Source: Zoogloeaceae bacterium (GTDB taxonomy: Bacteria > Pseudomonadota > Gammaproteobacteria > Burkholderiales > Rhodocyclaceae). From it: 59,646 nt of DNA. The stretch lies in assembly GCA_031277315.1 (NCBI GenBank), contig JAITMP010000007.1, positions 1 to 59,646 of the forward strand, written 5' to 3'. Made by a program: the position numbers and the translations under genes. Every line of letters starts with the position of its first letter. Within the stretch, counting starts at the first letter, position 1. Shown piece after piece: positions 1-59,646 of this stretch. Below the pieces are notes generated by a model. That model saw only the letters and a list, made by a program, of their open reading frames with translations, was not told the DNA's origin and ran no database searches.

Positions 1-120
1 TTGATGAACACCGTGATTTCGAACACCACGATCTTATCAATTCGAGGCTCTCAGCCCACTTCCAACTAATCCCCAGCCCCTTCCAATCATGTCAAATGCT
101 TAAGGTAGTGCCATTGCACT
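1..120. other. Left edge, no gene identified
   Basis: This stretch lies downstream of the TPR gene that ends at 121. An open frame on the plus strand runs from the window edge to a TAA at 67-69 and could be the last codons of a gene entering from the left, but it is too short to recognise. I see no terminator hairpin or RNA gene here. Confidence 0.4.
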
Positions 121-765
121 CTAATCCTTTTTCCCCGCGATTTTATCGAGCAGGGCCTGAATTTCGCTGCGGCGGCCCTGATCGGCAAGCTCGCGGCCCG
201 GACGGGCGGGCGCTTTGAGCGCGGTTTCGAGATAGCGGCGACCTTCGCTGATTTTTCCCTGGTCGACCAGATACTCGCCATAAAAGAAATTCGGGTCAAT
301 GCCTGCCGGGTTGAGGGCCAGCGATTTCTTGAACAATTCCTCGGCCTTGTCATCGCTGCCGAAGCCGATCGGCCAGCCCGGCACCTTGGCGTAGAGGGTG
401 GCGAGACTGGTGCTGGCCGAGCCATCCAGCGCCTTGTCGTCGAGTTTGAGGCTGTCTTCGAGCAGTTGCCGGGCTTCTTTTGCCAGCGACAGTCCGCTGA
501 GGCCGCCTTTGGCTCCGGCTTCGCTGGAGACGATGATGCCTTGCCAGACGAGAATTTCAGCGGCGGCAGGGTGCGTTTGCGCCAGTTGGCGGGCTTTGTC
601 CGCCAGCGCCTTGTAGAGATCGGCTTGTTTGCTTGCGGGCTGGCGGTATTTGATTTCCGCCCATTCGTCCTGAAGCGGGCGGATCAGCTCGTCCGCATCG
701 GCGGCAAGCGCCGGGCCAAGATGGAGACAAGCGAGTAAAACGAGAAAGCGGCGGAGCATGGACAT
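121..765 (-). CDS. Secreted TPR-repeat protein (TRAP-T-like)
   Basis: This is a 214-residue protein with a Sec signal peptide (RR followed by a Leu-rich core, cleavage expected after ALA near residue 22). The rest is helical and TPR-like, including a segment with SLALNPAGIDPNFFYGEYL and a second helix pair ending near the C-terminus. It probably acts as a periplasmic scaffold; no catalytic motif is visible. The start at 765 is preferred over the upstream ATG at 780 because AAGGAAG lies a few bases before it. It is the last gene of a five-gene minus-strand operon, 21 bp after the SDR gene. The link to TRAP-T or other TPR families is by appearance only. Confidence 0.7.
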   Translation of the reverse strand: MSMLRRFLVLLACLHLGPALAADADELIRPLQDEWAEIKYRQPASKQADLYKALADKARQLAQTHPAAAEILVWQGIIVSSEAGAKGGLSGLSLAKEARQLLEDSLKLDDKALDGSASTSLATLYAKVPGWPIGFGSDDKAEELFKKSLALNPAGIDPNFFYGEYLVDQGKISEGRRYLETALKAPARPGRELADQGRRSEIQALLDKIAGKKD

Positions 766-786
766 GAATCTTCCTTTCAAGATGAG

Positions 787-1572
787 TCAAGGCGCGGCGG
801 CATGCCGCTTGATGATCGGGAGCCTGCCCGCCAGCGCCCGGTCGATCAGGCCGGGGGCGACGCCGTTGAGCCAGGCGAACAGCCGCTCAGGAAAACCCGG
901 ATGACATTCGCCGCCGCCGCGCTGGAAAGCGCGAACGATCCGCCGGGCGACGGCGCTTGGCGCGTCGCTATGGTTGCCGAGTTCCAGATTAAGCTGGTCG
1001 ACCGCGGCAGAGTTGAAGGGCGTGGCGATGGCGCGCGGCGCCACGTGGAGGACGGCGACCGATGTATCGGCCAGTTCCCGCCGCAGCGCCTGGGAAAAGC
1101 CGCGCAGCCCGGCCTTGGCCGTCGAATAGGCGGCAAAGCCGGGAAACGGCAGACTGCCGAAAGTCGAGCCGATATTGACGACGGCCGCCGCCGGCTGCGC
1201 CAAGAGCCAAGGCAAGAGGGCGTGGGTAAGACGCAGCGGCGTTTCCAGATCGGCGCGCAGGAGCCGCTCGATGGCCGCCCAGTCCTGTTCGGCAAAGAGG
1301 CCGAAAGCGCCGATACCGGCATTGTTGATGAGGGCGTTGAGGCGGAATTTGCGGGCGGCCTCGACCAGCGCCGCCAGTTCCGCCGGATCGTCGAGCCGGG
1401 CTGGCAAGCGGACGACTTCGCTGGCCCCGGTCGTCGTGACGCGGGCCAGCCGTTCCGTATCGCGCCCGCTCAGCAGCAGCGCCGCGCCGCCCGCCGCCAA
1501 CTGCTCGGCCAGCGCCCGACCGAGGCCGCCGGTCGCGCCGGTGAGCAGAATACGGGCCTTGTTCAGTTGCAT
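787..1572 (-). CDS. Short-chain dehydrogenase/reductase (SDR)
   Basis: This 261-residue protein has a classical SDR layout. The N-terminal nucleotide-binding motif is GATGGLG (residues about 12-18), NNAG follows near residue 87, and the catalytic YxxxK is YSTAK near residue 150. It should be a cytoplasmic NAD(P)-dependent oxidoreductase; the substrate cannot be read from sequence. Its ATG overlaps the end of the haem-oxygenase-like gene by 10 bp, which points to translational coupling. In context it may reduce or oxidise the product made by the adenylate-forming ligase and the diiron-oxidase-like protein upstream in the operon. Confidence 0.88.
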   Translation of the reverse strand: MQLNKARILLTGATGGLGRALAEQLAAGGAALLLSGRDTERLARVTTTGASEVVRLPARLDDPAELAALVEAARKFRLNALINNAGIGAFGLFAEQDWAAIERLLRADLETPLRLTHALLPWLLAQPAAAVVNIGSTFGSLPFPGFAAYSTAKAGLRGFSQALRRELADTSVAVLHVAPRAIATPFNSAAVDQLNLELGNHSDAPSAVARRIVRAFQRGGGECHPGFPERLFAWLNGVAPGLIDRALAGRLPIIKRHAAAP

Positions 1573-2225
1573 GGGGCGTCCCCCACCGGCAGGCCGCGAA
1601 ACACATCGCCGTAGAGTTTGAAGAAAACGCGGGCGGCATGGATGACGTCGGCCTGATCCGCCGCCGTCATGGCGTCGAGCAATTCAGCCAGACGCCGGGT
1701 GTGCTCGATGTCCAGTTCGCCATGCGAGCGCAGGTAAGTGAAGGCGGCGTCGGGCAGCTTGAGCGTCTGCTGCATGGCGTCGGCGGCGCGAATGGCCAGC
1801 GCCACGCTGGTACCTTCAAGGACATAGACCATGCCGAAAAAAGCCGCCGGGTTGCCGCGCCGAATCAGGTCGTAAGCGTAGGCGACCATCACCTCGGCGG
1901 GCAGATCGGGGCGGCTCTGGCGCACGGCCTCGGCGTCGCCGCCAGCGGCGGCGATGTCGCTCAAAATCCATTCCTCGTGGCCGATTTCTTCCCCGATGTA
2001 GTCAGCCACCGCCCGGCGCAGCCAGTTGAGGCGTTCCGGCAGACAGCCGCCGAGGCTCATCAGGAGCGGCGTCGTGTGGCGCACGTGATGGTAAGCCTGG
2101 GCGAGAAAAGCCAGATAACTGGCACGGCTGACCCGGCCTTGCAGGCTGTCGGCAATCAGCGGAATAGCCAGCAGCCCGGTGCGGGCCTCCGCCGTCGCGG
2201 CGTGCAGGGTTTCGTAAAATGACAT
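1563..2225 (-). CDS. Haem-oxygenase-like (TenA/PqqC/UndA-type) putative diiron oxidase
   Basis: This 220-residue, all-helical protein belongs to the haem-oxygenase-like superfamily that includes TenA, PqqC and the diiron oxidases UndA and SznF. Candidate metal ligands are spaced as in the diiron members: H46/H47, E79/E80 with H83, E137 (in VLEG), H168, D172 and H175 (ELDIEH). If metal is bound, it would be an O2-activating oxidase; otherwise it could be a TenA-like hydrolase. It starts 3 bp after the ligase stop and overlaps the SDR gene by 10 bp. The pairing with an acyl/aryl-AMP ligase resembles small-molecule biosynthetic clusters. Oxidase function is inferred. Confidence 0.75.
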   Translation of the reverse strand: MSFYETLHAATAEARTGLLAIPLIADSLQGRVSRASYLAFLAQAYHHVRHTTPLLMSLGGCLPERLNWLRRAVADYIGEEIGHEEWILSDIAAAGGDAEAVRQSRPDLPAEVMVAYAYDLIRRGNPAAFFGMVYVLEGTSVALAIRAADAMQQTLKLPDAAFTYLRSHGELDIEHTRRLAELLDAMTAADQADVIHAARVFFKLYGDVFRGLPVGDAPCN

Positions 2226-2228
2226 CGC

Positions 2229-3689
2229 TTATGGCTCCTCTGGCAATGTGGCAAAGCGGGCGGGGAAGCGGGCGGGGAAGCGGGCGGCAATCGCTTCGCG
2301 CAAGGGGCGGCCATTGCCCGTCGCCAGGCCGTTGGCGGGGGAAAAGGGCTGGCTCTTTTGCCAGTGGCCGACGCGGGCATAGTCGGGCAAGCCCCGGTTG
2401 GCGAAGGCGACGGCGGCCTCGATGTCGCTGTCGCTCGCGCCGGGACGGGGGACAAGGATGGCGCTGAGGGCGGCTTCGCCGTCGCCGGTGACGACCGCCT
2501 GGAGGATGGCGGGCTGGGCCAGCAGCGCCGCTTCGACCCATTCCGGCGAAATGTTGCGGCCAAATGAGGTAATCAGCACATTCCTGCGCCGCCCGGAAAG
2601 ATGGAGATGCCCATCCGCCGTCAATTGGCCGAGATCGCCGCTGGCAAATTCGCCCGCGCCCTGTCCCTCGCCGCCGACATAGCCAAGAAAAGCGGCGGCA
2701 CGAATCAAGACCTCGCCGCCGACAATGCGGATGGCGACGTGGTCGAGCGGCCGCCCGACATCGTCGCCATCGTCGCCCGGCGTATTCACCGCGACGACCG
2801 AGCCGCATTCGGTCAAACCGTAACCCTGATAGGCCGGGATGCCTTCGGCCCGCGCCTGAGCCAGCGTTCCTCTGGCGATCCGCGCGCCACCGACGGCGAC
2901 GTAGGCGAGCGACCGGGCGGGCCGCTGCTGGCTGGCGGCAAGGTAAAGGCTCCAGGCTTTGAGCAGTTCCGGCACCAGAATCAGGCTGCCGGGCTGCGTC
3001 TCGCTCACCGCCGCCTGCAAGGCCGCCGGGTCGAACCCGGCCATGCCCTGCCAGCCGAGCCGGGCCAGCGGCGGCAGATGAACCGGCATCCGCCGCAACA
3101 ACGGCGCATACAAACCGGCGACATTTTCCAGCAGCAAACTGAGCGGCAAGACGGCGAGATGACGCGGCAAGGGCAGGCCATCGAGCCGCCGCACCAGCGC
3201 CGCCGCCGTTTGGTAAAGGCCGTCGGCGCTCAGACAAACGCCTTTGGGCGTGCCGGTGCTGCCGGAAGTAAAGGAAATTTTCGCCGTCCCCGGCGGCAAG
3301 ACAAAAGCGCCGGGCGGGCGGCGCAGCCAGGTCAGGTTTTGCCACTGGCCGGTGACGGCAAAACCCAGGCCGAGTTCGCCGATGCGCTCCGGCTGGTCAG
3401 TCAGAACCGTATCGGCGCCGCTCTGCTCAAGCGCATATTCAATCTGCCCGGCGCTGAAAAAACCGGGCAGCGGCAGATGGACGCAACGGGCGTTCAGCGC
3501 CGCCAGATCGGCAATCGCCCAAGCCGGGCCGTTATCGGCCAGCACGGCGACGACATTGGCCCCCGTCAGCCGCGCGCCAAGCGCCGCCACCGCGGCGCGG
3601 ACTTCGGCGGCGCGCCAGTTTTGCCCCGCCCCGGCCAACAGCAAGGCATCGTCAGGCCAGGCGGCCAGCGCCTCAAGCAGCAACGCCAT
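2229..3689 (-). CDS. AMP-dependent acyl/aryl ligase (ANL family)
   Basis: This 486-residue protein is an adenylate-forming enzyme. The P-loop is TSGSTGTPKG near residues 140-150, the A5-type motif is YGLTECGS, and the C-terminal hinge region contains SGRRRNVLITSFGRNISPEW. It should activate a carboxylic acid with ATP. The start at 3689 is preferred: it is the first ATG of the conserved region and overlaps the preceding gene by 17 bp, although a longer frame opens at 3731. No Shine-Dalgarno is clear, so coupling to the upstream gene is likely. The C-terminus carries a short repeated FPAR motif. No carrier-protein gene is adjacent, so the acceptor is unknown. Confidence 0.85.
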   Translation of the reverse strand: MALLLEALAAWPDDALLLAGAGQNWRAAEVRAAVAALGARLTGANVVAVLADNGPAWAIADLAALNARCVHLPLPGFFSAGQIEYALEQSGADTVLTDQPERIGELGLGFAVTGQWQNLTWLRRPPGAFVLPPGTAKISFTSGSTGTPKGVCLSADGLYQTAAALVRRLDGLPLPRHLAVLPLSLLLENVAGLYAPLLRRMPVHLPPLARLGWQGMAGFDPAALQAAVSETQPGSLILVPELLKAWSLYLAASQQRPARSLAYVAVGGARIARGTLAQARAEGIPAYQGYGLTECGSVVAVNTPGDDGDDVGRPLDHVAIRIVGGEVLIRAAAFLGYVGGEGQGAGEFASGDLGQLTADGHLHLSGRRRNVLITSFGRNISPEWVEAALLAQPAILQAVVTGDGEAALSAILVPRPGASDSDIEAAVAFANRGLPDYARVGHWQKSQPFSPANGLATGNGRPLREAIAARFPARFPARFATLPEEP

Positions 3690-4278
3690 GCCGCTGACCG
3701 CGCGCCAGCGCCAGACGGATCCGCCCGGCAACGACGACCGGCCGATTGTCGTAATAACTGCCCCAGTCGTCCACCGGCTCCGGCAGGCGCGCCGGATCAG
3801 CGGAAGCCAGCGCCAGCAGGCTCAAACCGAGCTTCCTGAAAATGCCGATCAACTCCTCTGTCGCGGTAAACACCACCCACTCGTAGCCGAGCCGGTCAAG
3901 ATGACGGGCCAGCGCCAGAATCACGTCAACACTGCCGCCCGCCCTGGTCGACGCCAGATTGCCCACTTCGACAATGCGCGAACGGCGCACCGGCTGACCA
4001 GCCAGCCAGGCCACGGCGGCATTGACCGGAACATCGAGGTAGCTTTCGAGAAAAAGCCGCTCATCCCCGGCACAGCGCCAACCGGCGACGGCGACCATGC
4101 CGCCGTCCCGCTCCAGCGCCATCAGGTTCGGCGCAAAGGCCGAAATCCTGGCCCCGTAACGCCGGGCAAAGGCTTGCCGGACAAAATCCTCAGCCTCCCC
4201 CCGCCACGGCGACCCAACGACCGTATGATGAATCACCGGCTCTGAACGGCACAAAACGTCGCGGACAACACCCGACAT
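3673..4278 (-). CDS. Thermostable-hemolysin family protein (PF12261-like)
   Basis: This 201-residue protein resembles the thermostable hemolysin (delta-VPH) family of Vibrio, with RQAFARRYGA near the N-terminus, FLESYLD near residue 75 and EVGNLAS near residue 105. The pattern EVGNLA followed by a helix and VVFTATEEL looks like a GNAT-type acyltransferase fold to me, so the hemolysin name may mislead; an acyltransferase role is an inference. There is no signal peptide. It is the first gene of the five-gene operon and lies directly downstream of a PmrA/QseB-like box. A purine-rich GAGAG precedes the ATG at 4278. Confidence 0.72.
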   Translation of the reverse strand: MSGVVRDVLCRSEPVIHHTVVGSPWRGEAEDFVRQAFARRYGARISAFAPNLMALERDGGMVAVAGWRCAGDERLFLESYLDVPVNAAVAWLAGQPVRRSRIVEVGNLASTRAGGSVDVILALARHLDRLGYEWVVFTATEELIGIFRKLGLSLLALASADPARLPEPVDDWGSYYDNRPVVVAGRIRLALARGQRHGVAA

Positions 4279-4310
4279 GGCAAGCTCTCTCGTGATGACA
4301 CGGCAACGAG

Positions 4311-4341
4311 CTTAAGCGCCGGGGATTAAGCGAGTCTTAAG
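4311..4341 (-). promoter_or_regulatory. PmrA/QseB-like response-regulator box
   Basis: Read along the operon strand, CTTAAG (4341-4336), five bases, CTTAAT (4330-4325), eight bases, then CTTAAG (4316-4311). The first pair matches the CTTAAG-N5-CTTAAT pattern of PmrA/BasR and QseB response regulators. The site is 33-63 bp upstream of the thermostable-hemolysin-family start codon, where an activator would sit. No cognate two-component genes are in the window. Confidence 0.55.
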
Positions 4342-4364
4342 CGCGGCGGCGCGCTGGCCTTGCC

Positions 4365-4820
4365 TCAGTGCCCCTGGCCGTGCGCCATCGGCATCGGCCG
4401 CACGACCTTGGCTTCGATTTTTTTCTCGCTGCCGTCGTCGAAGCCGAGGGTGATCGGCACCACGTCGCCTTCTTTCAGCGCCGCCTTGAGGTCGATCATC
4501 ATCACGTGCAGGCCGCCCGGTTTGAGTACGGCCTCGCCGCCTGCCTTGATGTCGATGCTGGCGACCGGGCGCATTTTCATGACGCCGCCGTCGTTGATGT
4601 GGGTGTGCAGTTCGGTCGCTTTCGAGGCGGGATTGTCGGCCTTGATGAGTTTGACATCGGCGCTGCCGCTGTTCTTGATGACCATGAAAGCGCCGGTCGC
4701 CGGGGCGTTGGGCGGGGCGAGGCGGACGTAAGGGTCGTCGACGGTGATCTGATCCGCCGCGCCAGCGAAAACGCCGGTCGACAACATGAGACTGGCAAGG
4801 AACAGGGATAACTGTTTCAT
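4365..4820 (-). CDS. Periplasmic copper chaperone PCuAC
   Basis: This 151-residue secreted protein has a signal peptide ending near AGA and the PCuAC copper site: H (in ELHTH), the two Met of VMKM, then H and M in GLHVMMID. A His-rich tail (MAHGQGH) may add a second copper site. It delivers Cu(I) to CuA or CuB sites in periplasmic enzymes. ATG at 4820 is chosen over 4823 because GGAG lies 5 bp before it. It is the last gene of a three-gene operon with SCO1 and an anchored protein, divergent from nosZ, which suggests loading of NosZ CuA or of a terminal oxidase. Confidence 0.93.
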   Translation of the reverse strand: MKQLSLFLASLMLSTGVFAGAADQITVDDPYVRLAPPNAPATGAFMVIKNSGSADVKLIKADNPASKATELHTHINDGGVMKMRPVASIDIKAGGEAVLKPGGLHVMMIDLKAALKEGDVVPITLGFDDGSEKKIEAKVVRPMPMAHGQGH

Positions 4821-4830
4821 CATTTCTCCT

Positions 4831-5433
4831 TCAGGGTTGGTTCAAGATTTTGCGCATCGCGCTGGCCATCTGCTCCGGCCCGGCGCCATGCGGCAGCGTG
4901 CCGCGCAGACGGCCATCGGGGCCGATCAGGTAAGTGTCGGACGTGTGATCGACGACATAGCCGTCGCCTGCCGTCGCCACCTTCTGTTCGGCATAGAAAA
5001 CGCCATAGCGGCGGGCGACGGCGGCAATCTCGTCGGCGCTGCCGGTGACGCCGACGATGGCCGGGTCGAAGAAGGCGGTGTATTCCTTGAGCCGCGTCGG
5101 CGTATCGCGTTTGGGGTCGACCGAGACGAAAATCGCCGCGACCCTGGCCCGTTCTTCGGCGCTCAGTTGATTGAGGCTGGCGGCCACGCTGGCCAGAGCA
5201 GTTGGGCAGATGTCCGGGCAATAGGTGTAGCCGAAAAACAGCAGCACGGCCTTGCCGCGAAAATCGGCGAGATGGACCGGGCCGTCCGCTGATTGCAGGG
5301 TGAAATCGCCGCCCGTCGGCGCGCCTGCGCCGGGTAACGGCGATTCCGGCAATTCCGGGTGCCACCACAGGCCCAGCCCGGTGATGAGGGCGACGAGCAG
5401 GACGACGAGGGCAAGCAGTTGGCGTTCAGACAT
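4831..5433 (-). CDS. SCO1/SenC-type copper chaperone
   Basis: This 200-residue protein has one N-terminal membrane anchor (residues about 6-24) and a thioredoxin-like periplasmic domain. The copper ligands are visible: C72 and C76 in YCPDICPT and H163 in VDHTSD. SCO proteins reduce and metallate CuA centres. The ATG at 5433 shares a base with the stop of the upstream gene (TGATG), so the earlier in-frame start at 5514 is rejected. Location next to nosZ suggests CuA assembly in nitrous oxide reductase as well as in oxidases; the target is inferred. Confidence 0.93.
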   Translation of the reverse strand: MSERQLLALVVLLVALITGLGLWWHPELPESPLPGAGAPTGGDFTLQSADGPVHLADFRGKAVLLFFGYTYCPDICPTALASVAASLNQLSAEERARVAAIFVSVDPKRDTPTRLKEYTAFFDPAIVGVTGSADEIAAVARRYGVFYAEQKVATAGDGYVVDHTSDTYLIGPDGRLRGTLPHGAGPEQMASAMRKILNQP

Positions 5434-5903
5434 CAGAGGGCGCTCCCGGTGGTAAAACGGTAGGGGATGGCAATGCGCTGCCGACCGGCTTCGATCAGCA
5501 CCGTCGCCTGCCATTCCATGCTGCCGGTGATGCAGACCGGCAGCGTCACCTCGGCGGCGTACAGACCATCGCCGCGCTCGACGAGGCGGGGCCGGTTGTA
5601 GCCCATGTTCATGCTGGTTCCGGCAAAATCGACGTCGACTCTGGCCGGGCTGAGGTTCTCGGTTCTCACCCGGACTTCAAAGGGTTTGACCAAGGGAATC
5701 GGCAGGCTGCCCATCGCCAGTTCGACACTGCCGCCCTCCGGCAAGACGGCGCGGCAGGGGCCGCGTTGCAGGTCGCAGGCGGCATCGGGCTGGACGACGA
5801 CATCGGCTTTCGGCAGCAGCAGCGGCGACAGCTTGTAGCCGATGACGACGACCAAGGCAAGCAGCAGCACGGCGACGAGGTCAGTCAGGATTTTCTTGTT
5901 CAA
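5433..5903 (-). CDS. Membrane-anchored periplasmic protein, copper-operon associated
   Basis: This 156-residue protein is not recognised with confidence. It has an N-terminal transmembrane segment (residues about 8-30) and a periplasmic beta-rich domain with two Cys in CDLQRGPC, the Met-rich loop SMNMGYNRP and a third Cys in CITGSMEW. These could bind copper. The start must be TTG at 5903, because an in-frame TGA lies four codons upstream. It heads the operon with SCO1 and PCuAC and is divergent from nosZ. A role as an auxiliary copper-assembly factor is inferred from its neighbours and the Met/Cys motifs. Confidence 0.7.
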   Translation of the reverse strand: MNKKILTDLVAVLLLALVVVIGYKLSPLLLPKADVVVQPDAACDLQRGPCRAVLPEGGSVELAMGSLPIPLVKPFEVRVRTENLSPARVDVDFAGTSMNMGYNRPRLVERGDGLYAAEVTLPVCITGSMEWQATVLIEAGRQRIAIPYRFTTGSAL

Positions 5904-6019
5904 TGGGCGCTTTCAGGGCGGCAAGTGCGGGGCAGCAAGGCAAATCGGCATGTTCCGCCGCTTATGCCAGATCAATTTAGCAAACATCAATTTTTTCATA
6001 ATCCGGGTAACATACAGTG

Positions 6020-6058
6020 TGTGACAAATTGTCACAGGGGCAGCGCCGCTTGTGACAA
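6020..6058 (+). promoter_or_regulatory. nosZ upstream palindrome and repeated TGTGACAA half-sites
   Basis: A perfect odd-length palindrome, TGTGACAAATTGTCACA, occupies 6020-6036, and a third copy of TGTGACAA lies at 6051-6058. The half-site looks like the CRP/FNR superfamily, but the TGTGA and TCACA arms are 7 bp apart rather than the usual 6. TTGTCA (6029-6034) and GACAAT (6054-6059, with TG two bases upstream) could be -35 and -10 elements with a 19 bp spacer. If so, the palindrome covers the -35 and the downstream copy the -10. The regulator is unknown. Confidence 0.5.
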
Positions 6059-6104
6059 TCGGGGGTTGAAACAGGAAGTTCTTGTTTTTTTCGGGAGAAG
6101 TCAA

Positions 6105-8402
6105 ATGAGTCAATTCGCAGTCAAACCCATGGCGCTGCTCGTCGCAGCCGGTATCGGACTAGGCGCGGCCAGCGTCGCCTGGTCGGCGGAGAGCTTGCAG
6201 GATGTGCTGAAACGCCGCGGCCTCAGCCAGCAGGACGTGCTGGCCGCGGCCAAGACCTATGTGCCGACCGGCAAGCGCGACGAGTTCGTGGTCTTCAGTT
6301 CCGGCGGCCAGTCGGGCCAGATCATCGTCTATGGCATTCCGTCGATGCGCATCCTCAAATACATCGGCGTCTTCACGCCGGAGCCGTGGCAGGGCTATGG
6401 CTACGACGAGAACTCCAAGGCCGTCCTGAAGCAGGGCATGATCGACGGCAAGGAAATCACCTGGGGCGACACGCACCACCCGGCCATTTCCGAAACCAAC
6501 GGCCAGTATGACGGCCAGTTCCTGTTCATCAACGACAAGGCCAACCCGCGCCTGGCCGTGATCGACCTGATCGACTTTGAAACCAAGCAGATCGTCGTCA
6601 ACCCGATCTACAAATCCGAGCACGGCGGCGCTTTCGTCACCACCAATACCGAATACGTCATCGAAGCGGCGCAGTATCCGGCCCCGCTGGAAAACAAGAA
6701 GTTCTACCCGCTTGAGGACATGAACGACAAATACCGCGGCGGCGTCACCTACTGGAAGTTCGACCGCAAGGAAGGCCGCATCATGCCGGCGCAATCCTTC
6801 TCGATCGAACTGCCGCCCTACTGGCAGGATCTGTCGGATGCGGGCAAGGGGCCGTCGGAAGGCTGGTCGTTCACCAACTCCTTCTGTTCCGAGCGTTATG
6901 TCGGCGGCATCGAAAAAGGCGTGCCGCCCTATGAGGCGGGCTGCTCGGCCAAGGATACCGACTACCTGCACATCATCAACTGGAAAAAAGCCGTCGAACT
7001 GGTCGCCGCGGGCAAGGCCAAGACGGTCAATGGCCACAAGGTGTTGCCGCTCGAAGTAGCCGCCAGGGAGGGCGTTGTCTTCCTGACGCCGGAGCCGAAA
7101 TCGCCGCACGGTGTCGACGTCACCCCGGATGGCAAGTTCATCATCGTTTCCGGCAAGCTCGACACCCATACCTCGGTCTATTCCTTCGACAAAATCCAGG
7201 CCGCCATCAAGGCCGGCAAGTTTGAATCGAAAGACCCGTATGGCCTGCCGGTCATCGGCTTGCAGGACGCGCTGGACAAGCAGGTGCAACTGGGCCTCGG
7301 CCCCCTGCACACGCAGTACGATTCGAAGCCCTGTATCGCCTACACCTCGCTTTACGTCGATTCGCAGGTCGCCAAGTGGAACTACTGTGAAGGCAAGGTG
7401 GTGGACAAGATTTCCGTCCATTACAACATCGGCCACCTGATGACCATGGAAGGCGACTCCGCCAGCCCGAAAGGCCGCTATCTGGTCGCTCTCAACAAAC
7501 TGGCGATCGACCGCTTCGTGCCGGTCGGCCCGCTGCATCCGCAGAACCACCAGTTGATCGACATTTCGAACGACAAGATGCAGTTGTTGTACGACATGCC
7601 GCTGCCGCTGGGCGAGCCGCACTACGCCGTCGCCATCGAAGCGACCAAGCTGAAGCCGGGCATCCGTTACAAGGTCGGCACCGACTCGCGCACCGACAAG
7701 CCGCATCCGGGCATGGTCAAGGCGGGCGAGGAAACGACGACCAAGACCGGCAACAAGATCGTGGTCAAGGGCACGCTGATCCGCTCGCACATCACGCCGG
7801 AAACCATCGAGGCCGAAGTCGGCGATGAAATCACCATCAACCTGACCAACCTCGAACGCGCCCAGGACGAAACCCACGGCTTCACCGTCTCGACCTACAA
7901 CGTCCACGCCTCGGCTGAACCGGGCAAGACCGTGACCGTCAAGTTCAAGGCCGACAAGGAAGGCGTCTATCCGTACTACTGCACGGAATTCTGCTCCGCC
8001 CTGCACCTCGAAATGATGGGCTACCTGCTGGTCAAGCCGAAGGGCTGGAAGCCGACCAAGACCGCCGCCGCAGCCAAGGCGGCCTACACCGAGGCCGACT
8101 ACAAGACGACGCTGAAGAAGGTGGCTGACACCCAGGCGGTGATTGACTCCGTGGTCGGCTACATCACCAGCGTCAATTACAAGGACTTCCCGGATGTCGT
8201 GGCCATGGTTGAGGACGCCACCGACCAGTTGGGCAAGATCCCCGACGCCAAGGCCAAGGCGGACGCCGCTGCGGCCAAGAAGGACTGGGATCAGGCCAAC
8301 CTGTGGTCCGAGCAGATCTGGCAATACCAGGTCAAGGCCGCCGACCTGGGGCTGCGCGCCAAGACCTATCTGGAGCAGAACGGCGCCAAACCGGTCAAGT
8401 AA
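6105..8402 (+). CDS. nosZ: Nitrous oxide reductase, clade II (Sec-type)
   Basis: This 765-residue periplasmic enzyme reduces N2O to N2. The N-terminus is a Sec signal peptide without twin arginines, which marks clade II NosZ. The beta-propeller carries the CuZ histidine region (DTHHPAISETNGQYDG near residue 120). The cupredoxin domain has the CuA motif CTEFCSALHLEM with C626, C630, H634 and M637. About 125 residues follow CuA; they are Lys/Ala-rich and helical and have no CxxCH, unlike the C-terminal haem domain of Wolinella NosZ. The start at 6105 follows GGGAGAAG. It is followed by a strong terminator, then cytochromes and nosB-D-G-H-F-L-Y. Confidence 0.97.
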   Translation: MSQFAVKPMALLVAAGIGLGAASVAWSAESLQDVLKRRGLSQQDVLAAAKTYVPTGKRDEFVVFSSGGQSGQIIVYGIPSMRILKYIGVFTPEPWQGYGYDENSKAVLKQGMIDGKEITWGDTHHPAISETNGQYDGQFLFINDKANPRLAVIDLIDFETKQIVVNPIYKSEHGGAFVTTNTEYVIEAAQYPAPLENKKFYPLEDMNDKYRGGVTYWKFDRKEGRIMPAQSFSIELPPYWQDLSDAGKGPSEGWSFTNSFCSERYVGGIEKGVPPYEAGCSAKDTDYLHIINWKKAVELVAAGKAKTVNGHKVLPLEVAAREGVVFLTPEPKSPHGVDVTPDGKFIIVSGKLDTHTSVYSFDKIQAAIKAGKFESKDPYGLPVIGLQDALDKQVQLGLGPLHTQYDSKPCIAYTSLYVDSQVAKWNYCEGKVVDKISVHYNIGHLMTMEGDSASPKGRYLVALNKLAIDRFVPVGPLHPQNHQLIDISNDKMQLLYDMPLPLGEPHYAVAIEATKLKPGIRYKVGTDSRTDKPHPGMVKAGEETTTKTGNKIVVKGTLIRSHITPETIEAEVGDEITINLTNLERAQDETHGFTVSTYNVHASAEPGKTVTVKFKADKEGVYPYYCTEFCSALHLEMMGYLLVKPKGWKPTKTAAAAKAAYTEADYKTTLKKVADTQAVIDSVVGYITSVNYKDFPDVVAMVEDATDQLGKIPDAKAKADAAAAKKDWDQANLWSEQIWQYQVKAADLGLRAKTYLEQNGAKPVK

Positions 8403-8435
8403 GACTGAAAATCTGATCTGACTTAAAGCGTTTGA

Positions 8436-8470
8436 CGAGGGGCAGAGCGATTCTGCCCCTCGTTTTATTT
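8436..8470 (+). terminator. Rho-independent terminator after nosZ
   Basis: An 11-bp perfect stem, CGAGGGGCAGA (8436-8446) with its complement at 8452-8462, encloses the 5-nt loop GCGAT and is followed by TTTTATTT. It sits between nosZ and the first cytochrome gene, so it should reduce read-through and leave nosZ transcript in excess of the accessory genes. Confidence 0.85.
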
Positions 8471-8485
8471 GAAAAGGGAATACCC

Positions 8486-8794
8486 ATGAAATACATAGTG
8501 ACTTTGCTGGCCGTGGCGCTCGCCGCCGCCCCCGCCCTGGCCGCGCCGGACGGCGCCAAGCTGTACACCGAGAAAACCTGCCATGCCTGCCACGGGCCGA
8601 AGGGCGACAAGCCCTTGATGCCCAACTACCCGAAAATCGCCGGGCAAAACGCCGCCTACGCCGAACAGCAGATGAAGGACATCAAGAGCGGCGCTCGCAG
8701 CAACGGCCAGACCGCCGCCATGAAGGGCGTCATGCATCTGGTCAGCGATGAGGAAATCAAGGTTCTGTCCCAATTCCTGTCCAAACTCAAATAG
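8486..8794 (+). CDS. Monohaem class I cytochrome c (NosC-like)
   Basis: This 102-residue secreted cytochrome has a signal peptide ending in ALAA (residue 20) and one haem site, CHACH, with C32, C35 and H36. Downstream Met residues provide the likely axial ligand. It lies between nosZ and a dihaem cytochrome, matching the nosC genes of clade II clusters, and probably carries electrons to NosZ. The start at 8486 follows AAAAGGGAA; the in-frame extension to 8432 overlaps the terminator and is rejected. Confidence 0.9.
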   Translation: MKYIVTLLAVALAAAPALAAPDGAKLYTEKTCHACHGPKGDKPLMPNYPKIAGQNAAYAEQQMKDIKSGARSNGQTAAMKGVMHLVSDEEIKVLSQFLSKLK

Positions 8795-8901
8795 CCCGAA
8801 CAGGCCGAAGCAGAAGACTTATGAGTCACATCAAAGTACACTGATATGCCTCGGTCAATAATGACCTGCACATTTCGCCACACTCTGGAAGGACATCCCC
8901 C

Positions 8902-9630
8902 ATGAAAAAAGCATCACTCCTGTTGATCGGCCTGCTCAGCGCAGGCGTCGCACTCGCCCAGGCGCCCGCGCCGAAAAAGGAAGGCATCGAAGGCAAGGAT
9001 TACCAATGGAACGCCCAGGAAGGCGAAAAGGTCGAGGCGCTCCACCTCAAGGGCGACAAGAAACGCGGCGAGGAAGCCTATGAAGTCTGCGGCGCCTGCC
9101 ACCTGCCTTCCGGCGCGGGCCGTCCCGATGGCACCTTCCCGCAGTTGGCCGGTCAGCACACCACCGTGCTCATCAAGCAGATGGCCGACATCCGCGCCGG
9201 GCTGCGCGACAACCCGACCATGTATCCCTTCGCCGCAACGCTGACCGACCCGCAGGAACTCGCTGATGTCTCCGTCTATATCGAAGGCCTGTGCATCCCG
9301 ACCGACCACGGCAAGTACGAAGGCGCCGACGCCGCCCTGCAAGTCAACAAGGGCAAGGAACTGTACGAGAAGCAGTGCAAGGAGTGTCACGGTGCAAACG
9401 GCGAGGGCGACAAGGCCAAGTTCTATCCGGTGATCGCCGGTCAGCACTACAAGTACCTGCTGCGCCAGATGACCGAAATCCGCGACGGCAAGCGCCGCAA
9501 CGCCAACCCGGACATGGTCAAGGTCATCAAGCCCTACACCAACGATCAACTGATCGCCATCTCGGCCTACCAGTCCAGTCTCTCCATGCCCGGCTCGATG
9601 TGCAAGCCGAAGGCTGGCAAGAAGAAGTAA
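8902..9630 (+). CDS. Dihaem cytochrome c (NosC-like)
   Basis: This 242-residue periplasmic protein has a signal peptide ending ALAQ and two haem sites, CGACH (C63, C66, H67) and CKECH (C159, C162, H163). The two halves look like duplicated class I domains, each followed by a G-Q-H segment. It resembles cytochrome c4-like electron carriers of clade II nos clusters and is likely to pass electrons from the quinol side to NosZ. GGAAGGA at 8887-8893 supports the start. An intergenic region of about 107 bp with a GGTCA-ATAA-TGACC palindrome precedes it. Confidence 0.92.
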   Translation: MKKASLLLIGLLSAGVALAQAPAPKKEGIEGKDYQWNAQEGEKVEALHLKGDKKRGEEAYEVCGACHLPSGAGRPDGTFPQLAGQHTTVLIKQMADIRAGLRDNPTMYPFAATLTDPQELADVSVYIEGLCIPTDHGKYEGADAALQVNKGKELYEKQCKECHGANGEGDKAKFYPVIAGQHYKYLLRQMTEIRDGKRRNANPDMVKVIKPYTNDQLIAISAYQSSLSMPGSMCKPKAGKKK

Positions 9631-9639
9631 ATGCTTCCC

Positions 9640-9664
9640 GCCCGGACTCTCGATGAGTCCGGGC
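9640..9664 (+). other. Intercistronic hairpin between dihaem cytochrome and nosB
   Basis: GCCCGGACTC and GAGTCCGGGC form a perfect 10-bp stem with loop TCGAT. No T-run follows, so it is more likely to be an mRNA-stability or attenuation element than a full terminator. Confidence 0.6.
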
Positions 9665-9709
9665 CAGTCGTATTGATGGGTTTCTACGAAACCGCCAGAG
9701 AGCCGTTCC

Positions 9710-10684
9710 ATGAGCAAACAAAACAATATCGTCGCCGGTTTGACCCTGATTTCGCTGATCTGTCTGGTCGTCGCCTATTTCGCGCCGATCTGGTGGGTTT
9801 CGCTGACCGCCCCCAATTACCCCAAGGACGCCTTCCCCGACGGCATCCGCATCCACTTCCATTTCGACGGCGTCTACAACGGCTGCAAGGTGGCGGGCGT
9901 CGGCTCGCGCATGGCCAGCGAGGTCATCCAGAAAGATCTGGGCGAGGACAACGAGCGTTACAACCCCATCCTCGACGCCAACAAGAATCTCGACAAGGGG
10001 GCCGAAGGTCTGGACTGCGTCCACGAGATGAACACCATCAACCACTACGTCGGCATGTTCCCGATCGAAACCGGCGCGCCGGTTGAAAAACCGCTGGCCA
10101 AATTCTTTTTCGGCTTCTTTGCCGTGATGATGCTGGCCTTTGCCCTGCCCCGGAAGAAGCCCCGCCTGATTCTGCTCACCGTCGGCTTTGCCGCCGTCGC
10201 CGCCTGGATGCTGATCGACCAGTTCGTCATGGGCCGCCTGGCTGCCCATATCGCCGCCTACGTCAGCGAATCCGGCAGTTTCTTCAACGAGCCGGAACGG
10301 ATCAAAGCCTGGGGCGACAATGTCGATTTCATTTCGCGCATCGTCATGTTCGGGCTGCTCGGCGTGATGGCGTTGGTCATCGCCGGGGCCGCCAAAATCC
10401 GCCAGTTCCAGTTGCTGCTGGCGCTCGTTCCGGCCCTGCTGCCGCTCTTTTTCGTCATCACCTACGCGGGCTGGCTGTGGTTCTTCGGCCACAACCTGCA
10501 CCCGTGGGGCGCTTTCACCGTCAAGCCTTTCATGCCGACGGTGTTCGGCGAAGGCAAGGTGGCGCAGTTCTCGACCTATTCCTACCCGTACTGGGGTTAT
10601 GCCCTCTTGCTCGTCCTGTTCGCCTGCATGATGCTGGCCCTCCTCATCCGCCGCAAGCAACTGCGCGAAGGCGAGGCCGAGTAA
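9710..10684 (+). CDS. nosB: NosB-like membrane protein
   Basis: This 324-residue polytopic protein has about five transmembrane segments, with one at residues 7-26, then a periplasmic loop of about 100 residues with two Cys, then further helices near 130-150, 155-175, 215-240 and 295-315. NosB is a membrane protein specific to clade II nos clusters; its exact role in electron supply or assembly is not settled. The assignment rests on position between the nos cytochromes and nosD and on topology. AGAGAG precedes the ATG. Confidence 0.75.
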   Translation: MSKQNNIVAGLTLISLICLVVAYFAPIWWVSLTAPNYPKDAFPDGIRIHFHFDGVYNGCKVAGVGSRMASEVIQKDLGEDNERYNPILDANKNLDKGAEGLDCVHEMNTINHYVGMFPIETGAPVEKPLAKFFFGFFAVMMLAFALPRKKPRLILLTVGFAAVAAWMLIDQFVMGRLAAHIAAYVSESGSFFNEPERIKAWGDNVDFISRIVMFGLLGVMALVIAGAAKIRQFQLLLALVPALLPLFFVITYAGWLWFFGHNLHPWGAFTVKPFMPTVFGEGKVAQFSTYSYPYWGYALLLVLFACMMLALLIRRKQLREGEAE

Positions 10685-10690
10685 AGCCCG

Positions 10691-12022
10691 ATGCGCCGCC
10701 CGCTGCTCTGGCTCGCTGCCGCCGCTGGTATCGGCGTCGCCAGTCTGGCGCTCTCGCAAGAAGACATGGGCAAGCCCAATCTGGCTGGCAACTGGGGTTC
10801 GTCAGCGCAAAAAGCCATGCGTCCGGCGGCCCCCAACCGCACCGACCTGCCCTGGTTTCAGTTGCTGGTCGACGCGGCGCAACCGGGGTCAACCCTGAAA
10901 CCGCCGCCCGGCCTCTACGCTGGCCCGGTGCTGGTCGACAAGCCGCTGACCATCGACGGCGGCAACGGCAAAGTCACCATTGACGGCGGCGGCAAGGGCA
11001 CCGTCCTGGTCGTCGAGACCGAAGGCGCGACCATCCGCGGCCTCACCCTGCAAGGCTCCGGCGATTCGCACGACAACGACGACGCCTGTCTCAACGTGCG
11101 CGGCAAGCACCATCTGATTGAAGAAAACCGCATCACCGACTGCCTCTTCGGCATTGATCTGAAACAGGCCGATTACAACACCCTGCGCGGCAACCGCATC
11201 ACTTCCAAGCCCCTCGATCTCGGTCTGCGCGGCGACGGTCTGCGGCTGTGGTACAGCCACTACAACCTGATCGAAAAAAATGAAATCGTCGATTCGCGCG
11301 ACATGGTGGCTTGGTATTCCGACCACAACATCTGGCGCGGCAATGTCGGCAAACGCAGCCGTTATTCCATCCATTTCATGTTCGCCAAGGACAGCCTGGT
11401 CGAAAACAACGCTTTTTATGACAACTCGGTCGGCGTGTACCTGATGTACACCGAGCGCATCCACCTGCGCCACAACCTCATTTCCCACGCCACGGGCGCG
11501 GCGGGCATGGCGGTCGGCTTCAAGGAATCGAGCGATTCCGACATCAGCGACAACGAAATCATCTATTGCGCCGTCGGCGTCGGCTCCGACATCTCGCCTT
11601 TCGAGCCGGGCACAACGCTGCGTTTCACCGGCAACCGCTTCGCCTATAACGGCATCGCCGTCCGCTTCACCAGCGAAATGGGCGGCAACATCCTGAGCGA
11701 CAACCGCTTCGAGGGCAATCTCACCGATGTCGTCCAGATGGGCCGCGATGTCGCCGGTAAAAACGAGTGGCGCAACAATTATTTTTCCGATTACCAGGGC
11801 TTTGACCGCAACAACGACGGCATCGGCGACACGCCCTACGAGCAATACGCCTACGCCGACCAGATCTGGATCGAAACCCCGGCGGCGCAGTTTTTCAAAA
11901 CCTCGCCGGTACTCGAACTGCTCGATTTTCTCGAACGTCTGGCCCCCTTCTCGTCGCCGGAACTGATGCTGAAAGACGAAGCCCCGCGCTTCGAAAAAAC
12001 GGCAAGGGCAAGCCATGAGTGA
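10691..12022 (+). CDS. nosD: NosD, periplasmic copper-maturation beta-helix protein
   Basis: This 443-residue protein has a signal peptide (cleavage near LALS, residue 22) and a long right-handed beta-helix with repeated asparagine-rich turns such as EENRITDC, EKNEIVDS and VENNAFYDN, typical of NosD/CASH domains. NosD works with the NosFY ABC transporter to build the CuZ cluster of NosZ. It starts 6 bp after nosB and overlaps nosG by 8 bp. Confidence 0.95.
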   Translation: MRRPLLWLAAAAGIGVASLALSQEDMGKPNLAGNWGSSAQKAMRPAAPNRTDLPWFQLLVDAAQPGSTLKPPPGLYAGPVLVDKPLTIDGGNGKVTIDGGGKGTVLVVETEGATIRGLTLQGSGDSHDNDDACLNVRGKHHLIEENRITDCLFGIDLKQADYNTLRGNRITSKPLDLGLRGDGLRLWYSHYNLIEKNEIVDSRDMVAWYSDHNIWRGNVGKRSRYSIHFMFAKDSLVENNAFYDNSVGVYLMYTERIHLRHNLISHATGAAGMAVGFKESSDSDISDNEIIYCAVGVGSDISPFEPGTTLRFTGNRFAYNGIAVRFTSEMGGNILSDNRFEGNLTDVVQMGRDVAGKNEWRNNYFSDYQGFDRNNDGIGDTPYEQYAYADQIWIETPAAQFFKTSPVLELLDFLERLAPFSSPELMLKDEAPRFEKTARASHE

Positions 12023-12899
12023 AACTGAACAACCGCAACCGGCGGCAAACACACCCGCGCCAGCGGCAAAACCGGCGGGCAAACCGGCCCTCTCGCACGG
12101 CAAGCGGCAGCAATTACGGCGCAAGTTCCTGCGCACCGTACTGCTCACCGGCGGCGTTCTCGGCGCGGCGCTCTCCGGCTTTCTGCCGATCGTGTACGCG
12201 CGCCAGCAGCGCCTGCGCCCGCCCGGCGCGCTTGACGAGCAGGATTTTCTCGCTTCCTGCATCAAGTGCGGCCAATGCGTGCAGGTTTGCCCGGTGGAGG
12301 CGATCAAGCTCGCCGATCTGGTCGACGGCTTCGGCGTCGGCGTGCCGCACATCGACGCGCGCGAACAGGCCTGCGATTTTTCCTGCGACGCCGTGCAGTG
12401 CATTCTCGCCTGCCCGACCGGCTCGCTCACTTACCAGAAGCCGCCGTTCTTCCCGCCGCGTGCCGGCGCGCCGCTCGCCGCCAAGCCGATTCTGCTGGCG
12501 AAGCAGAACGACCCCGAGTCGACGCTGAACCTGACCGAACGCATGGGCGTCGCCCGTCTGACGCGGCCCGAATTGTGTCTGGCGATCAAGGGCAAGGGCT
12601 TCAAGGGTCAGGCGCGCGGCGCCGGTTTCACGGGCAAGCTGCGCTACACCGAGGTCGACCGCTGGAAGCCGATCGCCGTCGCCGATCATCCTTACGATGT
12701 CGCCGAATGCGACCTGTGCGTGCGCGCCTGCCCGATCAAGGGCGCCATCTCGATCGAGACGGTTTACGCGCCGGACGGCAGCCAGCGCAACTCGCCCGTG
12801 GTGCGCGAGCCGTGCGTCGGCTGCGGCGTGTGCGAGATGATTTGCCCGACCGAAGCCGCCAGCATCGAAATCGTTCCGCGGGAGGTATGGAGAACATGA
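12015..12899 (+). CDS. nosG: NosG, NapG-like ferredoxin with four [4Fe-4S] sites
   Basis: This 294-residue protein has a proline/alanine-rich N-terminus and a twin-arginine-like signal (LRRKFLRT near residue 35) with a hydrophobic stretch. Four cysteine clusters follow, beginning with CIKCGQCVQVCP and ending with CVGCGVCEMICP. NosG is related to NapG and, with NosH, is thought to move electrons from menaquinol or quinol towards NosZ in clade II systems that lack NosR. It overlaps nosD and nosH, consistent with one transcript. Confidence 0.92.
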   Translation: MSETEQPQPAANTPAPAAKPAGKPALSHGKRQQLRRKFLRTVLLTGGVLGAALSGFLPIVYARQQRLRPPGALDEQDFLASCIKCGQCVQVCPVEAIKLADLVDGFGVGVPHIDAREQACDFSCDAVQCILACPTGSLTYQKPPFFPPRAGAPLAAKPILLAKQNDPESTLNLTERMGVARLTRPELCLAIKGKGFKGQARGAGFTGKLRYTEVDRWKPIAVADHPYDVAECDLCVRACPIKGAISIETVYAPDGSQRNSPVVREPCVGCGVCEMICPTEAASIEIVPREVWRT

Positions 12900-13867
12900 G
12901 CGCCATTCTGAGAAAGCGTTTTTTTGAGCAGATTCTGGTGATGTTCGGCCGCGAGCCGAAGAAGCCGGCGCAGATCAGCGAGGCGGCGAAGCAGATCCAT
13001 CTCCTCAAGCGCGCGTCCAACAAGGAGAAGCTGAAGCACGCCGAAGCGCACATGAGCGCGTCGCACAAATGGCGTCACCGGCGCTGGACCGTGCTGGTTC
13101 TCGTCAATCTGCTATTTGTTGTCTCGTATGCTTTCGACATCCAGATTCTGGAAGGCGCGCTCACCGCCTCGCGCTTCATCGGCTTTCACCTGATCGACCT
13201 CAACTCGGCGCTGCAAGTGATGCTGGCGCACAAGCACATCATCACCAATCTGTTGATCGGCACCGGCACCGTGCTGGTGCTGTGGATGCTCTTCGGCGGC
13301 CGCAGCTTCTGCTCCTGGGTCTGCCCCTATCACCTGCTGGCGGAATGGGCGGAGAAAGTCCACCTCTGGCTGGTCAAGCGCAAGCTGGTCGTCGACCAGA
13401 ACATCAGCCGCTGGACGCGCACGGCGTTCTGGCTCATCTTCGCCCTGCTCGCCTTCGCCACCGGCTTCACGGTGTATGAATCAATCTCGCCCACCGGCAT
13501 CGTCTCGCGCGCCCTGATTTACGGCCCCGGTCTGGCCCTGCTCTGGGTGCTGGCGCTCCTGGTGTTCGAAGTGTTCTTCGTGCGCCGCGCCTGGTGCCGC
13601 TACGCCTGCCCGATCGGGCTGACCTACGGCGTCGTCGGCATCTTCACCCCGCTGCGCATCAAATACACCCTCGACGGCTGTTTCCACGAAGGCAACTGCC
13701 GCAAGGTCTGTCTGGTGCCGCACGTGCTTGACACCGTCATCAAGGGCCGCGCCGTCGAAACCGAAGTGCCGATCGGCCCCGACTGCACGCGCTGCGGCCT
13801 CTGCGTCGACGTGTGTCCGACCGGCTCGCTCACCTTTGACGTGAAGGGGCTGTCGCGGCTGCTCTGA
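12896..13867 (+). CDS. nosH: NosH, NapH-like membrane iron-sulfur protein
   Basis: This 323-residue protein has about four transmembrane helices, two membrane-facing Cys motifs (CSWVCP and CRYACP) and a C-terminal ferredoxin part with CFHEGNCRKVC and CTRCGLCVDVCP. It is the quinol-oxidising partner expected for NosG. ATG at 12896 overlaps the nosG stop (ATGA); an alternative ATG at 12887 would leave only one base between it and GGAGG. The same frame is open far upstream to 12266 but that part is antiphase to nosG and not coding. Confidence 0.92.
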   Translation: MSAILRKRFFEQILVMFGREPKKPAQISEAAKQIHLLKRASNKEKLKHAEAHMSASHKWRHRRWTVLVLVNLLFVVSYAFDIQILEGALTASRFIGFHLIDLNSALQVMLAHKHIITNLLIGTGTVLVLWMLFGGRSFCSWVCPYHLLAEWAEKVHLWLVKRKLVVDQNISRWTRTAFWLIFALLAFATGFTVYESISPTGIVSRALIYGPGLALLWVLALLVFEVFFVRRAWCRYACPIGLTYGVVGIFTPLRIKYTLDGCFHEGNCRKVCLVPHVLDTVIKGRAVETEVPIGPDCTRCGLCVDVCPTGSLTFDVKGLSRLL

Positions 13868-13877
13868 CGTTTATAAT
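13850..13877 (+). promoter_or_regulatory. Possible internal promoter before nosF
   Basis: A perfect TATAAT lies at 13872-13877, 10 bp before the nosF ATG, with CTGTCG (13850-13855) 16 bp upstream as a weak -35. The start point would fall within or next to the nosF start codon region, so a usable leader is doubtful. Kept as a low-confidence candidate. Confidence 0.2.
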
Positions 13878-13886
13878 CGCCGTTCC

Positions 13887-14789
13887 ATGATCCGCTTCCA
13901 GAACGTCTCCAAAACCTTCAAGCGCCACCGGGTGCTCGACGGCATCAGCCTCGATATCGGACTCGGCGAGCGCGTCGCGCTGATCGGCTCCAACGGCGCC
14001 GGCAAAACGACGCTGATCCGCTGTCTGCTCGGCGAATACACGCACGACGGCAGCGTCACGCTCGACGGCAAGGCGCCGCGGCCAAACCGCACGCAGGTGC
14101 TGGCCTCGGTCGGCTTCGTGCCGCAACTGCCGCCGCCGCTGAAAATGCCGGTCGGACAACTGATCGGCTTCGCCGCCGCGCTGTGCCATTCCGACGAGAA
14201 GCGCATCGCCGAACTGGCCCTGCGCCTCGGCCTCGATGTCGGGCGCGTTTCGCAACAGCCCTTCGTCAAGCTCTCCGGCGGCCAGAAACAGAAAACCCTG
14301 ATCGCCATCGCGCTTGGCCGTGCCGCCCGCGTGCTGGTGATGGACGAACCGGCGGCCAACCTCGACCCGGAGGCGCGCAAGATTTTCTTCGAGCTGCTGG
14401 CCGAGCGCCAGCATGACACCACCATGTTGATCTCCAGCCACCGCCTGAACGAGGTGGCGAGCCTGGTCAACCGCGTCATTGAACTCGACATGGGAAAAGT
14501 GGCGCTCGACGACCGCGTCGCCGACGCCGGCGCGCTGACGGGATTGCTCGACTGCCGCATCCGCGTCAAACGCGCCGAAGCCGCCTTCGCCAAGGCGCTC
14601 ACCGCCTGGAATTTTCAGGCCGATGCCGACGGGCTGACATGGACCGGCAAGGTCGCCGGCCCCGACCGCCTGCGCTTTCTCGGCATGACCAGCCGCTACG
14701 TCGCCCTGATCGCCGATCTCTCTTTAAGCGAAATGGAAACAGGCGCGGAGACAGGCGCAGAGGCAAGCCGCCCGGAGGCAACGGCATGA
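13887..14789 (+). CDS. nosF: NosF, ABC transporter ATPase
   Basis: This 300-residue ATPase has Walker A GSNGAGKT (residues 34-41), signature LSGGQ, Walker B VLVMDEP with the D-loop NLDP, and a His switch in ISSHRL. NosF powers the NosDFY complex that supplies a sulfur species and helps build CuZ. It overlaps nosL by 4 bp (ATGA). Confidence 0.95.
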   Translation: MIRFQNVSKTFKRHRVLDGISLDIGLGERVALIGSNGAGKTTLIRCLLGEYTHDGSVTLDGKAPRPNRTQVLASVGFVPQLPPPLKMPVGQLIGFAAALCHSDEKRIAELALRLGLDVGRVSQQPFVKLSGGQKQKTLIAIALGRAARVLVMDEPAANLDPEARKIFFELLAERQHDTTMLISSHRLNEVASLVNRVIELDMGKVALDDRVADAGALTGLLDCRIRVKRAEAAFAKALTAWNFQADADGLTWTGKVAGPDRLRFLGMTSRYVALIADLSLSEMETGAETGAEASRPEATA

Positions 14790-15250
14790 AGCGCCGCAGG
14801 GAATTCCTGTATCTCTCCGGCGGCCTGCTGCTGGCGCCGCTGGCGGCGTGCGGTGAGAAAACGCGCTGGCCGGAAGGCATGGCCGAAATCAAATGGGACC
14901 GCGACACCTGCGCCCGCTGCAATATGGTCATCAGCGATCCGCGCTTCGCCGCCCAACTGCGTGGCGGCGAAAAACAAACCGCCTTCAAGTTCGACGACAT
15001 CGGCTGTCTCGTCTTCTGGCTGCGCGACAAGGCGGCGCAATATCCTTGGGCGACGGCGGCGGCAACGCGCCTGTGGGTGGCTGACGCGGCCGATCCGCGC
15101 AGCACCGCCTGGCTCGACGCGCGTGAAGCGCATTACATCGCCGGCTCGCTCTCGCCGATGGGCTACAACTTCACCGCCATGCGCGAAGCCGCGCCGCAAA
15201 GCCTGAGTTTCGAGGCGATGCGGGCGCAAGTGCTGGCGAAGGGACAGTAG
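14786..15250 (+). CDS. nosL: NosL, copper-binding lipoprotein
   Basis: This 154-residue lipoprotein has a lipobox LAAC with acylated C22, and the NosL copper region CARCNMVIS (C42, C45, M47). NosL delivers Cu(I) for NosZ maturation. Start at 14786 overlaps the nosF stop. In this cluster nosL precedes nosY, whereas many clusters have nosF-Y-L. Confidence 0.94.
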   Translation: MKRRREFLYLSGGLLLAPLAACGEKTRWPEGMAEIKWDRDTCARCNMVISDPRFAAQLRGGEKQTAFKFDDIGCLVFWLRDKAAQYPWATAAATRLWVADAADPRSTAWLDAREAHYIAGSLSPMGYNFTAMREAAPQSLSFEAMRAQVLAKGQ

Positions 15251-15263
15251 GCAGCAAGGGAAA

Positions 15264-16091
15264 ATGAAAGAACTCTGGCTCACCGCAAAACTGGACATCG
15301 CCGAATCGCTGCGGGCGCGCTGGTTCGCCATCTACTGCCTGATCTTCGGCGGTCTGGTGGCGCTGCTGTTCGTCTTCGGCCTGACCGAATCGCGCGTGCT
15401 CGGTTTCATCGGCCTGTCGCGCCTGCTCGTCACCTTCATCCAGCTCACGATGGCGATCCTGCCGATCTTCGTGCTGATTACCACCGTGCGCTCGGTCGCC
15501 GGCGACCGCGAGGCCGGCGTGTTCGAATATCTGCTCTCGCTGCCGGTGGGGCTGGCGGCGTGGTTCTGGGGCAAGATCGTCGGCCGCTATCTGATCATCT
15601 TCCTGCCGGTGTTCGCCGCCATGACCGGCGCCGTGCTGTGGGCGCTGGCGCGCGGCATCGAAGTGCCCTGGGGCATGTTCGCCTACTACACCGCGCTTCT
15701 GGCGGCGATGGGCTGGTGCTTTCTCGGCATCGGCATGCTGATCTCGGCGCTGGCGCGCAGCACCGACGTCGCCCAAGGCATGGCCTTCATGGTCTGGCTG
15801 ACGCTGCTGCTGTTCCTCGACCTGATCCTGCTCGGCGTCATGATTCAGGAACAGGTGCGGCCCGAGGTGGCGGTCGGCATCGCGCTCGCCAATCCGCTGC
15901 AAGTCTTCCGCACCGCCGCGCTGACCCTGTTCGATCCGCAACTCATCGTGCTCGGGCCGTCGGCTTTCGTCATTCTCGACACCTTCGGCGCCGCCGGCTA
16001 TCAGGTCTTCGCCATCCTCTACCCGATTGCAATCGGCGCGCTGTGCGCCGGCGCCGGCTACCTGTTCTTCCGCCGCGGCGATCTGCCCTGA
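15264..16091 (+). CDS. nosY: NosY, ABC transporter permease
   Basis: This 275-residue inner-membrane protein has about six transmembrane helices and the ABC-2-type feature VAGDREAGVFEYLLSLPV after the second helix. It is the membrane partner of NosF in the NosDFY complex. It begins 13 bp after nosL. Confidence 0.95.
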   Translation: MKELWLTAKLDIAESLRARWFAIYCLIFGGLVALLFVFGLTESRVLGFIGLSRLLVTFIQLTMAILPIFVLITTVRSVAGDREAGVFEYLLSLPVGLAAWFWGKIVGRYLIIFLPVFAAMTGAVLWALARGIEVPWGMFAYYTALLAAMGWCFLGIGMLISALARSTDVAQGMAFMVWLTLLLFLDLILLGVMIQEQVRPEVAVGIALANPLQVFRTAALTLFDPQLIVLGPSAFVILDTFGAAGYQVFAILYPIAIGALCAGAGYLFFRRGDLP

Positions 16092-16109
16092 TACTGCCCT
16101 GACAATGCC

Positions 16110-16625
16110 ATGATGCCGCGCGCGATGATTCTGTCGCTCTGCCTCTTGCTCGCGCCAGTCTGGGCGCAGACGCCGCCTGCCGCTGCCGCGCTTTCTGCCG
16201 ACGCGCTGTTCGCCGCCGCATTGCACGACGCCGACAACGCGCCCTTCGCCTTCGCGCAACTGCGCGGCAAGCCGCTCATCGTCAACTTCTGGGCGCGCTG
16301 GTGCGTGCCCTGCCGCAAGGAAATTCCCGAACTCTCCGCCGCCCATGACCGCTACGCCAAGCGCGGCCTCACCGTCGTCGGCATCGCCCTCGACGACAAC
16401 GCCGAAGCCGTGCGCGATTTCACCAAAGCCTATGAGATGCGCTACACCCGCCTGCTCGCCAAAGAAGGCGGCATCGCCCTGATGCAAGCCATCGGCAACC
16501 CGAAAGCCGTCGTCCCCTTCACCCTCGTCATCGACCGCCAGGGCAAAGTCCTCAACATCAAACTCGGCGCCATGACCGCCGCCGAAATCGAGGCCTCCGC
16601 AAAGCAGTTGCTGAAACAGCGATAA
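16110..16625 (+). CDS. TlpA/ResA-like thiol-disulfide oxidoreductase
   Basis: This 171-residue secreted thioredoxin-fold protein has a signal peptide ending VWAQ and the active site WCVPC (C65, C68). It probably keeps Cys ligands of NosL, NosZ CuA or apocytochromes reduced in the periplasm. It is 18 bp after nosY and closes the nos operon. Its place here parallels other nos clusters that end with a thioredoxin-like gene; the target is inferred. Confidence 0.9.
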   Translation: MMPRAMILSLCLLLAPVWAQTPPAAAALSADALFAAALHDADNAPFAFAQLRGKPLIVNFWARWCVPCRKEIPELSAAHDRYAKRGLTVVGIALDDNAEAVRDFTKAYEMRYTRLLAKEGGIALMQAIGNPKAVVPFTLVIDRQGKVLNIKLGAMTAAEIEASAKQLLKQR

Positions 16626-16633
16626 CGCCAGCC

Positions 16634-16681
16634 CGCGCCGGACGGCGATCAAGATGTTCGCGCCGGATGGCGCTCAGGATG
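16634..16681. repeat. Imperfect tandem repeat, 23 nt units
   Basis: Two 23-nt copies (16634-16656 and 16659-16681) begin CGCGCCGGA and differ at three positions, with a 25-nt period. They lie at the convergent end of the tlpA-like gene and the NTF2-like gene, and the second copy overlaps the stop codon of the latter. No function is evident. Confidence 0.6.
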
Positions 16682-17099
16682 CCTGCGGCATGCTATGCCA
16701 CCACAATGCGCAGGACTTGCACAAACCGCCTTCAAATTCCGCCTTCAACACGCCGTCGAGAATCATTCGGGGCAGCGGATCGCCCGGCTTGCGCGCCACC
16801 AGATTCGTGCCGGTTGATTTGGCCCAGATCTGAAACAACTCCTCCGACGCAACCTGATACGTCACATGCCAATGGGCCATGCCGCCCGCAGGCATCGCCG
16901 CCAGCACCTCGTACGCGACATGCACATCTTCCTGCAACTTCACGCGCCGCCAATATTCGGCAAGCTGCGCATGCCCGCGCTGAACGGCAAACGGCGTGTT
17001 GCGATACTCGCCATCAGTCGTGAACAACGACGCGAACATGGCTTCATCGCGCCGCTCCCACGCTTCCTTGTAAGCACGCATAAATTGCTCGATGTTCAT
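16674..17099 (-). CDS. NTF2-like/SnoaL-like protein
   Basis: This 141-residue protein has the NTF2-like pattern: an N-terminal helix pair (FMRAYKEAWERRD), the FTTDGEYRNTPF strand and a later sheet with HWHVTYQV. Such proteins are small cone-shaped folds used as enzymes or binding modules. No catalytic residue can be named. AAAGGAATCCAG before the ATG supports the start. It is convergent with the nos operon and appears as a single gene. Confidence 0.72.
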   Translation of the reverse strand: MNIEQFMRAYKEAWERRDEAMFASLFTTDGEYRNTPFAVQRGHAQLAEYWRRVKLQEDVHVAYEVLAAMPAGGMAHWHVTYQVASEELFQIWAKSTGTNLVARKPGDPLPRMILDGVLKAEFEGGLCKSCALWWHSMPQAS

Positions 17100-17184
17100 C
17101 TGGATTCCTTTTAACGTCTGACGTTGGAGACAAGGGGCCGTCTAGAGGCGGTACGCCGGAAGATGGTTCCGCTTAGCCGAAAAA

Positions 17185-17742
17185 TTATGTATGAGGCTCA
17201 TGTTTGGTTTGCCAAAACGAGATTTGATAGGCTGCCAAATCATCTTCGTCTTCTGGGGCGAAGAACTCAACGGTACAGGGCTTGTCCGGAAACTGCCAAC
17301 TCAGTTTGGCTTGATAGATTTCTTTCAGGGTGTTACCGAGTAACAGGATTTTGTCCTTTGAAAGATCCTCGCATCCACCGTACTGAATACCATCCAAGTG
17401 CTGATGGTTCATAACCCATTCTGTACTTTGGCGAGTCGCGCCATCTTGATTTTCGAATCCCCTCAAGGATTCCAAAGAAAATCCCTCATGGAGAATGTAG
17501 CCGTCAAACTCGACAAACTTGGGCCAGAAGATCGTCGTATATCCGACCGCTAGCCTGAAATTTCCAGAACAGCTTACCCACGATTCAAGGTCAATGCCTT
17601 TGCCATTGTTCCAAGCTGCAAGCTCCTCCTGCATGCTTTCCGGGATACCGAAAGTGTTCTTATGCATAACGAAAGTTAACCAATGCGCTTTAGCGCGTCC
17701 GAGTTCAAAACCAAGTCGTGCTTGGGTATAACTTAAACCCAT
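17185..17742 (-). CDS. Hypothetical protein, 185 aa
   Basis: I do not recognise this protein. It is Trp- and aromatic-rich (SWVSCSGNF, YTTIFWPKF, LSWQFPDKP), acidic at the C-terminus, and has no signal peptide or membrane segment. Composition suggests an immunity-like or metabolite-binding soluble protein, but nothing specific supports this. Base composition is visibly lower in GC than the nos and nap genes. Its ATG overlaps the stop of a small possible membrane ORF upstream. No clear Shine-Dalgarno is seen. Confidence 0.6.
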   Translation of the reverse strand: MGLSYTQARLGFELGRAKAHWLTFVMHKNTFGIPESMQEELAAWNNGKGIDLESWVSCSGNFRLAVGYTTIFWPKFVEFDGYILHEGFSLESLRGFENQDGATRQSTEWVMNHQHLDGIQYGGCEDLSKDKILLLGNTLKEIYQAKLSWQFPDKPCTVEFFAPEDEDDLAAYQISFWQTKHEPHT

Positions 17743-17903
17743 CTAAAAAACAGCAATTGAAAAACATCCTTGCGGTCGCCGAAGAATGCGGCCAAAAGCG
17801 GGATTATGCCGACGACCAGAAAGCCGAAAAAACCATACGGATTAAACGGCGACACGGCCAGCCAGAACCACGCGGCAACACCCCATAAGGATAGCCCGAT
17901 CAC
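17733..17903 (-). CDS. Possible small membrane protein, 56 aa
   Basis: A short frame with a GTG start encodes a very hydrophobic peptide containing LSLWGVAAWFWLAV, then SPFNPYGFF and a second hydrophobic segment LVVGIIPLLAAFF, ending in charged GDRKD. It would be a two-helix membrane protein. Its end overlaps the ATG of the 185-aa gene by 10 bp, which suggests coupling. No Shine-Dalgarno is visible and an in-frame stop lies seven codons before the GTG (at 17924-17922), so it may be a remnant. Confidence 0.35.
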   Translation of the reverse strand: MIGLSLWGVAAWFWLAVSPFNPYGFFGFLVVGIIPLLAAFFGDRKDVFQLLFFRWV

Positions 17904-18018
17904 AATATGAACAGGCGAACCAGAATTTCACTTGCGGTTTGGTCAGGGGCCAGGAGTTTCATTGCAATACCTGCATTCAAGGCAAGCGGTAACGAAGCCG
18001 TCCGCTTTGGGCGATTTG

Positions 18019-18273
18019 TCAGCCCGCGTTCTTCGCAACCAGCGGAAAAGCCGCTGGCTTGCGGATAGACTCAATCGAAAGATCAATGTCCAAGTCGGGC
18101 CAGTAAAGGTGGTTTTTGCTTGGCCGCTCCACATGGGACACTTGGCCGATAGTGGCTTGACGAAACCAGGGGAACTGCTCATACGTCAACAGCAGTTCCT
18201 CGTCCTCCAGCAGCAGCCAGAGTCCGTTTGGGGAAATATGCGTCACCTCAACAGAGCCAGTGATTCGAGGCAT
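18019..18273 (-). CDS. DUF2442 protein
   Basis: This 84-residue protein matches the DUF2442 pattern: a short strand, ISPNGLWLLLEDEELLLTYEQFPWF near the N-terminus, then WPDLDIDLSIESIR at the end. Members often sit beside DUF4160 or toxin-antitoxin genes; neither is seen here, so it may be an orphan. The start at 18273 follows AGGGAGA; the in-frame ATG at 18312 lacks a ribosome site. The region 17904-18018 before it holds no gene I can support. Confidence 0.75.
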   Translation of the reverse strand: MPRITGSVEVTHISPNGLWLLLEDEELLLTYEQFPWFRQATIGQVSHVERPSKNHLYWPDLDIDLSIESIRKPAAFPLVAKNAG

Positions 18274-18378
18274 TTTGAATCTCCCTGTGAGCGACAGCCA
18301 GAACCGCGCCAAAAGACGACAAAAGGCCGCGACCGGGGTTGCCAGTCGCGGCCTCGTTGCGACGCGAGAGCGTGCCGT

Positions 18379-18834
18379 TTATTTCTGGATGTTGCCGACG
18401 AAGGTGTTCTCGACCAGCGGCTTGGCGTCAACCTGCGGCACGTGGCAGGTGTTGCACTGGTAGCGATCCATCGTCACAACCTTCTTGGTGCCGTCGGCGC
18501 TGAAGGCAAGGTGGCTGTCGCCGACTTTCGGCGCGTTTTTCTCGCGGTATTTCTCAAGGCTGTGGCAGCTCAGGCACTGGTTTTCCTCGACGGTGATCTC
18601 GTCGAAGTTGTCGACCGCGTGCGGCACCAGCGGGGGCTGTTCCTTGAAAGTGCGGTCGATGGGCTTTTGCAGGCCGGGTTTCTTGCCGGCATAAGCCTTT
18701 TCATCCGGCGCATGGTCTGGCGCTGCCGTATCCGCGCCGCGCAGCGTGTTCACGCTGGCCACCTGCTGGGCCATGCTCCATCCCGAAACCGCAACCAGTG
18801 CGGCAGCCAGGATAATCGTGATGGACTTCTTCAT
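18379..18834 (-). CDS. napB: NapB, dihaem electron-transfer subunit of periplasmic nitrate reductase
   Basis: This 151-residue secreted protein has two haem sites, CLSCH (C87, C90, H91) and CNTCH (C127, C130, H131), and the distal ligands H72 (in PPLVPH) and H108 (in DSHL), as in NapB. It passes electrons to NapA. The start at 18834 follows GGGAGA. It is the last gene of the nap operon. Confidence 0.96.
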   Translation of the reverse strand: MKKSITIILAAALVAVSGWSMAQQVASVNTLRGADTAAPDHAPDEKAYAGKKPGLQKPIDRTFKEQPPLVPHAVDNFDEITVEENQCLSCHSLEKYREKNAPKVGDSHLAFSADGTKKVVTMDRYQCNTCHVPQVDAKPLVENTFVGNIQK

Positions 18835-18917
18835 GATCGTCTCCCTTCGCGTCGTCTCAAAGTTGAAAAACAAAACTGCTCAAAAAAATGGATGATGCCC
18901 TATGCGTACCTGTTTAC

Positions 18918-19829
18918 CTATTCGCACGCCGCCGCCATCTTCTGCGCCGGCGCTGAAACCTTTTCCGCTTGTTTGTTGAACCGCGTACCGAAGGTGAATA
19001 CGTCCTTCGCGCAAATGTCGATGCAGCGTCCGCAGTTGGTGCAGCCCGCCGCCCGGATCACCGGCCCCGCGCCGCCAACGCTTTTCAAGGCGGGCCGGAT
19101 CACCTGCGGTTCCGGGCAAACGGCGAAGCAATCCATGCAGTCGTTGCAGTCGGCCCGCTTCGCCGCCACCACCCGCACCAGGCTGACTTTTCCGAGCAGC
19201 CCGTAGAACGCGCCCATCGGGCAGAGATGGCCGCACCAGCCGTCGTTCATGACGAAGATGTCAAAGAGAAAGATCACCAGGATCACGACCCAGGCGGCGC
19301 CAAGACCGAAGATCAGGCTGCGATGCAACATGGATACCGGGTTGACCAGTTCCCACGCCAGCGTGCCGGTGCCCAGCGCCAGCGCCAGCGTGAGGGCCAG
19401 AATCCAGTAGCGCGTCGCGCGCGAGACGTGCGCGCCGCCCTTGATGCCGAAACGTTGACGCAGCCAGGCGGCGGCGTCCGTCACCATGTTCACGGGGCAG
19501 ACCCAGCCGCAGAAAACGCGGCCGCCGATCAGCAGATAGAACGTCAGCACGATTACCGCGCCGATAACCGCCCGGGTTTCCGGCAGATGCCGCGTCAGCA
19601 GGACTTGCAGAAAGAGATAGGGATCGGTCAGCGGCAGGATGTCCAGCGTATAGCTGAAGCTCAGATTGCCTTTCACGATCCAGATGCCGGCCAGCGGCCC
19701 GAGCAGAAACAGGGCGAGGATGCTCAATTGCGAAACGCGCCGCGCCAGCAGCCATTTGTGCGCCCGCAGCCAGCCCTTGACGGCGACGGCTTCGGCCCCG
19801 ATGACCCGGCTGGCGCGCTGGGCGTTCAC
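18918..19829 (-). CDS. napH: NapH, membrane quinol dehydrogenase subunit
   Basis: This 303-residue protein has about four transmembrane helices, the cysteine motifs CGWVCP and CGHLCP, and a C-terminal ferredoxin domain with [12 protein letters not shown] and [11 protein letters not shown]. With NapG it oxidises quinol and feeds NapB/NapA. It overlaps napG by 4 bp. It is a paralogue of the nosH product in the same window. Confidence 0.95.
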
Positions 19830-20686
19830 AGTTGGCCTCCTTGCAGGGCGCGCGGCGGCGCCGGCGGCGCGCCGGGGGGCGGCGCTTCGCCGCCGGGTAT
19901 CAGCCCCTTGCCCGATTCATAACGCATGCCTTCGGGCAGGTTGTACTGGTGCTGGGCATCGGGCGCCACCAGACTGTGGCCCGCTTTCTGCTGCTCCACC
20001 CAGCCGAGGCGGTAATGCTTGCCCGGCTCGCCCTTGGCAAGCTCAATCGGATAGACCTTGATCGCCGCCACTTCGAGCGGACAGCCCGCCTCGCACTTGC
20101 CGCAGCCGGTGCAGGCATCGGAATGCACGACGGGAATGAACAGCGCGTGCTTGCCGGTGCGGGCGTTCAACTGCTGCTCCAGCGTGATGGCCTTGTCGAT
20201 GAGCGGGCAGATGCGGTAGCAGATTTCGCAGCGCAGACCGAGAAAGTTGAGGCAGTTTTCCTCATCCACCAGCACCGCCAGACCCATTTTCGATTTCGTG
20301 ATGTCGGTCAGGGCGTGGTCGAGCGCGCCGGTCGGGCAGGCTTTCACGCAGGGGATGTCTTCACACATTTCGCACGGCACTTGCCGGGCGACGAAATACG
20401 GCGTGCCGGTCGCCACCGGCTCTTCCGGCTTGGCGAGACTGAGAATGTTGTAAGGACAGTCGCGCACGCACAGACCGCAGCGCACACAGGCGCCGAGAAA
20501 TTCCCGTTCCTTGATCGCGCCCGGCGGACGCAGCGCCAGCGGCGGCAGCGCCTTGGCCTGCGTGGCGTACAGGCCGACGCCCACGCCAAGCAGCCCGACG
20601 CCGCAGGTCATGCGGGCGGCATCGAGCAGAAATTGCCGCCGCGAGGCGGCGGGTTTCCCGGATTTGCGGGCGTCCATGACAGCCAT
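19826..20686 (-). CDS. napG: NapG, ferredoxin-type subunit
   Basis: This 286-residue protein has a Tat signal (SRRQFLLDA) and four [4Fe-4S] cysteine clusters, starting with [12 protein letters not shown] and ending with [12 protein letters not shown]. It is the periplasmic partner of NapH. A proline/glycine-rich tail follows the last cluster. No strong Shine-Dalgarno is visible for the ATG at 20686; ATG at 20677 is an alternative. Confidence 0.95.
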
Positions 20687-20759
20687 GGTTTCATGTTGGC
20701 AAGCGGGCAGCGGTTGCTTTTTCGCCGCCCGCCCGCGCGCTCCCTGATGCCTTATCCGC

Positions 20760-23300
20760 TCAGACCTTGACGATCTTCACCGCGCACTTCTTGAAGTCGG
20801 TCTCTTTCGAGATCGGGCACGTGGCGTCCAGCGTCAGCTTGTTCACCAACCGGCTCTCGTCGAAGAAGGGAATGAACACCAGCCCTTCCGGCACCTTGTT
20901 GCGCCCCTTGGTGTCGACGCGCAACTCGATTTCGCCGCGGCGGGTGACCGCCTTGACGATGTCATGGCGCTTGATGCCGCGCTTGTCGGCGTCTTTCGGG
21001 TGCATCCACACCACGGCGTCGGGGAAGGCGCGATACAGTTCCGGCACGCGGCGCGTCATGGTGCCGGTATGCCAGTGCTCCAGCACGCGGCCGGTGCACA
21101 GCCAGAGATCGAATTCCTTGTCCGGCTCCTCGGCCGCCGGCTGGTAGGGCAGCGCAAAAATGACCGCCTTGCCGTCGGGCTTGCCGTAGAACTTGACGCC
21201 CTCGCCGGACTTGACGTAGGGGTCGTACCCTTCACGGTAACGCCACAGCGTTTCCTTGCCGTTGACCACCGGCCAGCGCATGCCGCGCACCTTGTGGTAC
21301 TGATCGAATTCGCCCAGATCCTTGCCCTTGCCGAGACCGAACTGGCGGTATTCCTCGAACAGGCCCTTCTGCGCGTAGAAGCCGAACGCTTCCGTCTCGT
21401 CATTCGTGTAGTTGGCCCAGGCGTGCGCGTTGGTCTTCGCCGCTTCCGCCTTGGCGAAGGTGTTGACCTGGCCGTTGGCGTAGAGCACGTCGTACAGCGT
21501 CTTGCCCTTGTAGCCGGGGTTGCTGTCGAGAATTTCGGCGGGCCACACTTCGTCGGTCTTGAAACGCTTCGAGAACTCGATGTACTGCCACAGGTCGGAC
21601 TTCGACTCGCCCGGCGCCTTCACCTGCTGACGCCAGAACTGGCCGCGCCGCTCGGCGTTGCCGAAAGCGCCTTCCTTTTCCATCCACATCGCCGAGGGCA
21701 GAATCAGGTCGGCCGCCATGGCCGTCACCGTCGGATAAGCGTCGGAGACGACGATGAAGTTCTCCGGATTGCGGAAGCCGGGGTAGCGTTCCTGATTGAT
21801 GTTCGGCCCGGCCTGCATATTGTTGGTGGTGGTGGTCCAGTAGAAATTGAGCTTGCCGTCCTTCAGCGCGCGGTCCTGCGCCACGGCGTGCAGACCGATC
21901 TCGCCGCGCAACGTGCCCGCCGGGATTTTCCAGATTTCCTCGGCCCGCTTGCGGTGATCCGGGTTGGCGATCAGCATGTCCGCCGGCAGGCGGTGGGCGA
22001 AGGTGCCGACCTCGCGCGCCGTGCCGCAGGCGGACGGCTGGCCGGTAAGCGAGAACGGGCTATTGCCCGGCTCGGAGATCTTGCCCACCAGCAGGTGGAC
22101 GTTGTAGATCATGTTGTTCACCCAAGTGCCGCGGGAGTGCTGGTTGAAGCCCATGGTCCAGTAGGACGTGACCTTGGTCTTCGGATCGGCGTACAGCTTG
22201 GCGAGCGCCTCCAGTTTTTCTTTCGGCACGCCGGAAAGCTGCGCGGTGTAGTCGAGCGTATAAGTGGAGACGAACTGCTTGAACTCGTCGAACGTGATCG
22301 GCGAAGCGCCCTGCGGATTGCCGCGTGGCTTGCCGTCGGGGCCGGGATAGCCGTTATTGTTGGCATCCTTTTCCAGCGGATGGTTGGGCCGCAGGCCGTA
22401 GCCGATGTCGGTGACGCCTTTCTGGAAACCGACGTGCTTGGCGACGAAATCCTGATTCACCGCGTTGTTCTGGATGATGTAGTTGCAGATGTAGTTGAGA
22501 ATCGCCAGGTCGGTCTGCGGCTTGAAGATCAGTTCCGCGTCGGCCACTTCGCAGGAGCGGTGCGAGAAGGTGGACAGCACATGCACCTTGACGTGTTGCG
22601 CCGACAGGCGGCGGTTGGTGATGCGCGACCAGAGAATCGGGTGCATCTCCGCCATATTGGAGCCCCAGAGGACGAAGGCGTCGGCATGCTCGGCATCGTC
22701 ATAGCAGCCCATCGGCTCGTCGGCGCCGAAGGTGCGGATGAAGCCGAACACGGCGGAGGCCATGCAGTGGCGGGCGTTCGGGTCGATGTTGTTGGAGCGG
22801 AAGCCGGCCTTGAACAGCTTGTTGGCGGCGTAGCCTTCCCAGATCGTCCACTGGCCGGAGCCGAACATGCCGACGGCGGCCGGCCCCTTCGCCTTCAGCG
22901 CGGCCTTGCATTTCTCTTCCATGATGTCGAAAGCCTGCTGCCAGCTCACCGGCGCGAACTCGCCGTTCTTGTCGAACTTGCCGTTCTTCATGCGCAGCAG
23001 CGGTGTCGTCAGGCGATCCTTGCCGTACTGGATCTTGGAAAGGAAATATCCCTTGACGCAGTTCAGGCCCTTGTTGACCGGCGCGTCCGGGTCGCCCTGC
23101 GTAGCGACGATGCGGCCCTCCCTGACGCCGACCAGCACACCGCAGCCGGTGCCGCAGTAACGGCAAACGCCCTTGTCCCAGCGGATGCCGTCGGCGCCCT
23201 GGGCCAGCGCCTGCGAGACGGGCAGGGTCACGCCCGCCACGGTGGCGGCAGCAGCGGCGGCATTCGCCTTGATGAATTCACGACGCGTCAGAGTAGACAT
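20760..23300 (-). CDS. napA: NapA, periplasmic nitrate reductase catalytic subunit
   Basis: This 846-residue molybdoenzyme reduces nitrate to nitrite. It has a Tat signal (TRREFIKAN), a [4Fe-4S] site with C46, C49, C53 and C81, and the molybdenum ligand C179 in DPNARHC. Bis-MGD contact regions follow throughout and the C-terminal beta-barrel domain is complete. Length matches NapA. It follows napD by 21 bp and is followed by napG. Confidence 0.98.
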
Positions 23301-23321
23301 TTTTCAAGCCTCCTGTTTCTG

Positions 23322-23603
23322 TTAATTGCGGCCAGCCTCGCGGCCGGCCTGCGCTGCAACGGGATTATCGGGATCGGATTCGTATTGATGAAAAACCATG
23401 GCCGCCGACATCACCCCGGCCATCATGCTGATGCGGTCGAAGGTGCTGGCAGTCTCGCCGTCGGTTTCGGTTTCGATGGTGACGACGAATTTGCCGTCAT
23501 CGGTTGCGGCATGCACTTCCACGCCCGGAATTTGCTCAAGATCGCCGCGTACCGATAAAATCTCGGCCGGCTGGACGTGCACAATAATGCTGGAAATATT
23601 CAT
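23322..23603 (-). CDS. napD: NapD, NapA signal-peptide chaperone
   Basis: This 93-residue protein has the NapD features ISSIIVHVQP at the N-terminus and a ferredoxin-like fold with GVEVHA and GKFVVTIE. It binds the Tat signal of NapA before export. It is the first gene of napDAGHB, so napE, napF and napC are absent from this locus. Confidence 0.92.
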   Translation of the reverse strand: MNISSIIVHVQPAEILSVRGDLEQIPGVEVHAATDDGKFVVTIETETDGETASTFDRISMMAGVMSAAMVFHQYESDPDNPVAAQAGREAGRN

Positions 23604-23690
23604 GCTGCTTGCGGAGAAAATCCTTGGGGAAAAATCCTTACGCTCCGTAGGGCGTTCGCATCATGCTATGCCCCACTCACCCTAGATTCG

Positions 23691-23704
23691 TTGATAAATG
23701 TCAA
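23691..23704 (-). promoter_or_regulatory. FNR/DNR-type box upstream of napDAGHB
   Basis: TTGAT-AAAT-GTCAA matches the FNR/DNR consensus arms TTGAT and (A/G)TCAA with a 4-bp centre. It lies 88 bp upstream of the napD start codon. On the minus strand a CATGAT hexamer at 23665-23660 could be the -10, which would put the box near -42, the activating position. This predicts induction under low oxygen or nitrogen oxides. Confidence 0.7.
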
Positions 23705-23778
23705 TTTTTAAAGGAAATAAGTTTCGTCAATAATAGCGCATCGTTGCGGATATTGCCCGCATTCATCGTCATTATTTG

Positions 23779-24492
23779 TCATGTCGAAAAATCGAACGCC
23801 CAAGTCTCCCCCGAAAGATCACGCTGCCAGACAACCTGATGCGGGGGCGTGATGTGCAGGGTCCAGCCCTCCTGCCGGTTCCGGTAAGGTCTGCGCGCCG
23901 CCTTGAAGACGCCGGGCGTCAAGATCGCCACGCAGATGCCGCCCGGATTACGCGCCGATTCGTAGCGGATCAACTCCATCCCCTCCTGGCGGGCGGCATC
24001 CGCCAAGGCTTGCGTGTGCGAGTAATCGGAAGGGTGCGTCCACAACGCGCGCTGTTCCGCGAATGGGGGCGAGGAAAGATCAAGGGCGCGGCGGGTCGCG
24101 CCGTGGAATTCAAACAGCGTCAGTTGCGCGGTCTTCCGGCGCGCGCTGAGAAACGCGCTGTCCATCCAGAACCGGAGCCGCCAGTATCCGCTCTCGGCGC
24201 AGGCGGTCTGCCGCTCCTCGGCGCCATAGAAAACGCCGGGATCATGGCGGCGCCGGAAACGGGAGCCGCTCGACAAGGACGCATACCGGAAAGGCGTGGC
24301 GAGGAGCCAGTGCAAAGCGTCCGCATCCGGCGGCAGGCGCGGTTTGGCTTCTTCCAGAATATGTTCGAGCATCGCCTGATCCGCGAGCGAGCCATGCGCC
24401 AGCCCCATGGTGGCGACCTTGTGCTGCGCCTCGACGGCGCGCCAGCCGGCGCGCGCCCAATCCCGGCTTTCAGACGCGAGCGCGATGGGCAT
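23779..24492 (-). CDS. RES-domain toxin
   Basis: This 237-residue protein carries a RES domain, including the region RYASLSSGSRFRRRHDPGVF followed by YGAEERQTACAE, with the Arg, Tyr and Glu residues typical of the family. RES toxins degrade NAD+ or modify metabolic enzymes through ADP-ribosyl transfer. The start at 24492 is the first ATG after the N-terminal overlap with the antitoxin (23 bp). Part of the N-terminal region (before RES) is longer than in minimal members. Confidence 0.85.
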   Translation of the reverse strand: MPIALASESRDWARAGWRAVEAQHKVATMGLAHGSLADQAMLEHILEEAKPRLPPDADALHWLLATPFRYASLSSGSRFRRRHDPGVFYGAEERQTACAESGYWRLRFWMDSAFLSARRKTAQLTLFEFHGATRRALDLSSPPFAEQRALWTHPSDYSHTQALADAARQEGMELIRYESARNPGGICVAILTPGVFKAARRPYRNRQEGWTLHITPPHQVVWQRDLSGETWAFDFST

Positions 24493-24853
24493 CGAGGTAT
24501 TCGCACACCTGCAATAAACCATCGACCCGCTTGATGAGCGCGATCGGCTGTTGCCCGGAAAAAGCCGCGTTGGCCGACCGGAGCCAGCCGCGCGCCAATT
24601 CGTCGTCGCCTCCCAGCAATGTGAAAAGGGAACGGTAAAGCCGCACGAGATGGGCGGCCAGCTCCCATTCTTTTGCCGCTTCCTTCAACCGGTAATTGCC
24701 GTGCACAAGACGGGAGGCCGTCGATTGGCTCACCCCGACGATCTGCCCGATGTCAGTCGGCCCCATGCCAAGCCGGTTGGCGGCATCCGCCACCGCCCGC
24801 GACAGAACACTCCTGCGCTCGGATAAAACGGCAGCGTCGGCTTGTCGCGGCAT
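24470..24853 (-). CDS. Xre/MbcA/ParS-type antitoxin
   Basis: This 127-residue protein has an N-terminal helix-turn-helix (IGQIVGVSQSTASRLVHG) and a C-terminal MbcA/ParS-type toxin-binding domain (LFTLLGGDDELARGWLRS, then ALIKRVDGLLQVCEYLDAH). It precedes the RES toxin, the standard order for this family. GAGGA 4 bp before the ATG supports the start. Confidence 0.88.
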   Translation of the reverse strand: MPRQADAAVLSERRSVLSRAVADAANRLGMGPTDIGQIVGVSQSTASRLVHGNYRLKEAAKEWELAAHLVRLYRSLFTLLGGDDELARGWLRSANAAFSGQQPIALIKRVDGLLQVCEYLDAHRARV

Positions 24854-24881
24854 GGCATCCTCAGAATTTATATTGTGTTTT

Positions 24882-24895
24882 TATTCTATAGAATA
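24882..24895. promoter_or_regulatory. Palindromic operator of the RES-Xre operon
   Basis: TATTCTATAGAATA is a perfect 14-bp palindrome 28 bp upstream of the antitoxin start. A TATAAA-like stretch follows on the minus strand. Autoregulation by the Xre-type antitoxin at a site like this is expected for the family. Confidence 0.6.
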
Positions 24896-24965
24896 CAGAA
24901 AGAAAAGTGAAGCCTGACCCGGCTTGGCCCGATAACGCTCATGGCCCTGCCAGCCTGAATCATGT

Positions 24966-25706
24966 TCAAAACCGTTCATCGGCGCGCAGGTAGCGCCATT
25001 GGCCGGGCGGCAAATCGCCGAGTTTGACGCTGCCGATGCGGACGCGCTTCAGGCCCGTCACGCGCAGGCCGACTTGCTCGCACATGCGGCGGATCTGACG
25101 CTTCCGGCCTTCGCGCAGGACGAAGCGCAACTGGTCTTCGTTCTGCCAGCTTACCTTGGCCGGTTTCAGCAGCCGGCCGTCGAGCGCGAGGCCCTGATTG
25201 AGCAGCGCCAGGCCCTTGGCGTCGAGCCGGCCTTCGACGCGCACCAGATATTCCTTCTCGATGCGCGAGTCTTCGCCGATGAGATGCCGGGCGATGCGCC
25301 CGTCCTGCGTGAACACCAGCAGGCCGGTGGAGTCGATGTCGAGGCGGCCGGCCGGAGCCAGACCTTTCAGGTGCGCGGCGTTGAAGCGCGGCGGCGAGCG
25401 ATCGCCGGCATGACGGCTGGCGGCGGTAATCAGCGTCACCGCCGGCTTGTAGCCCTGCTCCGCCTGACCGGAGACGTAACCAACCGGCTTGTTGAGCAGG
25501 ATCGTCACTTGCGCAAGCTGGTTCGACTGCGCTTCGCGGCTCAGGGTGATTTTCTGCGTCGGCCAGGCGCGGCTGCCCAGTTCGGTGACGCGCGCGCCGT
25601 CGACGAAAACCCAGCCGCGCTCGATGTAGGCGTCGGCCTCGCGCCGCGAGCACAGCCCCTGCGCGGACATCAGTTTCGAGACGCGAACCCGGCCATCCTC
25701 AGACAT
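24966..25706 (-). CDS. RsuA/RluB/E/F-family pseudouridine synthase (RluF-like)
   Basis: This 246-residue protein has an N-terminal S4 domain ([20 protein letters not shown]) and a synthase core with [18 protein letters not shown] containing the catalytic Asp, and [10 protein letters not shown] near the end. It converts uridine to pseudouridine in rRNA. Length and the NKPVGYVSG segment suggest the RluF branch, but the target base is not certain. It overlaps the DnaQ-like gene by 8 bp. Confidence 0.9.
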
Positions 25707-26334
25707 GCGCTCCGGCCCCTCCTTCTGGCTTCGGAACTGCGGGCGATGTGATGGCCTTCTTCAGCGCGGCGCGGATCGCCTCCGGCGGTTTCTCGGTGTC
25801 GATGCGCCGGATGAAATCCCACAGCACGCGGGCATCGCCGAGAGCGCGATGCCGCGCCGCGCAGTCGAGGCCGTGACGGTCGATGAGCGCATCGAGGCCA
25901 TGACGGCGATGCTCGGGATACAGGGCGCGGGACAGCTTGACGGTGCACAACGCCGGCCGCCGGAAAACACGGCCAAGGCGCTTGAACTCGTGGTCGAGAA
26001 AGCCGTAGTCGAAGCGCGCGTTATGGGCGACGAAAAGACTGCCTTCGAGGCGGGCGAGCACGTCGTCGGCAACCTCGGCGAAAGACGGCGCGCCGCGCAC
26101 CATACCGTTGGTGATGCCCGTGAAGCGCTGGATCAGCGGCGGAATCGGCGCGCCCGGATCGACCAGCGTCGACCATTCATAGTCGAGCCGGCCGGCATCA
26201 ACTTTGACGATGCCGATCTCGATGACACGGTCGACCGCCGGATTCGCGCCGGTGGTTTCGAGATCGACGAAAACGAAGGAGGAATCGAGCAAGGTAGAGA
26301 TCAATACCCGCTTGCTAACGGTTGAATTCACCAA
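25699..26334 (-). CDS. DnaQ-like 3'-5' exonuclease
   Basis: This protein has the DEDDh exonuclease motifs: FVDLETTG (ExoI), [10 protein letters not shown] (ExoII) and HRALGDAR (ExoIII). It is similar to the proofreading exonuclease fold but stands alone from a polymerase. The start is uncertain: the frame opens with TTG at 26334 then GTG at 26331, and another TTG lies at 26304 closer to the conserved domain. The upstream DNA changes in composition here, so the native start may have been replaced. Confidence 0.85.
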
Positions 26335-26389
26335 CCAGACAAGCGCAGTTTGCGCCAGCCCGATGGAATGAGCTTTTTAGGTCCGTGCA

Positions 26390-26764
26390 CTAAGCCCTCC
26401 ACTTGCGCAGCAGCGACCCAGTAATCGAGGCGATTATAAAAATAATCGGAAATGAAAACATCACACCAATCGGAAAGAATGGATCCAAATATCCAAGCTC
26501 TAAGTACGAGACAAATCCAAAAATAATTATCGTAGTAATGGTTGCGCCCAATGTAGCGGTCTTGTGCGACCGCGTGGATAAGTGCCACACAACCGCTATG
26601 GCCGCTACGGCTATCGTTAGCGCGAGATACATGGTTCGCACCACCGCAGGTGTGGCGATCATGCCCGGTCCCGATAAATGCCACGCAACCGCCATGGCCG
26701 CTATGGCTATCGTTATCGCGAGAAAAATGAGCACCACCGTAAGCTCAGATATTGCTGGTTCCAA
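26390..26764 (-). CDS. Hypothetical membrane protein with internal repeat
   Basis: This 124-residue protein is not recognised. It has about four hydrophobic segments: two similar ones (IAIAAMAVAWHLS and IAVAAIAVVWHLS) form an internal duplication, followed by ATLGATITTIIIFGFVSYLEL and FPIIFIIASITGSLL. Base composition is lower in GC than its neighbours, and it appears alone between DUF3460 and the DnaQ-like gene. It may be a recent acquisition. Confidence 0.6.
   Translation of the reverse strand: MEPAISELTVVLIFLAITIAIAAMAVAWHLSGPGMIATPAVVRTMYLALTIAVAAIAVVWHLSTRSHKTATLGATITTIIIFGFVSYLELGYLDPFFPIGVMFSFPIIFIIASITGSLLRKWRA
26577..26723. repeat. Two-copy 51-bp direct repeat
   Basis: Copies at 26577-26627 and 26673-26723 differ at 5 of 51 positions and are 96 bp apart. 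They encode the duplicated membrane segment of the hypothetical protein and keep the reading frame. Confidence 0.8.
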
Positions 26765-26833
26765 TTAAGGTACTGGAGATAGCTTGGCCGTTTCTTGGAG
26801 TAGCAAAGTGATTTTGCCATTGTCCTGAATTGC

Positions 26834-27016
26834 CTAAGTATAGTAATAGGCTTTCCGCGGCACTTGTGATTCGCGCAGGCGCCGCTGTTCGTCCGGCGTC
26901 TGCGGGGTCTTGTCCCACCAGAGGGCGCGGCCGCTTTTTTGCGTCTCGAGTTCTTCGGGGTGCTGCGCCAGCCAGTCGCGCATGAACTGGGTGTGTTCGG
27001 ATTCGTACTGGGCCAT
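26834..27016 (-). CDS. DUF3460 protein
   Basis: This 60-residue protein matches DUF3460, a small betaproteobacterial family: MAQYESEHTQFMRDW at the start, a central SGRALWWDK and a C-terminal KAYYYT. Function is unknown. CGGAT before the ATG supports the start. It lies just downstream of spoT on the same strand. Confidence 0.85.
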   Translation of the reverse strand: MAQYESEHTQFMRDWLAQHPEELETQKSGRALWWDKTPQTPDEQRRLRESQVPRKAYYYT

Positions 27017-27048
27017 GATGATCCGCCGTGATTTGGAAAACCCGAATT

Positions 27049-29271
27049 TTACTCCCGCGCGCGCGAGATGCGCACGACTTCGGGAATGTGGCGCAGGGCG
27101 CGCATGATGTTCGCCAGATGCACGCGGTCGGCGACCTGAAGGGTGAAATACAGCGTGGTGCAGGTGTCGCGCTCCTCGTCCATGCTCACGTTGAGGATGT
27201 TGGAGTCGGCCTCGGCGATGCTGCCGGCGATCTTGGCCAGCACGCCGGGCGCGTTTTGCGCCACGACGCGGATGCGCGTGTCGAAGATGCGCCCGCTCTC
27301 CGGCGCCCATTCGACATCCAGCCACTTGCCGGCTTCTTGCGAGCGCGACTTGGCGATGTGCGGGCAATCGAAGGCGTGAACGATGAGTCCCTGCCCTTTC
27401 TTGATCAAGCCGATGACCGGATCGCCGGGAATCGGCCGGCAGCAGCGGGCGAGTTCCACCGCCATGCCTTCGCTGCCGCGGATCGACACCGGCCCCGCCG
27501 CCCGCGCTTCGCCCGGCTGCGTGTCGCCGAACAGCAGCAGCCGCCGCACCAGCACCGGCGCGAGACGCTTGCCGAGGCCGACATCGGTCATCACTTCTTC
27601 CCGCGTTTTGGCGCCGCATTCGCGCAGCATTTTTTCCCAGCTCGCCTCGGACACCGCGTCGACGCTGGTATTGAGATCGGCGAACGCCTGCTGGACAAGG
27701 CGCTCGCCGAGGCGGGCCGATTCGCCCTGCTGCATGGTTTTCAGGAAATAGCGTATCTGCGAGCGCGCCCGGGCCGTCTTGACGTAGGAGAGCCAGGCCG
27801 GATTCGGGTTGGCGTGGGCGGCGACGATGATCTCCACCTGATCGCCGCTTTTCAATTCGGCGCGCAGCGGCGTCAACTCTTGATTGATGCGGCAGGCGAC
27901 GCAGCGGTTGCCGATGTCGGTATGCACGGCGTAAGCGAAGTCCACCGCGGTGGCGCCGCGCGGCAGGGACAGAATCTTGCCGGCCGGCGTGAACACGAAC
28001 ACTTCGCTCGGAAAAAGGTCGATCTTGACGTGTTCCAGAAACTCGGCCGGATCGCCCGAAGCCGATTGCAGTTCGAGCAGCGACTGCAACCAGTTGTGCG
28101 TCATCTGCTGCAACTCGGAAAAGGCGCTGCCGGAATCCTTGTAGAGCCAGTGCGAGGCGACGCCGGCTTCGGCGATGTGGTGCATCTCGGTGGTGCGAAT
28201 CTGCGCTTCGACCGGCGTGCCGTAAGGCCCGATGAGGGTGCTGTGGAGGGATTTGTAGCCGTTGCCCTTGGGAATGGCGATGTAGTCCTTGAACTTGCCC
28301 GGCACCGGCTTGTAGAGACCGTGCAGGACGCCGAGCGTGAGATAACAGGTCGGCACGTCCTTGACGATGACGCGGAAGCCGTAGATATCCAGCACCTCCG
28401 AGAAAGACAGGGACTTGCCGCGCATCTTGCGGTAAATGCCATACAGATGTTTCTCGCGGCCCATCACCTCGGCCTCGATCTTCGCCTCGGCCAGACGCGC
28501 CTTGATGTTGTTCAGAATCTTGCCGACCACCTCGCGCCGGTTGCCGCGCGCCGCCTTGACGGCTTTCGACAGCACGCGGTAACGCAGCGGGTAAAGATGC
28601 TTGAAGCCGAGTTCCTGCAACTCGCGGTAGAGGGTGTTCAGGCCGAGCCGGTTGGCGATCGGGGCGTAGATGTCGAGCGTCTCGCGCGCGATGCGGCGGC
28701 GCTTGTCGGGCCGCAGCGTTTCCAGCGTGCGCATGTTGTGCAGGCGGTCGGCCAGCTTGATGAGAATGACGCGCACATCGCGCGCCATCGCCAGCAGCAT
28801 CTTGCGGAAATTCTCCGCCTGCGCGACCTTGACCGACTGGAACTCGATCTTGTCCAGCTTGGAGACGCCATCGACCAGTTCCGCCGTGACCTTGCCGAAA
28901 CGCTCGTTGAGCGTCGCCAGCGTGATGTCGGTGTCTTCGGCCACATCGTGCAGCAGCGCCGCACACAGCGCCTGGGCGTCGAGATGCCAGCCGGTAAGAA
29001 TGCCGGCGACGGCCAGCGGATGGGAAAAATACGGCGCGCCGCTGATGCGGAACTGGCCCTTGTGCGCGTCCGCCGAAAAGAGAAACGCGTCAGCGACGCG
29101 ATCAATATCTTCGGGCTTGAGATACGTGCCGAGCAGTTCCCTCAGCTTTTCAAGCTGGAGGGCAAGCTCGGCTTGATAGGCTTCGGGCGTCTGCGGGCCG
29201 GGGACGGCGTGGGACGGCGGAACAGGAGAGGCAGCGGCGGGAACGGAAGCAGGCAAGGCGGCGGCGGACAC
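27049..29271 (-). CDS. spoT: Bifunctional (p)ppGpp synthetase/hydrolase SpoT
   Basis: This 740-residue protein has the HD hydrolase domain with HD at 108-109 in LLHDVAEDTD, the synthetase domain with YGFRVIVKD and GNGYKSLHS, a TGS domain and a C-terminal ACT domain. The intact HDxxED site indicates (p)ppGpp hydrolysis and the synthetase is likely active too. It controls the stringent response. It follows rpoZ by 29 bp, as in most betaproteobacteria. Confidence 0.97.
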   Translation of the reverse strand: MSAAALPASVPAAASPVPPSHAVPGPQTPEAYQAELALQLEKLRELLGTYLKPEDIDRVADAFLFSADAHKGQFRISGAPYFSHPLAVAGILTGWHLDAQALCAALLHDVAEDTDITLATLNERFGKVTAELVDGVSKLDKIEFQSVKVAQAENFRKMLLAMARDVRVILIKLADRLHNMRTLETLRPDKRRRIARETLDIYAPIANRLGLNTLYRELQELGFKHLYPLRYRVLSKAVKAARGNRREVVGKILNNIKARLAEAKIEAEVMGREKHLYGIYRKMRGKSLSFSEVLDIYGFRVIVKDVPTCYLTLGVLHGLYKPVPGKFKDYIAIPKGNGYKSLHSTLIGPYGTPVEAQIRTTEMHHIAEAGVASHWLYKDSGSAFSELQQMTHNWLQSLLELQSASGDPAEFLEHVKIDLFPSEVFVFTPAGKILSLPRGATAVDFAYAVHTDIGNRCVACRINQELTPLRAELKSGDQVEIIVAAHANPNPAWLSYVKTARARSQIRYFLKTMQQGESARLGERLVQQAFADLNTSVDAVSEASWEKMLRECGAKTREEVMTDVGLGKRLAPVLVRRLLLFGDTQPGEARAAGPVSIRGSEGMAVELARCCRPIPGDPVIGLIKKGQGLIVHAFDCPHIAKSRSQEAGKWLDVEWAPESGRIFDTRIRVVAQNAPGVLAKIAGSIAEADSNILNVSMDEERDTCTTLYFTLQVADRVHLANIMRALRHIPEVVRISRARE

Positions 29272-29300
29272 GGCTCACCCCCTCTCACCCGGGCGCTGCC

Positions 29301-29507
29301 CTACGCCTGCCCGCGAGTGAGCACTTCCAGACCGACTTTGCCGGCGGCGATCTCGCGCAGGGCGATGACGGTTGGCTTGTCCTTCTCGCCGTCGAGCAGC
29401 GGCGGCGCGCCGATGGTCAACTGGCGCGCGCGGTAAGTGGCGGCCAGCGTGAGTTGAAAACGGTTGGGAATCCTCTTCAGACAATCGTCTACGCTGATAC
29501 GGGCCAT
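29301..29507 (-). CDS. rpoZ: RNA polymerase omega subunit
   Basis: This 68-residue protein has the conserved [11 protein letters not shown] start and the [10 protein letters not shown] motif of omega. It stabilises RNA polymerase and takes part in ppGpp binding. It sits between gmk and spoT. Confidence 0.97.
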
Positions 29508-29515
29508 GGTTCTTC

Positions 29516-30133
29516 CTATCTATCCTGTTCGAGAAATGAGAAAAGCGCGCGGTGGCGGTCCAACTGCGAGGCAGTGCGCAAACGCACCGCGCGCACCAGG
29601 GTCTGGAAATCTGCGATGGCCTCCGGCAACGTGTTGTTAATAATAACATAATCGAATTCATTGACGTGACGCATCTCGTCCCGCGCGGCGGCCACGCGGC
29701 GGGCGATGACCTCATCGCTATCGTGTCCGCGTCCAAGCAGGCGGCGCTCCAGTTCCGCCACCGACGGCGGCATGATGAAAATGCCGATGCTGCCCTCGAA
29801 CAAGCCGCGCACCTGCTGCGCGCCCTGCCAGTCGATCTCCAGCAGAATGTCCTGACCGGCCTCCATCTGCTCGACGATCCAGCGGCGCGAGGTGCCGTAC
29901 CAGTTGCCGTGCACCTCGGCGCTTTCGAGAAACTCCCCGCGCGCGCGCATGGCGAGAAAAGCCGGCGCGTCAACAAAATGATATTCGCGCCCGTCCGCCT
30001 CGCCCGGCCTCGGCGCACGGGTGGTGTGGGAAACCGACAGGCGCATGCCGTCGTCGCCCGCCAGCAACATCTTCACCAGCGTCGTCTTGCCCGCGCCGGA
30101 GGGCGCCGTCACGATAAACAGGTTTCCGCTCAT
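29516..30133 (-). CDS. gmk: Guanylate kinase
   Basis: This 205-residue enzyme converts GMP to GDP. The P-loop APSGAGKTT is at residues 10-18 and the GMP-binding [11 protein letters not shown] follows. The start at 30133 is chosen because the longer frame to 30190 adds no conserved sequence. In most related genomes yicC lies directly upstream; here a 22 kb block separates them. Confidence 0.97.
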
Positions 30134-30206
30134 GCCCGGATTGTACCGGTCTGCGGCAATCGGAGCGATGCGGCGAAGGGCTTGGTCCACGCCGCCATCG
30201 AGCGGC

Positions 30207-31346
30207 TCAGTTCACTCCGCCGTCGAGCGGCAGGGTCGGCGGCAGCGGCGGCGCGGTCATCAGCAGCGGCTGCGTCATGCTGAGGGATTCGAGGAAGGCG
30301 ATCAAATCGCTTTTCTCCGCTTCGCTGAGGCCGAGGGGTTTCAGCAGGGGCGATTTGTTCGGCACCGCGCCGCCGCCGGCGTCGAAGAAATCGACGACTT
30401 CGCGCAGCGTGGTGAAAACGCCGTTGTGCATGTAGGGCGCGGTGTACTTCAGTTCGCGCAGCGTCGGCGTGCGGAACTTGCCGATGTCATCCGGCGCGCG
30501 CGTGTGGTAATAGCGGCCAAGGTCTTCCTCCTGACCGCGATACAGGGCCGGCGGCGCGTCGCGCTGGCTGTTCTGCCAGCGCACGGCGATCTGCACCAGC
30601 GGATGCGAATCGTAGAGCGGCTGGCGCGGCACGCCGAGGGCGTGGAAGGTTTCGTCGGCGGCGAGCGCGCCGTGATGACACTGGATGCAGCCGGCCTTGC
30701 CCTGAAACAGCGCCAGACCACGGCGGGCGGATGCGGACAAGGCGGTCTGCTCGCCGGCGAGATAGCGGTCGAAAGGCACCTGGCGCGGGTCGGAAACCAG
30801 TGTGCGCTCGAAGGCGGCGATGGCTTCCCAGGCGTGATCGAGTTGCGGCCATTCGTCGCCGAAGACGCGGCGGAACAGCGCGACATATTCGGGCACGAAG
30901 CGCAGGCGCATCTCCACCATCGACGCCTTGCCGTTGCCTTCCACCGGCGCCTGCATGGCGGCGCGGGCCTGCGCCTCCAGACTGTCGAGCGTGCCGTCCC
31001 ACATCAGGCGGGCGCGGTAAGCGGCATTCAGCACCGTCGGATGATTGCGCCAGAGGCGGTGACCGGGATAGCCGCGCGCCAGCGGATCGTTGTGCGCCCA
31101 GCCGAGCCGCGGCACATGGCAGGAAGCGCAGGAAGTGGACGCATCCCCCGACAGACGCGGATCGAAGAACAGCATGCGGCCAAGACGCAGCTTGTCCTCG
31201 CTCATCGGGTTGCCGGCCGGCACCGGCACCGCCGGCAGGGACGCCAGCGACAACGAAGGCAACGATGGCGGCGTCAAGTCCGCCCCCGCGCCGGCGGTCA
31301 GCGCGGCAACGGCAACGAGTAAGGCAAGGCGCGGCAGGCGGCGCAT
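30207..31346 (-). CDS. MauG-like dihaem cytochrome c peroxidase-family protein (copy 1)
   Basis: This 379-residue periplasmic protein has a signal peptide and two haem sites, CASCH (C73, C76, H77) and CIQCH (C220, C223, H224), and the conserved PYMHNGVF segment near the C-terminus. MauG matures the TTQ cofactor of methylamine dehydrogenase; the CcpA-type relatives reduce peroxide. In this operon a TTQ-maturation role is plausible for one of two copies. ATG at 31346 shares bases with the upstream stop (TGATG). Confidence 0.85.
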   Translation of the reverse strand: MRRLPRLALLVAVAALTAGAGADLTPPSLPSLSLASLPAVPVPAGNPMSEDKLRLGRMLFFDPRLSGDASTSCASCHVPRLGWAHNDPLARGYPGHRLWRNHPTVLNAAYRARLMWDGTLDSLEAQARAAMQAPVEGNGKASMVEMRLRFVPEYVALFRRVFGDEWPQLDHAWEAIAAFERTLVSDPRQVPFDRYLAGEQTALSASARRGLALFQGKAGCIQCHHGALAADETFHALGVPRQPLYDSHPLVQIAVRWQNSQRDAPPALYRGQEEDLGRYYHTRAPDDIGKFRTPTLRELKYTAPYMHNGVFTTLREVVDFFDAGGGAVPNKSPLLKPLGLSEAEKSDLIAFLESLSMTQPLLMTAPPLPPTLPLDGGVN

Positions 31347-32446
31347 CACGGCGTCCTCTCAACGCTGCCGTAGTCGTACACCGGCGGCGGCGACATCAAT
31401 GCCGACGGCGGCAGCGGCGCGGACAAGGCGCGCAGAAAAGCCGCCAGCGCCTGCCGTTCGCGCGCGCTCAGCGCGAGCGGTTTCAATTCGCTGCCGGGGC
31501 CGCCGCCACGATCATGGAACGCAATCACTTCCTCAAGGCTGGCGAAGTAACCGTTGTGCATATAGGGGCCGGTGCGCGCGAGGCCGCGCAGCGGCGGCGT
31601 GACGAAACTGCCGCGCTCGGCCGGATTTTTGCTGACGGCATAAGCGCCGACATCGCCGCGCTCGTTCATCGGGTGCGGCAGTCCGCGCTCGGCGTTGTGG
31701 CGCAGCAGGCTGATGGCGCGCAGCGGCTCGCGCGTGATCGCCGGCGGCTCGGGCACGCCGAGGCGGTGCGGCTGGCCGTCGCTCAACAGCGGGCCATGAT
31801 GACAATCCACGCAGCCGGCGCGGCCGGTGAACAGCCGCAAGCCTTCCTCGGTCAGCGGCGGCAGCGCCGCCTCGCCGCGCAGGGCGCGGTCGACTGCGCT
31901 CTCGCCGAAATCGAGCGTCCGCAAATATTCGGCAATGGCCTCGAACGCCTGCTCGCCGCGCAGTTCGGCTTGCTCGCCGAACGCCCGCCGCCAGAGCGAG
32001 AAAAGGGGCGGAATCTGCCGGATGCGCTCGGCGATGATGCCCGCGTCGCCGTTCATGAACTGGGCGTCGAGCGCCATCTCGCGCGCCACGCCGGCCAGAT
32101 CGCCGCCGGCATGACGGCCATCCCACATCAGGCGCGGTCGCAGGCGCACCGAGAGCAGGCCGGGCGCGTTGCGGAAATGCTCGGTGCCGTTATAGCCGCG
32201 CGACAACGGCGCGCCATCGGCGAAGCCCTTTTCCGGCAGATGGCAACTGGCGCAACTGCGGCTGCCGTCGCCGGACAAGCGCGTCTCGAAAAACAGATGG
32301 CGGCCAAACTCGGCCAGCGCCGCGTTCACCCGCGCCGGCGGCGGCAAAGGCTGCAAGCGCGGGCCGTCGCCGGACGGCGCGGCGGCGCAGGTCAGCGCCG
32401 CGCTGGCCGCGACGCCAGCCAGCCAGCAACGCCAGCGCCGCTTCAT
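31346..32446 (-). CDS. MauG-like dihaem protein (copy 2)
   Basis: This 366-residue protein has two haem sites, CASCH (C65, C68, H69) and CVDCH (C212, C215, H216), and the PYMHNGYF segment. It is a diverged sister of the following gene, with the same order of domains. Its ATG overlaps the stop of the small cytochrome gene (ATGA). One of the two may be the TTQ-forming MauG, the other a peroxidase or an electron-transfer partner; this cannot be decided from sequence alone. Confidence 0.85.
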   Translation of the reverse strand: MKRRWRCWLAGVAASAALTCAAAPSGDGPRLQPLPPPARVNAALAEFGRHLFFETRLSGDGSRSCASCHLPEKGFADGAPLSRGYNGTEHFRNAPGLLSVRLRPRLMWDGRHAGGDLAGVAREMALDAQFMNGDAGIIAERIRQIPPLFSLWRRAFGEQAELRGEQAFEAIAEYLRTLDFGESAVDRALRGEAALPPLTEEGLRLFTGRAGCVDCHHGPLLSDGQPHRLGVPEPPAITREPLRAISLLRHNAERGLPHPMNERGDVGAYAVSKNPAERGSFVTPPLRGLARTGPYMHNGYFASLEEVIAFHDRGGGPGSELKPLALSARERQALAAFLRALSAPLPPSALMSPPPVYDYGSVERTP

Positions 32447-32814
32447 TTGACGTGCCTCTCCCCGCTGTAACGCACCAGCGGCGCCTGTTGCAGGATCACG
32501 CTGCAACTGCGCCGCCAGTCGAGAATTTCCTTCAGCAGGCGGGCGTCCTCCTCCGGCGTCAGCGGACGGGCGCCGGGCGCGGGCACGGTGATGAAAAACA
32601 CGCGGCCGGTATCGCTGTCGGCGAACTGTCCGCGCAGGGGTTGCAGGGGCTGCGCGGGTTGCTGCGACGCCTCGGGCGGCAGATGGCAGCCCATGCAGTT
32701 GAGAATGTAGAGCGTGGCGGCGGATTCGCCGGCCAAGGCCAAAGCGGGAAAAGCAACGCACAGCGCCGCCGCAATCCATTTCCTTGACACGGCGATCACG
32801 GCGGCGTCCGTCAC
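32443..32814 (-). CDS. Small monohaem cytochrome c
   Basis: This roughly 123-residue secreted protein has one haem site CMGCH (C40, C43, H44) and a helical segment EEDARLLKEILDWRR. The start is probably GTG at 32814, with GTG codons further in as alternatives. It may link the dehydrogenase or the MauG-like proteins to the respiratory chain. It overlaps the second mauG-like gene by 4 bp. Confidence 0.75.
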   Translation of the reverse strand: MTDAAVIAVSRKWIAAALCVAFPALALAGESAATLYILNCMGCHLPPEASQQPAQPLQPLRGQFADSDTGRVFFITVPAPGARPLTPEEDARLLKEILDWRRSCSVILQQAPLVRYSGERHVK

Positions 32815-32872
32815 GGCATGCCGGCGCCCGGCGGCAAAGCCGCCGGGGGGGCGAGGACGGGAAACACAACCG

Positions 32873-34303
32873 TCATTTCTTGATGCTGATGACCTGCGGC
32901 TGGGTGACGGACTTCAGACCGTCAAGACCGAACTCAACGCCGTAGCCCGAACCTTTGACGCCGCCGAACGGCACCATCGGATGAATCATGCCGTGCTGGT
33001 TGATCCACACCGTGCCGGCCTGGATGCGGCCCGCCACTTGTTTGGCTTTTTCGACATCGGACGACCACACCGAAGCGCCAAGACCGACATCGAGCCGGTT
33101 GGCGCTGGCGATGGCGTCCTCCACGTCGCGGTATTTGATGATCGGCAGCACCGGGCCGAACTGTTCCTCATCCACCAGCCGGTCGCCGTCTTTCAGCCCG
33201 GTCACCAGAGTGAGCGGATAGAAATAGCCGGCGCCGCCCTGCGGCTGACCGCCGCAAACGATGGTGCCGCCCTGCTGCTTAGCGCTCTCCACCAGCTTGA
33301 CGACCTTGTCATACTGCATCTTGTTCTGGATCGGCCCCATCACGACGCCGTCCTTGAGGCCGTCGCCCATCGGCATCGCTTCGGCGAGTTCCTTCAGCGC
33401 CTGCACGGTCGGCTCGAACAGGCTCTCCGGCACGTAAAGGCGCTTGGCGCAGGCGCAGGTCTGGCCCATGTTGATGAACGCGCCCCAGAACAGGCCCATC
33501 GCCATCGCCTTCGGGTCGGCGTCCGGCAGCATGATGGCGGCATCATTGCCGCCCAGTTCCAGCGTCGCCGGCACCAGATTCTTCGCCGCCGCCTGGGCGA
33601 TCTTGGCGCCGGTCGGGCCGGAGCCGGTGAACATCACCTTGTCGACGCCCGGATCGGACACCAGCCAGGAGCCGACTTCGCCCGTGCCGCTGACGGTGTT
33701 CACAACGCCCGGCGGCAGCACTTCGTTAATCAGGCGCACCAGTTCCAGCGTGCCGATGGAGGTGTATTCCGAAGGCTTCAGCACCACGGTGTTGCCGGCG
33801 CGGATCGAGGGCACGATCTGCCAGATGGCGATCAGGAGCGGCCAGTTCCACGGCGCGACGGCGGCAACCACGCCGTAGGGTTTTCTGTGCACTTCATCCC
33901 GCCGCGTGTCGTCTTCAAAAGCCACTTCGACCGGCAGGTCGAGGCTGGCCGGCACCTGCGTCCACACTTCGCAGCCCCAGATCTCGAAGCGCGCGCCCGG
34001 CACTTGGTCGGGGCCGACGCCGCCGAGCGGCTTGCCTTGCTCGCGCGTGACCCACTCCGCGAGATACGCGGCGTTGCGGTTGATGACTTCGGCCACTTTC
34101 ATCATCAGCGCCTTGCGCTCGGCGTCGGGCCGCGCCGCCCAGGCCGGCTGGGCGGCGCGCGCGGCGGCGACCGCCTCGGCCACCTGCCGCTGGCTGGAAA
34201 CGGGCACGCGCCCGATCGCCTCGCCGGTGGCGGGATTGATGGATTCAAAGGTTTTGTCAGAGCCAACGGCCTTGCCGTTGATGGTGTTCAGATAATCGTT
34301 CAT
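32873..34303 (-). CDS. NAD(P)-dependent aldehyde dehydrogenase
   Basis: This 476-residue ALDH has the active-site Cys in NMGQTCACAKR, the general base Glu in LELGGND and the cofactor region APWNWPLL. It would oxidise the aldehyde released by the amine dehydrogenase, for example phenylacetaldehyde from phenethylamine, to the acid. There is no signal peptide, so the aldehyde must enter the cytoplasm. It lies in the middle of the amine-dehydrogenase operon. Confidence 0.92.
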   Translation of the reverse strand: MNDYLNTINGKAVGSDKTFESINPATGEAIGRVPVSSQRQVAEAVAAARAAQPAWAARPDAERKALMMKVAEVINRNAAYLAEWVTREQGKPLGGVGPDQVPGARFEIWGCEVWTQVPASLDLPVEVAFEDDTRRDEVHRKPYGVVAAVAPWNWPLLIAIWQIVPSIRAGNTVVLKPSEYTSIGTLELVRLINEVLPPGVVNTVSGTGEVGSWLVSDPGVDKVMFTGSGPTGAKIAQAAAKNLVPATLELGGNDAAIMLPDADPKAMAMGLFWGAFINMGQTCACAKRLYVPESLFEPTVQALKELAEAMPMGDGLKDGVVMGPIQNKMQYDKVVKLVESAKQQGGTIVCGGQPQGGAGYFYPLTLVTGLKDGDRLVDEEQFGPVLPIIKYRDVEDAIASANRLDVGLGASVWSSDVEKAKQVAGRIQAGTVWINQHGMIHPMVPFGGVKGSGYGVEFGLDGLKSVTQPQVISIKK

Positions 34304-34359
34304 GGCAGACTCCCGGTGGTTGAAGGTTAAGAATCAAGAAGGAAACGGTCGGGTTTCCA

Positions 34360-35403
34360 TCACTGCGGCTCACGCGAACTGTTTTTCTGGTTTGCCCCGG
34401 CAGCGGCGACCACTCCGCGCTTCGAGTAGAGCAGGACGCCATCCTGGCCAGCCACGCCAGCCGCGCCAGCCACGCTGAGCGCGGTGAGGGACAAACTGTC
34501 GGCGCGCTGACTGGCCGTGAAGGTAACGCCGCGATCGCTGCTGCGCAACTGCACGCCGTCGAGACCGACCGCGAGCACTTCGTCGCCGGCTTCGGCAAGG
34601 CCGGTGATCGAACTCTTGGTGCCGCTCACGGCGGCATGCCAACTGCGTCCGTCGTCGACGCTGCGATAGATCGTGCCGCGCAGCCCGCCGACGATCAGCG
34701 CGCCGTCCTTGAGCGCGCGACCGACCCAGAAGGAACCGTTATAGCCGGTGCTCAGATAAGACCAGGTCGCGCCGCCGTCGTCCGAGCGCAGCACCGTGCC
34801 GCGCTCGGCGGCGATGAAAAGCGCGCCCTTGTCATTGGCGAACAGGGCAAACAGGTTGCGGTCGGCCTTGCCGCCTTCGGGCGGCGGCGGCAGCGTCACG
34901 GCAGTCCAGTTTTTGCCGCCGTCGGCGGTGGTGAGCAGAAGCGACCAGAGGCCCGCCGCGACGCCGTGTTCGGCATCGGAAAAGTAGACGGAAAACAGCG
35001 GGCGGTCATCGTCCATCTCGCTATGCTGGAGCGTCCAGTTTTCGCCGCCGTCGGCGGTATGCAGAATGACGCCGCCATGTCCAACCGCCCAGCCGTTCTG
35101 CGCGTCGGCGAAAGCGACCGCGGTCAGGGTGGCGCGCACCGGCACCGCCTGCGCCTGACGGAACGTGGCGCCCTCGTCGTCGGAGAGCACGATGACGCCG
35201 TGATCGCCGACGGCGACCAGACGCTGGCCGGCGCGGGCGGCGCCCAGCAGCATTTCGGCGCTGGCGTAAGCGCGCTTTTCCGCCGGCTGCAACAGCAGCG
35301 CCGCCGTGTCTTCCAGCGCCGTCCCTTGCGTATCGGCGGCGCCGGCGCAGGTCAGCGCGGCAAGGAGCAGGCAGAGCGGGAATCTTGTTGTCCGTCTTCG
35401 CAT
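34360..35403 (-). CDS. YCF48/BNR-repeat secreted protein
   Basis: This 347-residue secreted protein has a signal peptide and repeated blades such as GWAVGHGGVILHTADGGENW and GTVLRSDDGGATW, typical of the YCF48-like beta-propeller. YCF48 proteins help assemble large complexes; in clusters with DUF1302, DUF1329 and RND genes the role is unknown. It is 12 bp downstream of the RND gene. Confidence 0.85.
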   Translation of the reverse strand: MRRRTTRFPLCLLLAALTCAGAADTQGTALEDTAALLLQPAEKRAYASAEMLLGAARAGQRLVAVGDHGVIVLSDDEGATFRQAQAVPVRATLTAVAFADAQNGWAVGHGGVILHTADGGENWTLQHSEMDDDRPLFSVYFSDAEHGVAAGLWSLLLTTADGGKNWTAVTLPPPPEGGKADRNLFALFANDKGALFIAAERGTVLRSDDGGATWSYLSTGYNGSFWVGRALKDGALIVGGLRGTIYRSVDDGRSWHAAVSGTKSSITGLAEAGDEVLAVGLDGVQLRSSDRGVTFTASQRADSLSLTALSVAGAAGVAGQDGVLLYSKRGVVAAAGANQKNSSREPQ

Positions 35404-35415
35404 CGGCGCGCCTCC

Positions 35416-37800
35416 TCAGTGATCCAGAATGCCGGGCGCCCGCACCGGGCCGCGTCGCGGAAAGAGGCGTTCGAGCCACACGGCCAGCGCCGGCAGCGCC
35501 GTCATCGCCATGACCAGATTCACCATGAACATGAAGGCCAGCAGCTTGCCCATGTCGGCCTGGAACTTGAGATCGGAAAACGCCCAGGTCGCCACGCCCA
35601 CCGCCAGCGTGATGGCGGTAAAGATCGTCGCCATACCGACTTCCAGAATCGCATGTTCAAGCGCCTTGACGATGGGCTGGCCTTTGGCCAGATGCAATTG
35701 CAGGCGGTTGTAAATGTAGAAGGCGTAGTCGACGCCGATGCCCACCGCCAGCACCATCACCGGCAAGGTGGCGACGGTGAGGCCGATTTCCAGTTCCTTC
35801 ATGAACCAGTAGCCGATGAACGTGCCGACGGTGAGCGGCAGGCAGCAGGCGATCATGGCGCGGAAATCGCGGTAGACGATGAAAACCAGCAGGAGAATCG
35901 CCGCATACACATACAGCATCATCGGCAGCTCGCTTTTCTCCACTTCCTCATTCACGGCGGCAAGGACGCCGGCGTTGCCCGCGGCAAGCCGGATGCTGAC
36001 GCCTTCGAGCCGGTTGACGCTGCGGAAGCGCTTCACGGCGTCGATGACGCCGTTGATCGTCGTCGCCTTGTGATCGACGAGAAACAGGTGCGCGGCGACC
36101 ATGCTGCAATCCTTCCGCATGTAGCCGTGGATGCGTCCGATCTCGACCGACAACGCGGCATAGTTGGCGGGGTCGATCGGCACCACGTACATTTTCGGAT
36201 TGCCCTCATTGTAGCCTTCGTTATAGGTGCGCAGCATTTCCGAATAGGCGCTCACCGACAGCACGCCGGGCGCGTGGCGCATCTCGCCGACGAAGGCATC
36301 CTGATAAATGCCGACGGCCACCTTGTCGCAGGATTCCGGCGGCGCCTCGAACAACACCGTCAGCCAGTCGAGTCCGGTGTCATAGTTGGCGGCGATCGCC
36401 ACCGCGTCCCGGTTGAAGCGCGAATCGGCGCGCAATTCCGGCGCGCCCGGCTGCAGGGTGCCGACGACCCGATCCCGGCTTTGCCAGACCGAGAGGACGA
36501 AAATGATGCCGATGCCCGCCAGCACCACCGCCGCGTTGCGCGGTTCGGCCACGCGCGCCAGCGCGCGCAGCCAGGTGGCCCGCTTCTCGCGCTTCAGCAT
36601 CGCCTTGTCGGCGTACTCCCTGGTGAAGGTGCACAGGGAGGCGGCGAGCGGCAGCATGACGAGATTGGTGGCGATCTTGAAGGCCACGCCGATCGAGGCC
36701 GTGATGGCGAGTTCGCGCACCATCGGAATTGGAATCAGGATCAGCGTGATGAAAGACACGAAGGCCGTCACCAGCGCCAGCGTGCCCGGAATCAGCAGGC
36801 CGGTAAAGCTGGCGCGGGCGGCCTCATCGGTGCTGCGCCCGTGGGAAATTTCGCGCACGATGTAATTGATCTGCTGCACGCCGTGGGAGACGCCGATGGC
36901 GAAAACCAGAAACGGCACCAGCACGGCGAGCGGATCGAGGCCGTAGCCGAGCAGCTTCAGCGCGCCGAACTGCCACACCAGCGATGTGAGCGAGCACAGC
37001 ACCGGCAGCAAGGTCAGGCGCACCGAATGGCAGTACCAATACACCGCCAGCGCGGTGAGCAGCAGGGCGGCGAGGCAAAACTCGAACACGCCGGTGGCGC
37101 CATCGGCGATGTCGCCGATCTGCTTGGCGAAGCCGATGATCTGTATTTCAAAATCGGCGTCTTCGAGCTTGCGCAGCTTCTCTTCGAGAATATGGTTGTA
37201 GTCGACGTAATCAATCTTGGCGCCGTCGACGCCGAACTCGTTCAGCTCGGCAGTAATCATGGCGCTGGTCTGGTCGCGCCCGACCAGCGTGCCGACGAAG
37301 CCGCCCTGATTGGCGGCGCGCTGGATGGCGGCAATGATGTCGGCATCGAGTTGCTCCGGCGTCACCGTGCCGGGAATCACCGGGTCGGCGCGAAAGCCCT
37401 CCTCGGTGATCTCGTTGACGAAACTGTTCGGCGTCCACAGGGATTGCACGCCCAGCCGCGAGACATTCGGCAGAAACATCACGGCCTGCGTCGCGTCGTA
37501 GAGACGGGCCAGCCCCGCTTTGGTCCAGATGCTGCCCTTGCGCGCCTTGACGACGATGATGAGACGGTTCGCGCCCAGCACATCGCCACGGTATTTCTGG
37601 AACGTCTCGATGTACTCGTGGCCGATCGGCATCTGCTTCTCGAAGCCGGCGTCCATTTTCAGTTGCAGGGCGAAAAATCCCATGACGGCGGTGAACGCCA
37701 GCAGCGCCGCGAGCACCGGCTTGCGGAAGCGGAACAGGACATGCTCCGCGCCGCGAATGATTCGCGTCAGGAAGTGATCGACGTCGCCGATGATGTTCAT
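35416..37800 (-). CDS. RND/MMPL-family transporter
   Basis: This 794-residue protein has about 12 transmembrane helices in two halves with large periplasmic loops, and SSD/MMPL features such as VGVDYAFYIYNRL and GVSHGVQQINYIV. It would move hydrophobic molecules across or within the envelope. It is part of the DUF1302-DUF1329-YCF48 group; the substrate is unknown. A strong hairpin lies upstream at 37873-37907. Confidence 0.9.
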   Translation of the reverse strand: MNIIGDVDHFLTRIIRGAEHVLFRFRKPVLAALLAFTAVMGFFALQLKMDAGFEKQMPIGHEYIETFQKYRGDVLGANRLIIVVKARKGSIWTKAGLARLYDATQAVMFLPNVSRLGVQSLWTPNSFVNEITEEGFRADPVIPGTVTPEQLDADIIAAIQRAANQGGFVGTLVGRDQTSAMITAELNEFGVDGAKIDYVDYNHILEEKLRKLEDADFEIQIIGFAKQIGDIADGATGVFEFCLAALLLTALAVYWYCHSVRLTLLPVLCSLTSLVWQFGALKLLGYGLDPLAVLVPFLVFAIGVSHGVQQINYIVREISHGRSTDEAARASFTGLLIPGTLALVTAFVSFITLILIPIPMVRELAITASIGVAFKIATNLVMLPLAASLCTFTREYADKAMLKREKRATWLRALARVAEPRNAAVVLAGIGIIFVLSVWQSRDRVVGTLQPGAPELRADSRFNRDAVAIAANYDTGLDWLTVLFEAPPESCDKVAVGIYQDAFVGEMRHAPGVLSVSAYSEMLRTYNEGYNEGNPKMYVVPIDPANYAALSVEIGRIHGYMRKDCSMVAAHLFLVDHKATTINGVIDAVKRFRSVNRLEGVSIRLAAGNAGVLAAVNEEVEKSELPMMLYVYAAILLLVFIVYRDFRAMIACCLPLTVGTFIGYWFMKELEIGLTVATLPVMVLAVGIGVDYAFYIYNRLQLHLAKGQPIVKALEHAILEVGMATIFTAITLAVGVATWAFSDLKFQADMGKLLAFMFMVNLVMAMTALPALAVWLERLFPRRGPVRAPGILDH

Positions 37801-37872
37801 GGATACCGTTCAGACGGCAGAATGGAAAACTGCGCGGGAAACCGCAGCCGGGGATTTTATGGAAATCGGCCT

Positions 37873-37907
37873 CACCCCTGCGGCAGGCGTTCGCTGCCGC
37901 AGGGGTG
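37873..37907 (-). other. Strong intercistronic hairpin downstream of DUF1302
   Basis: A perfect 14-bp stem (CACCCCTGCGGCAG and its complement) with a 7-nt loop begins 6 bp after the DUF1302 stop. No T-run follows on the minus strand, so it may stabilise the upstream mRNA or weaken read-through into the RND gene rather than end transcription. Confidence 0.7.
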
Positions 37908-37913
37908 TCATGC

Positions 37914-39632
37914 TCAGAAGTTGCGGGTTATGTAAGCGCCGACGAAATCGCGATCCTTGAGCGGCTGGTCGAGGATGCTCTTGCCGCCCCAGAACTTGGC
38001 GTAGTTCAGGCCGACGACCCATTTCGCCGGGTTCTGGGTGAACGTGAGGATGAAGTTGGCCGACTTCGCCCCCTCCATGAACAGCGCCATGGCGTTCGGC
38101 GTGCGGCCCTTGACGGCGTGGAAGAAGTAGATTTCCGGCGTCACCTGCCAGCCGGGAATGATCTTGCCGTCATACGTCCAGCTAAAGTCGAAGTTGTAGC
38201 CCCACGAGTTCTTGGTGCCGGCGGACACCGGCGCGCCCGTGGTGAAGCTGACATCGTTGGCGTTGAGGTAACCCCAGCCCCAGTAGCCGGCCGCCACCGG
38301 CACGCCGTCATACGACTTCTTCATGTTCGGGTAACGTATCGCGACCGCTTCCGCCATGAAGGTTGCCGTGTCGGCGCCGCCGAGCAGATTCAGAATGCCG
38401 CCGTAGTCGCCCGGCGTCATGCTGAGCAGGCCGGTGAGGTGAAACTGGTACTTTTTCTCCTCGGCGTAGCACTTGCCGCTGCGATAGCAGGGGTTGCCGT
38501 CAGTGTTGTTGCTCCATAGCGTACTGAGGGCCACCGCATCCCTCGGCCGGTAGGACAATTCAGCGCCGATGGCCCAGTCGCCCAGCCCGAAGTTGGTGCT
38601 AAGACCGTAAAGGGTCAGGTCTTCAATGTATTTGAATCGGGCGAGGCCGGTCGACAGGTCATAGCTGAGGTTCGGCGACTTGTCGTGATAGCGCATGGCA
38701 TAGAAACCGAAGTTGGTCTGGGAGCCGGGCGGCTGGTAGCGCAGCGAAACGCCGTACTGGCCGTGTTCCTTGACCGAGTGCGAGTGTGTCTTGGCGCCGA
38801 AAGACCCGTAGTGGTTGGCGCCCGGGCCGATCGTGGCGGTCGACCAGTAGCTGCCGAGCGGCGGGAAATAGTTGGCATTCCAGTCGGCTTGCACATAGGC
38901 TTCCAGGTTGAAACCGCTGCCCAGCCCCAGCGCAAGACTGCCGATGACGCCCGGCAGCATCACTTCCTTCAACTGTGTGCCGGGCTGCGACAGCCGCATG
39001 ATGTCCATGGCATTGGTCTGGTTGATGCCGCCGGGCAGGAACAGGCTCTCGCCCCAACTGATGACCTGATTGCCGACGCGGACGCGCGCCTGCTCGCCAT
39101 TCACCTCGAATTCCTTGCTGACCCAGAAGTCGAGCAGGCGCGCCTTGAAGCTCAGTTCGCTGTTGGCGCTGCCGGGATAATTCGAGCCGGTTTCATTGCC
39201 GCCGCTGATATAGCCCGAATCATGGGTGGCCGAAAAATCCTTGATCCAGTTTACGCGGCCAAAGAATTTCCAGCTATCCGGGAACTTGAGCAGCAGTTCG
39301 TGCGTGCCTTTCAGATAGGTCGTGAAAACATCGCCTTTCTTGTAATTCAGGTTGCCTTGATCGTTTACGAAAGAATACGCGTCGAGGCAGCCGTCCGGCG
39401 CCTTGCCGGCCGGCGTCGCCGACGAAGGCGCGCCGCCGACCGTTCCGATCACGGTGCCGCAGCCCGGCGACTTGGTGCGCACGCCGATGCCGAAGGTGAG
39501 GGAAGTGTCAAAGCTGCCGCTGATGCCGTTCTCGGTGTCGAAAGTGACGGCGGTGGCCGGACCCGCGCCGGCCAGGGTCGCCGCCGCGGCAATCGCCGTG
39601 ACGAACATCCCGTTTCTGGTCGTCCGTTTCAT
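37914..39632 (-). CDS. DUF1302 outer-membrane beta-barrel protein
   Basis: This 572-residue protein has a signal peptide ending ATA and many amphipathic beta-strands, with DTENGISGSFDTSLTFGI at the start of the mature part, as in DUF1302. The C-terminal strand ends in Phe (YITRNF), a typical outer-membrane signature. It could be a channel for hydrophobic compounds. ATG at 39632 is preferred to 39638 because GGAG is 8 bp before it. Confidence 0.85.
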   Translation of the reverse strand: MKRTTRNGMFVTAIAAAATLAGAGPATAVTFDTENGISGSFDTSLTFGIGVRTKSPGCGTVIGTVGGAPSSATPAGKAPDGCLDAYSFVNDQGNLNYKKGDVFTTYLKGTHELLLKFPDSWKFFGRVNWIKDFSATHDSGYISGGNETGSNYPGSANSELSFKARLLDFWVSKEFEVNGEQARVRVGNQVISWGESLFLPGGINQTNAMDIMRLSQPGTQLKEVMLPGVIGSLALGLGSGFNLEAYVQADWNANYFPPLGSYWSTATIGPGANHYGSFGAKTHSHSVKEHGQYGVSLRYQPPGSQTNFGFYAMRYHDKSPNLSYDLSTGLARFKYIEDLTLYGLSTNFGLGDWAIGAELSYRPRDAVALSTLWSNNTDGNPCYRSGKCYAEEKKYQFHLTGLLSMTPGDYGGILNLLGGADTATFMAEAVAIRYPNMKKSYDGVPVAAGYWGWGYLNANDVSFTTGAPVSAGTKNSWGYNFDFSWTYDGKIIPGWQVTPEIYFFHAVKGRTPNAMALFMEGAKSANFILTFTQNPAKWVVGLNYAKFWGGKSILDQPLKDRDFVGAYITRNF

Positions 39633-39666
39633 GGTCATGTCTCCTTTGGTGTTTTATCGTGCCCGA

Positions 39667-41052
39667 TCAGCGTTCGCTGATTGAACGCAGGGTTTCGGCG
39701 CTGTAGAAGCTGGGCTTGAAGCGGACCCCTTCCGGTTCCGTCACCCAGCGCATGTCCTTGCCGCCGCCGATCGGATTCATGTCGAACACGTAGCGTCCCT
39801 CGGCCAGGTTGTACTGGGCGAACGAAATCGCGTCGCACGTTCCCGTTTCATAGGACGGAATCAGATAGCCCTCGCGGAACTTGAACAGCTTGCCCTGACC
39901 GTCGTAGTCGTCGGCCGCCATCACGCTCCAGCTATCCTCGTCGAGATAGAACGTGCGCTTCGGCGCGACGTGCCGCATGCCGGCCTTGACGCTCGCCTCG
40001 ATCACCCAGACGCGATGCAGTTCGTAGCGGCGCGCCGCCGGATCGAGCGCGTCGTCGTGGGCGATGTCCTTGAACTTGGCGGAGAAGTCGTAGGTGCCGA
40101 AGGAGTGGTAGCCGACGTACATCTCTTTCTTGCCGACGATCTTCCAGTCGAAGCGGTCGATGGTGCCGTTGAAGACCATCGGCTCGTCGAGCGTGTACTG
40201 GTTCTCCAGACCGATCTGGGGCGAGTCATAGGAGTAGGAAGGCATGCGGCGCACGCGGCGCTGGCCGGGGAAGTAATAGAACGTCTCGCTGCCGGGCTGA
40301 TTCAGGAAAAACGTCACCGTCAGCGCCTGCCCCGCCATGGCGGGCGGCGAATCGTACTGGAACAGGATGTAATACTCGACCTGGGGCAGCTTGCTCAGGC
40401 TGTTGGCGCCCTTCGCGCCCCAAGGATAGAAGATGGTCAGTTCCTGACCGGCGATAATCCATTCCGTGCCGCCCTGGCGCGGCGAGACGGCGGTGTTGAT
40501 GTGCGGGAACAGAATGCCGACGCCGCGATAACGCATCTTGGCGTTCCACATGGCTTCGGTGCCGCTGGACGGGATCGGAAACGGAAAGCCCGGCACGGTC
40601 GCCTCTTTCAGGCTCCAGCCGTCGTCTCCCAACTGCGCCTTGCCGACGTTCTTCTTCGTGTTATCGGCGACGAAATCCGGCACGCCGCAATCGCGGTGGC
40701 TGGGATACACGTCCATCCGGTAGCCCTTGATCTGCTTGATGGTGGCGATCTGGCCCGCCGAGAGCTTGTCGGCATATTTATCCACGTTGGAAGCGTCGAT
40801 GGAGAAGAGCGGCTTTTCGTCCTTGTGCTTCCAGTAATCGGCCCGCTTCTTGCCGTGCGACCAGCCCGGCAGGGGCGCTTCGCCGCCGCTCCAGGCCGGA
40901 ATGCTGCCGTCCTTGTTGCCCGCTTTTTCCGCGCCGGATGGCGTCAGATCCTTGCCCAGCCGGGCGGCATCCTGCTCCGACGCAGCGGCCGCAACGCCGA
41001 TGGCGCACGCCAGACTGATGGCGATGGCGGTTTTCCTTGTAATCGGTTTCAT
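39667..41052 (-). CDS. DUF1329 periplasmic/outer-membrane protein
   Basis: This 461-residue protein has a signal peptide and the DUF1329 features FPHINTAVSPRQGGTEW and YDSPQIGLENQY. The family has a LolA/LppX-like hydrophobic-cavity fold and is usually paired with DUF1302. AAAGGAGGAAAACGG precedes the ATG at 41052. It may carry a hydrophobic ligand between the barrel and other components. Confidence 0.88.
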   Translation of the reverse strand: MKPITRKTAIAISLACAIGVAAAASEQDAARLGKDLTPSGAEKAGNKDGSIPAWSGGEAPLPGWSHGKKRADYWKHKDEKPLFSIDASNVDKYADKLSAGQIATIKQIKGYRMDVYPSHRDCGVPDFVADNTKKNVGKAQLGDDGWSLKEATVPGFPFPIPSSGTEAMWNAKMRYRGVGILFPHINTAVSPRQGGTEWIIAGQELTIFYPWGAKGANSLSKLPQVEYYILFQYDSPPAMAGQALTVTFFLNQPGSETFYYFPGQRRVRRMPSYSYDSPQIGLENQYTLDEPMVFNGTIDRFDWKIVGKKEMYVGYHSFGTYDFSAKFKDIAHDDALDPAARRYELHRVWVIEASVKAGMRHVAPKRTFYLDEDSWSVMAADDYDGQGKLFKFREGYLIPSYETGTCDAISFAQYNLAEGRYVFDMNPIGGGKDMRWVTEPEGVRFKPSFYSAETLRSISER

Positions 41053-41092
41053 CCGTTTTCCTCCTTTGAAAGCGTGTGTGTTTTCCTGTCTT

Positions 41093-41539
41093 TTACTTTC
41101 CGCGCATACGGCGGACTTCGTGCGGCGGCAGCGCCCGCTGGCGGGCGGCGGCCACATCCTGCTGCGTGACGCGCTGCTCCGCCGGCACGCCGTTCAACTC
41201 GCCCAGAACGTAGCCGACGACAGCGACGATCTCCTCGTCGGAGAGCGCGACAAAAGTCGGCATGGCGCTGTTGAAAGGCTCGCCGCCGGAGACGATCGGG
41301 CCCATCATGCCGCTTACCACCAACTGCGCCAGGTAAGCGCGGCCGGATTCATTCTTCGCGTGTTCGGTCAGATTGTTCGCCAGCCGCGGCGCGAGGCCGG
41401 GCGCGCCTTCACCCTGCTTCTGGTGGCAGACCACGCAATGCTGCTCGAACAGCGCGGCGCCGGGATCTTCCGCGCAAACCCCGCCCGCCGCGACAAGCGC
41501 GAGCGGCATGGCGAGGCCGAGCGCCGGCGCGCATCTCAA
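41093..41539 (-). CDS. Monohaem cytochrome c, probable electron acceptor of the amine dehydrogenase
   Basis: This 148-residue secreted cytochrome has one haem site CVVCH (C35, C38, H39) and Met residues in VVSGMMGP and NSAMPTF as possible axial ligands. A TTG at 41539 is the best start: GGAG lies 8 bp before it and it overlaps the aauA stop as TTGA. A later ATG at 41509 would leave a weak signal peptide. It probably accepts electrons from the TTQ enzyme, replacing azurin or amicyanin. Confidence 0.82.
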   Translation of the reverse strand: MRCAPALGLAMPLALVAAGGVCAEDPGAALFEQHCVVCHQKQGEGAPGLAPRLANNLTEHAKNESGRAYLAQLVVSGMMGPIVSGGEPFNSAMPTFVALSDEEIVAVVGYVLGELNGVPAEQRVTQQDVAAARQRALPPHEVRRMRGK

Positions 41540-42054
41540 GACGGCTGCTCCGCCAGGCCGACCAGCACCGCCGTCGTGCAATGGAACATGGTGCTGTTGG
41601 TGTTGCCCATGCACCAGTTGATGTCGTTATGCAGCCCCATGCGGTAGCCGGGGCGCTCGCCGAGATTGGTGTTGCACATGCAGCGCCCACAAGCCGTCTT
41701 GCCGCAGCAGTCGTTGTAGCTGATGAGGTAGTCCTTGCCGTCCTGCGGATTGCGGCAGGTGCCGATCCAGGCCACCTTCGACGGCTCGGTTCCCGGCGGG
41801 CAGGTAGACATCGTGCCGCCGCAGCAGGAACAGAGGAAGCCGTCCACCGCGCAGTAGCGCCAGTAGTCGCACTGATACACATCCGGCTCTTTCTTTCCGC
41901 CGGCGGCGCGCGCGATGCGGTCGAAGGGCAGCACCGGCAGCGCGAACGCAGCGCCGACCAGCAGCCGGCCGATGCCGGCCAGGGCGCTGCGGCGCGACAC
42001 ACGCTGCGCCGCGCGGCGGCTCGAATGCTCGAAGAAATCATCCAGCCATTTCAT
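41536..42054 (-). CDS. aauA: Aralkylamine dehydrogenase light chain (TTQ subunit)
   Basis: This 172-residue periplasmic subunit has a twin-arginine-type signal (SRRSALAGI) and a Cys-rich mature part with CDYWRYCAVDGFLCSCCGGT. The two tryptophans that form TTQ are W96 (in KVAWIGTC) and W147 (in DINWCMG), 51 residues apart as in W57/W108 of the Paracoccus enzyme. Pattern details (DYWRYCAVDGFLCSCCGG, DCCGKTACGRC) are closer to aralkylamine dehydrogenase than to methylamine dehydrogenase. Substrate range is inferred. Confidence 0.93.
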   Translation of the reverse strand: MKWLDDFFEHSSRRAAQRVSRRSALAGIGRLLVGAAFALPVLPFDRIARAAGGKKEPDVYQCDYWRYCAVDGFLCSCCGGTMSTCPPGTEPSKVAWIGTCRNPQDGKDYLISYNDCCGKTACGRCMCNTNLGERPGYRMGLHNDINWCMGNTNSTMFHCTTAVLVGLAEQPS

Positions 42055-42659
42055 GATCTCGTTCCCTGTTCAACTTGGCCGGTGACGAATTCTTGCACCG
42101 AGGCCACGTTCATCTCTTTCGCGGTAAACAGGCTTTCCAGTTGCTCCCGCGAATTCACCAAGCCCTTGGCGCGCACGCGCCCGGCTTCGTCGAGCAGCAC
42201 CGCGTAGGGCAGCTTGCCGACCCGGAAGGCCATGCCCAACTCGGCCGACAGCAGGTACGGAAAACTTTCAATGCCAACGCGACGACGGAACGCTTCATGC
42301 TCGTCCGCCTCGCCATCGCTGGCGAAAACGATGCGCAGCCAGGCCGATTCAACGGCGGCGATCGACTTCAGGATCGGCAACAGTTTCTTGCACACCGGGC
42401 AGGTGGGCGACAGAAAAAACAGCAACTGGCTGCGCTCCGTCGCCGCGCCGATGGCGATGACGCCGCCACCCAATGTGGGCAGATCGAAACGCGGCGCCGC
42501 TTCGCCGACAGCCGGCCCGGAGTCGATCATCAGCGCCCCCATCGGCGCCACGCGCTCGTAGAGAATGCCGACTTGCCGCGCAAGCGCGAAAACCGCCACC
42601 AGCAGCGCCAACACGACGAGCCAGAGAAGCGCGTTGGAAATCACGAGTGCGTCGATCAT
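42051..42659 (-). CDS. aauD: AauD/MauD thioredoxin-like protein
   Basis: This 202-residue protein has an N-terminal membrane anchor (residues 8-28) and a thioredoxin-like domain with CPVC. MauD is needed for disulfide formation in the light chain, which has six bridges. It overlaps aauA by 4 bp. Confidence 0.92.
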   Translation of the reverse strand: MIDALVISNALLWLVVLALLVAVFALARQVGILYERVAPMGALMIDSGPAVGEAAPRFDLPTLGGGVIAIGAATERSQLLFFLSPTCPVCKKLLPILKSIAAVESAWLRIVFASDGEADEHEAFRRRVGIESFPYLLSAELGMAFRVGKLPYAVLLDEAGRVRAKGLVNSREQLESLFTAKEMNVASVQEFVTGQVEQGTRS

Positions 42660-42663
42660 GCGT

Positions 42664-43197
42664 TCAACCCCGCAGTTTCAGCAGGCGGGGGCGATTCGCC
42701 ATCAGTTGATTCGCCGCCGCATACAATCCATACAAAGCCAGCGTCCCCGCCACCAGCGTGAGGCCGTCAAGCCAAACCCGTTCACGCGGCGCTTCCGCCG
42801 CCAGCGACAGCGCCGCCGTTGCCGCCAGCACGACGTTGCGCAGCACCAGCCCCCAGGAGAGGTGCTGTCCGCCCTCCGGTCCGCCGCAACCGCAGTCGAT
42901 GTCGCGGCGACCGCGCAGCAAATTGATCGCCACCGCCGTGGTGAAAACAAACAGCAGCAACAGCGTCAAACCGGCGCCGACCGGCCGTGTCGCCAGCGGC
43001 AAAAGCAGCAGGCCGGCGGCGATTTCCGCCGTCAGCAGACTCCAGGCAACGGCAGCGGCCCAGGTCACCGGCAACAGGCGGTATTGCTCGATGGCCATGA
43101 CGAAGCCATCGACATCGCGCAACTTCTGCCAGGCCCCGCCGAGAAACACGATCGCCAGCAGCGCGGCGAACATGTGCGGGAGAATCGGATCGAGCAT
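42664..43197 (-). CDS. aauE: AauE/MauE membrane protein
   Basis: This 177-residue inner-membrane protein has about four transmembrane helices and a CGCGG motif (DIDCGCGGPEGGQ). MauE is required, with MauD, for folding of the light chain, probably passing reducing or oxidising equivalents across the membrane. Its start overlaps the aauB stop (TGATG). Confidence 0.9.
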   Translation of the reverse strand: MLDPILPHMFAALLAIVFLGGAWQKLRDVDGFVMAIEQYRLLPVTWAAAVAWSLLTAEIAAGLLLLPLATRPVGAGLTLLLLFVFTTAVAINLLRGRRDIDCGCGGPEGGQHLSWGLVLRNVVLAATAALSLAAEAPRERVWLDGLTLVAGTLALYGLYAAANQLMANRPRLLKLRG

Positions 43198-44360
43198 CAG
43201 TGCAACTCCATCACCGTGGTGGCTTCGCCGATTGATCCCATGCGCTTGAGAAAGCGCGGCTTGTCGCCGGCGTCGAACACCGCCAGCCCCATGTCCATGC
43301 CGTCGATGGCGAACAGTTTAGGCTGGTCGATCTGGCTCACCGCGATGGCGATCGCGTTGTGGCCGGGCAGCCGCGCGATGCGCTTTTTCTTCTCGATGTC
43401 GAAAATCCAGATCTCCCGCGCCGGATTCTTGTGGCTGCCTTCTTCGCCGCCGGCATGCACGCCGACGAACAGGCGGCCCGTCTTGCGATGCACCGCCAGC
43501 AATTGATAGCCGCCCGGACGCCAGCCCTTGCGCGCCTCGGCGGCGCTGGCGATGGACCACGGCGCGTCGACCTGCGGCGTCTCGCCGGAGAGATCGGCGG
43601 CATACACCAACCCCTTGTAGGAAACGAAGTAATGCCGGTCGCCGATGGGGTCGGTGTGCACGAACACCGGATCTTCATCGGGATGGAAAAAGCGCGCGCT
43701 GCGGGCGCGCGATTTGGCGTTGCCGTTGTCGTCGACGACGATGGTTTGCAACGCGCCGTCGCCGCACAGCGTGGAGAAGCGGCTGCCGTCAGTCTCGGAA
43801 GGAATCACGATCCAGCAGCCCGGCGTGGAAATTTCGGCGGCGAACTTGCGCGCCTTGAGATCGACCACCGTCACCGAAGAAGCAGGCGTGGCGTTCTGCA
43901 CGAACAGCCAGCGCCCGTCGGAGGAAGGCCGCACCAGCCCCTTGTAGGGCAGGGCTTGCGCGCGCCGCGTCGGGATGATGATCTCGCCCTTGTGTTCGAG
44001 CGTCTGCGTGTCGTGAATATCCACCACGTCGATGCGCTCGCCGCGCGACAGGCGCGTGTAGTAAGTGGTGGCGACGTAGAGTTCCTTGCGGTCGAGCGAC
44101 AGCGCGGCGTTGCCGGCGTAGCCGGTCGAGATCAGGCCCAGATATTTCAGCTCGTCGCCGTCGATGACGTGCAGCTTGCCGTCCACGATGTGGTTGGTGG
44201 AGAAATCGGAAATGTAGAGACGATGCGGCGTCGGCTCCGGCAGCCGGCCAACGCTGAGCGTCTCGTATCTCGGCTCGGCAAAGGCAACCGGCGCCAGACC
44301 GCAGACGACGGCAGACGCGGCGGCAAACACGAATACGACCACGCGAATAAAGCGCGACAC
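43197..44360 (-). CDS. aauB: Aralkylamine dehydrogenase heavy chain
   Basis: This 387-residue periplasmic subunit has a signal peptide ending AFA and seven-blade beta-propeller repeats (LYISDF, ELYVATTYY, WLFVQNA, LFVGVHAGGEEGSHKNPA). The last segment is typical of heavy chains of TTQ amine dehydrogenases. The start is GTG at 44360, with GGAGG 7 bp before it. It is the first gene of the operon and divergent from the AraC-family regulator. Confidence 0.92.
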   Translation of the reverse strand: MSRFIRVVVFVFAAASAVVCGLAPVAFAEPRYETLSVGRLPEPTPHRLYISDFSTNHIVDGKLHVIDGDELKYLGLISTGYAGNAALSLDRKELYVATTYYTRLSRGERIDVVDIHDTQTLEHKGEIIIPTRRAQALPYKGLVRPSSDGRWLFVQNATPASSVTVVDLKARKFAAEISTPGCWIVIPSETDGSRFSTLCGDGALQTIVVDDNGNAKSRARSARFFHPDEDPVFVHTDPIGDRHYFVSYKGLVYAADLSGETPQVDAPWSIASAAEARKGWRPGGYQLLAVHRKTGRLFVGVHAGGEEGSHKNPAREIWIFDIEKKKRIARLPGHNAIAIAVSQIDQPKLFAIDGMDMGLAVFDAGDKPRFLKRMGSIGEATTVMELH

Positions 44361-44460
44361 GATGATTCCTCCTCCTTCTCCTTGTGCGCCGCAATATTTT
44401 TTAGCAAGGCTGCGGCATGCGACAGGGAGCGGATTTTAAGCACGGTTTCCGGCAGGCCGT

Positions 44461-44478
44461 TATCCAAAATCGGCAAGC
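44461..44478. promoter_or_regulatory. Shared operator copy 1, aauB/regulator intergenic region
   Basis: TATCCAAAATCGGCAAGC is repeated exactly at 49057-49074. It lies 101 bp upstream of the aauB start codon and is followed by GCAAAAAA two bases on. The site is likely to bind the divergent AraC-family regulator. Confidence 0.7.
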
Positions 44479-44599
44479 CTGCAAAAAAGACCGCGAAAAA
44501 CCGGGCCGCGCTTTTTGTTGGCCCCTCCTACTATTTTCCTTGCAATCAAAGCGACTTTCGGCTTTACTGTGTATCGTCATCAGCGGATATCTGCCATCC

Positions 44600-45628
44600 A
44601 TGACCGACACGCACGCGCCCTTTTCCGATTTATCCGACGCGCTCGACGAGCAGGCGCTCTACTCGCTGGTGCGCCGCGAGTCGCGCGACGCCGACGAGCA
44701 GGCCGCCTGCCTGCGCGACTGGGATCAAATCTACGAGCAGCTCTCGCCGGGAGAATTCGAGGGCCGCTTCATGGAAGTCTGGTTTCGCGGCATTCAGCTT
44801 TTCCGCGAAGTCGCCAACCAGTCGATGCACGAAGCGGGCACCATGCGGGCCGGCGACCGCGTGCTCGGCGTGCCGGTGGCGATGGAAGGGCAGGGCTATT
44901 TCTGCGGCCGGCCGATTGCGCCCGACGCCATCATGACGATGCGCGGCGGCGACGAAATGGATTTCCGCGCGCCCAAGCACTTCGATATCGTCGCCGTCTC
45001 GATTCCGATCGACATACTGACGCGCTACGCGAAGGAGATCGAGCACCGCGACATCGAGCAGGAACTACAGCATGTCGCCGTGGTGCAGGCAAGCAAGGCG
45101 GCGGTCAACGAATTCCGCGGCTTCCTGCTCACCGCCCTCGAATCGGTTTCGCGCACGCCGGCCATGTTGCAGTATCCGGCGATGCAGAAGGGGCTGGAGC
45201 ATGCGCTGCTCTCCAGCGTGGTGAAGGCCGTTGACCGCAGCACGAATGAAGCCGCCCGCTCGACCGCCTCGCCGACCGCCCGTCACGCCATCGTCTCGCG
45301 CGCGCAGGAATACATGCGCACGCACGTCGAGGAACCGCTCACCGTGGAGGATCTGTGCCGCGTGCTGGGCGTGAGCCGGCGCACGCTGCAATACAGTTTT
45401 CAGGAAGTGCTGCAATTGAATCCCGTCAGCTATCTGCGCGCGATACGCCTGAACGGCGCGCGCCGGATGCTCAAATCGGCCGACCCGCAACGGCATTCGG
45501 TGCAGGACATCGCCGCCCGCTGGGGCTTCTGGCATCTCTCCCATTTCGCCAACGACTATCGCCGCATGTTCGGCGAACTGCCCTCCGAAACCCTGCGCAA
45601 CACCACCTATCCGGCGCAGCAGGTCTGA
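44600..45628 (+). CDS. AraC-family regulator, EutR-like
   Basis: This 342-residue regulator has an N-terminal ligand-binding domain and a C-terminal double HTH (LTVEDLCRVLGVSRRTLQYS and SVQDIAARWGFWHLSHF) close to EutR. It probably activates the aau operon in response to an amine. ATG at 44600 starts the conserved part; the frame is open upstream without support. It is divergent from aauB and convergent with the HAD gene. Confidence 0.88.
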   Translation: MTDTHAPFSDLSDALDEQALYSLVRRESRDADEQAACLRDWDQIYEQLSPGEFEGRFMEVWFRGIQLFREVANQSMHEAGTMRAGDRVLGVPVAMEGQGYFCGRPIAPDAIMTMRGGDEMDFRAPKHFDIVAVSIPIDILTRYAKEIEHRDIEQELQHVAVVQASKAAVNEFRGFLLTALESVSRTPAMLQYPAMQKGLEHALLSSVVKAVDRSTNEAARSTASPTARHAIVSRAQEYMRTHVEEPLTVEDLCRVLGVSRRTLQYSFQEVLQLNPVSYLRAIRLNGARRMLKSADPQRHSVQDIAARWGFWHLSHFANDYRRMFGELPSETLRNTTYPAQQV

Positions 45629-46300
45629 TCAGCCGTCCGCGAGCGAAACCGGCGGCGGCACGCCGAGCAGCGCCAGCGCGCGCCGGTAAGACGCCGCCGG
45701 CTGCGTGATGTCGAATTGCAGCGCCCGCATGCCGGCGCGGCGCGCGCCGTCGACATTGCGCGATTGGTCGTCGACGAAAACGCAGGCGGCGGCGGGCAGG
45801 CCGAGCCGTTCCAGACACAGCGTGTAAGCGCGCGGATCGGGCTTCAGGATGCCGGTGTAAGTTGCGTCGACGATGCAATCGACATGGCGCAGAACATCGA
45901 CCCGCTGCCGCAGCGCCTTGCCGTAGAAAAGATCCAGTTCATTGGAAAGAATCGCCAGACGGCAGCCCGCCGCCTTGGCCGCTTCAATCGCGGCCACGGC
46001 TTCGGGACGAATGGCCGCGTCCGGATCGGCGCCGCGCGCGCGCGTGACGAAGGTTTCCATGCGCGTCCAGTCTTCTCCCGCCAGACGCCCGACTTCCCGC
46101 GTGCGCGTCAGCCAGTAATCGCGCTCGCTGATGCGCCCGGCCTGCATCTCGCGCCAAAGCGGATCACTGTCGGGATCGAAGGGGCCGCGCCAGGTCAGCG
46201 TGCCCGGCGCGAGGCCGAGCGCGGCTTCGGTCACGGCGTGCGTCTCGAATAAAGTGCGGGTGACGACGCCGCCGAAATCGAGCACCAGCGCCTGGCTCAT
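45629..46300 (-). CDS. HAD-superfamily hydrolase
   Basis: This 223-residue protein has the HAD motifs LDFGGVV (nucleophile Asp), ILSN, and KPDPRAY with VDDQSRNV. It belongs to haloacid-dehalogenase-like phosphatases. The start overlaps the UPF0261 stop (ATGA), so it is the last gene of the three-gene unit. The substrate is unknown. Confidence 0.85.
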   Translation of the reverse strand: MSQALVLDFGGVVTRTLFETHAVTEAALGLAPGTLTWRGPFDPDSDPLWREMQAGRISERDYWLTRTREVGRLAGEDWTRMETFVTRARGADPDAAIRPEAVAAIEAAKAAGCRLAILSNELDLFYGKALRQRVDVLRHVDCIVDATYTGILKPDPRAYTLCLERLGLPAAACVFVDDQSRNVDGARRAGMRALQFDITQPAASYRRALALLGVPPPVSLADG

Positions 46301-47592
46301 GCCGGCGCCGCCAGAATGCCGGGGACATCGAGCGCGCCGGGGGCGCCGGGGGCGATGCGGCCCGCCGCCGCCCAACGATCGAAAATCGTCAGAGCGGCAT
46401 CGGAAAACGCCGCGTCGTTGATGTGCGCGTCGACTTCGACGCATTCCGCCGGCGCCCAGGATTCGCCGCGCAGGGCGGCGATGAAGGCGTCGAGTCCGGC
46501 GGCGTCATGCAGGGGTTGACCGGGCCGGTCCCATTCCTCGATGCCGCGCAGGGGCAGCAGCAGGCAACTGGGCGCCGTCGCCTGACGCAGGCGGCGGGCG
46601 ATCTCGGCGGCGATCTCGCGCCGCTCGGCAACATCGCACATGGCGGAAGCGATCAGGCGATTGTGCGCGTGGCTGGGGCGGCCGGCAAAGCGCGGCGGCG
46701 GCAGACCCCAGGCCGGGAAATCCACCATGTCGGTCGCGCCCGGCGCGACGATCTGCGGCACGCCGGCGCGCCCCGCCCCGGTCAGACGCGAAGCGCCCGC
46801 CGTGACGCAGGAGCCGCCCAGATGATTGGCGAGTTCCTGCAAGCTGAAATCGAACACGGCGGCGAAGCGCCCCTGCTCGGCCAGATCCTCGAAGGCGCGC
46901 CCGCCCATGCCGGTGGTATGAAACACCGCCACTTCATAGCCGCGCGCTTCCAGCGCCGGCTTGAGCCGCTTCATGTAAGCGAGCACGCTCGAACCGAGCG
47001 AGGTGATGCCGACCAGCGGCCGCTCGAAGCGCGGCGGCCGCGCCAGACGGCAAGCGCCGAGCACAGCGCCGGCGGCTTGCGCGAGCGAGGAGCGGCAGAG
47101 ATCGTTGAGTCCATACAGGCCGCCCGACCAGAGCAGCATGACAAGATCGGCGGGAATCCGCTCCGGCGGCAGCAGGTGCGAATGGGCGATGGTGGACAGC
47201 ACCACTTTCGGCGCGCCGACCGGCAACGCGGCGGCGGCATCGAGCGCCAGATCGGTGCCCATGGTGCCGCCGAGCGCGAGCAGGCCGTCGATGCGGCCAG
47301 CGGCGTGCAGTTCGCGGACGAGACGCGCGGCGCCCCGCGCCATGCCGCTCATGGCGGCGTTCTCGTCGCCGAGCGCGGCCAGCGCCGCAGTCGTCGTGCC
47401 GGCGGCGGCGGCGACTTCGGCGTTGCCGATCTCGGCGGCGCAACGCCCGCCGTCGAGCACGCCGACATCCATCAGCCGCGCTTCACCGCCGCCGGCCTCG
47501 ATGCAGCCGCGCAAGAACGCGATCTCGTCGGCCTTGGTGTCGGCGGTGCCGATGAGCAGGATGCGCGGCCGGCCTGCGGCGGCGAGCGTCAC
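46297..47592 (-). CDS. UPF0261 / Tm-1-like ATP-binding protein
   Basis: This 431-residue protein has the UPF0261 start PRILLIGTADTKADEIAFL and GTMGTDLALDA, TTGMGGRAFEDLAEQG and GASRLTGAGRAGVPQIVAPGA downstream, with the C-terminal domain complete. The family is related to tomato Tm-1 and often sits with a TIM-barrel partner, which is absent here. GTG at 47592 overlaps the transaminase stop (GTGA). Confidence 0.85.
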   Translation of the reverse strand: MTLAAAGRPRILLIGTADTKADEIAFLRGCIEAGGGEARLMDVGVLDGGRCAAEIGNAEVAAAAGTTTAALAALGDENAAMSGMARGAARLVRELHAAGRIDGLLALGGTMGTDLALDAAAALPVGAPKVVLSTIAHSHLLPPERIPADLVMLLWSGGLYGLNDLCRSSLAQAAGAVLGACRLARPPRFERPLVGITSLGSSVLAYMKRLKPALEARGYEVAVFHTTGMGGRAFEDLAEQGRFAAVFDFSLQELANHLGGSCVTAGASRLTGAGRAGVPQIVAPGATDMVDFPAWGLPPPRFAGRPSHAHNRLIASAMCDVAERREIAAEIARRLRQATAPSCLLLPLRGIEEWDRPGQPLHDAAGLDAFIAALRGESWAPAECVEVDAHINDAAFSDAALTIFDRWAAAGRIAPGAPGALDVPGILAAPA

Positions 47593-48956
47593 AGACCGGC
47601 CTCCGTTTCCGTCAGGGCGGCATCGAGCGCGTCGACGAGAATGTCGGCTTCTTCGCGCGTGATGATCAGCGGCGGCGACAAAATGATGTTCGGGCCGGAG
47701 ATGCGCACCATGGCGCCGTGCCGGTAGGCGGCGCGGGCGACTTTCAGGGGAAACTCGTTGCCGCGCGGCAGCGGTTTTTTGCCGGCCTTCGATTCAACCA
47801 GTTCAAGACACGCCATCAGGCCGACGCCGCGCGCGTCGCCGACATGCGCATGGCGGGCGACGAATTCGCCCAGGCGGGCCTGAAAATGCGCGCCGACGCG
47901 CGCCGCGTTGCCGGGCAGATCGAGTTCCTCGACCAGCTTCAGGCTTTCCAGCGCGGCGGCGGCGGCGACCGGATGGGCGCTGTAGGTGTACCCGTGCGTG
48001 ATGGCGCCAAGTCCGGCCGGCGCTTCAAAAAACGCATCGGCGATGCGTTGGCCGATGGCCGTGGCGCCGAGCGGCACGTAGCCGCCGGAGATGCCTTTTG
48101 CCAGACACCAGATGTCGGCGTTGACGCCCCACAAGCGGGTGCCGAACAGCGTGCCGGCGCGGCCAAAGCCGGTGACGACTTCATCGGCGATGAGCAGCAC
48201 GCCGTGACGATCGCATACCTGGCGCACCGCCGGCCAGTAATTTTCCGGCGGCACGATGACGCCGCCGGCGCCCTGCACCGGCTCGGCGATGAACGCGGCA
48301 ACGGTGTCCGGCCCCTGAAAAATGATCTCGCGCTCCAGCAGCTCGGCGCAGATGCGGCCCAGTTCGACGGGATCGTCGGTGTACGGATTGCGGTAGCGCC
48401 AGGGCGTGTCGACATGGAAGCAGCCGGGCAGCAGCGGCTCGTAAGGGCGGCGGAAGTTGGTGTTGCCGTTGACTGACATGCCGCCGAAATGCACGCCGTG
48501 ATAACCCTGACGCAGCGCGATGAATTTCACGCGGTCGGCCTGACCGCGCACCTTCCAGTACTGCCGGGCGATCTTCAGCGCCATCTCGACGGCGTCGGAG
48601 CCGCCGCTACCGAACATCACGGCACCGACCGCTTCCGGCGCCATCATGTTCACCAGCGCCTCGGACAACTCGATGGCGCGCGGATGCGTGGTGCCGCGAA
48701 AGGTGTTGTAGTAGGGCAGTTCGTCGAGCTGGGCGACGATGGCGTCGCGCACGCGGCGGTTGCTGTGACCGAAATTGGCACTCCACAAACCGCCGACGCC
48801 GTCGATCATGCGGTGGCCGTCGACGTCCCAGATCCACACTCCCTCGCCGCGGGTGATGATGTCGGGCGGCGAATCGAGCATGGCTTTGGGATGCGCCATG
48901 GGATGCCACAGGTGGCGCGCGTTGGCGCGCTTGAGTTGTTCAGTGCTGTAACGCAT
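47589..48956 (-). CDS. Class III aminotransferase (omega-amine/polyamine:pyruvate type)
   Basis: This 455-residue PLP enzyme has the lysine region LAKGISGGYVPLGA, GSDAVEMALKIARQYW and the D in IADEV. It resembles omega-amino-acid:pyruvate and putrescine/SpuC transaminases. It would move amino groups from a diamine or omega-amino acid to pyruvate. It heads the transaminase-UPF0261-HAD unit and is divergent from an aldehyde dehydrogenase. Confidence 0.9.
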   Translation of the reverse strand: MRYSTEQLKRANARHLWHPMAHPKAMLDSPPDIITRGEGVWIWDVDGHRMIDGVGGLWSANFGHSNRRVRDAIVAQLDELPYYNTFRGTTHPRAIELSEALVNMMAPEAVGAVMFGSGGSDAVEMALKIARQYWKVRGQADRVKFIALRQGYHGVHFGGMSVNGNTNFRRPYEPLLPGCFHVDTPWRYRNPYTDDPVELGRICAELLEREIIFQGPDTVAAFIAEPVQGAGGVIVPPENYWPAVRQVCDRHGVLLIADEVVTGFGRAGTLFGTRLWGVNADIWCLAKGISGGYVPLGATAIGQRIADAFFEAPAGLGAITHGYTYSAHPVAAAAALESLKLVEELDLPGNAARVGAHFQARLGEFVARHAHVGDARGVGLMACLELVESKAGKKPLPRGNEFPLKVARAAYRHGAMVRISGPNIILSPPLIITREEADILVDALDAALTETEAGL

Positions 48957-49056
48957 GGGCGTTCACCGTTAAAAACGATAAAAAACATGCGCGGGATACA
49001 AAGCATGGCGCATGGGCATGGGGCGGTCAGCCTACATGGATTCTTGCCGCGCTTCC

Positions 49057-49074
49057 TATCCAAAATCGGCAAGC
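49057..49074. promoter_or_regulatory. Shared operator copy 2, transaminase/ALDH intergenic region
   Basis: TATCCAAAATCGGCAAGC is identical to 44461-44478 and again lies 101 bp from the leftward start codon (48956), with GCAAAAAA directly after it. This ties the transaminase/ALDH/permease genes to the aau regulator. Confidence 0.7.
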
Positions 49075-49189
49075 GCAAAAAAAATCGGCCGCTTCATGTC
49101 ATTTGCCGCAAAATCATTGCATCCACAACTTTCGAGTGATACAACACCTCGCCGCATTCCTGCGGCGAAACCGGTCAAAAGGCCATACC

Positions 49190-50632
49190 GTGAGCGATTA
49201 TCCCGTCCCCGCCCTGTACATCGACGGCATCTGGCTCGACGCCGCCAGCGGCGGCAGCCGCCCCGTCATCAATCCCGCCAGCGGCGACGCGCTGGCCGCG
49301 CTGCCGCTGGCCGGCGCAAGCGAACTCGACCGCGCCGCGCAAGCCGCCCAACGCAGTTTCGAGGTCTGGAAACAGACGCCGGCGCAGGCGCGCTGGGAAT
49401 GCATCACGCGCGCCACGCGCCTGTTGCGCGAACGCGCCGACGCCATCGCCCGCGTCATGACGCTGGAGCAGGGCAAGCCGCTCGCCGAGAGCCGGCGCGA
49501 AGTGCTGCTCAGCGCCGACATCATTGATTTCCTCGCCGAAGAAGGCAAGCGCGCCTATGGCCGGCTGGTGCCGCCGCGCGCGCCGGCCGTCCTCGCCCAG
49601 GCGGTGACGCGGGTGCCGGTCGGCCCGGCGGCGCTGTTCACGCCCTGGAACTTCCCCATCAACCTGCCGGCGCGCAAGGTGGGCGCGGCGCTCGCCGCCG
49701 GTTGCAGCGCGATCCTCAAACCGGCCGAGGAAACGCCGGGCAGCGCCATCGCCCTGGTGCGCGCTTTCCACGACGCCGGCCTGCCGCCGGGCGTGCTCAA
49801 CCTCGTTTGCGGCGATCCGGCGCAGGTATCAACGCATCTGATCGCCCATCCGGCCATTCGCAAAGTGTCGTTCACCGGCTCGATTCCGGTCGGCAAGCAA
49901 CTCGGCGCGCTGTGCGCGGGCGGCGTCAAACGCTACACGGCGGAACTCGGCGGACACGCGCCGGTGCTGGTGCTGGGCGACGCCGACGCGGCGCAAACGG
50001 CCAAGCTGTCAGTGGCGGCCAAGTACCGCAACGCCGGTCAGGTATGCGCTTCGCCGACGCGCTTTTTCGTGCACCGCGCTTTATTCCAGCCGTTCGTCGC
50101 CGCCTTTGTCGCCGGCGCCCGCGCGCTGCGCGTCGGCGACGGCCTGACGCCGGAAACGGAAATGGGGCCGCTCATCCACGCCCGGCGCCTCGCCCAGATG
50201 GAGGCGCTGGTGGCGGACGCGCTCGCCTGCGGCGCGACGCTTGCCTGCGGCGGGCAACGCCTGCCCGGTCCCGGTTTTTTCTTCGCGCCGACGGTGCTCA
50301 CCGATGTGCCGGACACGGCGCGCGTGCTGCGCGAGGAGCCTTTCGGCCCGATCGCGATCATCAACGCGTATGACGATCACGACGACGCCCTGGCGCGGGC
50401 CAACGCGCTGCCCTACGGGCTGGCGGCTTATTTGTTCACGCGCGATCTGGCGCTGGCGCACACGCTCGCCGCGCGCATCGAGGCCGGCATGGTCGGCGTC
50501 AATCACTTTGGCGTTTCGCAGCCGGAAACGCCCTTCGGCGGCGTCAAGGAAAGCGGCTACGGCTCCGAGAGCGGCGCGGAAGGACTGGCGGCCTATCTCG
50601 ACACCAAGCTGACCAGCTTCGCCAGTCCATAA
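49190..50632 (+). CDS. Aldehyde dehydrogenase (SSADH-like)
   Basis: This 480-residue ALDH has the active-site Cys in NAGQVCASPTR, Glu in AELGGHAP and the cofactor part TPWNFPINLP. It would oxidise the aldehyde made by the transaminase; succinate-semialdehyde is one candidate. The start is GTG at 49190, where the conserved N-terminus begins. A frame from 49103 is not supported. Confidence 0.88.
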   Translation: MSDYPVPALYIDGIWLDAASGGSRPVINPASGDALAALPLAGASELDRAAQAAQRSFEVWKQTPAQARWECITRATRLLRERADAIARVMTLEQGKPLAESRREVLLSADIIDFLAEEGKRAYGRLVPPRAPAVLAQAVTRVPVGPAALFTPWNFPINLPARKVGAALAAGCSAILKPAEETPGSAIALVRAFHDAGLPPGVLNLVCGDPAQVSTHLIAHPAIRKVSFTGSIPVGKQLGALCAGGVKRYTAELGGHAPVLVLGDADAAQTAKLSVAAKYRNAGQVCASPTRFFVHRALFQPFVAAFVAGARALRVGDGLTPETEMGPLIHARRLAQMEALVADALACGATLACGGQRLPGPGFFFAPTVLTDVPDTARVLREEPFGPIAIINAYDDHDDALARANALPYGLAAYLFTRDLALAHTLAARIEAGMVGVNHFGVSQPETPFGGVKESGYGSESGAEGLAAYLDTKLTSFASP

Positions 50633-50658
50633 AACGACAATCGCATCGGGAGGAAAAC

Positions 50659-52041
50659 ATGGCAGAGGGGAAAGAAGGCGGCAAGGCGCTGCCGCTGACG
50701 GCGCTGATCGCCACGGCGGTCGGCGTGGTCGTCGTGCAAAGCACGATGATTACCATGCTCAACGGCGCCGGCATCGGCGGATTGAATTTTCTCATCGCCA
50801 TCGGCGTCTCGGCGCTGCTGGCCCTGACCTACGTGCTGTCTTTCGCCGAACTGGCGCTGATGCTGCCGCGCGCCGGCTCGGTCAGCGCCTATACCCAGGC
50901 CGCGCTCGGGCCGGGGCTGGCCATCGTCGCCACGCTGTCAGGCTACGTCGCCGTGGCGCTGCTCGGCATTCCGGCCGAACTGATTCTGGTCGACAACCTG
51001 CTGGCGCGGGTCGCGCCCGGCCTGATCGCGGCACTGCCTTATCCGAGCCTCGTCCTGTTGCTGCTGTTCTGTCTGCTCAACCTGCGCGGCATCGACCTCT
51101 TCGCGCACATCCAGAGCGCGCTGGTCGCCATCATGTTCGGCGGCCTGTTCCTGATCGGCATTGCCGGCCTTGCCGGCGGCGCCAGCGACCCAGTCGCCAG
51201 CCCGGCGCCGGCCGCCGCCATCGGGTTCAGCGCCCCGCTGGCGCTGTCGCTGGTGGCGCTCGCCTTCTGGGGTCTGGTCGGGCTGGAATTCGTCTGCCCG
51301 ATGATCGCCGACGCGCGCAACCCTGCGCGCAACCTGCCGCGCGCGATGCTGACCGGCCTGATTCTCATCGTCGCGGTGTACGGCGTGTTCTGTCTGGCCG
51401 GCATCGCCGTGCTGCCGGCCGAAACGCTGACCGCAGCCACGCCGCACATTGATCTGGCGCTGGCGATTTTCGGCCCGGCGGCGAAGATCGCCTTCGCCGT
51501 GCTCGCCATCCTCGGCAGCGCGACCCTGCTCAACACCGTGCTCGCCAGCGTCTCGCGCATGATTCAGGGCATGGCGCAGAGCGGCCAGTTGCCGGCCTGG
51601 CTCGGACGCGAAAACGCGCGCCGGGCGCCGGCGCCGGCGCTCATCGCTTTCGCCGTCGCCATCGCCGCCGTGCGCGCGCCGCTCGGCATGGACGCCTCAT
51701 CCATCCTGACCCTGACGGTGGCCGCCGCCGGCTGCTGGCTGGTGGCCTACATGATCGTGCACCTCGATCACATCATCCTGCGCCTGCGTCTGCCGCAACG
51801 GGCGCGGCCTTTCCGCTCGCCGCTGTTTCCTTTGCCGCAGGTGCTCGGCATCCTCGGCATGGGCTATGTTTTTCTCCATATCGCACCGACGCCGGAACTG
51901 GCCAGGCCGATCTATCGCAATGTCGCCATCATGCTCGGCGTCACGCTCGTCTACAGTCTGGCGTGGACGCTCTTCGTCAGACGCCGCAACCCCTTCCGGC
52001 CCGACCTCGCCGGCGCGCTGAACGAACACGATTCCCGCTAG
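50659..52041 (+). CDS. APC-family amino acid/amine permease
   Basis: This 460-residue protein has about 12 transmembrane helices and the APC pattern (SFAELALMLPRAGSVSAYTQ after helix 2). It probably imports the amine or amino acid used by the neighbouring enzymes. GGGAGGAAAAC precedes the ATG. It is 26 bp after the ALDH gene. Confidence 0.88.
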   Translation: MAEGKEGGKALPLTALIATAVGVVVVQSTMITMLNGAGIGGLNFLIAIGVSALLALTYVLSFAELALMLPRAGSVSAYTQAALGPGLAIVATLSGYVAVALLGIPAELILVDNLLARVAPGLIAALPYPSLVLLLLFCLLNLRGIDLFAHIQSALVAIMFGGLFLIGIAGLAGGASDPVASPAPAAAIGFSAPLALSLVALAFWGLVGLEFVCPMIADARNPARNLPRAMLTGLILIVAVYGVFCLAGIAVLPAETLTAATPHIDLALAIFGPAAKIAFAVLAILGSATLLNTVLASVSRMIQGMAQSGQLPAWLGRENARRAPAPALIAFAVAIAAVRAPLGMDASSILTLTVAAAGCWLVAYMIVHLDHIILRLRLPQRARPFRSPLFPLPQVLGILGMGYVFLHIAPTPELARPIYRNVAIMLGVTLVYSLAWTLFVRRRNPFRPDLAGALNEHDSR

Positions 52042-52075
52042 CGCCGCTAGCGCCGGGAGGCCGGCCTCTTGAACC

Positions 52076-52942
52076 TTACTCGATGTTCTGCACCTGCTCG
52101 CGCATCTGCTCGATCAGGAGTTTCATGTCGACGGCGAGGCCGGTGATTTCGGCGGAGACGGATTTCGAGGCCAGGGTGTTGGCTTCGCGATTGAGTTCCT
52201 GCATGAGGAAATCGAGCCGCTTGCCGATGGCGCCGCCCTTGCCGAGGACGCGCGCGACTTCGTCGAGGTGCGTGACGAGGCGGTTGAGTTCTTCGGCGAC
52301 ATCAATGCGGGCGGCGAAGAGGCCGATCTCCTGACAGATGCGTTCTTCCGTCAGGCTGGCCGCCGCTTCGCGCAGGCGGACGGCGAGACGTTCCCGGTAA
52401 TCGGCAAGCGCCTGCGGCAGCAGGGGCGTGGTCTGGGCGACCAGCGCGCGCATGCGGTCGACGCGCTCGCGGACCATCGCCGCCAGCTTTTCGCCTTCAC
52501 GGGCGCGGGTGGCGAGCAGTTCGTCAAGGGCGCCTTGCGCCAGCGCGGCGCATTCCGCCTGAAGGGCGTCGAGGGCAAGCGAGTCGTCGCCCAGCATGCC
52601 TGGCCAGCGCAATACTTCAGCCACCGACAAGGGCGTCGCCTCGGGCAGGCCGTCGCGCACGCCGGCTTGCAGTTCGGCCAACTGCCGCAGGAGCGCCCGG
52701 TTGAGGCTGGCTTCGCGCGGCGCCGTCGTCGCGGGCAGCAGGTTGAGGCGGCAATCGACCTTGCCGCGATTGAGGCGTCCGGCGATCAGTTCGCGCAACG
52801 TCGGCTCGGCCGCGCGCACTTCTTCGGCGATGCGGAAGTTGATGTCGAGATAGCGCGAATTGACCGTGCGCAGTTCGAGGTGAAGCATGCCGCGGCCGAT
52901 GTCGCGCATCTTGGTGGCATATCCGGTCATGCTGTGAATCAT
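52076..52942 (-). CDS. yicC: YicC-family endoribonuclease
   Basis: This 288-residue protein has the MIHSMTGYA start and the C-terminal KRLDFLMQELNREANTL segment of YicC. The family acts on RNA. In related genomes it directly precedes gmk; here the 22 kb block lies between them. Confidence 0.95.
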   Translation of the reverse strand: MIHSMTGYATKMRDIGRGMLHLELRTVNSRYLDINFRIAEEVRAAEPTLRELIAGRLNRGKVDCRLNLLPATTAPREASLNRALLRQLAELQAGVRDGLPEATPLSVAEVLRWPGMLGDDSLALDALQAECAALAQGALDELLATRAREGEKLAAMVRERVDRMRALVAQTTPLLPQALADYRERLAVRLREAAASLTEERICQEIGLFAARIDVAEELNRLVTHLDEVARVLGKGGAIGKRLDFLMQELNREANTLASKSVSAEITGLAVDMKLLIEQMREQVQNIE

Positions 52943-53119
52943 GGCGGCGTTCGTTTCCCGCCGCGCTGCCTTTACAGCGCGGCGATAAAAAAAGACAATG
53001 GGAACCTCATATTAACCCAACCCGAACCTGTCCAACCCGAACCGGCGGCGCCCAAACCCGCACCGCCTACCCGCCCCGCCTACGCTATCGCGCTTACGCC
53101 AACGCACACTACGCCACCG

Positions 53120-54070
53120 ATGCCATCCCAAGCCAACGCCGCACTGCCGCCGGGCTACCAGTTGGAGGAGTACCGGATCGAGCGCCAGATTTCCCTCGGC
53201 GGCTTCTCCATCGTGTACCTGGCCACCGACAAGAACGGCGAGCCGGTGGCGATCAAGGAATACCTGCCGAACTCGCTGGCGCTGCGCGCGGAGGGCAATG
53301 TCATGCCGGCCATCGCGGAGGAGAATCTGGCCATCTTCCGCTACGGCATGAAATGCTTTTTCGAGGAAGGCCGGGCGCTGGCGAAGATTGCCCATCCGAA
53401 CGTGGTGCGCGTGCTGAACTTTTTTCGCGCCAACGAAACGGTCTACATGGTGATGCAGTACGAAAGCGGCCAAACCTTGCAGGAATACATCCAGAGAAAC
53501 AAGGGCGAGATCGGCGAACGTTTCATCCGCCTCGTCTTCACGCGACTGCTCAACGGCCTGCGCGAAGTGCACGCCCACAAGCTGCTGCACCTCGACATCA
53601 AGCCCGCCAACATTTGCTTGCGCATGGACGAACAGCCCGTGCTGATCGACTTCGGCGCCGCGCGGCAGACGCTGTCGACCGACGGGCCGCTGCTCAAGCC
53701 GATGCACACGCCCGGCTTCGCCGCGCCCGAGCAATACCAGAACGCGCGGCGCGAACTGCTCGGGCCGTGGACCGACATCTATTCTATTGGCGCCAGCATG
53801 TACGCCTGCATGGCGGCAACAGCGCCGCAGGCCGCCAGCCAGCGCCTCGAACACGATCAACTCGTGCCGGCCGTCAAACGCTGGCTGGGCCAGTATTCCC
53901 GCCAGTTGCTGGAAATCATCGACTGGTGCATGCAACTCAACTATCTGGCCCGCCCGCAGAGTGTGTTCGCCTTGCAGAAAGCCATCGCCGACAAACGGCG
54001 CAGCGTGCCGAAGCAGCAGGGAACCTTGTTCGACAACCTGTACAAACGCGTGCAGTCACTCATCAAATGA
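53120..54070 (+). CDS. Serine/threonine protein kinase
   Basis: This 316-residue kinase has the ATP lysine K46 (VAIKEY), catalytic loop HLDIKPAN with D159 and N164, DFG at 177 and APE in FAAPEQ. HLD replaces the usual HRD. No membrane segment or extracellular domain is seen. The same frame upstream encodes a Pro/Ala-rich stretch but without a usable start codon. It overlaps the phosphatase gene by 4 bp. Positions 52943-53119 before it hold only the divergent promoter region. Confidence 0.9.
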   Translation: MPSQANAALPPGYQLEEYRIERQISLGGFSIVYLATDKNGEPVAIKEYLPNSLALRAEGNVMPAIAEENLAIFRYGMKCFFEEGRALAKIAHPNVVRVLNFFRANETVYMVMQYESGQTLQEYIQRNKGEIGERFIRLVFTRLLNGLREVHAHKLLHLDIKPANICLRMDEQPVLIDFGAARQTLSTDGPLLKPMHTPGFAAPEQYQNARRELLGPWTDIYSIGASMYACMAATAPQAASQRLEHDQLVPAVKRWLGQYSRQLLEIIDWCMQLNYLARPQSVFALQKAIADKRRSVPKQQGTLFDNLYKRVQSLIK

Positions 54071-54987
54071 AATTCACCATCTATCAGGAAAGCCGGCCCG
54101 GCCGACGCCCGCTCAACGAGGATCGCGTCGCCTATTCCTATTCGCGTGACGCGCTGCTGATGGTCGTCGCCGACGGCATGGGCGGCCACCTGCGCGGCGA
54201 AGTGGCGGCGCAGATCGCCGTGCAATTCATCACCGAAGCCTTTCAGCGCGAAGCGAAGCCCGGTTTGAGGGATCCCTTCCGGTTTCTGTCCGGCGTAATC
54301 GCCGATGCGCATCGCGCCATTCTCGGTTATGCCGTCGACCACGCGCTGTCGGAAACGCCCTGCACCACCTGCGTCGCCTGCATCGTGCAGGACGCCACCG
54401 CCTACTGGGCGCACGCCGGCGATTCGCGCCTGTATCTTCTGCGCCGCGGACGCATTCGCGCCCAGACGCGCGATCACTCGCGGGTGGCGCGCATGGTCGA
54501 AGACGGCCTCATCACGGCGGAGGACGCCCGCTGGCATATCGCGCGCAACCGCATCTTCAGTTGCCTTGGCGGCGCCGGCACGCCGCAGATCGACCTCTCC
54601 GAGAAGACGCCGCTGCTCGCCGGCGATACCATTGTCCTCTGCTCCGACGGCCTCTGGGGCCCGCTCGACGACGCCATGATCGCCCGCGCCATGAGCAGCG
54701 GCAACGTCATGCAGGCGGTGCCGGCGCTGATGAATCAGGCCGATGTGCGTGGCGGCGAGAACGCCGACAACCTGTCGCTGATCGCCATCCGCTGGGAGAG
54801 CAGCCACACCGAGGACGCCTCCGGCGGCGTGTCGACCGAGATCATGCCGCTCGACCACTTCACGACGCAGATAGAAGGCTTCTCCAGAGTGCAGGAAAGC
54901 GCGCAACAGGAACTGAATCTCTCCGACGACGACATCGAGCGCGCCATTCAGGAAATCAACTCCGCGATACGGAAGTACTCGAAATGA
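54067..54987 (+). CDS. PP2C-type protein phosphatase
   Basis: This 306-residue protein has the PP2C motifs [15 protein letters not shown] (D36), [11 protein letters not shown] and [11 protein letters not shown]-terminal tail of about 60 residues extends past the domain. It is the likely partner of the kinase and overlaps rph by 4 bp. Confidence 0.92.
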
Positions 54988-55715
54988 CGGCCAGCGACAG
55001 ACCCGGCGGCCGCCGCGCCGATGAACTGCGACCGGTCGCGCTCACGCGCCGCTTCACTCGCCACGCGGAAGGCTCGGTGCTGGTCGCATTCGGCGATACC
55101 CGGGTGCTGTGCACCGCCAGCGTCGAGCCGGGCGTGCCCGGTTTCCTCAGGGGCGCGGGCCGGGGCTGGCTCACCGCCGAGTACGGCATGCTGCCGCGCT
55201 CGACCCACACGCGCACCGCGCGCGAAGCGGCGAAAGGCAAGCAAAGCGGGCGCACGCTGGAAATCCAGCGCCTGATCGGCCGCGCGCTGCGCGCCGTCAC
55301 CGACCTCGCGGCGCTCGGCGAGCGCACCGTGCAGATCGACTGCGATGTGCTGCAAGCCGACGGCGGCACGCGCACCGCCGCCATCACCGGCGCTTGCGTC
55401 GCCGTCCACGACGCCTTCTCGCACCTCCTCGCCACGGGCGCCGTCACGCGCCACCCGCTGCGTGAACTGGTTGCCGCCGTCTCCGTCGGCATCTATCGCG
55501 GCCAGCCGGCGCTCGATCTCGATTACGCCGAGGATTCCGCCTGCGATACCGACATGAACGTGGTGATGACGGCCTCCGGCGGCCTCATCGAACTGCAAGG
55601 CACGGCGGAAGGCGCGCCCTTCTCGCGCGCCGAACTGGACCGCCTGCTCGATCTGGCCGGGGGCGGCATCGCGCAACTGGTGGCGGCGCAGCGCACCGCC
55701 TTGCAACAAGCATGA
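54984..55715 (+). CDS. rph: Ribonuclease PH
   Basis: This 243-residue exonuclease trims tRNA 3' ends. It has [28 protein letters not shown]-type start features, the phosphate-binding [12 protein letters not shown] and [12 protein letters not shown]. Length is normal. Start overlaps the phosphatase stop (ATGA). Confidence 0.96.
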
Positions 55716-55778
55716 ATCACGGCGGGCGCGGCGCGGCGCGCGCGCCTCGTTATCTGCGTCCTCTGCGCCCTCTTCACC

Positions 55779-56384
55779 ATGTTCGATAAACTCGTCCTCG
55801 CCTCCAACAATCCGGGCAAGCTGCGCGAATTCGCCGCGCTGTTCGCGCCCTTCCATATCGAGGTGCTGCCGCAGTCGGCTTTCGCCATTGCCGAAGCCGA
55901 GGAGCCGCATGGCACCTTCATCGAAAACGCGCTCGCCAAGGCGCGGCACGCGGCGCGACACGCCGGCCTGCCGGCGCTGGCCGACGACTCCGGCCTGTGC
56001 GTGCCGGCGCTGGACGGCGCGCCCGGCGTGCACTCCGCCTACTACGCCGGCAAGGACGGCGACCGCGACACGCGCGATGCCCGCAACAATGCCCGGCTGC
56101 TGGCCGAACTCGCCCGGCATGCCGACCGCCGCGCCCATTACGTCTGCGTGCTGGCGCTGCTGCGCCATGCGGAAGATCCGCAGCCAGTCATCACGGAAGG
56201 CGAATGGCATGGCGAGATCCTGACGGCGCCGCGCGGCGGCGGCGGCTTCGGCTACGATCCGCTGTTCCTCGTCACGACAAGCGGCTGTTCTTCGGCGGAA
56301 CTGACGGCGGAACAAAAAAACACTCTCAGCCACCGGGCGCAGGCGTTCGCCAGACTCGCCGAGCGCCTGCGCGCCGGCGTTTGA
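55779..56384 (+). CDS. rdgB: dITP/XTP pyrophosphatase (RdgB/HAM1)
   Basis: This 201-residue protein has the LASNNPGKLREF start and ADDSGLCVPALDGAPGVHSA of HAM1 enzymes, which remove non-canonical purine nucleotides. It lies between rph and hemW, a standard order. Confidence 0.96.
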   Translation: MFDKLVLASNNPGKLREFAALFAPFHIEVLPQSAFAIAEAEEPHGTFIENALAKARHAARHAGLPALADDSGLCVPALDGAPGVHSAYYAGKDGDRDTRDARNNARLLAELARHADRRAHYVCVLALLRHAEDPQPVITEGEWHGEILTAPRGGGGFGYDPLFLVTTSGCSSAELTAEQKNTLSHRAQAFARLAERLRAGV

Positions 56385-56406
56385 CGGCGCTTCCACGCAG
56401 ACTGCC

Positions 56407-57633
56407 ATGACGCATCGCGTCATCCCGGTCATTGCAGAAAACGGAAACGGCGCAACACGCCGGTTGTCCTCTCTGCCGCCTCTGTCACCGCTGCCACCTC
56501 TGCCGCCTCTGTCGCTCTATGTGCACTTTCCCTGGTGCGTCAGGAAATGCCCTTACTGCGACTTCAACTCGCACGAGGTGCGCGAGCGCATTCCCGAAGC
56601 GCGTTATCTCGCCGCGCTGATCGCCGATCTGGAGCAATCGCTGCCGCTCGTCTGGGGCCGTCCGGTGACGAGCGTTTTCTTCGGCGGCGGCACGCCGAGC
56701 CTGCTGACGCCGGAAGCGGTCGACGCCCTGCTCGGCGCCGCGCGGGCGCGGCTGCCTTTGCTGCCGGACGCCGAAATCACACTGGAGGCAAATCCCGGCG
56801 CCACCGAAGCGGACCGCTTCGCCGGCTACCGCGCCGCCGGCGTCAACCGCCTTTCCGTCGGCGTGCAAAGTTTCAACCCGCGCCATCTTGCCGCGCTTGG
56901 CCGCATTCATGACGCGAATGAAGCGCGCCGCGCCGTCGCGCTGGCGCTGCAACACTTCGACAACGTCAACCTCGATCTGATGTACGCCCTGCCGGCGCAG
57001 ACACTGGCGGAAGCACAGGCGGACATCAGCGAGGCGGCGGACTGCGGCGCGCCGCATCTTTCCGTCTATCACCTGACGCTGGAGCCGAATACCGCTTTTC
57101 ATCGCGCGCCGCCGCCGCTGCCCGACGCCGATCTGGCGGCGCGCATGCAGGACGCCGTGGAAGAAACGCTCGCCGCGCGCGGCTACGTTCATTACGAAAC
57201 CTCCGCCTTCGCCCGCGCCGGCCACGCATGCCGCCACAATCTCAACTACTGGCTGTTCGGCGACTACCTCGGCATCGGCGCCGGCGCGCACGGCAAGATT
57301 TCATCGCCGGCCCACATAACACGGCAGATGAAGCACAAGCATCCGCAGACTTATATGGAACACGCCGAGCGCGGCGCGGCGGCGCAGACGCAACACACTG
57401 TCGGCGTTGACGATCTGCCCTTCGAGTTCATGATGAATGCCTTGCGTTTGACCGACGGCTTTCCGGCGCATCTGTTCACCGAACGGACAGGGCGCGCGCT
57501 GGAAACGATCCGCCCCCAACTCGACGAAGCGGTGTCACGCGGGCTGCTGGAAATGACGGCAACGCGCATCGCCCCGAGCGGACGCGGCCAGCGTTTCCTC
57601 AACGATCTGCTGCAAATTTTTTTGCCGGACTAA
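56407..57633 (+). CDS. hemW: HemW, radical SAM haem chaperone
   Basis: This 408-residue protein has the radical SAM cluster CVRKCPYCDF and the GGGTPSLL region of HemW/HemN-like proteins. HemW is a haem chaperone for respiratory enzymes. The N-terminus before LYVHFPWC carries a Pro/Leu-rich repeat (PPLSPLPPLPPLS) that may be an extension or a late-start artefact. Confidence 0.93.
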   Translation: MTHRVIPVIAENGNGATRRLSSLPPLSPLPPLPPLSLYVHFPWCVRKCPYCDFNSHEVRERIPEARYLAALIADLEQSLPLVWGRPVTSVFFGGGTPSLLTPEAVDALLGAARARLPLLPDAEITLEANPGATEADRFAGYRAAGVNRLSVGVQSFNPRHLAALGRIHDANEARRAVALALQHFDNVNLDLMYALPAQTLAEAQADISEAADCGAPHLSVYHLTLEPNTAFHRAPPPLPDADLAARMQDAVEETLAARGYVHYETSAFARAGHACRHNLNYWLFGDYLGIGAGAHGKISSPAHITRQMKHKHPQTYMEHAERGAAAQTQHTVGVDDLPFEFMMNALRLTDGFPAHLFTERTGRALETIRPQLDEAVSRGLLEMTATRIAPSGRGQRFLNDLLQIFLPD

Positions 57634-57651
57634 GCCGTCTGGTCAGACGGC
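57634..57651 (+). terminator. Weak hairpin after hemW
   Basis: GCCGTCTG and CAGACGGC form an 8-bp stem separated by GT directly after the hemW stop. The following TTCC is a poor T-run, so termination may be weak. Confidence 0.35.
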
Positions 57652-57672
57652 GTTCCATCGAGCCGGCTGGCC

Positions 57673-57790
57673 GGAACCTGTCTCAAAATAACCAATATAA
57701 ATTTTTCCGATGAAAATTCAAATCGTCATTCCCGCGCAAGCGGGAATGACGGCACAAAACTCATGCATCTACGATTTTCAGACAGGTTCC
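57673..57790. mobile_element. MITE-like element with terminal inverted repeats
   Basis: Left end GGAACCTGTCTCAAAAT (57673-57689) and right end ATTTTCAGACAGGTTCC (57774-57790) are inverted repeats with one mismatch. Inside, CGTCATTCCCGC (57724-57735) and its complement (57740-57751) form a 12-bp stem with loop GCAA. The interior is AT-richer than its surroundings and has no ORF. No target-site duplication is seen. The core resembles the ATTCCC-GGGAAT repeats known from other betaproteobacteria. Confidence 0.75.
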
Positions 57791-57810
57791 AAACGGCGCG
57801 GCGGTATTTG

Positions 57811-58488
57811 TTATTTCTTTTTCCTGAACACGATGTCCCAAACGCCGTGCCCGAGTTTCAGGCCGCGCGTCTCGAATTTGGTTTGTGGCCGGTAATCGGG
57901 GCGGGGCACACAGCCGCCCGCCGCGCCGTCCAGCCGCGACTCGGCGCGCAGCACCGTTATCATTTGTTCAGCATATTCCTGCCAGTCGGTCGCCAGATGC
58001 AGGTAGCCGCCCGGCTTGAGCCGGTCCGTCAGCAGGGCGACGAAATCCGGCTGCACGAGGCGGCGCTTGTGATGGCGCTTCTTCGGCCAGGGATCGGGGA
58101 AAAAAATATACGCGCCGTCGAGCGACGCGGGCGCGATCATGACGCGCAGCACCTCCACCGCGTCGTGCTGGATCAGGCGCAGATTGCTCAACCCGCGCGC
58201 CGCGATCTGTTTGAGCAGGCTGCCGACGCCCGGCGTGTGCACTTCGATGCCGAGAAAATCCGTCTCCGGTCGCGCCGCCGCGATTGCCGCCGTCGTCTCT
58301 CCCATGCCGAAACCGATTTCGAGAATCTTCGGCGCGGCGCGGCCAAACACGGCATCGAGATCGAGTGCGCGATCCGCGAAAGCGATGCCGTAACGCGGCA
58401 GTTCTTCCCGATGCGCCCGGGCCTGGGCATCGGACACCCGCCCTTGCCTGAGCACGTAACTGCGGATCGGTCGCCGGATATCGGTCAT
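57811..58488 (-). CDS. trmB: tRNA (guanine-N7-)-methyltransferase
   Basis: This 225-residue SAM enzyme methylates G46 of tRNA. It has [10 protein letters not shown] (SAM site) and [16 protein letters not shown], the TrmB signature. It is downstream of thiG on the same strand. Confidence 0.96.
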
Positions 58489-58533
58489 GGGCGGCAGCGC
58501 GCCAGAAAAATGTTTCGACGCGGCTGACTTGCG

Positions 58534-59325
58534 TCAGGCCGCGCCGATCATCCCGCTCGTCGGGGAACTCGGCGTGGCGGAATAGAGCTTGCGCGGCATG
58601 CGCCCGGCCAGATACGCCTCGCGCCCCGCCTCCACCGCTTTTTTCATGGCGGACGCCATCAGCGCCGGCTGCTGTGCCCCGGCGATGGCAGTATTCATCA
58701 ACACGCCGTCGCAGCCCAGTTCCATGGCGATGGCGGCGTCGGACGCCGTGCCGACGCCGGCGTCGACCAGCACCGGCACCTTGGCGTTGTCGATAATCAG
58801 GCGCAGATTCCACGGATTGAGAATGCCCATGCCGGAGCCGATGAGCGACGCCAGCGGCATCACCGCCACGCAGCCGATCTCCTCCAGCCGCTTCGCCTGA
58901 ATCGGATCGTCGGCGCAATACACCATCACCCGGAAGCCGTCTTTCACCAGCGTCTCGGCGGCCTTCAATGTCTGCGGCATATCGGGAAACAGCGTCTGCG
59001 CGTCACCCAGCACCTCCAGCTTGACGAGATCGTGGCCGTCGAGCAGTTCCCGCGCCAGACGCAGCGTGCGCACGGCATCTTCCGCCGTATAGCAGCCGGC
59101 GGTGTTCGGCAACAGGGTGTATTTCGACGGCGGCAGAAAATCGAGCAGGCTCGGCTGGCCCGGCTCCTGACCGATGTTGGTGCGGCGGATCGCCACCGTG
59201 ACGATCTCCGCGCCCGACGCCTCGACGGCGGCGCGCGTTTCCGCGAAATCACGATATTTTCCGGTGCCGACAAGCAGGCGCGAGGCATACGCCTTGCCGG
59301 CGATGATGAGAGGGTCGTTGTTCAT
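58534..59325 (-). CDS. thiG: Thiazole synthase
   Basis: This 263-residue enzyme makes the thiazole phosphate part of thiamine. It has the catalytic Lys region VKLEVLGD and [15 protein letters not shown]. It follows thiS by 27 bp on the minus strand. Confidence 0.96.
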
Positions 59326-59352
59326 TTTTCCCGCCGCTGTTTCCGTTATTTT

Positions 59353-59553
59353 TCACCCGCCGCCGACGGCGACGACGATCTCGATGCGGTCGCCCTCGGC
59401 GAGCCGCGTCATGACGTGGCCGCTTTTCGGCACAATCTCACCGTTGCGCTCGACCGCCAGACGCTTGCCCGCCAAGCCCATCCCACCGAGCAATTCCGCC
59501 ACCGAAAGCCCCGCCGCAACCTCGCGCGCCTCGCCATTGACATGGATTTCCAT
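59353..59553 (-). CDS. thiS: Sulfur carrier protein ThiS
   Basis: This 66-residue ubiquitin-like protein ends in VAVGGG, the C-terminal Gly-Gly that is thiocarboxylated. It supplies sulfur to ThiG. The start is only 32 bp from the divergent tRNA, leaving no room for a TPP riboswitch on its 5' side. Confidence 0.94.
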   Translation of the reverse strand: MEIHVNGEAREVAAGLSVAELLGGMGLAGKRLAVERNGEIVPKSGHVMTRLAEGDRIEIVVAVGGG

Positions 59554-59576
59554 GCCGGAATTCTAACAGGTAGAAT
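59547..59576 (+). promoter_or_regulatory. Probable promoter of tRNA-Gly
   Basis: TAGAAT (59571-59576) is a good -10, with TTTCCA (59547-59552) 18 bp upstream as a weak -35. It would start transcription just before the tRNA and overlaps the start of thiS on the other strand. Confidence 0.5.
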
Positions 59577-59585
59577 GCGCTCTCC

Positions 59586-59646
59586 GCGGGTGTAGTTCAA
59601 TGGCAGAACGGCAGCTTCCCAAGCTGCATACGAGGGTTCGATTCCC
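59586..59646 (+). tRNA. tRNA-Gly (anticodon CCC), 3' end cut by window edge
   Basis: The sequence GCGGGTGTAGTTCAATGGCA begins a tRNA with a D arm, an anticodon stem GCAGC/GCTGC enclosing TTCCCAA (anticodon CCC) and a T loop GGTTCGATTCC. The acceptor 3' strand lies beyond the window. Confidence 0.93.

Follow-up and report, generated by a model that had tools for sequence, protein, structure and literature searches.

An aralkylamine dehydrogenase gene run with an Ame-type envelope transporter gene set in a Zoogloeaceae bacterium

Gene content of the run

The window analyzed here is a 59,646-nucleotide stretch of DNA from a Zoogloeaceae bacterium. Between positions 30207 and 44360 we found, with Pfam and NCBIfam profiles and in the sequence itself, all of the genes named in an earlier note on this DNA, and its reading of a single minus-strand run is confirmed, with intergenic distances of about -5 to 113 bases. 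An AraC-type regulator (44417..45628, plus strand; Pfam HTH_18, 89.5 bits) diverges from the first gene, aauB, and gmk (guanylate kinase) lies 16 bases downstream of the run. No sigma-70-type promoters were found within the run (shuffle mean 2.1), and the 22 terminator-like sites (14.0 +/- 4.2 in shuffles) give no useful signal. The run is more than a chance arrangement because the same run recurs in other genomes.

The genes aauB (43197..44360, GTG start; Pfam Me-amine-dh_H, 168.7 bits) and aauA (41536..42054; Me-amine-dh_L, 181.8 bits) encode AADH-type heavy and light chains. Between them sit maturation genes of the mauE/mauD type: aauE (42664..43197), for a MauE-type membrane protein (Pfam MauE, 103.2 bits), and aauD (42051..42659), for a thioredoxin-type MauD-like thiol-disulfide protein (NCBIfam TIGR02661 MauD, 214.8 against a cut-off of 188.6). 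MauE-type proteins have a role in light-chain maturation. Against the PDB, AauB matches the AADH heavy chain 2h3x with an E of 6.5e-86 (best MADH, 8.1e-40) and AauA matches the light chain 2agl with an E of 3.8e-61 (best MADH, 1.8e-43). Both chains miss the NCBIfam MADH equivalog cut-offs (light, 155.5 versus 196.85; heavy, 180.4 versus 454.45). The earlier note had also pointed to W96 (SKVAWIGTC) and W147 (NDINWCMGN) of AauA, which we take from family knowledge to be the TTQ residues; both are present and align with tryptophans in 2agl. These comparisons support an AADH-type TTQ enzyme as the product of aauBEDA, predicted to oxidize aryl-alkylamines. The cytochrome c gene that follows (41093..41539; Pfam Cytochrom_C, 44.1 bits, scored on a longer ORF to 41614) has a TTG start, placed from its context, that overlaps the aauA stop, and its product is the probable electron acceptor.

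The next four genes, on the same strand and adjacent to one another, belong by Pfam to the families of an Ame-type tetrapartite gene set. They encode a DUF1329, LolA-like protein that is probably periplasmic (39667..41052; Pfam DUF1329, 421.9), a DUF1302 beta barrel that is probably in the outer membrane (37914..39638; Pfam DUF1302, 440.3), an RND/MMPL transporter (35416..37800; Pfam MMPL, 71.3 bits) and a YCF48-like beta-propeller protein (34360..35403; Pfam PSII_BNR, 97.7 bits). The DUF1329 start is the ATG at 41052 behind AAAGGAGG, not 41157. The best NCBIfam match of the RND protein is TIGR00921 HAE3 (132.8, below the cut-off of 351.9); its PDB matches to RND proteins are weak, as are its scores against hopanoid, sterol and trehalose-mycolate carrier RND models or chains. 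Two of its residues are nearly invariant: H306 (AIGVSHG) in 135/135 aligned rows and D691 (GVDYAF) in 134/135, the window being counted twice in each. A sequence search of the PDB returned nothing meaningful for DUF1329 or DUF1302, and their folds were therefore predicted. The DUF1329 model is LolA-like. The DUF1302 model (pLDDT 75.4) is similar to channels of the Occ/OprD type, a family of uptake porins, with OpdK and a BenF-like porin tied as its matches; at this model confidence we read the match as a resemblance among the barrel families compared.

The run closes, still on the minus strand, with an aldehyde dehydrogenase (ALDH; 32873..34303; Pfam Aldedh, 466.9 bits), a small c-type cytochrome with one CxxCH motif (32443..32814; no Pfam match at E 0.001) and two diheme MauG/CCP-like proteins. 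The ALDH has no signal peptide evident by eye at its N-terminus and scores 374.6, below the cut-off of 850, against the StyD phenylacetaldehyde dehydrogenase model. MauG-like gene 2 (31346..32446; Pfam CCP_MauG, 116.1 bits on 31346-32470) starts at 32446, overlapping the stop of the small cytochrome gene, which neighbors MauG-like genes in relatives too; MauG-like gene 1 lies at 30207..31349 (CCP_MauG, 159.4 bits). The MauG label itself is weak: protein 1 scores 233.8 on TIGR03791, under the equivalog cut-off of 443.85, which weakens the case for MauG as the TTQ maturase. The distal heme ligand of MauG is a tyrosine. At the position where MbnH has its tyrosine, judged by the alignment of protein 2 with MbnH, protein 2 has histidine, and protein 1, placed by the shared PYMHNG motif, has phenylalanine; the corresponding residue in protein 2 of locus L201 is tyrosine. 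In a search of ORFs of at least 200 residues at 122 loci, many of them without enough flank to hold the genes, MauG-like matches above 180 bits occur at nine aau loci (L005, L008, L009, L010, L012, L015, L029, L056 and L216) and at L201, on a contig that begins within the module; L260 has a match of 61 bits, and L266 and L268 are further loci with such genes. The MauG/CCP-like genes may serve TTQ formation.

Recurrence and exchange of the envelope module

The earlier note regarded the two modules as belonging together and knew of no described example of their pairing; comparison of gene neighborhoods bears out the first of these views and shows that the pairing is not unique. A lack of co-occurrence in other genomes, which the note gave as one ground for refutation, is clearly contradicted. 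A usable AauB accompanies 76 of the close relatives of aauA; 55 of these have the envelope module or part of it, 9 lack it despite 6 kb of downstream sequence and 12 are cut. In a single tree, one clade of 65 (SH-aLRT 100) takes in every one of the 57 aau-linked RND proteins, its remaining eight rows being non-aau, and 30 RND proteins from other loci with DUF1302, most of which have the Ame gene order, lie on other branches outside it. The pairing recurs in many Betaproteobacteria, and a functional linkage of aau and module is well supported. The aau genes also occur without the module at two loci from Achromobacter and two from family f4 (L073, L078, L130 and L132), and of 22 genomes in which the light-chain family occurs, 15 have no DUF1302 match above 100 bits among the candidates scored. 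These genome-search counts are lower bounds, resting on at most 11 light-chain and 3 DUF1302 candidates per genome; of 59 DUF1302 places above 130 bits, the loci compared cover all but two in G364, two in G132 and one each in G333 and G030. A literature search whose scope excluded most subscription papers and all bioRxiv preprints gave no paper in which the two modules are paired: none links aromatic amine dehydrogenase to DUF1302, and none joins quinohemoprotein amine dehydrogenase (QHNDH), an RND transporter and DUF1302.

The enzyme and the transporter have been exchanged independently, the four envelope genes moving as a block. A locus of the same genus (L216) carries the same operon with a different version of these four genes. 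Their products share 42% (YCF48), 57% (RND), 34% (DUF1302) and 46% (DUF1329) identity with those of the window, versus 84% for gmk, 88 and 82% for the MauG-like proteins, 82% for the small cytochrome, 92% for ALDH, 74% for cytochrome c and 88, 89, 81, 82 and 81% for AauA, D, E, B and the AraC-type regulator; the flanks span 74-92% and the envelope genes 34-57%. Conversely, an aau locus (L219) and two QHNDH loci (L221/L220) have closely related transporters (RND 90/90, DUF1302 75/74, DUF1329 82/82 and YCF48 66/62%), and the ALDHs of L219 and L221 are 89% identical. The starred branches of the RND tree require a minimum of 12 changes for the AADH label and 3 for QHNDH, and the starred branches of the AauB tree a minimum of 6 for module version II and 8 for version I, all counts that cut contigs inflate. 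The module is an exchangeable accessory, which does not fit the 'complete system' of the earlier note, and its exchange in place indicates which parts make one machine.

Other enzymes beside the same transporter clade

The RND clade is also found beside genes for the QHNDH alpha subunit and a radical SAM protein (adjoining the transporter in L166, L212, L220 and L221), copper amine oxidase and flavin amine oxidase, and relatives lie beside ethanolamine ammonia-lyase (EutBC) and trimethylamine-dehydrogenase-type (FMN amine dehydrogenase) genes. Relatives of the AraC-type regulator lie close to the module where the enzyme is aau, QHNDH, CuAO or EutB, and ordinary permeases occur at several clade loci (L182, L172, L190, L235 and L244). 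In the order sample an amine oxidase or lyase lies within 8 kb at 10 of 14 clade loci versus 0 of 30 controls, and an ALDH at 7 of 14 versus 2 of 30, a comparison that favors the clade, since the reference enzymes were taken from clade loci. Given this choice and the relatedness of the rows, we do not argue from the Fisher values for amine oxidases and lyases (order, 4e-7; family, 2e-4). For aauB the figures are 6/14 and 0/30 (Fisher p 0.0004, with rows that are not independent), a contrast fixed by the finding itself. The 30 controls remained after 9 of 39 loci without an RND match above 100 bits were left out, and of their 10 genes scanned with Pfam, 3 encode fatty-acid beta-oxidation type proteins.

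Of the 89 RND places in the family samples, the analysis covered 75: 7 were already among the loci above, 62 were counted and 6 more were added. Clade membership here was set by an E no higher than 1e-200 against the RND protein of the window rather than by a joint tree with the controls. An amine oxidase or lyase lies within 8 kb at 20 of the 62 loci, or at 29 when transaminase, deiminase and aldolase-like genes are included; the other 33 show none of the enzymes sought, some being at contig ends and others having no visible amine link. The six added loci comprise four with aau genes, one with a weak class III aminotransferase match (108 bits) and one with an amidase and an ALDH. All of these counts rest on six-frame ORFs, and gene calls are rough on GC-rich loci.

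Proposed role and comparison with known systems

Our preferred reading, to which we give about an even chance, is that the aralkylamine dehydrogenase operon has its own four-part Ame-type envelope transporter handling the amine or its aldehyde, the aldehyde being the more likely. From family knowledge, AADH would oxidize aryl-alkylamines in the periplasm to aldehyde and ammonium and pass electrons to the adjacent cytochrome c, and the cytoplasmic ALDH would then oxidize the aldehyde. An inner-membrane RND protein, a periplasmic DUF1329 carrier and YCF48 propeller and an outer-membrane DUF1302 barrel would act as one proton-driven unit, most likely clearing the membrane and periplasm of reactive aldehyde, or of surplus amine, while the oxidases run. 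What the data show is the genes themselves, the RND clade tied to aau and the exchanges of the four-gene block and of the enzyme; where the proteins sit, whether they form a complex, the proton drive, the substrate and especially the direction are our inference. The reading is supported by that clade, by both exchanges, by the other amine enzymes beside the clade, by the import permeases already at several clade loci and by the AmeABCD deletion mutant, which tolerates monoterpenes less well and, in uncoupled cells, accumulates more Nile Red (PMC6394551). Against it stand the almost identical real-time Nile Red efflux of wild type and mutant (PMC6394551), the porin-like DUF1302 model, the 33 family-sample loci without a sought enzyme and the 15 light-chain genomes without a DUF1302 match.

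The earlier note had instead proposed that a bulky or hydrophobic aromatic amine is taken up; its TTQ enzyme is supported as AADH-type and its ALDH as a protein with no evident signal peptide, and the uptake of such an amine is not supported. That the DUF1302 barrel works with its partners to deliver to periplasmic AADH an amine that passes porins poorly seems to us unlikely, if still a serious contender. It is favored by the tie of the barrel model with OpdK and the BenF-like porin, by the periplasmic location that family knowledge gives to TTQ, CTQ and copper enzymes and by the requirement of Pseudomonas putida for PP_0765/PP_0766 and two partners for growth on Tween 20 (PMC10866462), which fits uptake. 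However, a periplasmic enzyme should be reachable without an inner-membrane RND protein, clade members also sit beside EutBC and FMN amine dehydrogenases, which family knowledge places in the cytoplasm, and beside ordinary permeases, AADH occurs without the module and AmeABCD is described as an exporter (PMC6394551). Trafficking of a lipid or other membrane component to repair the envelope when amines or aldehydes stress it, with no small molecule carried, is quite improbable: the LolA-like DUF1329 model, the weak scores against hopanoid, sterol and trehalose-mycolate carriers and the beta-oxidation genes of the control loci agree with it, but it leaves unexplained why one RND clade sits beside unrelated amine enzyme families. 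A chance or hitch-hiking neighborhood would account for clade loci with no amine enzyme in view and for AADH without the module; given the repeated pairing on both trees, even with change counts inflated by cut contigs, and the distribution of aauB, we regard it as very improbable.

Beyond the locus, and more tentatively than the transporter reading itself, the RND-DUF1302-DUF1329-YCF48 clade may be a dedicated amine/aldehyde transporter family, recruited repeatedly beside TTQ, CTQ, copper-TPQ and flavin oxidases and lyases because all of these enzymes would release aldehydes that need clearance from the envelope. For DUF1302 and DUF1329, families without an assigned function, two reports offer functional hints, monoterpene export (PMC6394551) and Tween 20 use (PMC10866462). 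The association of one clade with amine-to-aldehyde enzymes from unrelated families suggests a concrete substrate class, in genera including Azoarcus, Zoogloea and Dechloromonas, and a dedicated family, if true, would tie DUF1302 and DUF1329 to defined chemistry. It also bears on the tolerance of periplasmic amine oxidation, a source of reactive aldehydes outside the cytoplasm.

Of the known systems, AADH (2agl/2h3x) is encoded in Alcaligenes faecalis by an aauBEDA cluster with the order aauB-E-D-A and then cytochrome c. The run described here begins in the same way but, unlike that cluster, continues with DUF1329, DUF1302, RND, YCF48, ALDH and MauG-like genes. QHNDH, whose cofactor is CTQ, is an unrelated enzyme, and its clusters at L166, L212, L220 and L221 share a transporter of the same clade with the locus. 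In P. putida, PP_0765/PP_0766 and PP_2018/PP_2019 have linked phenotypes and are proposed to form a transport system; their products are DUF1302 and DUF1329 proteins, an RND-type efflux protein and a periplasmic protein. The phenotype is on Tween 20, and the section of the report that describes it mentions no amine enzyme (PMC10866462). By locus number this set is split over two places, unlike the contiguous module here (PMC10866462). AmeABCD of Castellaniella defragrans consists of AmeA (DUF1302), AmeB (DUF1329), AmeC (YCF48-like, COG4447) and AmeD (HAE3 RND) and lies in a monoterpene island, whereas the present locus lies with amine genes (PMC6394551). Its order is DUF1302-DUF1329-YCF48-RND and that of the locus DUF1329-DUF1302-RND-YCF48 (PMC6394551). 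The likeness is one of gene content: what the two systems have in common, as AmeABCD is described, is the DUF1302, DUF1329, YCF48-like and RND proteins with catabolic genes adjoining (PMC6394551).

The dehydrogenase operon and its surroundings

The operon that the earlier note had described from sequence alone as one minus-strand run was recovered with all of its named genes. From 44360 to 30207 these are aauB, aauE, aauD, aauA, a cytochrome c gene, the four envelope genes of the module (DUF1329, DUF1302, RND/MMPL and YCF48-like), an aldehyde dehydrogenase (ALDH) gene, a small cytochrome gene and two diheme MauG/CCP-like genes. The next gene after the 30207 end is gmk, named by eye from its similarity to guanylate kinase. 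Successive gaps from aauB to gmk are −1, 4, −4, about −5, 40, 28, 113, 12, 56, 58, −4, −4 and 16 bases, the figures at the cytochrome c gene depending on its inferred start. The assembly totals 2.4 Mb in 50 contigs, of which the window is number 38. In PDB matches, both dehydrogenase subunits resemble aromatic amine dehydrogenase (AADH) far better than methylamine dehydrogenase, and W96 and W147, which had been proposed as the TTQ tryptophans of the light chain, are both present in AauA.

An AraC-type gene (44417–45628, plus strand) is divergent from the aau run. Beyond it lie a class III aminotransferase (47589–48956, minus), a second aldehyde dehydrogenase (49103–50632, plus) and an amino-acid permease (50659–52041, plus), from which the window looks like a wider amine-catabolism island; a HAD-type hydrolase and a UPF0261 protein (45629–47592, minus) separate the operon from the aminotransferase. 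The small cytochrome (32443–32814) and diheme pair (31346–32446 and 30207–31349) form a recurring block of their own, seen at L029, L056, L201, L216, L266 and L268 (L-numbers are loci from other genomes unless noted) and placed upstream of aau in L056.

Association of the dehydrogenase with one transporter clade

The earlier note had proposed a joint neighborhood search with aauA, DUF1302 and DUF1329, and co-occurrence was indeed found in other genomes. An AauA scan with one genome per species, biased to close kin because the best 80 of 412 relatives were kept, gave 76 loci with an AauB reading frame of at least 330 residues. Of these 76 loci, 55 have the whole module or some of its genes, nine lack it despite at least 6 kb following aauB, and 12 are cut off. 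Culturable bacteria in which aau and the module occur together include Azoarcus sp. L1K30 (L032), Parazoarcus communis (L025), Zoogloea oleivorans (L052) and Dechloromonas hortensis (L077). Across an order sample of 399 genomes, 24 had a light-chain match and 22 were taken as real; those in G194 and G208 were dropped as weak fragments. The module adjoins aau in 6 of the 22 genomes (the window, L122, L126, L128, L129 and L133). No DUF1302 match above 100 bits was found in 15, with at most three candidates per genome scored (G118 and G342 each have one more), and the remaining genome, G352, has three such matches, all on contigs other than that of aau. Judged from these gene contents, the dehydrogenase therefore seems not to depend on the module.

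In the same 399 genomes, window included, we read 53 of the 59 DUF1302 places scoring above 130 bits. A tree of 95 RND proteins, drawn mainly from the aau-anchored set, puts every one of the 57 aau-linked proteins in one clade of 65 with a support of 100 and a long stem; for the eight further members no aau gene is visible. RND proteins of other DUF1302 loci (30 rows) all lie outside. Gene order is mostly DUF1329–DUF1302–RND–YCF48 at clade loci and mostly DUF1302–DUF1329–YCF48–RND at outside loci. The window's genome holds a second set of these genes (L143, G000:C41:23001–43000) in the second of these gene orders and outside the clade. The window's RND protein (35416–37800) ends in His794, a residue shared by 132 of 135 aligned rows (two of the rows being the window), which is unusually conserved for a C-terminal end.

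The clade contains two module versions, I (the window's) and II. Seven genomes carry two aau loci, one per version (L017/L051, L019/L064, L031/L079, L034/L070, L035/L082, L043/L067 and L048/L062), among them Zoogloea dura (L019, L064) and Dechloromonas CZR5 (L079, L031), as if two amine systems for different substrates stood side by side.

Other amine enzymes and probable exchange of the module

Anchoring on the DUF1302 or RND protein removes the bias towards aau. Clade members then also adjoin copper amine oxidase (L169, L239 and L240, with ALDH and AraC), ethanolamine ammonia-lyase EutBC with a permease (L182, L242), trimethylamine-type FMN dehydrogenases (two with a DmmA-like gene at L184, one at L231), flavin amine oxidase (L203, L204, L206) and quinohemoprotein amine dehydrogenase (QHNDH) alpha, which occurs with a radical SAM gene at L212 and is matched also at L166, L220 and L221. 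An amine oxidase or lyase lies within 8 kb at 10 of 14 order-sample clade loci (aauB six; QHNDH, copper amine oxidase, EutB and trimethylamine dehydrogenase type one each), at 1 of 2 class-level loci and at 20 of 62 family-sample loci, as against 0 of 30 control loci outside the clade, a comparison whose fairness is reduced by the choice of reference enzymes from clade loci. Counting transaminase, deiminase and aldolase-like genes raises the family figure to 29 of 62; the other 33 show none of the sought enzymes, part of them being contig ends. Four of six later-fetched loci have aau genes. A Pfam scan of 10 control-locus genes returned no amine enzymes and three beta-oxidation type proteins.

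Some clade modules stand by genes without a visible amine link: flagellar (L174), cobalamin/TonB (L222) and aconitase (L233). A Cupriavidus plasmid has its module ∼5 kb from a TTQ cluster. Of 11 plasmid places with clade members that were opened, five have readable annotation beyond the module (L190, L192, L193, L194 and L195), with a TTQ cluster at L192 only, and six have no gene table. Plasmid-borne members L194 and L196–L200 adjoin RidA-like genes, L194 also a phytanoyl-CoA dioxygenase; this set is perhaps a candidate for imine or amine chemistry. At L172, L250, L252 and L258 an Ala_racemase_N-type protein, an ALDH, an ALO-type flavoprotein and an MFS permease precede the module, a neighborhood that a putative aldehyde-releasing aldolase would fit.

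L216 lies in a genome that belongs to the window's genus and consists of a single contig. It has the same gmk-to-araC operon at 74–92% protein identity, while its four envelope proteins, of version II, are only 34–57% identical to the window's. In its AauB the window groups with version-II relatives (L004, L216, L003), and in its RND protein with L201, L005 and L006. The simplest reading of these sequences is that the four envelope genes were probably exchanged together, in place. The edge is sharp at ALDH and less so at DUF1329, whose first 180 residues are still 50–83% identical per 30-residue block. The enzyme has also been replaced beside a kept transporter: L219 (aau) and L220/L221 (QHNDH) share 90% RND identity, with ALDH at 89% in L221. 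Starred branches of a 130-row RND tree (FastTree, midpoint rooting) force at least 12 changes of AADH label and at least three of QHNDH, counts inflated by cut-short contigs labeled ‘other’. In the branch that includes version II, 45 of 50 rows have AADH or QHNDH, many rows coming from the aau-anchored set.

Direction of transport and comparison with AmeABCD

From family knowledge, AADH would form the aldehyde in the periplasm and pass electrons to cytochrome c, and ALDH would complete aldehyde oxidation. The envelope module may clear aldehyde or excess amine. What the clade's partner enzymes have in common is aldehyde-yielding amine chemistry, neither one location nor one amine. Several clade loci have permeases of their own, so inner-membrane uptake can come from elsewhere, and uptake by the module is an unlikely though still serious reading.

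For AmeABCD, the Castellaniella defragrans module of like gene content, the published study bases the exporter reading on a deletion mutant that tolerated monoterpenes less well and accumulated more Nile Red, and gives nearly the same real-time efflux in wild type and mutant (PMC6394551). Because the partners share aldehyde-yielding chemistry, permeases at several loci can cover inner-membrane uptake and AmeABCD is interpreted as an exporter, we favor putative clearance of aldehyde or excess amine, with our confidence evenly balanced, over the uptake reading, over lipid trafficking, which we consider improbable, and over pairing by chance, which is very improbable.

The AmeABCD order, reported as DUF1302–DUF1329–YCF48–RND (PMC6394551), is that of most loci outside the clade, whereas clade loci are mostly ordered otherwise. 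AADH and the Ame-type transporter are each of an already known kind; within the literature searched, as far as shown, the new points are the link between the two, a separate clade with a gene order of its own, its occurrence beside amine enzymes of unrelated families, and the exchange of the module as one block.
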